NCBI GenBank assembly: GCA_013076295.1
Contig: RQOL01000466.1
Location: 1,550,001 to 1,614,000, forward strand
Reading direction: 5' to 3'
DNA length: 64,000 nt
Origin: Sanderia malayensis
Lineage: Eukaryota > Cnidaria > Scyphozoa > Semaeostomeae > Pelagiidae
Part shown: positions 1 to 64,000 of the stretch, one piece after another
Layout of the letters: the number at the start of each line of letters is the position of its first letter
Position numbering within the stretch: the first letter of the stretch is position 1
The notes under the pieces: generated by a model
Database searches by the model: none
What the model saw: only the letters and a program-made list of their open reading frames with translations
Told to the model about the DNA's origin: nothing
Translations under genes and position numbers: made by a program

Positions 1-2889
1 CATTCAACTTTTCTTGCTGATGATTATGCTTTGAGTGCATTATCGGTATCGATTCCGGTTGTGAAACTTTCGATATACCAGTATAACGTGGCAGGGTTGA
101 ATTCAACGGGCTCTCGTAGTGATGTTCTCTTTTTCCAGCTGCCTTATCAACCCTGCCACTGCTTCTGACATCAGTCATTTTTCCAGGTGACGGTAGAAAA
201 TCTGGCTTTCTTTCAAACTGACTCGAAGACTTCGCATCATGATCGGCGTATTTTCCTCTCGATTCATCCGGTTTGAAAAGACGTTCCGGACTTGTTCGGT
301 ACATTCCGGGGTTTTGATTGACCCATTCTTGCGTTGCCTGTGCTCTTGACAGCCGGTCACTGTGCAGATTACTCACAGTGCTCTGCCTCTGCGGAGGTGA
401 TGTTGCCTGGGAGGCAGCTTGCACGTGGTAAGGCTCGTGTTTTGACCAGTGCTTATCTGCTATTCGACAGTAAGGTGCATTGTGACTGGCTGTACTGTGA
501 CTGTGTTTGACCCTCTCTGCTTCAGACAAGGCAGGATTGGAAAAAGACAGAAAGCTTTTCTCCTCATCTCTCCTTTTTGAGAGCGAGTCCTCCATGGGAC
601 TGGAAACTTTGGCGATCTTTGCACTGTCCTCTCCGGACATTTGAAGATAGCCAGGATACTTTGAGACACTGGAATCATGTTCACTAAGCAACTGCTTGCT
701 CTCTCTGTCACCTTTCCAAGCAGAAGTCATCATTTGAGGGATGGAATGAGAGATAACACGACTGGATCGATCACTCATCAATTCTGATTCCCGAGTGCAC
801 TTTTTCTTGCTACCAGGTGACTCAAATACCAGCAAATTGTCCTTATCAACTGGCTGCATCACCTGCTTCATTCTAATTTTCTCGGTCTCTTCGCTGAGCA
901 GATCTTTTTCCTTGAACAAGCCAGTGCTGCTACCAGGCAAGCTATTTCTTGAGAGACTCCTGTCTTTCCCCTCACTTGCACCACTCAGCATGGGATCGTC
1001 TTGAACAATGTGTTCTGGTTTGTCTTTATGATACTGCGTAGCTGCATCTGGTGCACTTGACGGCATGGAATGAACCAACAAGTCTCCGGGACTGGAAGAA
1101 GATTGATGACTGGATGTGTGTGGAAAGTGAATGAGTGTGCCACTTTGAAACTGACTGGAACCATGTGGAGACCGATGGTAAGGCTGACTGTGTCTGGAAG
1201 ATGGCAGCAATCCGTTAGACATTCTTAAGTGTGCTGCACCATGGTATTGAGAAGAATGGCTTTCTCTTGATGAGCTCAGAGGCTCATGATGCTCGTGCTG
1301 ACTTGTCCAAGGCATGGATGAAAATGGGTGCATGTCGGAGCTTGGCATTCCTGGGTACATTGGCTGGCTGCTCCACCATGATTGGCTAGATTCAGTTGAA
1401 GCAGTGGGTGTAGGTAGTGAATGAGATGATGAGATGTGTTTTGTGGGCTTACTCTGAATCGGAGCACTAGATGATGGGCTGACCTCTGAAGAACTTGAGC
1501 TATTACCCATTGAAAAACCAGACCACCGGCCCCCAAAAGGGTACATATGTTGAATACCATGGGGTGTGCTCATTGGGTATTGCATACCTTCATGTGACAA
1601 GTATGGTGCATGCAGTGATGAAGAGTTATGCCCTGTGTAAATCAAAGAACATCATAAAGTCAATTCTGCATGGGTTTGAAAGATCCATAGCTTGAAAGTG
1701 TGATTTTACTAAACACAAAGAATAGGCCAGACAGTTGCAAGGCAATTGAAAGTTGGTTGAGAATACTTTGAGAAAAACATATTAGGTTTATAAACATCCT
1801 TTGAGGGTATACTCTTGTTTATAACACTAAAAGTCCTTCTTTATTTACAATTAGGAAAAGTGGAAAATGAAATAAAGTCTCATGTTGTTGAAAATAAAAA
1901 TAACGTTAACGTCTGTCCAACCATACGTCTTGATTTCATATGATTTGAAATGGAAAGATGAAAGAAGAGAAATGACAATAGCAAAAGCCCAAGTTGGGAA
2001 TTGGAAGGCAATACAATTAATTAAGAAAGATATTCCAAGATGGCTGTGCGAGCTAATTTCCGTTATAATTTTGAAATACTTTGCTTCAAGAAAGTTAAAC
2101 AAATCTTTCGAGTTTATAACTTACCATGAGGATTCATGATATCATAGAAACTTCTTGGGTGAAGATTCTGTCCAGTATCCCTTCCCTCCATAACTTTTAA
2201 TATGAATTCATATTTGTCAGCGCAGACTGGAAATCTAAAAACGACAAGGTAGACTTAGGATAGGATAATACGAAAAATCATGGCTAACAAATTCGAGAAA
2301 ACACGTTGCGATACAAAAGGAAAAGGACGAAAATCTAAGTTAAAATCAGTGATTTAGGCCTACAAAACAAAGATGAACACATTCCAATACAAATTTTCGA
2401 AAAAACAGGGCAAATTTAGGATAATTTTCAGAAATAAGAAGGCTGGGAATGTATATTTAATCATGGAGGAACAAATGCGCTTGCAAGCAGGTTTTCGGGT
2501 TTAATTCACGCACTGCAATCAAGTTTAAAACAAGAAAGAGAAGTAAAAGTGGATAGAATTGCAATAAAATTATAGTTTAACCTCAAAACAACATTTAAAA
2601 ACAGATTAAGAGTGATACAGGAGATATTTCATGATTATTTTTACGTTCAAACGAATAAGAAGATGGCCAAGGTTTTGAATGCTTCGAGTCCTTCGGATCA
2701 ACAACAAGCATGAATAGCATTTTGAATTAAACGGACAAATTCAGCGAGCAAGTTTTATTTCTGGTCACAAAATGCTCTAAAATCGAATATAGGACATGAA
2801 GGGAATCTCCATAACATCACAAAATTATAAATTTTGTTACCTTGTTCCGAATATCCCTTGATGTTGTCTTCGACGTGAGAGAAGTTCAT
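1..2889 (-). CDS. Ser/His/Pro-rich protein of unknown function, 5' part (3' end outside window)
   Basis: I do not recognise this gene. The minus strand is open without a stop from 1632 down to 1, about 544 codons, and is dominated by Ser, His, Pro and Gln, as in disordered nuclear regulators. Two upstream exons join in frame. Exon 1 is 2889-2841 (ATG, begins MNFSHVEDNIKGYSEQ), with donor gtaac. Exon 2 is 2226-2125 (acceptor ttccag, donor gtaagt; encodes ADKYEFILKVMEGRD and FYDIMNPHG). Exon 3 runs from 1632 (acceptor ttacacag) to beyond the window. Phases 1 and 1 match at both junctions. Basic patches (GSKKKC, SKRRDEEK) could be nuclear signals. Exon 2 weakly recalls the start of ARID-type domains, but I cannot support that call. 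The annotated start is the only Met before the first donor. Confidence 0.6.
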
Positions 2890-4529
2890 ACAAAATTTCA
2901 GGATAAAATAAAGAAAAGATAAGCGTAAAGGATCAGAGCAAGTAATTTAGGAAAATCGGGAGAAAAGATTCGAGCAGAAGGCGCATGTGGTGGCTGACGT
3001 CACAACTGTTAAGACAATGCAAGTTTTGAAACTGCAAATAATCGCACTTGAAAATTTCATGTTCACTCAGCTTACAACACAAAGGCCTAGAATAAGAGCC
3101 AATGAACATTATCTTAGCATGAATTATCAATTGCTTTTGGTTTGTTGAAAAAGCTTTCGTTTCAGTTTTCGTCGTCGGCCTGCCTTGTCGTAACTTTTAC
3201 TTTTTGTTGTTTTGCGAGACCAGCAATCCCGCAAGTTGATAATAAGAAGAGGCGTTTTCCATTTTCCAAGTTTTTTTTCACACTTTTCATTATCCAATAT
3301 AACATGAAATAACAAAAGATGATAAATCTGGAATTTCGATTTTGCATTTTTATTGCCCCAATAAAGAAATAAAAATTAGTGGTTAAATAAAAACCAAGAC
3401 GACCTGGTGTCATCTGAGTAAAAAACTGAAAATTTACAAATTTTTTGTTACATTTCGTGGTAGTAAAACAGCCTTATTATTTATACGCAATACGCACGTA
3501 CAGAGAAAGACAGACGGCTATGGTAGCGATTATGAAAGTAAAAATACCATATTCGTTCTTCTTCATTTCGTGGCAACTTTACATACTTTTTAAGAAAACT
3601 ATGAACTTGAAAAGAGTAGCAAAGGTTATCCCCTTTTCCGAATAAAAAGCAACAAAGCAGTGGGCTAAGTAAAAGCATTTCACGAATCCCTTTTCGAAAA
3701 GCAAGAAGGCATTTCGCATGCTTATGTCCTCTTCGCATCATCGTAAAAGCGTAATGTGGGCGAGATAGAATCATTTACGAAAGGTTGTTAGAGAGCACAA
3801 AACACAATTCAACAATTTGTCATGCTGACGGCATTTCGAAATTCTCTTCTTGCAAGGAAACCACTACGCAGGTGGATGTCAATTTCTCGTCTCGCTCTAT
3901 TGATCTGTAACAATACAGTGGTCTCATATCTCTCTTATCTGATTGGTCAGGGTCAAATGTGCCAGGACTCTAACCAAGTCAATTAGTACAGCATTCCCGC
4001 AGCTATTCTGAGTGAGGTTGGGGACAATAAAGAGAAAAAGAACTGTGGTTATATCCGTGTGAATTCAATTTTTTGTTTAACTGTATATGCACTAAATATT
4101 ACAAACGATGATGAGAGTATCCCTTGAAACGTCGCGATTATAAACACTTCTGTTCATGACGTGTAAACTTCTTAACAAAAAAGGGGTAATTTGCTTAGTT
4201 TTCTGAACTATTTGGGGGGGTGCCCCTGGTTCTGATGTCCTTGCCTCTGTGCTGGCAAATTACAAGCCCACAGATCGTATTCATCAAATCTTAGAATGAT
4301 ATCAATGGAAAATGATCCAAATTAATCTTCTGTTCCAACATTTTGTATTAAAGTTATGCGTAGGATCGGACAGAAACAGATCAGAGAACACAATTAGATC
4401 TAGAAAGAAAAAAATACAATTCTACCATTTACGAAAACACGAAGAAAAAAGTAGAAGTAAGGCTTAAGTACTTTATGTTAGAAAAAATAAAAACGTCATT
4501 TCTGACACTTTGTTCACGTTTCTTTACAA
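2890..4529. other. Intergenic region between the Ser-rich gene and the sirtuin gene
   Basis: I see no convincing coding exon here. Short open frames (for example around 3160-3770 on both strands) lack splice context and have no recognisable composition. The region holds the presumed promoter of the Ser-rich gene and the 3' UTR of the sirtuin gene, both reading leftward. Around 4107-4175 there is a stretch similar to 12853-12915 in an EXOC3 intron, which is an old dispersed repeat. Confidence 0.5.
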
Positions 4530-5840
4530 TTATAATTTGTCAATGATGCCATCAATTTTTTTCAATGCCTCAAGACCACCAATGGGCAATGACACATGAT
4601 GCTTGCTTGGAATATCAGTATCAACTGGGTTTATTCGAATCATCATGCCGTGTGCACTCTCTCGTACAATACTTTCACCTAGCCATCGAATGGTTGGCAC
4701 AGCCAAACCGGCACCAATTTCTATGACAACAAATGGGCAGGATTCTGCTCTCAACCTGGCTACAAATGTCTGGTACCTGTGTTGTTGCTCTTGCTCTCGA
4801 TCGTCAATGAAGTACCAATCATTGAACATTAACACATTTGGTCTTGCTAATTCTTGCTTCTCTGGCTTTGCATCTACAACACCACAAGACAAGATACAAC
4901 TTGAAACAGATAGCTAAGAGAGTGAGCTCTCTAGCTAAGGATCCAAAACTAACTTAGCCATTAGCTAGGAGAATTTGTCAAAATCATGGCATACAATCAA
5001 TTACAGCAGAAGACAATGAGTATACACAAATATGAAAAATAATTCCAAAAAATAATAACTTCAAAAGGAGAATTGCATATTGCGAATGATTGCAACAATT
5101 TAGTGTTTGGAATAATCTGACAATGCCTTTCTTTACATACCTGGTGGGCCCATTGGCAAAGGTTTATTTGCCTTCAATGTTGTTTCATCAACTTCAATGG
5201 CATTTCCCTCTGGCATGGGCCAAATACTCCCTCTTCCACTTACGCATTGCAAGTAATTCAGACTGCCATGACATTCAACAATCTTGTCTTCGGGGAAGCC
5301 TGCTTTTTGGAAGTGGCCATCAACGTTGCTTGTAAAAACAAAGTAATCTTTACGCATAGAATCTATCCACTTCCTAAGAATTTGAAATCCTTTGTGTGGC
5401 TTGGTAGATCTGTATAGCTGTAGTCTGTGACCAAAGAAACCCCAGGCAAATTCAGGATCCTCGTTGAACCATCTTGGAGTACTGACTTCTGGCAAGGTCA
5501 AGCCTAGCTTTTTTATTGGAGGATAGGCTTCCCAAAACCCCTCTGCTCCTCTGAAGTCGGGCAATCCGCTGTCAACACCCATCCCAGCCCCCGATGTTAT
5601 CAAAATTGCCTCGGAATTTTTTATTTGTTCTGCAGCTCTTTTAATCTGCATTTGGATGTCTCCCTTGCTCATTTTCCCACGATGAGTGAAAAACGACGAA
5701 TAGTTTAATTTCTGTGGCAAAGTTTTCAGTGTTCCACAAGAAAGAGGTCGACAAAAATGAAAGAGAAAATTTGTAAGCTGATACATATCCACATCAGAAT
5801 AAATCCTCGAAGACCTGGGGAGTCCCTTGTTGTAGTGCAA
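4530..5840 (-). CDS. Sir2-family NAD-dependent protein deacylase (sirtuin), two exons
   Basis: Sirtuins cleave NAD+ to remove acyl groups from lysine. Exon A is 5840-5141 and exon B is 4873-4530; donor gtatgt and acceptor tgttgtag join at phase 1 (GPP/DAKPEK). Exon A has the NAD-binding GAGMGVDSGLPDFRG motif, the TSNVDGHFQKAGF loop and the catalytic-His motif ECHGS. Exon B has ARPNVLMFNDW and the late nucleotide-binding IEIGAGLAVP. These motifs resemble the bacterial-type Sir2 branch (GAGMGVDSG) rather than animal SIRT1-7 (GAGIS). Three starts are possible: 5840; 5786, which gives a basic, hydrophobic leader that could be mitochondrial; or 5672 (MSKGDIQ), which gives a compact 291-aa enzyme. 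The zinc ribbon is degenerate, with one Cys (LQC) where four are usual. It is divergent to EXOC3, with about 300-470 bp between starts. Confidence 0.85.
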
Positions 5841-6137
5841 ATTGAAACCATATTCATTCCATATCTATGTTAACTATCAAAACGAATCAATGTGTGCCTT
5901 TGAGATGGATGATCACTTCTCAAGCTGCTATATAACTACATAATTACATACCATAAATTTGCAAAATGATATCTCGGATCGGACCTCGGTGGTGGCTGCC
6001 GCAGATGTGTTTGTTGGATCAAAACATCATATGTGCTCCTGCGCAGTAGACTATATGTAGTACTGCGCAGTTACACCTACCTTTGTATACAATTTGGGCA
6101 CTAGTATCTTTTGCCGGCTGACCATCATTGCTACATC
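5841..6137. promoter_or_regulatory. Divergent promoter region between sirtuin and EXOC3
   Basis: The two start codons face away from each other across roughly 300-470 bp, depending on the sirtuin start used. The tract has a short GC-richer stretch near 5975-6060 (ggaccTCGGTGG, TGCGCAG repeated). This suggests a shared bidirectional promoter of the kind common for housekeeping genes. This is inference from layout; no TATA box or specific factor site is claimed. Confidence 0.4.
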
Positions 6138-9100
6138 ATGAAGGAAATTGAAAATATTGATATCGATAAATCCAAAGAAGATGCCCTCAATAGTGCTCGG
6201 AAGTATGTTGCAAACCTTTTGCAGGTATGTGGCCTTATTACTATTCTTCTGTGTTGTATTTATTGCTTAAATGGGGTGAAACAAACAGTTCTAAAGGCCG
6301 CACTCCTTCCCGACAGTCGACAGTCGACCCCACCCCCAGGACCCATGTTCTTGGCGAGACGAGACAGTGTCTATCTATCTATCTATCTACCAGATACTGC
6401 CTGCCTTCTAAAAAAGAAGATTCCGGCAGGGTGACAGGCCAGAGTGGAAAGTCAGCCAATACGTTTGCAAAATTAGGAACTTATAGTTATACTAAACTAT
6501 CTAAGTGGACGGAAGAAAGCCATGGGAAAAGTATTTTCTTAATTTGTACAGCATTTTGTAATATAAAATCCTACTGCATCTTTCAGTACTACTGCAAGTC
6601 TTCATTATTCATGATATTGGTTAAAATATGGTTATAATTATGATTAATTTGAATAATATTTATGATTATAATGATGATATTTTTAGACACATTATTGTAA
6701 TTGATTTTGTTTTCATTTGTTTTAGCGTCCTGATCAGCTGGACAAGGTGGAACAACTAAGAAGGAGAGTCATGAGAAATAAGGTTTAAACGGGCTTTTCT
6801 TGTGTTTTGCAGTATTTTTCGTTATATTTACACGTGACTAACAAGGCTTCATAACAATGCTGCATTTTCTATATGTTATTAGGCTTCAGTTGATTCACGA
6901 CTCAAAACAGCCGTCCAATCACAGTTAGATGGGATACGATCTGGACTCAATGAGCTAAAAAGGTGTCATTAAATGTATCATAATTAATTACAAATTTCTT
7001 TATATTATTATTCGTTTATTTATTTCTTAACAATTGCTTTTTTATTTTGAAGTGCTGCATCAGAGATTAATGATGTCAAGACATGGTAAGATCTATGTTG
7101 ATACCCCATTTCTATGCCCTTATTTTCATTTTTGTTTTCATACTACCATGAAATGGTTTATGCTCAAGTTGTTAGAAGCTATTGGAACATGTTAGCTCTT
7201 TTTTACAGGACTGATGAAATTGACTGTGTTTTCAACGAAAGTTCTGCTTTGAATAAGAAACTCTCAGAGCTTCGTCTTCAACATGGCCGTTATGCTCAGG
7301 TAAGACATTAATGCAGATCAACTCACAGAAAACTTTTTAACATTTTGTAACAACTTGCGAGCTGGGCTTTTTGTTTGATGGTTTTTCTGTTATTTTCATG
7401 AAAGCTTGCGAAAACTAATGAGCATCTAAAGCAAATTTTCAATGTTCCTGAAATGGTTGAAAGAACAAAAAATTTGATTATTAATGGACAGTATCTACAG
7501 GCACACAAAAAGTATGTGAATCTTTGCTTTTATCTCAGTTGAAAGAATCCTGATGTAAAGTAGTTTTGGACTCAAAATCTGTTTGCCATGAAGCACCAGT
7601 ATGCAGCTTTTTTTCCTTAAATGATGTCAAGTTTAAATAATGTAGTGTCTGTAACTGAAATATAGAATATAAAGTTTTATGTCATTTTTTATTTCAGTCT
7701 TTTGTTCATATTTCTAGTATAATGGACCTTGAATCAACAAGGGATGAAATTCTATTTGAAGTCCACCAGCAACAGTTGGAGCAAGGCATTGAATTTGCAG
7801 AATCTGAGGTAAGAAATTGCGAGCTGAAATTTGTAATCATTTAGGATGCCTTTACTTTTACTACACTGCAGAACATCAAAAAAAGTTAGTGAAGTTTTCG
7901 AATCCCTCCCTGACAAAGCCTCTATTATTCACGTTTCAGCCGCTAGACAAGTACTTTGAACAAGTCGAAGCCATGTCAAATCTTTTAGGGAAGCAACTAT
8001 GGACTGTCATCTCGCAGACATTAAGTGCAGCAAGAAGCAATCCAACACAGCTTGTTACTGCCATGAGAATTATTGAGAGAGAAGAAAGGTACGACCCCTC
8101 TTCCAAACTTTCCATGATAACAAAGTCATCCTTGAACTGCTTCACAGTCTTGAAGTAAATTTAGAATTTTTTCATGTTTCAGAGCAGACAGGAAATCTCT
8201 TGCGCAGAAGAAGAAGACAAACTTTATGCCAAAGACCAGGCCTAAGTTATGGAAAGAAAGATGTAAGGCGGTTATCAGGAAGGCGGTTTATAACAGGTAG
8301 TCCAGTTGGTTGATTCATGGCACAATTTCTTAATTTATGAACCAGTAGAAAAACAGAATCATGAGATATATTTTGAATCAGGCAACAAAGATTAGCCAAG
8401 CGTTATGAATTTGTCGATTTATTTTTGTTTTTAATGGATTTGTCTTGTATTTGTTATTACTTGGCAAGTCTATTTAGACAAATCAAGTCATGTCTTCTTT
8501 TTGATTGTTGTTTTACATTCAAAATTTCTCAATCTGTATGTAATCGGAAATCGGAAATCATTTGTTAGGATATGTTACTTTTTGGCTCTTGTATTGGCTC
8601 TTGTAATGCTAAACATTATGAAATGAAGTATAACTTGTCAGTCCATTTCTTTACATAGGTTTGAAAGCAATCAGATGGAGTTGAATGATCGAACTGAGAA
8701 AATGTGGTTGGTTCGCCATCTTGAAAGAATGAGAGCTTTCATCTTAGAAGACATGCAAACTGTCAAGGTAGGTCAAATATTTTATTTCGATATATGTGGC
8801 CTGTATGGCATGGTGGTAAGGTTCTTGACTCGCGATCCAAATGTGGTTTGTTCATGATCTCTCTTTTTATTATTCCAGGATCTTGTTCAGCCATGTTTTC
8901 CTCCAAGCTATAATATCTTCATGGAATATCTTCAGCTTTATCACGAAACCACGTCAAAAACTGTGAGTTTTATTGCGCTCCTTGTTTTGCGTTTCACATG
9001 TGACAAATGTCACGTAGGTTGTGTTTGGGACATGACAGATGTCACAGAACTTTGAGTACAACGAATTCTGCCTCATTCGAACACCTCGGGAAAGCATGAA

Positions 9101-12100
9101 AATGTTCGAATAACAAAGAGTTCAAATTACGGAGACTCATTTCATAATTGATCTTTAGTGATCCTTGAAGGGACGGAAAATTTCGTTAGAATTAGATAGA
9201 GTTCGAAATACACGAGTTCGAACTATGCAGATTTGAATATATCACAATGTTTATTTTTAAAAAATCTTTGGGTCACAACATTAATATTCAATCAAATCAT
9301 TTTGCTTTGTGTAGTTGGAAGATCTTGCGTTGGGCAGAAACGATCCGAACGAGTGCATAACTCTTCTAAGTTGGATCAAAGACTACTAGTAAATATTCTT
9401 TTATAACCTTTTCAAACTTCAACACACAAGAATTGAATAGTTTTTTGTTAATCTGTGCAGTATCTTCTAATCTGTTCACTACAACCGGCCCTTCCGTCAT
9501 ATTATAGTCACGCTCCAGTTGTTTTCATTTAATTGTGATTCTTTTTAAGTGGAGACAATCTAATGGGTAACGACGTAATCGTTATGGAAGCCGGCGATGA
9601 CCTGCCCAATAAACTCGGACCACTGTTGAGTAATGCGGTGATGGAATCTCTGAATGAAACGTAAGAATTGAATCTTTGCTCAAGTGATTGTGGTACTATG
9701 TTCTTTTTTATTATCCCCACATGCAGGCTACAATAGGGGACAAAAGTCTTGGGACAGTAAAATTCAGTAAAATTTTGGGGGGATTTAACCTCAACTTTCT
9801 GTAAAACAATGCTGTTCTCTCAAGCAGACTGTGCAATAAGACTGTCCCTAGAGATATAATTGTTTGTGGGTATGAGGGGATGAAGGATACGCACAAGAAT
9901 TGTCAATCACAGGTGTCTAAGGATTTTTGTCTCCTATTTTTAGTGGAGATCTCGGAATCTTGGCTCGAGAAGCTCCTTGCTGTGAGAAACCCCACCACTC
10001 TGGGCAGTTCAAAAACTGATCGTCCTTACTGCCAAACATTTTAGACAGAAATATGTGCAGAAACTATTTGCACATTCCATATCGAGCTGAATATCTGAAT
10101 ATCGTTGAATATTTTTCTTCATTCTGTAGTTATGTTAAGACTACGGAACGCAACATGCAAAACTGGTTGATAAAGATGGTTGAAACAGAAGCACATGATT
10201 GGTTAGCTGATAAACCACCTGAGACCGATGCCGACGGTTTCTATCAAACATCGCTGCCTATTTTGCTATTCCAAATGCTTGATCAGACGGTATGAGTTGG
10301 TCTTTAGTTTTCTCAGCAATGGGGAATCCCCTATCATGTCTCCTCGGACAGGCCAATCAGCTTCCCCACTTACTGCCGCGCATGGGAATCTCACTCTCAT
10401 TCAATCTCTTGTTTTTTCAACAGTTACAAGTTGCTGCTCAGATAGAAATTCGGATTGAAGCTCAGGTAAGCTTCGTAAAGCTCTTCCCAGTGTAAATAGT
10501 TTTTGCAGTAGACTTTGGCTATCTTAGCCAAGTTTTTCTTAGTCTCGAAAAATTTGACTATGCATTTTCGACCACAGAGAACAGGCAGTTTGTCTTTGTT
10601 ACTACATCTTAAGATTCTTTATTCTAAGATACGAGTATAATATTTTATGAATAGTTGATAATTCTCTTTCTTATTTTATTCCCCAGGTTCTTGATATTTG
10701 CGTAGCAGCACTGATAGACTTTGTCCTTGAATACGAAAGTGAGTGTTTGTTGCTATATCTGTTCATTGTTTCTTTCACCAACGAATCAATAAGAAATTGC
10801 CAAGTAAAGGACATTCAGTGATCTGCTTTCTTATTTTTTGATATTTGCCAATGCATTTCGTCTTCTTTTATAGATGCTATCAAAGCTTATAAAGATAAAC
10901 ACTTTGCCGACAGAAACATACTTCAGTATTTTGAAGCGTATATGGTAGGAATGCATGAATTTTTAGTTTAGTATTGATTATGAATGAACTCACGATTGAC
11001 GAAAGATTGACTCCAACCTTATGAAATTGTAAATTCTCTTCTCTTCTCTATCATATATCTTTTACGTTTATCTAAATTAATTATCAATATCTCATATGTT
11101 TTATTTTGCAGATTGCAATAGTAAATAATTGTCAATTAATAACAGAGTTCGCTGAACAAATGAAGGTAAATTGTTGAATTTATTTATTGGAATTATATCG
11201 GCTAGCATGGAGTTCTATAATGATTGCAGTCTGCAAAAATTCCGAAAGATATTACGATATCAATTATTACGCAGTGTAAACAAAGATATTGGTGTGATGG
11301 TGACGATGATGATTATGATGTTGATGATTATGATGATGATGATTATGAGGATAATGGTGATAATAGATTTCTGGGCTGGATGCATTTTTTAATTTTAATT
11401 TCTAGAACCAGATGAGAGCAAATCTTTCGACTGATTTTGGAGAGACGAGGGCGGAGAACTTCGTTGAGGTCGTTGGGGCATTCAAAAAGCTTGGCGAAGA
11501 TGTGTATGTACTTTGATATTCATATTTAGCTCCGGTATCTATCTATTCATTCTTTGCGTGGCACGCTTGCCCCAGTAAGGCAAAGCAGAGTCATTCAAGG
11601 ATATCAAGTACTCGAGTAGTGTCAAAGAGATTGGCACTGATTCGTATATTAATTTTCTTTTGTTAGTTGCAACCTACTGTTAGATGGCGTCTTTGCAGAT
11701 TTGGAAGGTCATCTTGCTGATCTTATGACTCGAAAATGGTAAGCATCTGTTCACAGTGGGACTACTAATACCTAAGCATCTATCCGCAGTGGGACTACTG
11801 ATACCTTATAGTACTGATAACACATCTCTGCAACGAGACATTTATTCTACCCAAAGATTATCAGAACCATTGAATGCCAACCTATCAATCTCAATTTCAT
11901 CACGACTGGCAACAGCTCAACCGATCTCGCCTCGTATGGGTGTTTATTCTATTTCATAGAGGCTCCACTGCCTTTTCATTCACGTGTAGTCATTTTGTTC
12001 TCAAGCAAAGACATTGATTAAAGATGTTGTGCCACTGTACGGCTTTTTAGCATCCTCCGGTATGCAATTTATCACAAGTCAAATATGCTTTATTTGCAGG

Positions 12101-15100
12101 ATGAATTCAAGTATCACCGTTGACACCATGATTTGCACGATAGATGATTATAATCGGGATTTTGTGCATCTTAAAGCAAGGTATTTACCACCTGGCTATA
12201 TCTATACTATCTTTAAGACACTAGAATCGAGTATATATCCCAGGTTTAAGACACAAGAATCGAGTATATATTATTTCAACTTTTTTTTAATGTCTTACCA
12301 GTGAAGCGGTATAAAGCGATTTAACTACAAATAATTTCATTTTTTCATCAAAGATTTGCTAAATATATCATGGAAAAAGCAGAGGAAAGGATTATCTTGG
12401 AGTATGTGAAAGCTGTAATGTCAAGGTAAGGTTAGGCATTGATTTTTGAAGAGCGAACGAACAAACGAAGTAATATATTTTGTTCTATTCACAAATTTGT
12501 CCTACTCCCCAGGGTTTTAGCATTAAGCAAAGTTGACTGCATGTATTATGGAACATTAAGTAATGTATTATGAAGTTGCATTGCGATATCAGATTGTTTA
12601 GCTACAAGAGTTCTTGTGTTTTTTTAGGCGAATAACGTTCAAGTCCTTCGATGAAAGAAAGGATGCCGCTAATCAAATTGTTAAGGAAGCGAACAAAATA
12701 GCTGATACTTTTACAAGACTGGCAAACCTACCTAAATTAGTAAATTATTTGCTCTTTTAATATTTTTTCCTTCTTTCAATTTGATTTTTTTAGTCTAACA
12801 TTCTTAATACTCGTGAACATGTTTAAATTTGTCTGTTTGGTGATTTTCGCTGGATGATGAGAGAGGTGTCTCTTGAAACATTCATAAACACTCCTGTTCA
12901 TGACATTATTAACTAACGTTAATATTCTAGATACTTTTCTTTTCCCTTCTCTTTTTTATGGATTGTATATTTTCATACTTTACATATAATGCATAATTGT
13001 TTATTTTTAACAGGAAGACTCTCCGTGTTCCGTCCTGAGACAAATCGCAGAGGTTTTGAGGTTGAAAGATTCAGATATTGTTTCGGTTGAAATTTCGGTA
13101 AGTTGGACTCAAATATATGCTGCTTGCATGACCCCAAGCAATGTAGTAATATCCTTGCACTGTATCTCTTATGTTCAACCATCTACTTGAAGTAAACTGA
13201 AAAGCCTCGAATAAGCCCCTGCCCCCGAGTAGCCTCTCTCTCCCCTTCGAATAGGGCCCTCTCCATCCTAACATCCATTTGCAAGGATACGGAGGTCATG
13301 TTTCAAGACATTGATGCTCTTCAGTCGAATTTATCACAAACACAGCAGTTTAAGGCAATAATTTTATTATTTAATAACATATTATTGCTTTTATGCAGCT
13401 TCATAATGAATAAATATCTTATCATCTGTCCCATTCCTTGGCCATGGAGTAACAAATCATTCCTGGCTCTTTAATGAACGTGTGAATCCACTAGAATTGA
13501 GACGGATTCGATGAAGACATTCATAGAGTTAGGAGGAGCTATGTGCACTTCAAATTACATGGAGTAATGGAACATTCTTCAACTCATAATAAACTATGTA
13601 ATTCGAAATGAGTTGATTTTTTTATTTACAGGGCTTGGCTGATAAGTACAAGGATTTCAGAGCTGATCATGCAATGGCATTGTTACTACTACGGGGAGAT
13701 CTTGGCAGAACTGAATCAAAACGGGTATATGCTTCATATGAATTTCCTCTTTTGATTTCGTGTTCTGTGTTTCATTGAGTATCATTTACTTACAATAGTC
13801 ATTTGAAATTTTATTATGCACGGCTATGAATGAATGACACCAAACTATTTACAATATCGCATCGCAAAGCTAACTAATGGCAATCAGAGGCTATGATATT
13901 TGAATAAGTAATCTAGGAATTGTGCAACTCTAGTTCTCTCCTAATGCCGTGTGCTGAATATGACACATCAAGGCTAATAAATTGGGATATTTTCGTATTT
14001 CATTACGTCTAATCTTTCTTGCTCTCGTTATATTACTTTAATATTAACATTATGATAACAACATCCCAACAACAGTAGCTATTTTCCAGACTCGCGCTAA
14101 ACAAGTGCAAAGTTGTTCGCTATTTAACTGAATTGAAGCGAGCGTCAAGAAATTCAACTCAATAGCGGACGGAAAACAACTGCAGTAGTGACGTAACGAG
14201 TTTTGCAAATCGTGATTCGAATCTTTTTAAGCTATTCGAATGAGGTTTCCAAGCTGGGTTAATGCATTGGCGATTTGCTGGCGTGATCTGTCTTCGCTTT
14301 CTTTGATCTTCGTAGAGACTTCGTTGAGAATTCGTTCTTCCATCAGTTTCATGTTGCGCGAAATTTCTCTTTGCATTGTTATTTGTTGTTGCTGCAGCTC
14401 ACGCACAGCCTCGACCAGTTTCAACTGGGAATAATTCCGCGAATCATCTGAAGTATTTGACGATGATGGTGCTGGGGCTGGTGCGGGTAAATGTCCCCCC
14501 GAGCCAGTCCCACCAATGAATCTACCATCGCCCCCTACGTTGATGATATTGGGATGATTTTGAAAAACACCATTCTCGTGGCGAGGGTTCATAATAGACC
14601 CCTTTCACATTTACGTCACAAAGTGTTTGAAACTGAGACACGGCATTGAAATGGAGGCAACCGATGTAATCGCGACGCGCGCTTTTCTTGGCCTATTGTA
14701 GTTTGTATGGAATTTTGAGAAATCCGAGGTCAGTGATATAATATAACTCGTTATTTCACGGATTTAATTTCCTTGTTACCGATTTCAACGGATGTCCATA
14801 ATTCTTTGATACCTAAAGAAGAGAAAGTTTATTGCTTGGAAGATCTTTGCTAGCTGAAAGTAAGATAATCAGAAATCTTTAAACGTGACCAGAAGAAATA
14901 GGCCGAAGCTTTACCCGAACATCGATAAACAAACCAAATTTTAGTCTCATCAGAACAAGGATGAACCCTTAAAATTGCGAGAGGACTTGATTAGAGGATT
15001 TTCGAAGCAATAAGAAGATTTTTTGCCACGCCAATGTTGCACTTGGTGGACTGAAGGTTCAAAATATTCAATTGTTTTGTTACCAGTAATGTTCAAGAAT

Positions 15101-17822
15101 CGGGAAGCCAGTGTAAAACTTTTTTGTGAGATTATCCGACTTCAACGTTTCAAATGAACAAATAGATGCTTTGACTTTTGTTAGTTACAACTATAGCTGC
15201 CCCATTTGATTTTCTAATGAGCTAATTTTGGCTGATATGTCTGCAATTTGAAATTGGAAATCTTCACTCGTTGCAAAAGAGAAGAGTGCATTATATCATT
15301 TTCCAACTTGCCAGACTCAATTGGAAGATAGGTAGGAGAGTTGGTATCAAAATCAATTTGCATTGAAACAGTAAAGACCATGACTATTCCAATGGATAGT
15401 CATTATCAGGATCAATCTCGTCACTGAAACTTGGGAATTGTTCAGATGTACCCATGAATGAGCATAGAAATATTTCAAAAGGACCTGCTGGAAACTTTTG
15501 TTCTTTGCTTTTAGTTGTTGTTGAAGGGACAGTATCACAGTATCAGCTTGTAGATTTAAAGTACATACAGCACCAGGAACAAGGTGCCAGTGATTTGGGT
15601 TTACATACATTATTTATTTCATAATGTATACCATCTATATGGTAGCTTTCACTGATGTAGAAATGTTAGCAAATAACTTAATAAAACAGTTAATTTTGAT
15701 TAATGTAATAAACTAGTTTTAGTTTACATTAATGGTTTCTTAAATTCATAAACAGATAAAATTTGAATCAGGTGGGGTGGATGTTTAACCAAAGGAAATA
15801 CTGTCTAATATTTCGTTTTATGTGAGCTGGTGTAAAATATTTTCCATATAGATAGATTGCGTTGTTGACTCTAAAACTGCCCATACCATCCACTCTTTTA
15901 ATCAAAGTGCAAAAACGATGTTTCTCGAAATTTGACTACGGAAGATTAAAGAAACTTAGGCCGGTGCGTGACCCATCGCTATAAAAGTAGCCTCAATGCG
16001 CAATAGCCGCACATTGACGTCCCCAAATTCGTTTTTCTCCTTCGAAATATCTTTGGTTTTATCAGATAGGTGTTCGCTACCGATTTTAACTTATTTTGTA
16101 ATTATAAAGTACTTTAATCGCAATGATAACACAGGTTTGCAGTGGAAAAGTATCGGAAAGAAAATGACATTACATCGGTTGCCTCGTTTTCACGTTCGTG
16201 ACTTATGGTGTGACGTAATTGTGAAAGGGGTCTATTGAAACATTGCTACTGCTGATATTGCTTTCAACTTGCCGATTGTAACTGCTATCCGACTCTGATG
16301 GTACTGCGAATGACATTACTGAATCAAGAGTTGGCATCGGCTGTTGTTTCGATGGGTTCTTATCGCCGAAATCGACGTGCACTGTTCCTACAGTGGTAGT
16401 GAATGTTTTTTGACTGATTGTAGCAACTTGGTCGCAGACAGCAGAGCTTAATGCTTGTGTTGATGGTAATGATGGTGGTGATGATGATTCGTGGTGGTTA
16501 GATGTGTTGACCCCCGTTCCAGTTGCAGTAGACTTAGATGCAGGCTTATTTTGTCTGTCAACTGTTGCTGTTGTAGATCTTCTCGTCGCTTCGAGATCTT
16601 CGTCGCCGAAAACTTGCTCGAACTCGGCGTAGAACGTGCGTATCTTATTGCAGGTGATGCCCTTGCGTTTGTTCTTGACTTTCAGGGCTCGATACCTGTC
16701 GCGGAGGTTCTTGAACTTCTTCTTGACTTGTTTGATCGTTTTGTACGAGCCGGGTGCCATGTTGACCCGATTTGTGATTTCACGCCAATCATCTTGGCAA
16801 GTCGGTGCGTGGAAGTCCTTATTGTGCAGTGCCTTCCATGTTATCATGAGCGTCCGCGATTGCTGCTCTGAAAATTTACTACCCATGCGAACCAGTCTTT
16901 CGGGACTATTGACTTTGAGCAGCGGCGTCAATGGACTACCCGAGCGATTTGTTGTCGTGCAGTGTTGTTGTTGGCCTGGTGGTGTGGCTTGCTCAACTAC
17001 TATCATTTCTTCTCCGTCCTCTTCGGACTTGAAAACTTGATATGTCGACGGTCCTCCTCCTCTCGTGTTGTTTTCCTCTTCCCTTGGCTGTCGTGATATT
17101 TCTCTCGAAGACAAGCCGCCAATCTGGCATTGTGTTGGATACCAAGTGTACGAAAATGCTTCTTGAATCGGTTGGGTTGTCTTTGTTTTGAGTTCCGTTC
17201 TGCTCGAGTCTCTGTTAAGCGACATGGCTTGATTTGCTGTGCTTTCCCTGTTTGTGAGCTATCTCTATTCTGTGACTCGAGTCAACAACCAGGATAGAAC
17301 TCAAACTGCTTCGTGTTTTGTCCTGCGATAAATTCAACATTGCTGTCAAAGGTAGTTGAGACGTCTCAACTCAAGCATGATAATTCAAGCCTGCTTTATT
17401 CATCTGTTGACAAGTTAGCTCTAGACCTTTTGTCATGCAAATCAGCCTAAGTTATTAAAATGACCTGTTTCGAAGACAAGACGATTAGGCCTCACGGGGG
17501 ATCAACTCAAACCGAATTTCCAAGCTGAGACTTGGCAAAAACTCCTTGTATATCAATGATTTGGCCAAAAAGCAAATGGACTGTCATCTTTTTAAATCCT
17601 TTTGCATCGAGTCTCAATTTAGGCTTAATTTAACAACTTTGCTTTTAGGGGTTTCCCTGTTCAATCAGTAATTTCTCGTTGTTTTTTTAGATCGTGTCGG
17701 ATTTCGGAATCAGAGAAACTAGTGACCCTGATGAAAGTAATGGTGTTGGTATTTTCGGTCAAATAGTGGTTGCATCAACTGTCTTGGATAAACTAGAAGC
17801 AAAAATACAAATTCGTAGTTAA
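6138..17822 (+). CDS. EXOC3: Exocyst complex component 3 (Sec6), complete 26-exon gene
   Basis: EXOC3 is a subunit of the exocyst, which tethers secretory vesicles to the plasma membrane. Exons: 6138-6224, 6726-6782, 6883-6962, 7053-7085, 7209-7299, 7405-7511, 7718-7808, 7940-8088, 8183-8296, 8659-8767, 8879-8962, 9315-9388, 9550-9660, 10130-10289, 10424-10465, 10687-10738, 10874-10944, 11112-11165, 11406-11503, 11667-11738, 12100-12180, 12354-12425, 12628-12739, 13014-13097, 13632-13724, 17691-17822. They sum to 2310 nt (769 aa), close to the vertebrate protein (about 750 aa), and all phases agree. Family signatures include RPDQLDKVEQLRRRV, QSQLDGIRSGLNELK, RIIEREER, KMWLVRHLE, DADGFYQTSLP, LQVAAQI, MIAIVNNCQ and LLDGVFADLEGHL. 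The start MKEIENID fits family N-termini; an in-frame Met at 6111 is the alternative. The last intron (3966 bp) contains an antisense gene and a transposon. Confidence 0.97.
8795..8860 (+). repeat. tRNA-like (SINE-type) fragment in EXOC3 intron 10
   Basis: The stretch has an A-box-like GGCATGGTGGTAAGG, followed by a D-stem/anticodon-like TTGACTCGCGATCCAAATG and then a weak B-box-like TTTGTTCATG. This order and spacing are those of tRNA-derived SINE heads in invertebrate genomes. No complete cloverleaf is present, so it is not called as a tRNA gene. Confidence 0.35.
9057..9238. repeat. Degenerate copy of a TA-target MITE (TTCGAA family) in EXOC3 intron 11
   Basis: It shares the cores CTTGAAGGGAC, ATTAGATAGAGTTCGAA and ACACGAGTTCGAACT with the better-preserved copy at 22886-23070. 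The ends are mutated (left TACAACGAATTCTG; right GCAGATTTGAATA). Confidence 0.6.
11290..11370 (+). repeat. GAT-rich microsatellite in EXOC3 intron 18
   Basis: Interrupted GAT/GATTAT repeats, outside the flanking exons at 11112-11165 and 11406-11503. Confidence 0.7.
14227..14592 (-). pseudogene. Probable C-terminal coiled-coil part of an interrupted Myb/SANT-like gene
   Basis: This 121-codon open frame in the last EXOC3 intron, antisense to EXOC3, encodes a Pro/Ser linker followed by a strong coiled coil (KLVEAVRELQQQQITMQREI, then a heptad-like stretch ending IANALTQLGNLIRIA and a stop). A C-terminal coiled coil is typical of Myb/SANT-like regulators such as the zeste type. Its first codon abuts the terminal inverted repeat of the element at 14593-16236, on whose other side lies the Myb/SANT ORF. 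The simplest reading is one gene split by an insertion. A spliced gene with the element inside an intron is possible. No clean target duplication was found, and the two halves are not trivially in one frame. Confidence 0.5.
14593..16236. mobile_element. Non-autonomous TIR element inserted in the Myb/SANT-like gene
   Basis: The ends are near-perfect inverted repeats: left AATAGACCCCTTTCACAT and TTACGTCACA, right TGTGACGTAATTGTGAAAGG and GGTCTATT. Homology continues inward to a second matched block (GAGGCAACCGATGTAAT on the left; its complement ATTACATCGGTTGCCTC near 16170-16187), so the TIRs are about 80 bp and imperfect. The interior has no transposase-like frame. Superfamily is not assigned because no convincing target-site duplication is visible. 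Confidence 0.75.
16203..17225 (-). CDS. Myb/SANT-like DNA-binding protein nested antisense in EXOC3 intron 25
   Basis: This is a 340-codon intronless frame. The N-terminal third is Thr/Gln/Gly-rich. A tri-helical Myb/SANT-like domain spans about residues 115-210: SKFSEQQSRTLMITWKALHN, then DDWREITNRVN, then KTIKQVKKKFKNLRDRYRAL, with three spaced Trp/aromatic positions. A Ser/Thr/Pro-rich region follows. The C-terminal residues (VSIDPFHNYVTP) are translated from the inverted repeat of the adjacent element, so the natural C-terminus is probably the coiled coil at 14592-14227. Such proteins include host regulators of the zeste type and the accessory Myb-like protein of Harbinger transposons. 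A domesticated or resident transposon gene is therefore a real alternative. Expression on the strand opposite EXOC3 would need its own promoter upstream of 17225. Confidence 0.65.
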   Translation of the reverse strand: MSLNRDSSRTELKTKTTQPIQEAFSYTWYPTQCQIGGLSSREISRQPREEENNTRGGGPSTYQVFKSEEDGEEMIVVEQATPPGQQQHCTTTNRSGSPLTPLLKVNSPERLVRMGSKFSEQQSRTLMITWKALHNKDFHAPTCQDDWREITNRVNMAPGSYKTIKQVKKKFKNLRDRYRALKVKNKRKGITCNKIRTFYAEFEQVFGDEDLEATRRSTTATVDRQNKPASKSTATGTGVNTSNHHESSSPPSLPSTQALSSAVCDQVATISQKTFTTTVGTVHVDFGDKNPSKQQPMPTLDSVMSFAVPSESDSSYNRQVESNISSSNVSIDPFHNYVTP

Positions 17823-18441
17823 TTAAATTGCAAAGAATTGAATAGTTGTATGTTGAATATTTTGCAAAAGGACTTTAATATAATTATATTGTGCCTATTT
17901 CTTATTTTCAATCACACACAATTGGTCTCTGAATTCGATTATAAACAAATAGTTTCCTTTCCTTTGAGTCTCTTGAGAACTAGTATTCAGTTCCCGTTCA
18001 ATTTCAAGCCAGGTCATGTTTTCATTAAAAGAGTTTTCTTTTCTTATTTGTTAGAAAGTTGTTACTTTTCATATATATTGTAGAGTATATTATTTTTCTG
18101 AGTAAAAATGAATTTTATAACAGTAGATGTATTAAACTGATGAACATGTTTCGTATTTGTTGGAGACCATTCTTCCGTCTTGCGATGAGACTCAAGTAAC
18201 TTGAATTGAATGACTCAAGCTTTTTGTTCAACAAGGCGAAATTGCGCGAAATGGGCATGGGGACAATGGAAAAGCTTCGCCAATGCACTCTGGGTAATTC
18301 ATTACATATGTTTGAGCAAACGCCAATTAATTTTCCTTTACAAACAAGGCCGGTAAAATTGAAGAGGCTTGTCGAACTTGTGAAATAATTTCCTTGTTTT
18401 TTGCTGCTGGAAAGGCCTGCTTGCAGCCCTAGACGGCCGAA
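17823..18441. promoter_or_regulatory. Intergenic region: EXOC3 3' UTR and SR-factor promoter/5' UTR
   Basis: About 620 bp separate the EXOC3 stop from the SR-factor ATG. The first half is A+T-rich and without a convincing exon; the second half must contain the SR-factor promoter and leader. No specific element is claimed. Confidence 0.4.
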
Positions 18442-20633
18442 ATGAGTAGAATATACATTGGTGGCCTACCACCAGATGCTTCGAGACGCGAAGTTGAAAG
18501 AGAATTCGAGTATTTTGGCCATCTTCGAGACGTTTGGGTGGCTCGAAATCCTCCAGGTTTTGGCTTCATCGTGTACGACGACCAAAGGGACGCTGAAGAT
18601 GCTGTGAGAGAAATGGATGGACGAAGAGTTTGTGGATCAAGAGTAAGAGTTGAATTTGCAAGAGGTCCCACACGAGGTGGTGGAGGAGGTGGTGGTGGTG
18701 CAAGATCTCGTGGTGGTGGTGGAGGTCGAGATAATTCATGTTATGAATGCGGTAGAGTTGGTCATACTGCCAGACAGTGCACTCGCAAGGGCGAGTTTGA
18801 TCGAGGTGGAAGCAGTAGAAGGCGCCGCTCTCGCTCAAGGTTTGTGAATTTACATTTATGTTTATATACATTTTTACATTTTAAATTGCGTATAGTATAT
18901 GGCTTGATTCGGAGAGCCTTGTTGAGTAACCTTTATTTAGTCCACCAAGCACGAGGTCGAGAGGTTGCACACTGCATTAATTGACCGGACGCACGTGTCC
19001 GAATGCCCCAATTAAAACCCAAACGACTTCCTTGTAGTTGTGATAGTTTCTTCGTTTCACTGTGCCATTATATCATTGAAGAATATGTTTGTATGTATCC
19101 CGAGCATTTTATGACGATAATGCTATACAAACGATTGTTATTTCAAAAACAAACTTCAAAGAACCATGATTTATTAGCCACTGCAGACAGCTGAACGTGT
19201 TTGAGATGAGGCAAATGACAATAGGCATTAACTTGATTTGATGGCAAATGATCTTGCTCACATGCTTTGTCAGAGGTAATGTAATTAATGTGGGAGCCAA
19301 CAAGACATTTCTCAGGCCGGGTTTCTAGCAGGCTTCTCTTTATGTTCCTTTCAAATTTTCCAAACATTTGTACAGTATAAATTGTTAAAAATTGCTGCCT
19401 CTAGAATTGCTAATCTGTTTTAATGGCATCCTACAGGGATCAAAAACTACTACATTCACCAAAACTTTCATCCGTCCCAAACACCACTCACCTTGAAATT
19501 GACAGGGACATCAAACGATTCTCGTCTACTACTGTCTACTAAACACAAGGGCTTCACACCACAACTTGATCTTCGCCAGCAATTCAACCTTCTTCAATCC
19601 GTCAGTAAATTCACTACACACTGATATGGACAACTTGTTCTGGCCATTTGGCTTCAACTCTGTCCATGTGGTGCTACTTTTGTGTGTCAGTCAACATTTT
19701 CAGCATTCGTGCAACTTCTGGTTGCTTCTTCTAATTTGCAATCAAGCCACACCGCAACGAGGCTATAACACAACAGTCTTTATGTCATTTCTATGACTGA
19801 CTGATATTTCTTAAGAAACAGATTATTTGACACAAAAGTCACCGGTGGTAAGTTTTTTTCTAAGCGTGTGTGAACTAGATGAATAGATAAGTAGTGAACT
19901 CAGTGAATAATGAATGCACTTAAGCTGGCTATTTCCCTGCTCAGCTTATCCCTTATCAGAGATAAGCAAATTTTTTTAGAGTTCCATACTCGCAAAACAT
20001 TATTTAGAGGGATTAAAATGCTAAAATGTGTGTTGTTATAGAATTTCAGAAGTTTATCTTATTTGTTTGCTGTTTTTCAGGTCACTTGGCAAAAGATCAT
20101 ACAGTAAATCCCCGAGAAGGTAACAGATGTTGATGTGTGCTTTTGATGTTGATTTGGGGTGTTGTTAAATGTATGTTTTTCACCATTATATTTGTTTTCT
20201 TAGGTCAAGGTCTAGATCAAGATCTAGATCAAAGAACAGAAGAGAAAAAGGCAAAAGAAGATCAACATCAAGATCAAGATCAGATGAAAGGTAATTTAAC
20301 TTATTAATTTTTCACTTCATGTTGATTCTATTTGCTTTGTGTTCAAGGCTTGTCTTTGACGATCCACTTGATAATGTCAATATGATGTGATTAATATACT
20401 TTTACAGGAAAAGGTCCCGATCCTTATCGAAGGAACACTCAAGAAAAAGATCAAGGAGCAGAAGTAGATCTCCAAAAGATCGTTCACACTCGCGTTCACC
20501 ATCACCAGATAAAGATGATATGGATGGTGATGCAGGTCGTAATCATGTTGGTAATCATGGTTATCATAATGATGATGATGACGATGATGATGATAGAAAT
20601 GGAAAAGATGAAAGCTATGGAGACAATGAGTAA
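18442..20633 (+). CDS. SRSF7: SR splicing factor with RRM, CCHC zinc knuckle and RS domain (SRSF7/9G8-like)
   Basis: This family binds exonic enhancers and promotes spliceosome assembly and mRNA export. Exons: 18442-18839, 20081-20119, 20204-20290, 20408-20633 (750 nt, 249 aa). The RRM has RNP2 IYIGGL and RNP1 GFGFIVYDD (residues about 4-70). A Gly-rich hinge follows, then a zinc knuckle [14 protein letters not shown] (CX2CX4HX4C), the feature that separates SRSF7 types from SRSF3. The RS domain is split over exons 2-4, all junctions inside AG/G of Arg codons (phase 2). Unusually, the C-terminus ends in an acidic His/Asp tail with eight consecutive Asp. The start is fixed by the canonical N-terminus MSRIYIGG. 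Intron 1 (1241 bp) is long enough for a regulatory poison exon, as in vertebrate homologues, but I could not define one. Confidence 0.92.
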
Positions 20634-21733
20634 TCAATTGTCAAAGACATTTTGAACTTCCTAGACTACATTTATATCCACATGCTTGCATCAAGCACTT
20701 TTGTTAATCTTAGTTTTAATTTCGTTATTGTTTGTGCCATCAAATCAGACTGGTAGACCACCATAAAAACACTAAGACGTAACTGAAGTACTTAAAGTCA
20801 GACAATTTATCTAGCGTGTTGATTTTAGATGTAAATAATAACTATATATTCTGTTTCTTCTTTACATTTATTGGTATATTTCATTAATATTATTATGGAT
20901 AATAAGTTGATGTGTTGGATTATTTGTTTTATGTTCTCAAGTTTGTGGTTCATTTGATAGGGTGTATAATTGTCGCGAATTTTGAGATATTCCAGCAAGG
21001 TGTAGGTTCAATGCTAAATGCTTGAACCTACACCTTGAACTCTTTCAAAAGGTGGGCGTTACTATTTCACTCACGTGGAGTTAATGTTGTTTCAGATGTG
21101 GGTGAGTGAAATGGTGCAAAAGTGCAGTAGTTGGCCAGCTTAGGGTTTCGTGATATTATGGGGGCTATGCTAAAAGTGTTATTACCTCTGTATACGCAGT
21201 CTGTAATGCATAAGGCATGTAAATAGAAAGACAAGATGTGGATGACATGACAAGCTAAGCTAGGCCATTTGGCTTTTTGGCCATCATTGGCGCTTCCATA
21301 CGCAAATGATATGTCTTGCAGACCACGTAACTCAACAATGAAGTTGATATCAGGTAATATTATTACAATACAATGTTATCCAGCTCATAAGATACTACAA
21401 ATATCAACAAAAAGAGATAATATAGAAAAAAAACTTAACACTAAAGCATTAACATGCAATGTATAGGGATGTCTGTGGAAATCTTTTTGCCTTTACTCTA
21501 CTATCTAATTAATTAATTATTGTAATTTAATTGATTAATTGATATTTATTCTTCTGGAATAGGTTGCTCAGTGTGTATGTTCTGTCTTATGTCTGACTGG
21601 CATGGCACGAAAAACCCTGCTGAAAATGTTGCTACAACTCCACAGAGCCCATTAACTATCAACTCAGGTATGTACAAGTGCATTTCTATGCATAACATGA
21701 TGGCATGATGAAATAAATAAAATACGAAGCTTC
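20634..21733. other. Intergenic region between convergent genes (SR factor and gene B)
   Basis: It contains the 3' UTRs of both genes. A minus-strand AATAAA lies at 21545-21550, 184 nt past the gene B stop, and is a likely polyadenylation signal. A perfect 15-bp stem with a 12-nt loop occurs at 20996-21037. No coding exon is apparent. Confidence 0.5.
20996..21037. repeat. Perfect 15-bp inverted repeat (hairpin)
   Basis: CAAGGTGTAGGTTCA is followed after 12 nt by its exact reverse complement TGAACCTACACCTTG. It sits in the shared 3' region of two convergent genes, so it would form a stem in either 3' UTR. Confidence 0.8.
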
Positions 21734-31452
<9,719 letters not shown>

Positions 31453-34400
31453 GTTATCGTAGGCCTTGCAAATCAATTGTTATGTTTGAAAGTAGCTTTG
31501 TCTTTGCCGGCATTAAGAGGCAATGTTCTCTTCTTCGAGTTCTCTCAATTATTTGTTATCTAATTACATCAAAAGATTCTACCTTTAATTTCCAGCTTTG
31601 GTAGAAGTCTTTCATTTAGGAAACTTATTCTCGTTGCTATTTAGTCTATGGGGAAAGTCGTTGTTAAGATAGTTATTAGTCTGGCAACGGGACAGGTTAT
31701 TGCATAGAGTTCGCATGATGTTTCATTCATATTCTAAGTTATGTATACCGTTTACCACATTTTATGCATCCCTCCATGCATTAAATATTTAGATTTTAAT
31801 GACTTATTAATAGCTCAATTTCAGAAGTGATTCACTACATGTCGTTGTCGTTTTAAGTGCGAGAGCTTTAGAGGCGACTATATTGCTAGCATGTTCTCAG
31901 ATAAACATTGACAAGCGCTGGTCGAAATGCATTATTCCTAATGTTTTTTATAAATAACCTACTTCAAGGCCTTGTTTCTCCTAAAGCTCTTTATTTTTGG
32001 ATCTTTTTTATCAAATTGTACCTCGAAAAGCTTTTTAACAGTACATAACTTTCAGCTGCACAAATAGTGGCCAAAATTCTCCTTTTATACTCATTGTGTT
32101 ATGGTCATATCGCACAGAGACCATTTGTGCGCAAGCAAAGCTGGACAATGCGTGAAGCACACATTTTATTTGAGATTTAACTGCAAGTGAAAAGAACAGA
32201 TTTCTTAATTCTTAGTAGTAAACAAACTTTGTCTTTAGTAATATCAGTTCCTAAAATTTATCCGCTATTCATATGTAGGTTGTCATAAAAAGTTGTTACA
32301 AACTAAATGTTTTAAATTTTCCTTTCAAAAGCAATACCCTATTGAGATAAGGTATTACCGAGTTGAAGATTTCCTTTTTCTATTAAAATTTCTGATTTTT
32401 CCATTGAATTTGAACACATATGGTATGGTTTATCACGGGAAAAGACAACTGGGTCGTTTCAATGCTATACACAGTTAACGTCAACGCCATTGTTTTCTCA
32501 ATTTATTTTTCTTTTTTTGTAATATTTCAATCCAATATGTTTCCTGTTTGAAAGAGTAAAATCATTAATTTTTCATGAACTGACAAATTTCATTATATAT
32601 GTATTTCATTTGAAAGTTTACAAAAGATCTCTTTTGGTTGACTTTCTCGTAAATCTGGCACTGACAAACACAGAAGAATTCAAATGCCAAATATTGGCCT
32701 ATTCAATTTTTCTGCAATAAGATGTATTTTTCTAATAAACTATGTTTGAAATTTTAAGTTACAAGCGTAGTTCTAAGTATTCAATTCATATCTTCTCCAC
32801 GTCATTGACCGAGAAGATAGCAGAAACGAACCGCAATAGTTATTAATCCTCTTTTCTCATAAGCATAAATTCAAATTTAATATACTTATTTAAAATTTCA
32901 CAGATGAAGCATAGTATTATCTACAATACAACTATGTGGCAAGAATAGTCTTTGTGTTACGTTCCTGTCTAAAATTTCTGTTCTTATTTGTCCAGATGTC
33001 CAGATTTTTAGTTCAAGTGTTTGTCTGTGAGAGCTTTATTTCCTTTGCTTGGAACTACAACGTCATTGCTACGAACGAGAAATCTTCATCCAACTTTGGC
33101 TGGAATCTGGTGAGTGAAATATGCATACTGTTAGTTCTTTTAGGCCAGTTAATGTTTCTTATGCGTATGGATTGCTTTATGCACTGAATAATTTACTGTT
33201 TTGTTAGCACGAGCTCTTTAAAATTCTGTACACACTCTCTTTTTAAATCCAAAACATTTATTCGTTACCGTTATTTCGTTTCAATCTATCTAAAGTGAAA
33301 AAGAAAATTACTTCGAAACCTTTTATGGGATTTTCCCTCCTGATTAAATTCCAGCCCTGTTTAGCTTCAATAAGCTGATTAAATAATACTCCGTTGCTTC
33401 CACCATGTTTCACTGTTAAAATGGCGAATGTAAACCAAAACAATGTAGATAATTAAATAAGGTTTTATCGTGTGAACTATGTACAATTCCAGCTCTCATT
33501 GTAACATGTAATTAGCATAGACTACAATTTGGGTTTTGGTATTTGGGGAGAGGGGATAAAGTTCTTTCTATTTAATATGTAGTGATGAATTTACATGTTA
33601 CTTATAGTTTTAATAGACAGATTTACGGAACCCCTTCGTGGTGCTTTAAATTGGACTGGCCAATAGTCTTAAAGATCACAAGATGTCTCGTGTCCATATC
33701 TCTTGCATTGATTCTCCCCAGGACTCTGCTCTTGAACCGGGAAATGTAGTGACTTGTACGCATGCGCCCGGATAAAAACTTTTGAACTGATTGATGAAAA
33801 GAAAAGTATAACAAACATACAGCTGTGAAAAATCGAGCTGTGAAATTTCTGCAGTGGGTTTTCATTTGGTGCGCTCGTGTAGTTTATGTGCAAGATAAGT
33901 GGTGCATCTGATAATTTATTGCATGGTCCTGAATACGAAAGAATATCGGAAAGAATATATGTCTGTGCACACACTCTAAAGCCTTATTTCTTCATATCCA
34001 TTCTTCATTAGTGCTATTTCAAATGTTTTTAATGTGTGAGATTTGTTTACACTTTGTATTTGCGTGGTACTGGCATTATTTTTCTTATTCGGGGGAGCAC
34101 CTTTAAAATTACATGATATCTTGCCTAAATAATATCGCAATTCGTGCCTTTACACACTGTTGAATAGAAGAAAACTGCCACCTTGAATACCAAAGCTGTA
34201 TAAGCATTCCCATTTTGTTTATCTTATCTTTGACAAATGTTAGTCATATTATTTGCCATTACTGGTGTATCAAGTAAATGCATTTGATTAGCTCTTTACG
34301 GGATAATTCGTTTTTAATTCTGTGTTCATTGCTGTATCGCAAGTAAAATTAGAGCACTTAATCTACATTTAGGCCGAATCAATAAGCATGTATCTTGATA

Positions 34401-34455
34401 CCTCTGAGCTTGTAAACAGAAAGCCCTCCTTGCTAAAACTTGATATTTTCTACTA

Positions 34456-34503
34456 GTGGGACTTAGAAGAGTAGCCGTCTGCGACTACTCTTCTTGGTCC
34501 CAC
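34456..34503. repeat. Imperfect 48-nt inverted repeat
   Basis: GTGGGACTTAGAAGAGTAGC pairs with GACTACTCTTCTTGGTCCCA around a short loop, with a few mismatches. It lies between genes B and C. Confidence 0.65.
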
Positions 34504-36205
34504 TTTTTCCTGTTGTATTGCGATTCGAAACGGCCTATCCAAACAATATGACGTTTCCAAGACCCCGATTTGAATCGGCACTTGCTGAGTTCCATGCTTC
34601 ATAGCATTCATTCACTGCGGTCGCTTTATAAACGTACACCCACAGCAATAAGCTCATTGATGTAAAAAGAAGCGATATTCTAATGATGACTCGCAAACAA
34701 TAATCGATATTGCATGGCAGAGAAGATTAAACTACTTTAAAAAAAACCAAGGAACGGCTCAGCTCACTTGAACCTTTATCCCTCCCATCATCATCGTTCA
34801 CTGAAAGACTTCTTTCCCAGGTTATTGTTTATCTCACTGGTTATTGTTTTTTTGCGGAGAAAAGCTCGCTTTCAGGGTTTTATCTGCCATGAATGCATAT
34901 CGTTTGATTCAAAAGCGGTTGTCACTACGCATGAATTATTTATCAATGTTGCATTTATGGAATTATTTACCGAGAGAGTCGCCCATTTTCACAAGACGCC
35001 TGCGTAATTAAGGGTTATATCAATTAAAACGTGCACTTTTGCTTCTTGATTCTCAATCATTTCTTTCGGCGCGCAAGAACGAAGTGTTGCACAGTTGAAT
35101 TAGAATTCACATTTATTGTTATACGTGTTCGTGTTTGTTTTCCAGGCTGATGAGCACGATTATCACGCTCCCACAACTGGCTGGCTGGAAAAATACCGCT
35201 CCTAACATAAACTGGCTACTGCTGATCGAACTTGCGTTCATCCGTGCAAAACATACATATACATAAACGAACAGGTGAGGGATTTGAATAATGTTTTGCG
35301 CCTGCGTTGTTTCTTGTGTTTTGCATTCTATCATCATCACTCCGTCGTGTCTTTTTCTGTTATTTTTCAACTGTTAATAAGCAAGTACACTTGACTGCGT
35401 TAGTACAACTCATACAACAGTGACTTTGTTATTCGTAATTAAGCGCCGTACTGTGATTTTGTGATGCTTATCACGCAACACATTGCAAGCGTCTTTACGT
35501 GTAGGCTAACATGCGTCCTTACAGCATTATGGTTCACTGCTGTTAGCACTCAATTACGATCGATCTTAGCATTCAGAGCAAAGATTGATCTACATATGCA
35601 AGTAAAAGTTGCATCCGGACAACACTTGCAATTAAGATGTGGCAAACAATTCGCTTTGCACCTGCAGCAACGCAACAGTAAGCCGAAAATGAGAAATAAT
35701 CAGACCAGACAGTTATTGTAATAGGAATTTAAGGAATCATAAGCATCCATGTGCTTTTCGGAAGCTTTGATCTGCGATTGCATTGTTCAAAAACACAGTT
35801 TTCAGTTGAGATTCTTACGTATGTTTTGCATCTGTATTTTTGTGAAAGTTTGGAGGGGGCCTATTCTTTATGACCTTAGCAATACCAAGCATGAATATTT
35901 AAACATTTTATAAGATCTTCCGATTTGCAATCCAATTACATTTGCTCTATTTCGGCAATGCTGAGCTGAGGCAACAGGAATGCCTTCAATTGAAGTAGCT
36001 TCGTGTGAATTATCAACGGCAATGGTCAGTTGTTGAGTTTTTTATATCTCTGTTCGAAACAGGTATGGCGATATTACAAAACTTTCATAATACCGATATC
36101 TATGTATGATTTTCATGAGTACCAGGTGCTTGTTTTCAGAGATCTGTTGTGTGAAGGAGTTATTAATTTATTTTCAACATTATCATTATCATTATCAACC
36201 TTGCC

Positions 36206-36230
36206 ATTATTATTATTATTATTATTATTA
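36206..36230. repeat. (ATT)n microsatellite
   Basis: About eight ATT units, preceded by ATTATC repeats. Confidence 0.8.
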
Positions 36231-37025
36231 GTTTTTGACTACTTGGAATAGCTAAAACAAAAGCTATGGCCATCTCTTTACGAAATCGTATAAACAACAT
36301 AAGAAAGATACACGATATTATAAAAATCATAACCCACGTCAACCATACAGTTGCAACGTTTATATTTTATTGACGTCGTCAAGCGTTTTTAAAAACACTC
36401 AACAAGACTCAAGTTGTATTTTTTAATTTCTAAGAGAAATTCAACATGTGAAGAAAATCAACTATGGCGATGTTATTTTTTTAGAAGCATGTGTTTGGTT
36501 GCCTAGAGGCTTGTAAAAAATTAGTTTTGCATCATGTCTCTGATGATTCGTGAGATGAAATATAGCCACTGTCCTTCGCTTGGGGTGTACAACATATCGT
36601 GTGATAAATACAGTTTTAGTTATTGATAGCCATCGTCTTTTCAGAGGTGGTTTTGAAAATATTGTATTTTAGAAATTCTTCCTCGTTGCCTCGACAATAA
36701 TGATGGAAATTTGCGTGCCTAACCCCCTGAGCTAGGTTTCCTCATTAAATTTTCATGCTGGAGGAACCTCGAGTAACGAACATAAAGAATTTGTGAGTTG
36801 ACATGTATGCCAAGCATCCATTACGCATGCACTGTTGGCATTCTCGACACGAAAACAATCTGCTTGGAACTCGTTTCCAAAATTATTCCTTATAATATTC
36901 AAAGAATAATTCCAGAGATATGTCGGGTGAATATGAATACCTGAAACTGTGGCTGAAATATTGATGCAATTTGTTTACATTTAACTATTATTGATATGAC
37001 TTTTTTTCTATATTTTTCAGTGATA

Positions 37026-40000
37026 ATGCACATGGCTAAGAAGACAATGCCGGGTTCGAGTACAATTCAGATTGGCATTCTTTTATTTATGTTTATTTTC
37101 AAAGAAATTAAAGGTGAGTTGACGTTGCATTTTGGATATGGCAAACAGTGCTTCATGTCTTATGACATCTGGTACAGATTTATCTGTGTTCGCATCTAGC
37201 ATTAGATACCCAATCCGTATTTCGTGCCAAACGCAGGTGCATTGCATTCTATCATCAACAATTGATATGAAGTTCGAGTGTTCGAAATTTCAAACAAGGT
37301 TTATTAGAAAGTATACATCTTTTTGCAGAAATAGGCAGTGTTGATAGAGCCTGTTTATAAAACATATCAGACTAGGTGTTTATATTAAGCAATAGTCTGA
37401 TGTAGTATGCACTAAAGTTAGTTTGAATTCACAAAATATCTTCATTATGCTGCTGTATTTGTGTTTCTTATCGTCACAGTTTATCAGTATTCTCGGGGGA
37501 GGGGACTCTTTACTAATGGATGAGCTCAGCATTTGCCTCGCACGCGATTAGTTCGAGAAAAAATCTAAATATTCTACTTGCTCCGAACGAAAGGGAATTA
37601 TTAAGCTTAGATTTCTTTGCATGTTTTCTGACATCTGTGATAGATGTCATTCATTTTATTTTCAATGATATAACTTTGTTTTGCGTCATGCATTAACTGA
37701 TAAGAGTCCATAAGATTTTGGCAATGGTTTACTGTACGATAATGTTTGATTCCATTAATTAACTTTGCTTTACTATACCTCGCAAGCCTTTGTCACTGCA
37801 AGAGTATTTCAATTAAATGAGTCATGCGCATATGCGCAGAATGCGAGATGCGGAATATGACAGGAGTAGATTTAATAAAGATATATGATGAATTTTGTTC
37901 GTGTTCACAATGAACAACTACAGCCATACATGACACAACGCAAGCTATCTTTTACAGATTTTTAGCCTCTTCCACCCCTTGCTATTTATGATATATTATT
38001 GCATTGTTATTATCATTAATATAATAGTTTTCTTAGTTCCTCGATGTTTAATATTTGTTGTTACTCTCTGGCCCCATTTGGTTTTGTAGCCCGATGTAGC
38101 ATGAATATTTGCCTTGCACATATTGCTGGACTTGTTGTCTTTCCATATTGTTCAATTCAAAGATCATAAATCAACTATTGTAGGCGGAGCGTTGGCTCGA
38201 ATTGATCTTGAAAACAAGAGAAAAAATATTGAATTTATTCTTTTTGAAAACAAGCCGGCAGGTAATTGGATTCACACAATTGAGACCGTGAGCCAACTTT
38301 TGAGGTTAACCTTCAGTAGCTTTGGATTCAAACAGAGAAGCGGAGAAGTGGCATTAACGAGGCTGGAGTTTCAAAATCGAGGCTAAAATTTTAAGCATCA
38401 AAGCCAGAGTTGATTCAGCTCACTGTCACGAAAAATTATTTTAAGATTCCTAATTAAGATGAATTATGTTTGATAAGAGAACATGTTTGATACAGAAGTA
38501 CATATTGTGTATAAAAGGGCTGAGTTAACCAATCAATTGATATTACTGAACGGTGTCTGTGCAGGAGATTAAATTTTTAAGTAATAACGTGGAGTTTTGG
38601 CATGAAAGAGCGTCTTCATTGGGTCGCTGTGAAATATTTTAGGTCGTAAAACGTTGATTTTAAGATTCATGTCATGTAACTACGAATGCTTGTTTTATTT
38701 CAGGTCAAACAGCATTTCACATCGGATTCAGTTTGCACCTGCGCACTGCACAGGATGTCGGCCAGTCGAAAATCACATTGGTTGGACCATGGGAAACACA
38801 ACCGAAATCAGATTCAAGCTTATTCTTATCCGGTTTGAATGTGGATGGCGTGCACTCCAATCTTATCGTGCCCAGGTCAGGGATTTACTTCGCCACACTG
38901 AAGCTTCAAGTTTCTTCGTCGTCGAGTGACCACCACAAGACCACGTGTACCCTACGATCCTCGTTATCAAATCGAGTCTTGCGTGCCGTGTCTAACGGCG
39001 ATGAAGATGGCGACAGTTTGGAAAGGAAAAATAAGGAAATATTTCTGTCTGCAAGTCTCAGGCTAAGCATCGGGGAAAAGCTGCAAGTCTGGATAAAGTC
39101 AAGTGAACGTGGATTGAAACTCGAAACGGGATCGTTGTTTTCCTTGCTGTTTCAAGGAGACTATGGTTTGTTGCCAAGCTTTTTGGCAAGCCCTGTAAAG
39201 TCGCAGACTTTTACTCACAAGGAGATGTCGAGGATTCCGTCATGGAAGACGCATCATAAAAGCAGCACGGGCTTCTCCGTCGCAGCGGGAATATTCGTCT
39301 CAGCGAATACAGGCAATTACCTGTGCAGTTTGAATCTGATTCTGGAAAGAGCTGTCGGCGTTGTTGTCGTCGAGTTTCGGACAGGAAAAGACGTTCGACT
39401 CTCGTTGAGAAAGACTTATGATAAATTGACGTCAACAACTTTATCCGTTAGTCAGATGTTCAGATTGAACGAGAACGAGGCTATTGCACTGTGGCTGCAG
39501 CCTCTTACCGGTAGCTTTACGGTTTCTGACAGTTCGACGTTCTCTTGCTTTCTGGTTGGCAAAGAACAACGGTCAGTAAGGCTTGTTGAACCAAACATCA
39601 CAACTATGAGCGATGCACTCGGTTGGAATGAAATATCTTTCTGGAAAGTCAAGCAAAAGTCGACGGATTTCAGAATGTGGCCAGGTGAAGGAAAGATATT
39701 TTTTCCTTCGCCAAGCATTGCTCCGACAAGCATTGCAGTGGCCAGTTTGTCGTTGACTGTGGAATCAAGCGAAAATTGCCAAGTATCGATTGCACTGCTT
39801 AGTGGAGGAGTGGCCGATAGGATATTGACAAACACGGGGAGGTCTTTGGTGCTGAAGAACGGCACCCAAGGGACGCTGACATTAGTTGCTGTTCTGAAAG
39901 TAGCTACGGGTAGTTACATTTCGGCTTTTGTCAAGTCTTCTAAACAGATCCAAATCGTCAAAGCAGAAGCAAACATTGTCCGGAAAATACCAATAGTGCC

Positions 40001-43000
40001 TTCCATAATGACCTCATGTAAAAGTGGTCAGAATTTGGACAATCGAACAAAATGCAATGGAGATTGTTGGTCGACAGTTGCCCTTGTCCACGAGATGACT
40101 CAACAGTCGACCACGCGACACTGGTATATCGCACGGGATTACTTTTCACCAGAAGAAGACGGTATTTATTACGTGTCGATCAATTTAATTATCGATGTTG
40201 TGATGACGAATACATCCGAAAATAGCCTGATCGAGGCTGAGCTCGTTTCGAAGTCGAAAGAAGGCGCGCAAGAACTGCAACGAGTTTTTCGAGGGGTGGG
40301 AGGCTCTGCGAACAGTGTTCACTTGATGTCGACCCATTTTTTGCAAGCTCACGAGCGACTGTCTATCGCATACAGGTGTGATGCTAAAATTCAATGTCGT
40401 GTGTCTGTGACGTCGAGAATTTCAGCCGTCCTGATGGCTAGGACTTTTCTCGCCGAGGGCTTCTCGACAAAGCTGGACGAACACAGAAGCATCAATGTCC
40501 AAACGGGTCACGTGATACGCGGCTGGACGAAATCAAAAGCGAATTATATGATGACGAGTTCGTTCAACGCTGACGAAGGAGAGTATGCTGCAGCGTATAG
40601 TGGTATTTACATGGTCACGTGTAGTATACTGTTAAGGAATTTGTCGAGGAATATTGATGTGAGGATACAATTGAAAATCGGTGATGAATCAAAGTCGTTT
40701 GTCGAAGATATAAGCAGAGAGATGGCGGCTTTTGCCACGGATTACGGAACGACATTGTCTTTATCGTCGTCGATAAAGCTTGAAAAGGGACAGAAGGTCT
40801 CGATTCGATTGGTTACGAAAGAGAGGCAGACGAATTTACGTATTTTGGAGCATAGTACCTTGTCGATACTTGCCATCACGCAGCCGGGACTTCCTGCACG
40901 GTTTGGTTTCACAATGTCCATGCGAACGGCTGTCAAGGTTTACAGATCCATTCAGAGCAGTCAGAAGTTGCAGGGTTGGACCACATACAATCTTAATGGT
41001 GCTTTCAGTGCTGCTAACCGCGCGCAATTCCAATTCATAGATACACTTGGTCGGTTATCCGTGTCCAAAGCAGCCGTGCTGTTGCTATCGGTTACTGCGC
41101 ATCTTGCAACCAAGTCCGCGCAGCGCATGTCTTTGCGTGTAAATGTACACGATAACGAGATATTCGAGTCTGTTGACGCAGTCTCACCGCGTGGCACGCA
41201 GACCATGAAACTGTCCGTCGCGTTGTTCGTGCAGGCCGGCAGGTCGATATCCGTTGAAGTCAAGGCTGGGTCAAGATCACATGCATCACCGTATTATGTG
41301 TGGAAAGATTCCGTAATTTCTGCTGTGTTTCTCGACGATGTTCCACTCAAGCCTGGCTTAATGCTTGCTATAAATGGGCTCCGAACGAGCGGGAAAGATA
41401 ATGCCAAGATCAATCACTGTGAGTTTTGTAAATTTAACTTTTTTCTTGGATTACCTCCGAATTGGGGTTATTAAGCATGCGCACTTGAATTTTAGATTTG
41501 AAAATCGAAGTACGCATGTGCAATAACCCCAGCCTTGGGTAAAGGCGGGTTTACACGATCGTTTTTTGCCAACATTTTTTTTGATATTGGACTGCGAAGC
41601 TGAAGAAGGATCGTGCAAATGGCCAAAATTTTTGGCTGGGCATGCTGTTTTTAATCCGCTTATCTGTTGTTAATCACCCATCGTTGTAAATTTTATTTTG
41701 ATTCAAGGTCAAAATAAAATCGCTCCATCATTTTTTTTCAAAGACGCCGACAATGCCTGACATCATGTTTGACTCGGAGGGTTTCTAGAATTACAAAGTT
41801 GGGGTGAAATAAGAAACACTAGACCTTTAATTTGCTTTTTCATCAACAGAACAAACAGGAATACTATATTTTTAGGTAAAATATAACAGTTTATACGCAA
41901 AAGGTTTTTAAACGAAAAATTAACAAGTGAATATAGCAACACAAGAACAACAACTGAAGAACATATCTACGAGAAATTTATACTAAACACTTCCATTGCC
42001 ATGGAACCTGTCCAGGCCCAAAAAAAATGGTCTGCAAATGTCTGTCGAACACTTTCTGCAGAGGCCCTGCCCCTGGTATTGTTGCCTTTGGATCTGGGAG
42101 ATAAAGGCTGAAAGCATGTATTCGATTTCTCTTGTCTCCATCATCGTTCGATAACAACGTTGCAGACCATTTTTTATACCAAACACTTCCATTGCCATGG
42201 AACCTGTCCAGGCCCAAAAAAATGGTCTGCAAATGTCTGTCAAACACTTTCTGCAGAGGCCCTGCCCCTGGTATTGTTGCCTTTGGATCTGGGAGATAAA
42301 GGCTGAAGGCATGTATTCGATTTCTCTTGTCTCCATCATCGTTCGATAACAACGTTGCAGACCATTTTTTGGGCCTGGACAGGTTCCATGGCAATGGAAG
42401 TGTTTATAGTATAAATTTCTCATAGATATGTTCTTCAGTTTGAATTGTGTTGCTATATGTATATATTCACTTGTTACACTCTTTTCGTTTTATAAGAATG
42501 CTTAATTTTTTGCTGAGCCTCATTATTCTTAATTTTTTTTCTATTTTGAGCCCCGGAATATTCTTAAATTATTCTTAGCGCGGCAGACAATACGGATATG
42601 GCAATACACTGCTATTATTATCATCAATGCCAAAAACGCATAACTATTACAATGGCTGACAGAATAAGTCCTTAATTCCTGTAGGACAGATTTTATCAAC
42701 ACTTTCATCGAAATATGGAGGAAAAATCCTGCTAAAAATAATAGTTTCACAAGATCGTGAGCCTGCCAATATTCTTAAAATTTTCTTAAATTTCACGAAT
42801 TTTGAGCCTCATTATTCTTATAAAGTTTATTCTTATAAAAAGAAAAGAGTGTAATTTTTCGTTTAAAAACCTTTTGCATATAAACTGTTATATTTTACCT
42901 GAAAATATAGTATTCCTGTTTGTTCTGTTGATGAAAAAGCAAATTAAAGGTCTAGTGTTTCTTATTTCACCCCAACTTTGTGATTCTCAAAACCCTCCGA

Positions 43001-46000
43001 GTCAAACATGACGTAAGGCATTGTCGACGTCTTTGAAAAAAAATGATGGAGCGATTTTATTTTGACCTTGAATCAAAATAAAATTTACAACGATGGGTGA
43101 TTAACAACAGATAAGCGGATTAAAAACAGCATGCCCAGCCAACAATTTTGGCCATTTACACGATCCTTCTTCAGCTTCGCAGTCCAATATCAAAAAAAAT
43201 GTTGGCAAAAAACGATCGTGTAAACCCGCCTTAATGCGAGAGGCATCTCAATTCATCTCCTAATGAGTTTCGGGGAGCGTTTGTTGGCTCTTATCGTATC
43301 TATCTTTGTTTCAGTCAAATTTCAAAGCGATGTTCCCGGCAGCTACAAGCAAAACCTCGTTTACAAGGATGAAGGGTTTTTTGAAATTCCATTTTCAGGT
43401 ACACTATTTATGATTATGATTATGATATTTGAAATGAGCTCAAAATATCCTCTGTTTACTGCACAAGTTAAAATGATAAAAAATTGTCGTTTGAAAATTT
43501 TCTTTGTTTACATCCGTGAGGTCAGTTTTATCTCTATTTTTTAAAGCATTAGTTGAATCTCCATCAATAATTGATTTCATACCAACGAATTCTTTGCGCA
43601 TTTTTATTGAAGATTAAGTTTTTTGACTGATAGATGAAAAAAGTTATTAATTTATACTTTTGTAGATCAAATCAATCGGTTTGAAAAATTGAAGCATTTT
43701 GAATAAATAATTAAAATTGTTTACAACTCATCAAGCCTTATATAGTGACGGAAAGCCTTTTCAGATAATAACATATAAAAAAAATATAAATGGAGCTAAA
43801 TCGTCTATGACTGGGTCAAATAGCACCAAATCAAGTGATTATGAAATTTATTCCACGTTTGCCGCTACCCGTACCATCTCAATAATAAATAGCCATGTGA
43901 TGACCTGACTAGCGTGGGTGGAAAGCTCTATAAGTTTCTTATAAGAACCTACCTCAAGACTCTGACTGTTCATGAAGTTCATAAATTTCCTTATTTTAGG
44001 ACCCGTTTTAACTAAATGTTGGTACTAAAAGTTCTTTAATAGTTTCTTAGCTCCGCATTTAGTGATCAATTAGAGTATGGACCCAAAAAGGCATTCATTT
44101 CATTTCATTTTCATTTCATTTTATATTTTTTACCCACGGTAACCCCGTCAATCAAAATATAGACTGCTCAATCAAAATAGACTGCATTCAAGCTCTGACT
44201 TTGCTTAACATTCTGGCCAAAACAATGCCACAGTATTATAATGCATAGTATAGTATAGTATAGTATAGTATAGTATAGTATAGTATAGTATAGTATAGTA
44301 TAGTATGGTATAGTACAGCGTGATATAGTATAGTGCGGTATATTATAGCATTGTGTATAGTATGGAGCAGTAAAGTCGACTAAAATTTTTTGTTTTACTT
44401 TTTAGGAAACTACATTGTCTCGTTAACTCTGGAAGTGGGTAAATCACAGATGAACACTTCAGTCAACTGTGGCATGCTTCGATCGAGTAGTCGAAGTTCA
44501 TCAGAGCAATACCGTTTGACAAATCTTCACGGGCCTTTTCAGCTGACGAAGGTGTTGCAGTTTGACAGACCGGGTAAATTATCATTTGTTTGCCAGTCCA
44601 AAGGTGGGAGCGTGACGCTTAAGAAGACGAGCAATCTGATGATCAATTTCCTGGAATATTCCAGAGTTGGTGATGTCATTTTGAAGTTGAAGACCGAAAA
44701 AGAGTCCGATGGAAAGACCAGGTTGATTGGTATGCAATATGCATTTGTCTCATACTTTGTGCTCTTTCCCATGATCTAGCTAATTCACTTGTTGCAGCCA
44801 GTCCTCGAGGCCAACTTTTGAACCAATTGTCTTAGAGAGCTGAAAATTGTCTTAAAATGATTAGAATGTCCTAATTAGTAGGTTTTGATTATTTGCTGGC
44901 CAAATTTCGGTCTATTTTGGAATGCCGATATCCGAATTTGAACGTTCATGTACTATAGCTACTTTGCAGCTTTACGTGTGCTTAATCATGTATGCTTACA
45001 TACTATACATGCATACATATACATGCATACATACGAAATTCGTTGATTATGGAATTCACGTTAGTTGTGGCCCTTCGACTCGAGTTAAAGAAACAATTTC
45101 TTTAAAAATAATTGCAATCTGTGACAAAATTATGTTGCAACATAAATAAATGAAAAAAGACAACAAAAGAGAAATTAAACATCAAGCAACAACATTGTTA
45201 AAGCTGATTAAGGGCAAAGTCGATTTTTAGCACACTTTAATATACCTGCTCTCAGTTTTGTGCGGAATGAGCTCAAAGATTTCTGTTTTTATGTTTATTC
45301 TATATAAACACACAAAAGTTTTCTTAACACAAGCATTTACAAATATGTATGTATCTGTTTGTATCGAGGAACCACTAATTTTTTTCACTATAAATATTCT
45401 CTGTTTTTTCTTGCAGAGCTGCTTTAATTATTATCTTGAGCAAACGTTTCTTTACAGCTGCTTAAATGGAAATCAATGCAGTATTGATTGTTTTTAATTG
45501 TTTTCGTTTTCAACAGCAAAACACAGCATTAACGCCGAAGGCCCCTATTTACTGGCAATTAACACAAAGAGACACTTATCATCATTCAGCGTGAATCACG
45601 GTGACAAGACTATAATCCATGTGCAAAGAGCCCCTGATGACTCGAAGGACTCGGTTTTTTTCGCATTGAATTTGCAGCGAGGACGAAGCGTGGATTTGAG
45701 ATGGCTCGAAAATGACCAAGGATCCAATAACGAGGATATTACGTTCTACAAAGTGAACTATCGCTCTCTTGGTGGATTGGCTGCGTCTACCAGCAAAAAC
45801 GAAGCTGTGCTTGCAAGGAATCTATCATGGGCGCTGATAACAAGTTGGGACACATCGCTGCCAGTTAATTTCTTGTCCTTGAAGAATTCATATTTGTCGT
45901 CAACGGGATTGTTCATCTCCAAAGAAGATGCGACATATCTTGTCACCGTAGTTGTTAATTTTGTTGCCAAGACACAATCAATGAGGTTTGTTGTTGCTTT

Positions 46001-49000
46001 TCAATGAGGCTTGTTTCTTTTTTTATGCAACATGTAGATTTTATCAAATTTTCTTAATCAAATTATTATCGTGATGAGTTTTCTTCTATTGATGCCCTTG
46101 CTAAATTTGTTAAGAACGCATGTTTCACCCAACAATGCATTTCATTCATGCTTTTTGATTGCTCCGGTTTCTAATCTGATTTGACTATATTTCCAATGGA
46201 TCCTTGGTACTTTTTAAAATTTTCTTATGAAGCAGAAATCTCATGACTGCATATGTCGAGTTATTTTAGCTTAGTCACAACCTCTACTAATGCAACAGTG
46301 TTATAGTATTAACTAAACAGTAGTGTGGATTTTTTTGCAATCTAACAACCCTATTTCTTTTATAGGTATCTCTACCTTGTTATTGATGGTGTATTCTCGA
46401 AAACTGCTCAACGTGTTCCTGTATGCAATACAGCTGGCAATGCCATGTGCACTGTTACATTGACTACATCCCTGCATCTTCAGAAATGGCAATCCCTTGG
46501 TGTTTACATACATTTTGCAACATTTTACGATGAAGTGGTCGTCTTGAATGGAAGTCGACTCAGCATTCTGTTGCTTGGTGAGTTCAGATTTTTGTTTTTT
46601 TTCCAGGTATTTGTTGTAATTATACTTAAATACCGACAACTATCAGTGGCGTAGATACAGGGGGGGCATGGGGGGGCGACCGCCCCCCCACCAGAGCTTC
46701 CGAGCCATTTTGTCGGAAAATTTAAGATTTTGTCGGAAAGTCTTCGAAAATGATCTTAAAGGACATTTTGAAAACACTTTCAAATTGCTAGAAATAGCCT
46801 TGGCTCTTCCAGTATCGTCAGCTCATGACGAACGACTTTCAGCTGCTTAAAGAGAGTCACGACGTATCTCTGAAGTACCATGAATGAACAGGGTCTTGTC
46901 TTTCAAACATGGCGTGGATCTCCATCAATCGCGAAACAGTGGCAAACTTGCCATTAAGAAAGATGCAAGAACCCTTTCTTGAAGCAAAAACAAGAAAACT
47001 TGTCAATTAAACTATTCATCATTTGTTTCGATGTTTATATTTTGGTTTTTGTTCTGTTTTGGTTTTGACGTTTTGAAAATGATAATCACCAAAACATTTC
47101 ATTTCCCGATTCTTGTTTTTCTCAACTAACTGTCATCTTTCATGTTTAAACTCTGTGTATATTCAGAAACGTCTTATCGAACAATTTCCTAATTTTGGGC
47201 GTGCCCTTGTGGACACGCCCAAAAGACACACCTTTTTGTCGGAAAATTTTGGTCTAAAAATTTCTATCTACGCCACTGACAACTATGATAAGAATGGCGT
47301 AAGTCTGATGATCGCAATAGCGTGAAGCTCTGAGTTATAACAAATGTGATGTTCTTTATGCGTTATTCTTATCATAACAAACTTGCTTTGCCTAGGAGAA
47401 AGCTATGTATATATAGCTTTCTCCCAGGCAAGCTATATAAGTATATTTATTTACTTTGCCGATAAAGACACCTCGCTACATTTTTATACTTACATACTTA
47501 TATATTTTGCTTTTACATATTTCTGCTTATCTCTGATGAATGGTGGTAGATAATATCAACAAACAAATGTTAAGCTTCTGCTACATTTTTTACAAGATAT
47601 CTTTGAGAATTATGTTTGGTATAAGACTAATATTTTTTTCAGATATTAGTGTGGATTCCTATAAAGACAATGGCCCTAATGTAGTTGTGCAACCCTGGCC
47701 TAAGTTTGTCAATGAATCGAAAATATTCAACTGGAGCTGTGATGCTATTGGGTCACAAAATATGGAATACAGTTGGAGAAGAATAAACCTGGTAAATATT
47801 CAAAATAATCTCTTTCTATCCGCATTTTATACTGCCTCGCAGTGTTAGACTCACTACATTGCGTCCCTGTGCCTCACTCGTTTTGCTCGCTCGTCTGTGC
47901 TGTGCTGAGCAAGTTGCGAGCGAGGCACTGGGACGTAATGTAATGAGACTACCGCAGTGCTGCATTAAGCATTTTCTCATTGATTCTCGCTTTTTTATTG
48001 CAGGATACGAACAGAGAAAGCTTTATGACCAAAGGTAAAACCATCACTCTGTTTGGAAGACCAGAAGAGTCTGGGTACTATTACTGTTCTGTGGCAATGA
48101 ACGGGACTGTACACAGTTCTCAAGTCTCCACGTTTAGTGTATCGGGTAAGCATACTCCGTCACTCTAAAACTACAGTTATTTTGAGAACCATTTGTGAGG
48201 ATATTGAGGCGAAGCGTAAAGAAATTGACGTTGTGTCGTCAGTATATTACAAATTGCAGAAAGTTTAGATCAGGAATTTAATTAATTAGCCCGGTCTTAA
48301 ATGAAAATCCAGCTTTTAAATAAAATATATCATGTTTACATATACATCCGGGGGTGAGACATATTCGAAGATTTTTGGAAATTTTCTCTGATATAGAGTA
48401 CCTTCTGATTTGTATGCGAGTCGAATTTCTCATGCTAGATCGATAAGACATGGCTTAGCGATTGACTCTTTTCAGACATTTAATATCCGCAGTGATTAAG
48501 TTCTGGTGTATTTTGAGTCATGCTCATTAGCGTTTTTACAAATAATATTTTCCTGTGATAAATGATCTATTACTTGTGTTTGCTGATAAGACATAATCTT
48601 CGGCCAGTTATATTGATAAGAAAACCAGTTTTTTGGTGTGTGGATTGAATAATATAGCATTAAGATAACACAAAGGAAGAGAGGTTTTCTTGTTAGCACG
48701 GATTTTGAGGAGCAAGAATTCAACGTCGGTTTACATGAAGTTACGAAAGCAAAATGTAGTAAAACTAGAAGCTACGAAAATAATAAATATAACAAAAATC
48801 TTCGTCATAATTTGTTATAAAATTACTCTCGATACGGATCAACTGATTAATAGACTTTCTATGTAAGCACATTATCATTTAAGAGTAAAATGATGGTGCT
48901 AAAAGCAACATAAAAATATTAACATTAAGAGCTTGATCATGACGCTCCAACCGACTTTACCCCTTTTGAAAAATGTTTATTGTCTAGCAAACTAAATCGA

Positions 49001-52000
49001 CTTTTGCTTGTTTGAGGAGTTGATTTATATCATATGAGGTTTTTTAGTTTTGATTTTAATTTTGATTTTACTCTGATTTTTCTTAATTGTTCTATCTTTT
49101 AAATGTTAATTTCTGATTTATATAAATAGTCCTTGTTCCCTTCTAGACACTAACGAGTGTACATCAAATAAGACCGAACACCAGAACATTTGCCATAAGA
49201 ATGCCAACTGCATCAACACAATCGGATCGTATTATTGTGAATGCAAAGTTGGTTTCAATGGAGATGGACTCCGTGTTTGCTCTGGTAAGTAACGGAATAA
49301 TTTGGAATCTTCTTCAAATCTCGTGAAATTATGTTGCAGGTGCATTGGAATATTACAGCTTCTACTTTAACCTTTAGTTAGGCTCCTCACTAATTATCGA
49401 CTGATGATTATAGGTGTCTGTCTCGACAAATGTTTATAATTACTCCTTCAATCGTTTTGTAGATAATAATGAATGCTTGTTAAATACGACATGTCATGCA
49501 GATGCAAAATGTGAAAACACCCTGGGATCTTACAAATGCCAATGCAGAGATGGCTTTTCAGGCGATGGAAAAATATGCGATGGTATGATTGCTTTTATTT
49601 TACTTTTTATTCGAGCGTTTTTGTATATTTTTCACTGAAGAGTGAATGATAATTTTTATTTTTCACTAATTGTTACTGTACATCTTGTATCTTTACTGTT
49701 TATTTTCCAGATATAAATGAATGCCTTGGAAGTGGGACGCATTTGTGTGATTCAAATGCAAATTGCATCAACACAAAAGGCTCTTATGACTGCAAGTGCA
49801 AACCAGGTTATCAAGGAGATGGGTTTAGTTGCAATAGTAAGTTAATTCATGTTATTTGAGCCAAGCTTAGAGCTTGTAACTAATTACAGCTTAATCGTAA
49901 TCTAAGCTTATCTGAATCAATGCTAACTATATGCAAGCCTCGATGTGAATCCCTTATATTTTTCTTATTAAGATATAAACGAATGTAACCTTGATGACGA
50001 TGAATACCCTTGTGACGTCAATGCCGAATGCTCTGACACAACTGGATCATTCTACTGCACATGCAAAAGAGGCTGGACTGGCAATGGAACTATTTGTAAC
50101 GGTATTGTGACGTAATTTTTACATGTGATCATATTTACAAGCCTGTTATTTAAAGGAGAACTGTCACCAAAAATTATCTTTACTTATTTTGGTTCGTTTT
50201 ATTGCGTAGAATACGAATCCGAAATCCGTTTTTCGAAACAACGCCTTGTTTTCGAGTTATTATCAATTCTTTCTGAAAAAACGAGAATTTTCGGAAAATC
50301 TAACTTTACAGTGCTTCGGACACTGGTGACGCAAAATGTGATCATTGCAAAAACAGGAAGTGCACAGGCCCGCTTGGAATCTGTGTGATTGAAAAATGCT
50401 TGCCTGAGAATTTTCACGATTTATGTCAACTGTCTACCTGCAAAATGGCAAACAACTATGAAAATTATGAATTGGAAATTTCTGGTCATGATGAAGTACA
50501 TTTAGTGGCCATGGATATACCGCCTTTCATATATGAACCGAGGAGGAGACATGACCAACAACAGCCAGACACGTCGGGAGGATCATCAAGAAGTTCTGAC
50601 AAATCTCAAACTGAATAATGTTCAAAGGATTAGGATTGGAAACACTGAATGGTAATAATTGTGTTTGTATTTCTTCAAATTTATGTATCTAAGAATCCTG
50701 GTCATTATAGCCTAGACGAAGAGCACCTATTCATCGTTGTATACCAAGAGCGTTCATAAAATTTTGTAATGCGGTCATTGTTGTGAAATACCAACAGGCC
50801 GTGCAAGTCTGTGTTGCCACGAAAAGGACAGAGTTTTGATGAAAGCTGCGGAAAAGAATTTAAATTGTATTACTGAGGATGGTGATTTAAAAAGCGTTTG
50901 TCTGAATGCTGCTGTCATAGAAACTGCCATATACCAGTTTATTGAAGATGAAGAATATCTGGATGATGCACAATCATATAAGCTGTTCAGATAATCACAC
51001 TCTGAAGCGCTCTGAAGCTCATACAAACTCAAGAAAACAATTTTATGTTGAAATTTTTATGTACCTCCAGTCTTCGTCTCTTTTTGAATGTTCCATAAAT
51101 TTTCTTTGGACGCAGTTTAGAAGGGCTGCTACTGAATTTAGAAACTATAACGCTCCTCAATCTGGAATGTTGTTGCGGTACAAAGTTAACGAGACACACT
51201 CTCCTAACCCATTTTTTCCGTAGCTTTGGATCACTAGGAAACACGAAAAGTGTCTTTTTTCTTGGCGAACCTGGATTAACCTGCTTTCTACTATCTTCCA
51301 AACAGTTGTAAGCACCGCAGTTACCATTTTAATCACCAAAATAAGCATTTTCAAACCAGTCGTCTTGTGCCGAAATTGCTTGAATTACTACTGAAAACGA
51401 GTACGTGCCGAGAACCAATGATCACATATGACGTCAGAAGGAAGTGACAAATTCTCGGGAACGAGAAAACAACGAGAACTTGTCCGGCAGTACCGGACAC
51501 TTTAAATGCTTAATAACTCCAAAACAAGGCGTTGTTTCGAAAAACGGACTTCGGATTCGTATTCTACGCAATACAACGAACCAAAATAAGTAAAGATAAT
51601 TTTTGGTGACAGTTCTCCTTTAAAGCAACTGTTCTAGAAAACGAACTTATCAAGATTGGTTACAGTCTACAGTTGCATGTTCAGACCTATTACAGTTCAT
51701 GTAGCCCATTGTAATAAAGGCAAGTTGTCTTGCAGATATAAACGAGTGTGAGTTACTGAATTGCACTGGAAATGCGACATGTTTCAACTCACCAGGCTCT
51801 TACAGGTGCAAGTGTAATCGTGGGTTCAGAGAGGTCGGTGGACGCTGTGAATGTAAGCAAAACACTGCTCAATTCTGTTGTGCTCTTAATTGCTGGAGAC
51901 TATGGGCAATAATAACCAGTTTAAGCAACTATTTGAGCTTTTATAGCTCCGAAACGAGGCCAGAACATAAGGGTCAACATTAATTCAGATATTGTGTTGC

Positions 52001-55000
52001 TTTCAGCTCTTGGCTGCATTCCTCCTCCGTATTGTTCTGGCGAATTCAAGGCTGCGTGGTGGTCACGCCGCCCTTATCTTGCGAATTCTTCAAGCCAAGA
52101 GCCTGTTGGTTTGTTCAAGGATATACTGAGTGAAGTGGTTGTGTCTTGCTGTAACAACTGCTCTTTGCTGTCGTTTGTTGGCCCGTATAATGGCTCATTT
52201 CACGTCGAAGAAGCAATTGAAGGAAATACTACGGTGGACTTTGGCTGTCCCCTCTACGGCTCTCCAGACCAAACCTTATTCAGAGGCTATCCATTCATGT
52301 CAGTGGGTAAGAAACGGCATCTGTTATCAGACTCACTACATTGCCTCCCTGTGCCTTACTCGTTTTGCTCGCTCAGTTGAGGTGTTGAGCGATTTGTTTT
52401 AAGCGAGTTGCGAGCGAGGCATTGGGACGTTATGTAATGAGTCTAATCTGTTATGTTATTGAATCATTCTTGACCACCGCCCCAACTGAATGCGTTACCT
52501 CTTCCTTTTTTGTTTTATCACCAATCGTCATTTTCTAACGCTAATGCATTGAATTGCAAAAGGACACCCAATGGTCAAGTTGCGCGAATTTGATTAAAGG
52601 CAGTGGTAATGACTGATTAACTGAAGATAGGAGTAACTGATTAACTGGAGGTAGCAGTGACTGATTAACTGAGGCAGTTTGACTGTTCCACTGAATACAG
52701 GAGTGATTGAAGACATTAGTAACTGATCAATTGAAGGTAGTGGTATCTGAATATTTATCAAAACGAGCAACGTACAGAATTAAGAAATACTAGTTCTAGC
52801 TCGTCTATTTAGTTGTGTGTTGCTGTGCAGCATGTTAGTTTTACGCAGCCTGTCTATTTAACTTTGTAATGGTCACGTTATTTATTTATTTATTATTTAA
52901 TAATTACTTATTTATTTGTTTATTTATGTTTTTACAGTTGAAGCTCCTGGGATTGCCTTTTTTGTGAAGAATCGGCAAGAAAAAGAAAATGCTGTCCTTG
53001 GATCTTTGGGAAGTTCGTGGCCTATTCTCGCCATCACATTTCTTCTCGCCTGCTTATCTGGCATTATCATTTGGTTTTTGGTAAGTTCGATGGCCATCTA
53101 TCAGTACTCCGTCTATATTTTTGTCTGCTGCTGAAATATGCTCCATTGGGTTGTCAACTCATAGAAATTATTGGTTTCTTATCTTGTTCGTAGGACACAG
53201 TAAGAAACCCTAAAGAATTTCCCAACTCGTTCATTGGTGGAAGTTGGGAAGGATTTTGGTGGGCTTTCATTACCATGACAACAGTTGGGTGAGCATCCCT
53301 GATTCAATCGATAATTAAATCAATTATTATACGTTACTGTGTACCATATAGTCAGTCAATGATTATTGACACACACACCATATTGATGTTATTTCAGTTA
53401 TGGAGACAAGGCACCGAGATCATTTGGCGCAAGACTTTTCGGCATCATTTGGATTCTAATCGGTCTGGTAATCATTTCAACATTCACTGCGACCATCACC
53501 ACAATGCTTACTGCTAGTAGCCTTTCGAACGAGATCAAATTGTACGGCATGAAAGTTGGCGTGCTGCATAATAGCGAAGAATACCGCCTGGGTGTGAAGC
53601 GGAATGCCGAAACAAAATGTTAGTTGTATGGATTTCATTGGTCCTTCTAGCAGTACTAGCTACTATTTGTTTCGTCATTCATGTGTTTATTTAGTCTTTT
53701 CATCTTCGTGTATTCACACGCATTTCATTGCCACTTTTCGTATATTTATGTGCCACTTTAGTGTTTGTCTTTCCATGCATCTATGCATTGTTGCAACTCA
53801 CCCATCTCTCCATTCATTTATTTGTTCAACACAAGGCATGATTGTCTATCAAATTTTTGTATATATTTTTTTGTACTTCTTCTTTGCATCTTTTTATGCT
53901 CTTTTCCTTGTATCTTCTTCCTTGCATTCACTTCTCTGTGTATTATCCCTTGTATCTTTTCTTTGCATACGCTTATCTGTATGTTCTTTCTTGTACGTTT
54001 ATCTCTGTATCTTCTTCCTTGTACTTTTTCCTTGCATTCACTTCTCTGTGTATTATTCCTTGTATCTTTTCTTTGCATACTCTTCTCTGTATGTTCTTCC
54101 TTGTACGTTTATCTCTGCACCTTCTTTCTTGTATCTTTTCTTTGCATGCTCTTTTCTGTAATGTTCTTCCGTGTATGTTTATCTCTATATCTTCTTCCTT
54201 GTACTTCTTCCTCACATCTTCTTCTTAGCTCGACCATTAACGTGTATACATGATTCTTGTTTGTATCCACAGCTTTTGAATCAGTGAAAGATATTGTGAA
54301 GAATGTAAAAGACGACATGATCCAAGGAATACTCTTGGATGCGTACATTGCCGGTGAATTCCAAGACAAATTAGATGACTTAAGACTACACCAAGTCATT
54401 GATTACATATTCTCATACGGTGTTGTGCTATCAAGGGATGGGCTGGCAATGCGTCAATGTTTCAACCACTTCTTGGAGTCGAAGCAGAGCCGTATTTATT
54501 CCACTATTTCAAAGGTTATCAAGCCTTTAAAGGTAAGCAAGTAGAACCTTGAAAAATCGACTATTTTTAAGTTGGAATTCCCACTTGTCCACCATGCTTC
54601 TATTCTTTCTTGGTTGTAATTTTTTGACACCCGAAGCAAAGTTAACTTTAAAGGGATTTTCAAGAAATTCCATTATTAAAATTTCCTCTGCTGACCGCGC
54701 ATAAGAGTGAATTTATTCTGGAAGCAGACTCCCTATAGTTTGGTCCGGGGTTCAGTGCTAGGTAAACATTACTAACACGGGTATGTAGTACAATCCGTCT
54801 GTTTAAGAATGTTTTCCAGTTCTGCTCTAACAAATTATTGTGTGCCTGTCCATTTTTGGTTATGATACGTTGGCTTTCATTTGCAGCAAACGAAAAATGC
54901 AGCAAGTCTTGCTGCTCAAAAATCAGCCAGCATATTCGATTCAGAATCGCCCCAATTTAAGTACACAATATATGCTGGCCTTGGTGCCTTTGTCATCCTA

Positions 55001-55869
55001 TTCATCGTGGGTGTCATCTGGGAATACATTAATTCAAGGAGAAGGAAAAGAAGCTACTCGATAACAGAAACTGAAGAGCCTAAAGGTGTGTTATTATGTC
55101 TTATTATATTGCATTTTTCATTGCCACTATCATTACCTTACTGAATGCAACGTAAGCTCTGTTCAGTATTTAATAATGACGTAATGAACCTTGCTGGAAA
55201 CCAAAACAAATACTTCTTTATATCAGGATGTTCGGGGCTTGTAAAACCAAGAGTGAATTTTACTGTGAAGCAGTTCATGCATAGCTCGTTATGTAGGGAG
55301 GCTTGCTATATAAGGAGCTTACTGAAATATCTCTTTATCTATGCGCCTGTGCAGAGGCTAAATGTGCAGAGACTTTGTATGGCTGAGGGTTTTTTAATAA
55401 AAGTGTGTCGCTAAAAACTGTTACGATTTCGATTCACAGACGATAGTTTGACAGAATGGAAAGTGCAATGGGATTCAGGAAAGATTAGCCATTTCCATCA
55501 AAACATTTTCAAAAACGATATAACTGATTTAAAAAAGCATATCAAAGAATTTTCAGATAACTGGATCAATAAATTGGATGAGCTCGAGGCCAAACAAAAT
55601 AATGAGATTAAAATGGTCAAGAACGCCAATCCCAAGGTATTTATTTATTATTTATGCCATGTTGTTTGATTTCATAAATTGTGTTTGGTGAGTGTTTTAT
55701 AGTTTTTGTTTGATTTTTACCTGGTGCTTATTTGATATTTTGGATTTTCAAGGTATTTCAAGAGAAATCTCGAGGCTATAGAATTGGGAAAATGCCCTTT
55801 AAATTCCCCAAAGGCAGTTTTCACAACAGTAATGGCAACGAGAGCCACTTGGAAATGTTGCCAAAATGA
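37026..55869 (+). CDS. Gene C: jelly-roll/Ig/EGF ectodomain fused to a glutamate-receptor-type K+ channel
   Basis: Exons: 37026-37113 (signal peptide), 38704-41418, 43315-43398, 44406-44729, 45517-45985, 46366-46577, 47643-47791, 48004-48145, 49147-49284, 49463-49582, 49711-49836, 49973-50101, 51736-51852, 52007-52306, 52938-53080, 53194-53288, 53398-53618, 54273-54532, 54887-55085, 55440-55636, 55753-55869. Total 6345 nt, 2114 aa; all phases agree. Order: TNF/C1q-like modules (to about residue 1297), Ig (1298-1394; W.C, then SGYYYCSV), five EGF (1395-1604), then a GluR0-like core: S1, M1 (about 1730-1752), pore with TTVGYGD (about 1781-1787), M2 (1794-1820), S2, M3 (about 1970-1989), then a basic, Lys-rich cytoplasmic tail. 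The filter predicts K+ selectivity; the ligand is unknown. Intron 17 has donor gttagt, the least standard site, but both phases require it. Confidence 0.83.
41463..41533. repeat. Imperfect 71-nt hairpin just after the gene C exon 2 donor
   Basis: TGGGGTTATT...CATGCG.ACTT..ATTTT on the left pairs with its complement ending AATAACCCCA on the right, with scattered mismatches. It is either a tiny palindromic MITE or a stable RNA hairpin at the start of intron 2. Confidence 0.65.
41981..42372. repeat. Two tandem 196-bp units inside the Harbinger-like foldback
   Basis: The block starting AAACACTTCCATTGCCATGG at 41985 recurs at 42181 with a few substitutions, then turns back as an inverted copy near 42366-42400. 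The repeat creates long duplicated minus-strand open frames, which I judge not to be genes. Confidence 0.85.
42477..42851. mobile_element. TA-target MITE nested in the right arm of the Harbinger-like element
   Basis: The ends CACTCTTTTCGTTTTATAAG and the complement of CACTCTTTTCTTTTTATAAG are inverted and flanked by TA (42475-42476, 42852-42853). The opposite arm of the host palindrome shows the uninterrupted sequence (AAAAATTAACAAGTG near 41916-41930), which is an empty site that proves both the insertion and its 2-bp duplication. Confidence 0.88.
44245..44358. repeat. (TATAG)n microsatellite in gene C intron 3
   Basis: About 20 pentamer units of TATAG, degenerating at the 3' end, shortly before exon 4. 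Confidence 0.9.
46644..47278 (+). mobile_element. hAT transposon remnant with perfect 8-bp target duplication in gene C intron 6
   Basis: TIRs are CAGTGGCGTAGATA and its complement TATCTACGCCACTG. The flanking duplication ACAACTAT is exact (46636-46643, 47279-47286). A residual frame at 46668-46850 ends FKLLEIALALPVSSAHDERL, matching the hAT C-terminal dimerisation motif (LPVSSA..ER.fSA). At 635 bp it is an internally deleted copy, not an active element. Confidence 0.92.
47388..47438. repeat. Inverted repeat in gene C intron 6
   Basis: GAGAAAGCTATGT and ATATAGCTTTCTC form a hairpin, extended by CTTGCCT..AGGCAAG outside. Confidence 0.65.
47643..48145 (+). other. Ig-like domain of gene C (two exons)
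   Basis: Exons 47643-47791 and 48004-48145 are split at phase 0 in the middle of the domain, exactly as in gene B (25326-25166 and 25053-24930). The first exon has NWSCDAIGSQNMEYSWRR (B-strand Cys, C-strand Trp); the second has EESGYYYCSVAMNG (F-strand Cys). Confidence 0.82.
47847..47952. mobile_element. Palindromic MITE copy 1 (gene C intron 7)
   Basis: AGACTCACTACATTGCGTCC at the left matches the complement of GTAATGTAATGAGACT at the right, and most of the element folds on itself. Flanks CGCAGTGTT (47838-47846) and CGCAGTGCT (47953-47961) form a 9-bp target duplication with one mismatch. Copy 2 is at 52328-52445. Confidence 0.82.
50445..50994 (+). pseudogene. Broken gene for a P2X7-receptor-tail-like (zinc/Cys-His) domain inside the TTAA element
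   Basis: The ATG at 50445 opens a frame with DIPPFIYEPRRRHD. A frameshift near 50560 is then needed to reach EVLTNLKLNNVQRIRIGNTEW, which ends at a donor (gtaata). Acceptor ccaacag at 50797 leads to LCCHEKDRV, NCITEDGDLKSVCLN and a stop at 50992-50994. The order YEP, RIGNTEW, CC..E, CIT and CLN is that of the C-terminal cytoplasmic domain of P2X7 receptors, which is widely carried by invertebrate transposons and multigene families. Identification is from memory of the motif order; the frameshift suggests it is dead. Confidence 0.45.
51190..51325 (-). pseudogene. THAP-like zinc-finger fragment inside the TTAA element
   Basis: One minus-strand frame reads NCGAYNC, then LFVFPSDPKLRKKWVRRV. This fits the THAP pattern of a paired Cys, then F.FP.D..LR..W. 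No start or downstream transposase core is visible. THAP domains are the DNA-binding part of P-element- and Kolobok-type transposases. Confidence 0.5.
52328..52445. mobile_element. Palindromic MITE copy 2 (gene C intron 14)
   Basis: It begins CAGACTCACTACATTGCCTC and ends GTAATGAGTCTA, with the same inverted layout as the copy at 47847-47952. The flanks are an exact 9-bp duplication, ATCTGTTAT (52319-52327 and 52446-52454). It starts 21 bp after the S1 exon donor. Confidence 0.85.
52595..52752. repeat. Degenerate minisatellite in gene C intron 14
   Basis: Variants of GTAACTGATTAACTGAAGG recur four to five times at roughly 27-bp spacing. Confidence 0.7.
53860..54230. repeat. Pyrimidine-rich minisatellite in gene C intron 17
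   Basis: CTTCCTTG/TATCTTTTC units recur with a higher-order period of about 110 bp (for example TTGCATTCACTTCTCTGTG near 53922 and 54033). It is free of stops on one or more frames, giving long artefactual open frames on both strands. Confidence 0.8.
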
Positions 55870-56074
55870 TGAAAGACTGTATTTCAGCAGAGAATAGCAA
55901 CATGTAACTGCGCCGTATTAATGCCTGCATGCAACAGTCCACAATGTGATGGCCCAATTAAGCTTTATAACCAAAGCAACCGGGTAAAAGGAAAAAGTTC
56001 AAGAGAGGAGCAACGACAGACCCAAGGGTGTTTACCTAACATTACTGGACATTACTGTTTAATTTAATACTTAA
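55870..56074 (+). other. Start of the gene C 3' UTR
   Basis: There is no AATAAA before the TTAA element at 56075. The first strong plus-strand signal is AATAAA at 57886-57891. The gene C 3' UTR may therefore run through the element, although a non-canonical signal earlier cannot be excluded. Confidence 0.4.
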
Positions 56075-57811
56075 AGGGCTACTCCCACCATATTTTTTTA
56101 TTCCATTTCTGGGTAGTTTTTGGCGTAAAAACAGGTACTGCAGTTTTTAAATTTTTAAATTCGCTCATTAACACCCTTTTTTACGCCTCCAAACATGCAC
56201 ATTCCAGAAAAAAGTCGGGCAAAAAGAAAACTGGGGCGAGGCCGGTGTGACGCAGATGCCGGAACGCAGAAAATTTACTTTATTGTGTTCAGTACCAAAG
56301 CTCGCACGAAAACGTTTTGCATGTCTATAGTCAAAACCAAGTCGTATTTAAAAAATTAAACCGTGCCACGAATTAGTTCAGGACCTAAGGAACTGTTGAT
56401 GCCTCGTTTTATCATGAAAAGCGTGAGTTTTTTACACAAATGAGGATGATTTGCTGACGCTTACGCTGCAAGCCGGCATGTTTTTTCGACCCTCAAGGTC
56501 GCAGTCTCGAGCGAGCTTCACATACAGTCTTCAGTGGTGCGGGGCGGGATGGTTTTAAGCAGCAATATGAATTCGAAATCTATTCAATTAAAGAGGAGCA
56601 AGCTCTCTTTCAACAATTTTTCGATAGAATTGATAGTATGGAAAATTTGTGAGCTCTTATCTATGCATTTATAAGATTTAAAACCAAATCGGGTCAGTCA
56701 AAAATTTGCAAAATCGCTAGGCCGAGCAGGTCCTGGCACGGGTAAAGTAGAATAACGCTATTTTGGACTAATAATGCATGAAAATAGCCTCATTTGTCTT
56801 ATCTGGTGTGTATTTGAAGCAGCAGCTCATATTTTGGTAATATTTCAAGTGTAGTTATGGTCATAGCTGTAGAAAAACTAGAAAATCCCTTCCAGGAGTG
56901 TAAACATTAATGCCCAGAGATCGAAGATTTCACAAGTTCAATGTGAATTCGAAGAAAAACTTTCCAGCACAATGTTGGGCTTCATACTGGTGTGCTGGTT
57001 TTGATTATATTGTCTGACTGTCAACAATATACACTTTTACTTTGCCTTAGGTTTCAATGTAATCACCAAGATATATATATAATTTATAACAAGACTCCAT
57101 GGATATGTCAGCCAAACAATTTCATTTCGAGCAGCTTTTTAACAGAGCATCACTTTAGCATTTCAATATCTTTGACAAAAACCCCCAAGTAGTAAATACA
57201 AAAATAATCCATAATTATCTTGCTAAAACCAAGCACACGGCAAAACTTGATAAAACAGATTGTAGAACTGATGGAAACGATAAACAAACTTATTCGATTC
57301 ACGAACGTCAGTTGGTTGTTTTATCACGCAAATGAAAGGAAGGAAGAGGTTGAGTGATGAACAGATAACCACGTGAGGCGTGTGAATACTGGAAAAATCC
57401 ATTGTCACTGCATCAGGTTTGGGGTCAATTTTCAGCCCTTAACAATGCCGAAAATTAAAAAGAAACACACGGGGAGATGTAAATAAGCTTTGTAATGATG
57501 GTGTTGAAGTGGTTTGAAAAAACATTTGTATTTATCATTGAAAACAAGGGAGAAAACCGGACGCGACGTTGATTTTTACATACTGAAGCCAAAGAAAGAA
57601 GTTGATTGCGTTCCGGCATCTACGTCACACAACCTCGGCCCAGATCGTTTCATGTTGCGCGACATTTTCAGAAATGGCCTGAAAATCGCACTTTTGGAGC
57701 CGTGAAAAGAGGTGTTAATGAGCGAATTTCGAAATTTAAAAAGTGCAGTACCTGTTTTTCCGTCAAAAACTACCCAGAAATGAAATAAAAAAATATGGTG
57801 GGAGTAGCCCT
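56075..57811. mobile_element. TTAA-target non-autonomous element downstream of gene C
   Basis: TTAA duplications lie at 56071-56074 and 57812-57815. Inverted ends AGGGCTACTCCCACCATATT match for about 100 bp with few mismatches, and weaker matching (for example GATGCCGGAACGCA on both sides) extends to about 200 bp. No coding capacity was recognised. It belongs to the same target class as the element at 50154-51619, but its ends differ. Confidence 0.82.
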
Positions 57812-57885
57812 TTAAGAGTTAAGAACTTATTTAAATATTTATATGTATGTAAGTGTACAGATGTAGCCCAATACTTTAACTGTTA

Positions 57886-57891
57886 CTAATA
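57886..57891 (+). terminator. Candidate polyadenylation signal AATAAA
   Basis: AATAAA sits in an A+T-rich context (ACTAATAAAGTTCTCC) about 20 bp before a T-rich tract and 166 bp before the CHRAC1 start codon. It is the best candidate 3' end for gene C transcripts. Confidence 0.4.
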
Positions 57892-58057
57892 AAGTTCTCC
57901 CTTTGATTACTTGGTAAAGTTAAAGAAAAATTGTTGTTTATCCATTTGGTGTTTACATACATTGCTCGACGTTTTGAGAATTTTTTAAAAGGGAGGGGGG
58001 ACATGCATGATTGAATTGAATTGGCCTAATTTTGCGGCTGCATGTCCCAAAAGCAAC

Positions 58058-59276
58058 ATGTCTCAAGAGGTGCCAGTCAAAAGCACGGACGGCAAACTGC
58101 TCAATTTACCTTTGGCAAGGGTTAAAATGATAATGAGAAGCAGTCCAGACCTTGCTAGTGTCAGCCAAGAAGCCTACTTTCTAATTGCAAAGTCAGCGGT
58201 AAGCTTATGATTGTCGTCCCTTCTTTCCTCCCACCTCCACCACTCACATGTTTTTCATGCAAGACGTTATTAGTGTTTATTTGAAGAAGCTCATATCCAG
58301 GGGGCTCAAGGTGACCTACTCGTTGCAAAATATTACAAAACTGTAAACGTAAACCCTTAGCGGTGGTCACTTAACCGTAAACAGGAATAATAAACAATGC
58401 GTATTATTGAACATTTAATACCCCAAGAGGACCCTAAATTTAGCAATGGGTGTGTCACCTTGAGCTGTCAAATCCCCGTTTGGGAGTTCATACTTCTATT
58501 ATAGAAACTCTTATGATACCTATCTTATGTTTTTTAACTCCACCAAAAGGAGTTGTTTGCGCAGTACTTTGCTCAACAAGGATTTAATAGTGACAGTGGA
58601 GGGAAGGAGCTCAACTATACAGGATTAGGTGAGTGAATATGCACATGATGGGCAAACATATTGCATGATTTTGTATTGCAAGCTTTAATCCTTGATTTGC
58701 CTTGTTTAATGGCAAGCTGTTTATTGTTTACTGCTCACACTAAAATCTATTGAGAGAAAGATTGATTGATTGGCAAATACACTTACTATCTTTGTAAGGT
58801 ATTTATTAATGTGTTAAGCATGCTTGGATCACTGAATGGGTCAAGGCTAATGTAAGTAGTGTAACTCTGGGCTTTGAGAGAGGCAGAGTCACTTTGTGGG
58901 TGGGGTGACTTTGTTTGACAGAGTGGGTGGGGTGACTTTGGGGTGACAGAGTGGGTGGGGTGACTTTGTTTTGATTTTGCTGCCCCAATGTGTGCAGGCT
59001 TTTTTGTGGTAGCATGCTTTGCATACTTTATTTCATTCACTTTTAGCTTCAGCTGTTGAGAAAGATGATTCCCTTGACTTTCTTGGAGGTATGGTACTCT
59101 ATGCAAAATAACTGGTGCCTTGTTGTAGCACAAACGCTGTGAGGACTTAATGACCTATTTCAATAAAGTCCTCTTGACTTTTAATTATCTTATTTTTGCA
59201 AACAGATATTGTGCCACATAAAATCACCATGAATGAGTATTGGAAAAATGATTCATTGGGCAAAAAAGACACATAA
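58058..59276 (+). CDS. CHRAC1: Chromatin accessibility complex protein 1 (CHRAC15), histone-fold subunit
   Basis: CHRAC1 pairs with a POLE3-type partner through a histone fold and helps ISWI remodellers slide nucleosomes. Exons: 58058-58198, 58550-58628, 59047-59088, 59206-59276; 333 nt, 110 aa, phases consistent. The histone fold covers LPLARVKMIMRSSPDLASVS and QEAYFLIAKSAELFAQYFAQ, then KELNYTGL and FLGDIVPHKIT. These match CHRAC1 (LPLSRI..IMKSSPE, QEAL, FLADILPKKI) better than POLE4 or NF-YC. The acidic C-terminal tail of vertebrate CHRAC1 (131 aa) is absent. The start MSQEVPVKS is chosen for its short N-terminus before the fold; an in-frame Met at 58007 would add 17 residues. Confidence 0.9.
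58885..58980. repeat. Minisatellite in CHRAC1 intron 2
   Basis: GTGGGTGGGGTGACTTTG recurs three times at intervals of about 30 bp, linked by variable GACAGA spacers. Confidence 0.85.
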
Positions 59277-61179
59277 CATAGGTTTGTTTGAATGGCAGAT
59301 AGCATTCAGGTCTGAAAGGCAAAATCTATGTTTACCAATAAACTCATGAGAAGTAGGTCATTGCAAAGTTAATCATCATTTTATTAGATGATTCTCTCTT
59401 TGCCCTAATGCTTCAATTGTCATTCAAAGATATTTTCACTCATCACTTTTACTAATTAAAAAAGTTTGGAAATATAGGTTAATCGTTTACAATTGATGTA
59501 GGCTGTTGCTTTTACAGCCTCAAAAGCCAATAGCGAAATTCCCATTCAGAGATAAATGCTATAATTTGATTCTACAATGGGTTTATTACTGGATGTTTTA
59601 TTAAATAAAAGGCTATTTTGTGATATTGACTGAGAATGAATAATGGATGAAATGGTTTTAGTTAAGAAGACAGCAAATTGTTGAATAAAACATGCAAAAT
59701 TGCGCATTTTGTCACAGTATGAAGTTTGATAAATTTTATTAATACAATTTTGTCCTCTGATGATGACTATTGGAACATGCTGTTGAATATGGAATTTTCA
59801 TTAAAAAATTTTATTCAATTTGATTTGTTTAAATTTAGCTCACAATGGAAGTTTCTGGTTATCTCATCTGAATAACTTGGGCATTCAGATTAATATCTGA
59901 ATGCCCAAGTTATTATTTTCATTTTTCTTGGGAAATGGTCATGGAAAAGTAACAAAACACTATTATTTTATTATCCAACGGAGCGCTACTTTGATTATAT
60001 CAACGAAATTCTCGAGATATCAATTATTTAATGAAAACTGAAATTTCCTACGAGACTTAATCACAGGATTCACGTCCTTAGAATTTCGATTTTGGTCGCA
60101 TTTTCCAGACCTGTTTATATTAATTCCACCTTTGCGTCTGATTTGCTTGCTTAGTTTAACGAAAGCGCAGAGACTTTTCGAGTTAACCCCATTAAGCAGT
60201 TTTGTTTCAACCAACCAGAGCATTGATCCTTTGCGAGCTTAACATGTGATAGCCATCTTATGATGATTAATGCTTAGGCTTAGCAACGCATAATCATTAT
60301 TCCATGACAACAGTGAGCATGTTGATGGACTTCAGAGAACTTGATTATAGTAATAAGGCATCATTGCGCTTTCTAATGTGTTCAATGGCAATGCTAATTG
60401 ATGTGCAGTGCATTTGTTATAAGGAAAATCAATATTTGAGGCCAGATGGCAAGTCTTTTTTGAATAGCCCTAAAGGTGATAAAGATTGAATTGCAAGTGC
60501 CTGCATAGTGTTTGTGTTATAAGATCAATATGGATAGACGGACGTGGTATGTAATTTTCTTTTGGGGTTTACGAGACAATGATTGATATAAAATTTGGTG
60601 CAACTGTTTGGGTTTTCAGTGCTTCAACCTGTTGTAAAGTTAACAAAACGAAATTAATTTTCCAGCGCACACTGCACAAAGAAAGGGATCTTAACAATGT
60701 GGACTTGGCATGTTTTCAGGCTTTACACATTGCCGGGGGTGAAGCACTTTTGCATTTAGCTTTATGCTTGATTGCATTTACTTGTTATCGATTGGAAGAG
60801 AGCACATTACACAAAAACGGACGGCGATTTTTGTTTTGACTTATTGGAATCAGAATTGGTGTTGCTAGACGCGTTTTTCTTTCCTGTCAACGGGGTGGTG
60901 AGACGCGAAAGTCTGCTGCAAGCAGGTGAACGCATTGCAGAATAAAACTGAAAAGGACCATTTTTGATTTTTCATAAACATCATTAACCTCGATAGCTGA
61001 TAGCTGCGAACAAGCGCCATGTTGTTTGTTTGGATTAAGAAGAAAACAGTGCAATGAATTGCTTTTGACGATAAACGATTTTTAAGTGTTTGTTGCTTAA
61101 TATTGGGTCTGATTGCAGTGGCTGCAGGGAAATTATAATCGAGACTAATGGAACATTGTTGGTGAAAGGAATAGAGATC
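59277..61179. other. Intergenic region between CHRAC1 and gene D
   Basis: I see no supported coding exon. It contains a perfect 20-bp-arm hairpin at 59871-59914. An acceptor-like tctgattgcag near 61119 suggests that gene D has an upstream 5'-UTR exon within this region. Confidence 0.45.
59871..59914. repeat. Perfect 20-bp inverted repeat with 4-nt loop
   Basis: AATAACTTGGGCATTCAGAT, loop TAAT, then the exact reverse complement. The arms have no mismatch over 20 bp; flanking bases do not extend the stem. Confidence 0.92.
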
Positions 61180-63713
61180 ATGGTTGTTAAGAAGTTCATT
61201 GCAGCAAAATTCATAGCGATTGCTGTATTTCTTCTTGTAAATACCAGCTTTGGTAAGTGGAATTTGAGTTTCCTTTGTATAGTTAGCTTTTCTAGATAAT
61301 TAGACGTGCAATTAAGAATGTGTAATTTTCAGAAGTTTGTTTTACAAGGCTATAATTTATTAGAACTTTGAAGGGACAATGTGGGGGATAAATCGACAAA
61401 GAGTTTCGTTCGAAATAGTTAAATCTCGAATCACACGAATTTAAGTTAAACAAAGTTGACAATTTTGTTGTAAAAGTTGATAAAAAGGGGAATACACTGC
61501 CATGTTAAGTTATTGCCTTTTGAAATTTATCGACGTACTTTTTCTGGAAATAAGAAAAAACTCTGTTCTCTGTTCTAATGAAAAATGCGACTTTTCTATA
61601 AGAATTAACATTTGTTGCCAAGTAAGAGAATATCCCACTGAAATATTTTTGAGAGAGTGAACGGATTGTTTTGAGAGCATTTATCACGACAATACGGCGT
61701 TTTTTATTGAGCACTTATCGAAGACTATAGAAAACCTGGTTTGTATAGCAAGAGATTTGGCATAAGCAGTCTCAGCTTAAGGGATGTTTCATCAAGATTA
61801 AGCTTTTAAGAAGTTACTTGTGGTTGCTTTCTGAGTCTAATACTACCTGATGTATGTTTTGATACAGATTAATCTTCGAAGAAAAATAACAAGAAATAAC
61901 ATTCGTGCCTGACCTGCCCGCCTTTTTTTAGAAGAAATTTGTTTATAAGAACCTAGAACTGGGATTGCCAAAAATTCGAGAATTTATTATTATGCTTGGC
62001 TTAATCTGTCTTTTGTTTGGAATTAAGAAACTGAACAATTTCCATTCTTACAAAAAACTTATTGACTTAAGTTTGCGCACGGCATGGTCTCAGATAATTT
62101 TGTTAATTTTTCTTTGTACTTTGTAACTTTGATATGCATGGACTATTTTCGTGAATATTTGGGTTTATATCCATTCAATGCTGAGCTTTAAGACAAGAAA
62201 GTAATTTTGAATCTCGAGTATATAAGAAACCAATTAAGAAACTCTTAGCACTGGTCAAAGTTTATTTTGAAGGAAATGCCAAAGTTTTGAAATTAAGTGT
62301 TTTATTTTCATTGCATACATAACTGATTGCACAATTTTTGATAGGAATACTTCAACTCTTGTTGGACTTCGATATTTTCAATCCTAATTTATATGTTGAT
62401 TATTTTGCTTGGAATATTTAGTCCCGGTATTCTTGCAGACATTATAATGAAAAGTGTGTATTTTTGCCCTAAATAACTATAACGATTTTAAGGAAGTTTT
62501 CAGTTTATCTACAATATAACAGGTTAAGAAAGAAAAGGTTTTATTTTTAGCAAGCAACGTCACGATATAAAGTTTTAACACGATGTGTGCATCCATGGTT
62601 TGGGATTATCAGATTTGAGCATATGCCAATGGCATATGCTTGCTAGCGCCATGGTTTCGAGCCATAGAACCACATCTATGGAAGCCCAATGGAACCAGCT
62701 TGATAATGATAATCACATTCATGAAATTTAGCTATTATGTATTGAAATCGAACCTTCATTTACTCATCGAACATGTGCCTTATTTGTGTCGTGTTTCCTA
62801 TTTCATTTTCGTGTTATTTACAAACTATAACGTTCTTTAACAGATTTCCAAAATAAATGTTTTTTCAACTCTTTTCGCAGAAGATTTACCCAACAATATA
62901 AAATATGCAAATAATTATTCTTCAGAACCACGTCAAATCTTTTCACGAACTGAGCTACTTTCACTGAGGTTTTCATTAATATTATTGCTTTAATTGTAAA
63001 ACACCTGCATAATACAAAGTCATCTTAATTGTTATTGATATTGGAGAAATAGACATACAGAGGATTGATAGATAAGTTTATCTGTTTCTGCTGCTACCAC
63101 AGGTATAACTGTGTACAAAAAGATCGCTGCTCAGATAAACAAGCGTGTTACTTAAGATTTGTTTATTTTCTCTTTTCTTCAACCAGCTCTCTTGCCCTCC
63201 TTCACAGCAACTGCTGCTTTGTAGCAACCATCCTCATACCTCAACGCACGCATTCAACTTTAATTATTCTTTAGTTTGGGTTATTGATTATTGTTAAGGC
63301 GACTAGATGTTATGATTGTAGAATCACTAAGCCATAATGCAATAGTAAATAAGCGAAAAGCTGTTGTGTTTCTTTACCGTCGTGTTTGCATCAACAATTA
63401 ATAGTTGTTTGCTTTCTTGCAGTGGCAAGCAAGAAGCGAAAGTGCAAAGACGTTTACACAGCTGCATGGTGGGAATACCCTCCGTATGTTTACCAAACTG
63501 ACACCAACCAAGTCAGTGGGATATTCCCCAAGTTAATGAGGCTGATGGCACAGGGCTGCTGTCAGTCAAAAGTTAATGTCTCGTTTGCATACGTCTTGGC
63601 GACTCGAAACGAGGCAGTAGAGCAGGTGGTCAATGGGTCAGCGGACTTTGTTCTTCCACTCATTTTGAAGCCTGGAAAGACGAAGTTTTTGAGCTTTCCT
63701 TTTGTGCCATTCG
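61180..63713 (+). CDS. Gene D: glutamate-receptor-like channel paralogue, 5' part (continues past window)
   Basis: Exon 1 (61180-61252) encodes a signal peptide MVVKKFIAAKFIAIAVFLLV plus NTSFG and ends at phase 1. Exon 2 (63423-63713) encodes an S1 lobe: KDVYTAAWWEYPPYVYQT, then GIFPKLMRLMAQGCC, NEAVEQVVNGSADFVLPLIL and FLSFPFVPF, ending at a phase-1 donor gttagt. It aligns with gene C exon 14 at AAWW..(P/R)PY, V.G(I/L)F, CC, EA/V..G..DF..PL and the final PF, and both exons share the same phases. The transmembrane part should lie beyond 64000. It lacks jelly-roll, Ig and EGF exons, so it represents the unfused channel type. An in-frame upstream Met (61090) would bury the signal peptide, so 61180 is preferred. 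Confidence 0.75.
61360..61460. repeat. Degenerate TTCGAA-family MITE fragment in gene D intron 1
   Basis: ACTTTGAAGGGACAATG and GAGTTTCGTTCGAAATAGTT match the internal core of the copy at 22886-23070; the ends are lost. Confidence 0.5.
62618..62640. repeat. Short perfect palindrome in gene D intron 1
   Basis: AGCATATGCCA and TGGCATATGCT, 11-bp arms around a single A. Confidence 0.75.
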
Positions 63714-64000
63714 GTTAGTAAGTTTGAAAATCCAAATCAAATAATTATTTTTTATCTTCAAATTTCTTCTACGATCAACATTTTAGCTTGATACATGATT
63801 GTATAAAGGCTCAAGTAAACTGTTGCCAGCTCACTCATTAGCAAGCAGTGCAAGTAATATCCAAGCACGCACATGTACGACTCCACAATATCATCCAGGA
63901 ATTCTCTGCATAAATATGTAATGATTATAGGCATAATCATACTTTAACTGTATTTTCACGTTCACCTAGTTTCTTTCCTGATTTTATCTCCGGTTTTCTT

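Follow-up and report, generated by a model that had tools for sequence, protein, structure and literature searches.

A jellyfish gene model joining a C1q/TNF-like, Ig-like and EGF ectodomain to a GluR0-type core with a potassium-channel filter

The window analysed here is a stretch of 64,000 nucleotides from the scyphozoan Sanderia malayensis (C405:1550001-1614000). Exon chaining yielded a forward-strand gene of 21 exons, running from an ATG at 37026 to a stop at 55869, with 20 GT-AG introns, consistent phases, no internal stop and a single terminal stop. Its product is 2114 aa long. An earlier note, made from the letters alone, had claimed one continuous, phase-consistent model with a product of about 2100 aa; the chained exons bear this out, and the same order recurs in Rhopilema protein P0122. 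The features of this gene, of an inverted neighbour and of the next gene are as follows.

21735..30471, - strand: head-to-head neighbour gene: ectodomain of nine jelly-rolls, an Ig and seven EGFs, followed by a single transmembrane helix (by eye) and a short tail
37026..37113, + strand: exon 1, signal peptide (by eye)
38184..38261, + strand: optional 26-codon exon, phase 1-1, with AG/GT flanks; in deposited P0121, absent from the 21-exon model
38704..41418, + strand: exon 2, jelly-roll (C1q/TNF-like) modules 1-6 and start of 7 (Pfam, jelly-roll profile)
43315..43398, + strand: exon 3, part of jelly-roll 7 (jelly-roll profile)
44406..44729, + strand: exon 4, remainder of jelly-roll 7 and start of degenerate module 8 (jelly-roll profile)
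45517..45985, + strand: exon 5, degenerate jelly-roll 8 and first half of jelly-roll 9 (jelly-roll profile)
46366..46577, + strand: exon 6, second half of jelly-roll 9; the phase-2 intron inside this module is the same in the neighbour gene
47643..47791, + strand: exon 7, Ig-like domain part 1 (Pfam)
48004..48145, + strand: exon 8, Ig-like domain part 2; phase-0 intron within Ig, same in the neighbour gene
49147..49284, + strand: EGF 1, phase 1-1 exon (Pfam)
49463..49582, + strand: EGF 2 (Pfam)
49711..49836, + strand: EGF 3 (Pfam)
49973..50101, + strand: EGF 4 (Pfam)
51736..51852, + strand: EGF 5, skipped by deposited P0121
52007..52306, + strand: S1 half of the ligand-binding domain (LBD), exon beginning in phase 1 (fold seen in relative P0001)
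52938..53080, + strand: end of S1 and M1
53194..53288, + strand: pore helix and start of the filter (TTV and two bases of the Gly codon)
53398..53618, + strand: remaining filter (GYGD), M2 and start of S2
54273..54532, + strand: S2 half of the LBD, including the conserved Asp
54887..55085, + strand: M3, last transmembrane helix
55440..55636, + strand: cytoplasmic tail 1, a long helix in the model of relative P0001
55753..55869, + strand: cytoplasmic tail 2 and stop
63423..63713, + strand: S1 exon of the next gene (L009), starting in phase 1; its core runs beyond the window

The core of deposited prediction P0121 (2105 aa) is 100% identical to that of the focal protein, so that both are taken to describe the same gene. 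P0121, which begins MSVIMHM, differs from our model only in skipping EGF 5, in adding the 26-codon exon and in four extra residues at its start; the focal start codon is unsure, and an extra coding exon upstream of exon 1 is possible. EGF 5 may have been missed because of a transposon-like insert in the EGF4-EGF5 intron, where 114-nt inverted repeats that are 97% complementary lie 1.2 kb apart (50149-50262 and 51511-51624). The intron after exon 2 carries 381-nt inverted repeats of 97% complementarity (41542-41922 and 42852-43232) and more nested repeats.

Pfam searches of the focal protein returned, above the curated cut-offs, five EGF_CA stretches (5.5e-36), Ion_trans_2 (6.4e-14, residues 1749-1822), Lig_chan (7.6e-11, residues 1737-1831), C1q (5.4e-7, residues 217-314) and TNF (6.1e-5). 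The five EGF domains of the earlier note were thus found, while its Ig domain matched Ig_3 below the cut-off (3.8e-4); the homologous Ig of the neighbour scored 29.6 bits with Ig_2, whose cut-off is 27. A LIVBP-like amino-terminal domain was absent from the 16 Pfam matches listed up to an E of 1. As for the 'about nine' TNF/C1q-like modules, eight were recognised by a jelly-roll profile, which was trained on the focal gene and the kin that it then counts and gave one false match, on the Ig domain; the ninth (∼1055-1170) is degenerate and was recognised by eye. A structure model of exon 2, of low confidence (mean pLDDT 58.8, modules 1 and 3 below module 2), matched single-chain C1q/BAFF trimers in a fold search, with the Cbln1-GluD2 entry 5kca as second match. 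The arm therefore matches the C1q/TNF jelly-roll superfamily in both sequence and fold.

Whether the ectodomain and the core belong to one protein was judged from relatives. BLASTP aligned focal residues 421-2083 with residues 2-1656 of Rhopilema P0122 at 44% identity, right across the junction, which argues that the EGF-core join is neither chance nor an annotation chimera. Clytia P0124 matched at 49% over 1309-1992 and 20% over 18-844, P0123 (1922 aa, 5929-nt contig) at 47% over 1259-2071 and 20% over 37-539, and P0125 (1294 aa on 4115 nt) at 39% over 1282-2045. P0131 (731 aa on 3115 nt) and P0001 (713 aa on 2871 nt) begin at the end of the Ig or within the EGFs, and so show the EGF-to-core join only. 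EGFs and core stand in one chain in seven retrieved proteins, P0121 included. The contigs of four of these seven (P0001, P0123, P0125 and P0131) have little or no space for introns; because so short a contig leaves hardly any room for them, these four are probably spliced transcripts, as judged from length. EGF_CA, Ion_trans_2 and Lig_chan exceeded the Pfam cut-offs in P0122, P0123, P0124, P0125 and P0131, with five EGF_CA each in P0122, P0123 and P0124. Among these five proteins, C1q/TNF passed its cut-off only in P0123, fell short in P0122 (22.9 bits against 23.7) and P0124 (20.3 against 23), and had no Pfam match in P0125 or the short P0131; Ig was matched in P0124 only, below cut-off. Since the Pfam matches mostly fall short, the jelly-rolls and Ig of P0122-P0125 are identified mainly by BLASTP and the jelly-roll profile.

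Two adjacent genes wrongly joined, the outcome that the earlier note held would overturn its proposal, might be suspected from the transposon-like insert and from the omission of EGF 5 in P0121. However, the order recurs in the Rhopilema and Clytia predictions and in the short contigs, and P0121 itself splices EGF 4 to S1, so that we consider a wrong join highly improbable. With EGFs and core in one chain in these relatives and short contigs, the two-gene reading was set aside, and the single-gene reading is upheld as far as sequence goes.

We then considered the core. The earlier note had described it as a GluR0-type S1-M1-pore-M2-S2-M3 with a K+-type filter TTVGYGD, and had held that a lack of similarity of 52007-55085 to iGluR or K+-channel models would count against it; that stretch matched both Lig_chan and K+-channel models. 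The filter in the focal translation is TTVGYGD, which fits the TxVGYGD pattern of K+ channels. The fold was examined in relative P0001 (52% identical) rather than in the focal core. In that model the LBD halves S1 and S2 flank the pore and adopt a clamshell, and a helix is predicted in the cytoplasmic tail. The fold list for the P0001 core was headed by the GluR0 LBD, tied with bacterial glutamine-binding proteins; Foldseek with its whole LBD and transmembrane part ranked AMPA receptors first, in a loose fit (TM-score 0.29-0.45, rmsd 10). A core-profile search of the PDB placed K+ channels in the best 60 of 315 rows, and the LBD stretch was unmatched in those 60, so that the identity of the LBD depends on the fold and on P0144. 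The latter is probably a bacterial GluR0-like channel, with SBP_bac_3, Lig_chan, TTVGYGD and a PF04069 glycine-betaine-binding-like domain in front, and so pairs a different sensor with a core of this kind. For the core, a chance resemblance was rejected on the Pfam matches, the relatives and the fold match. The architecture, the K+-type filter and the GluR0-type fold are in our judgement almost certain, and homology together with the relative's fold gives good support to a predicted GluR0-type clamshell formed by S1 and S2 around a K+-type pore.

The ligand pocket was examined in an alignment of 61 cores, hand-picked from 130 proteins. The glutamate-binding Arg (GluA2 R485) is not conserved: the commonest Arg column holds Arg in 14 of the 61 (the position being placed by hand, as the automatic S1 alignment to Nostoc GluR0 is poor there), and Arg is wholly absent from the last S1 stretch in 38. 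The focal protein has one Arg in that stretch, in LFRGY. An acid at the GluA2 705 position (P0001-476) is present in all 61 cores (D in 58, E in 3), including members without listed adhesion modules, and aligns with the Asp of Nostoc GluR0; S or T stands at P0001-439 in 60. An LBD lacking the Arg might not bind any molecule; we consider it somewhat likely that it has some ligand. TTVGYGD occurs in 138 of 144 retrieved proteins, P0121 and bacterial-type P0144 counted, and the variant TTLGYGD in P0128, P0134 and P0137. That the pore would pass K+ is very likely.

Genome scans (184,004,477 bases in 918 contigs), with matches grouped by hand, located ∼30 candidate core loci in Sanderia malayensis. 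Upstream open frames were taken at 18 places, ten of which were viewed, and Pfam was run on chosen frames, leaving out the C829 array, L024, L025, L026 and L028. CUB and Ig were found upstream of L023, TSP1 and FN3 of L022 and C777, and FN3 of L027 and C859; at these five places modules and core are associated through upstream frames rather than exon-by-exon models. At C859:755001-795000 (L015-L018) and C859:795453, four core copies of similar score are evenly spaced, ∼11.5 kb apart; frames upstream of one copy include FN3, and a PA14-like open frame, noted by eye ahead of a copy, matched no Pfam family. In anthozoans such modules share one chain with the core: CUB-Ig in P0133, and FN3 with varied TSP1, SEA, MAM, TLD and laminin-G in P0126, P0129, P0134 and P0142. 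Adhesion-type domains were labelled in 27 of the 144 retrieved proteins (EGF type 7, with P0121 counted; CUB-Ig 4; FN3 type 16), a count that comes from precomputed Pfam labels and is biased by length windows and by the choice of the best 120 of 785 core relatives. Since no adhesion module is seen in many core relatives, the core does not require the arm; among the best 120 of 785, kin without listed modules also occur in hemichordates and an annelid. Some deposited names are misleading ('Cubilin', 'contactin-3-like', 'Potassium voltage-gated channel subfamily F member 1').

In a careful tree of 60 cores, the EGF (100/98), CUB-Ig (100/98) and FN3 (96/92) groups each lie on one side of a branch, CUB-Ig and FN3 join (96/92), and a branch of 93/85, not starred, separates these two and a group without listed modules from the EGF group. 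A quick tree of 78 rows (77 of the 144 retrieved proteins and the focal core), from which 18 long-branched or redundant rows were removed for the careful one, gave the FN3 group a support of 49; P0128, P0134 and P0137 (TTLGYGD), removed by the filter pattern applied, stand outside both trees, as do P0140 and other retrieved proteins. The ectodomain history may be read most simply as two gains, or one gain and one loss; the starred branches of the 60-core tree alone require just one change.

Compared with known systems, the focal protein resembles GluR0 of Synechocystis and Nostoc, in which, in the accessible parts of a review (PMC12332018), an LBD is split by a K+-type pore with a TxVGYG signature and there are two transmembrane segments only. 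The focal LBD is split in the same way, and the P0001 fold and the S2 Asp agree, whereas the focal protein has in addition a third transmembrane segment, a cytoplasmic helix and the giant arm, and the Arg that binds glutamate is not conserved. The same parts describe AvGluR1 of the rotifer Adineta vaga as an animal iGluR-like channel with a K+ filter signature and eukaryotic iGluR architecture; the likeness, drawn from description only, lies in that filter, and adhesion modules, present in the focal protein, go unmentioned there (PMC12332018). With the metazoan AMPA, kainate, delta, NMDA, Epsilon and Lambda receptors it shares Lig_chan and the order S1-pore-S2-last helix, but it has a K+ filter and no LIVBP-type domain by Pfam. 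The parallel with GluD and cerebellin is that C1q-type modules lie amino-terminal to an iGluR-like channel; in the accessible text of PMC6926483 cerebellin is secreted as a molecule of its own, whereas the focal jelly-rolls are covalent and in tandem.

We propose, with about even confidence, that this single cnidarian gene, in which the order of parts and the filter are observed, encodes a membrane receptor-channel with a K+ pore and an arm that places or tunes its conductance. A GluR0-type clamshell around a K+-type pore implies that the subunit should form a tetramer, as iGluRs do. A small ligand would shut the clamshell and open the pore, and K+ flow would hyperpolarise the cell; the ligand is perhaps an amine, because the pocket keeps the acid for an amino group but no conserved Arg for a carboxylate. 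The C1q/TNF-Ig-EGF arm would replace the amino-terminal domain of other iGluRs and, judging by its domain types, may bind a partner on an adjacent cell or in the mesoglea. An inhibitory conductance would then be located at cell contact and might be tuned by it, by analogy with a GluD that has its cerebellin built in. We infer, as did the earlier note, that adhesion and conductance are coupled. That the adhesive arm places or tunes the conductance is an evenly balanced proposition, and that contact gates the channel directly is unlikely. The mismatch in symmetry between a trimer-type arm and a four-fold channel counts against the proposal.

Other mechanisms fit part of the data. If the LBD were a mere linker, pull on or clustering of the C1q/TNF arm could itself open or shut the K+ pore: the EGF stalk joins adhesion-type modules straight to S1, the canonical Arg is not conserved, and unlike adhesion ectodomains occur on the same kind of core, as if contact were the common factor. 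However, P0001 retains the LBD fold and the S2 acid is kept in all 61 cores, members without listed adhesion modules included, and we find this gating rather unlikely. The 38 cores without Arg in the last part of S1 would suit a K+ leak channel, open constitutively or gated by other means, whose LBD has degenerated and whose arm only fixes position, but S/T at P0001-439 and the acid at 476 would be needless in a dead cleft, and such a leak seems quite improbable. A GluD-like adhesion or signalling receptor with a silent pore could be expected from the helical cytoplasmic tail predicted in P0001 and from reported signalling without ion flux by GluD1 with Cbln4 and glycine or D-serine (accessible text of PMC6926483); the K+ filter, nearly unchanged across 144 proteins, suggests instead selection for conduction, and we regard a non-conducting receptor as very improbable.

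Returning to the receptor-channel with an arm that places or tunes its K+ conductance, the cnidarian relatives suggest an overlooked group of adhesion-armed K+-type channels. A bolder extension is doubtful: that cnidarians have 'adhesion potassium channels' with C1q/TNF-Ig-EGF, CUB-Ig or FN3/TSP1/SEA/MAM ectodomains, apparently acquired in at least two events, in which contact sets a hyperpolarising conductance, the nine focal jelly-rolls being three single-chain pseudo-trimers and a covalent counterpart of cerebellin-GluD. In its accessible parts the review names just GluR0 and AvGluR1 as iGluRs with the K+ signature (PMC12332018). The cores described here add a large family in animals, for which a single jellyfish has ∼30 candidate loci. 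A term search of the available text of an iGluR survey (PMC6307864) returned no mention of potassium, GluR0, K+ channel or selectivity filter, and a literature search, with most subscription journals beyond its reach, found no description of adhesion modules on a K+-filter iGluR. The large cnidarian family, the several ectodomain types and the parts standing apart in neighbouring genes go beyond what the earlier note had seen. The family would reveal an inhibitory branch of the iGluR fold, and would allow contact-controlled conductance to be tested in animals whose nerve nets are simple.

The origin of the arm may be reflected in the locus itself, where a gene of the ectodomain type and a second core adjoin, a natural case of modular channel building. 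The neighbour model (30471-21735, - strand) gave 1788 aa with no stop and an incomplete N-terminus, and no core match was found in it. Its jelly-rolls, Ig and EGFs follow the focal order, but it has seven EGFs, a single transmembrane helix and no channel. BLASTP aligned the two at 30.5% over 131 aa across jelly-roll 9 and the Ig (E 5e-13) and at 21%, collinearly, over the jelly-rolls (E 5e-9). Intron phases are common to both (2 in jelly-roll 9, 1 before the Ig, 0 within it, 1 after it and between the EGFs), and the last phase-1 junction leads to a transmembrane exon in the neighbour and to S1 in the focal gene. The comparison used, which had no exon models upstream of S1, found no adhesion module for the L009 core. 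Nine more places, spread over seven regions, were examined: in L022 and L027 S1 begins at a phase-1 acceptor, the two places in C829 have phase-1 acceptors deeper inside S1, and the remaining five (two in C777, and L023, L024 and L026) were unreadable. Phase-1 starts of S1 imply that phase-1 EGF exons could insert ahead of it. A gene of the adhesion type, similar to the inverted neighbour, may have supplied the arm through shuffling of phase-1 exons; either an adhesion-type gene gained a channel or a channel gained the arm. Other open frames in the window resemble, by eye, the start of a sirtuin (SIR2; 5133-5864, - strand) and an SR-type splicing factor with RRM and zinc knuckle (18433-18984, + strand), and a further one may be a MADF/Myb-type DNA-binding protein (16203-17258, - strand).
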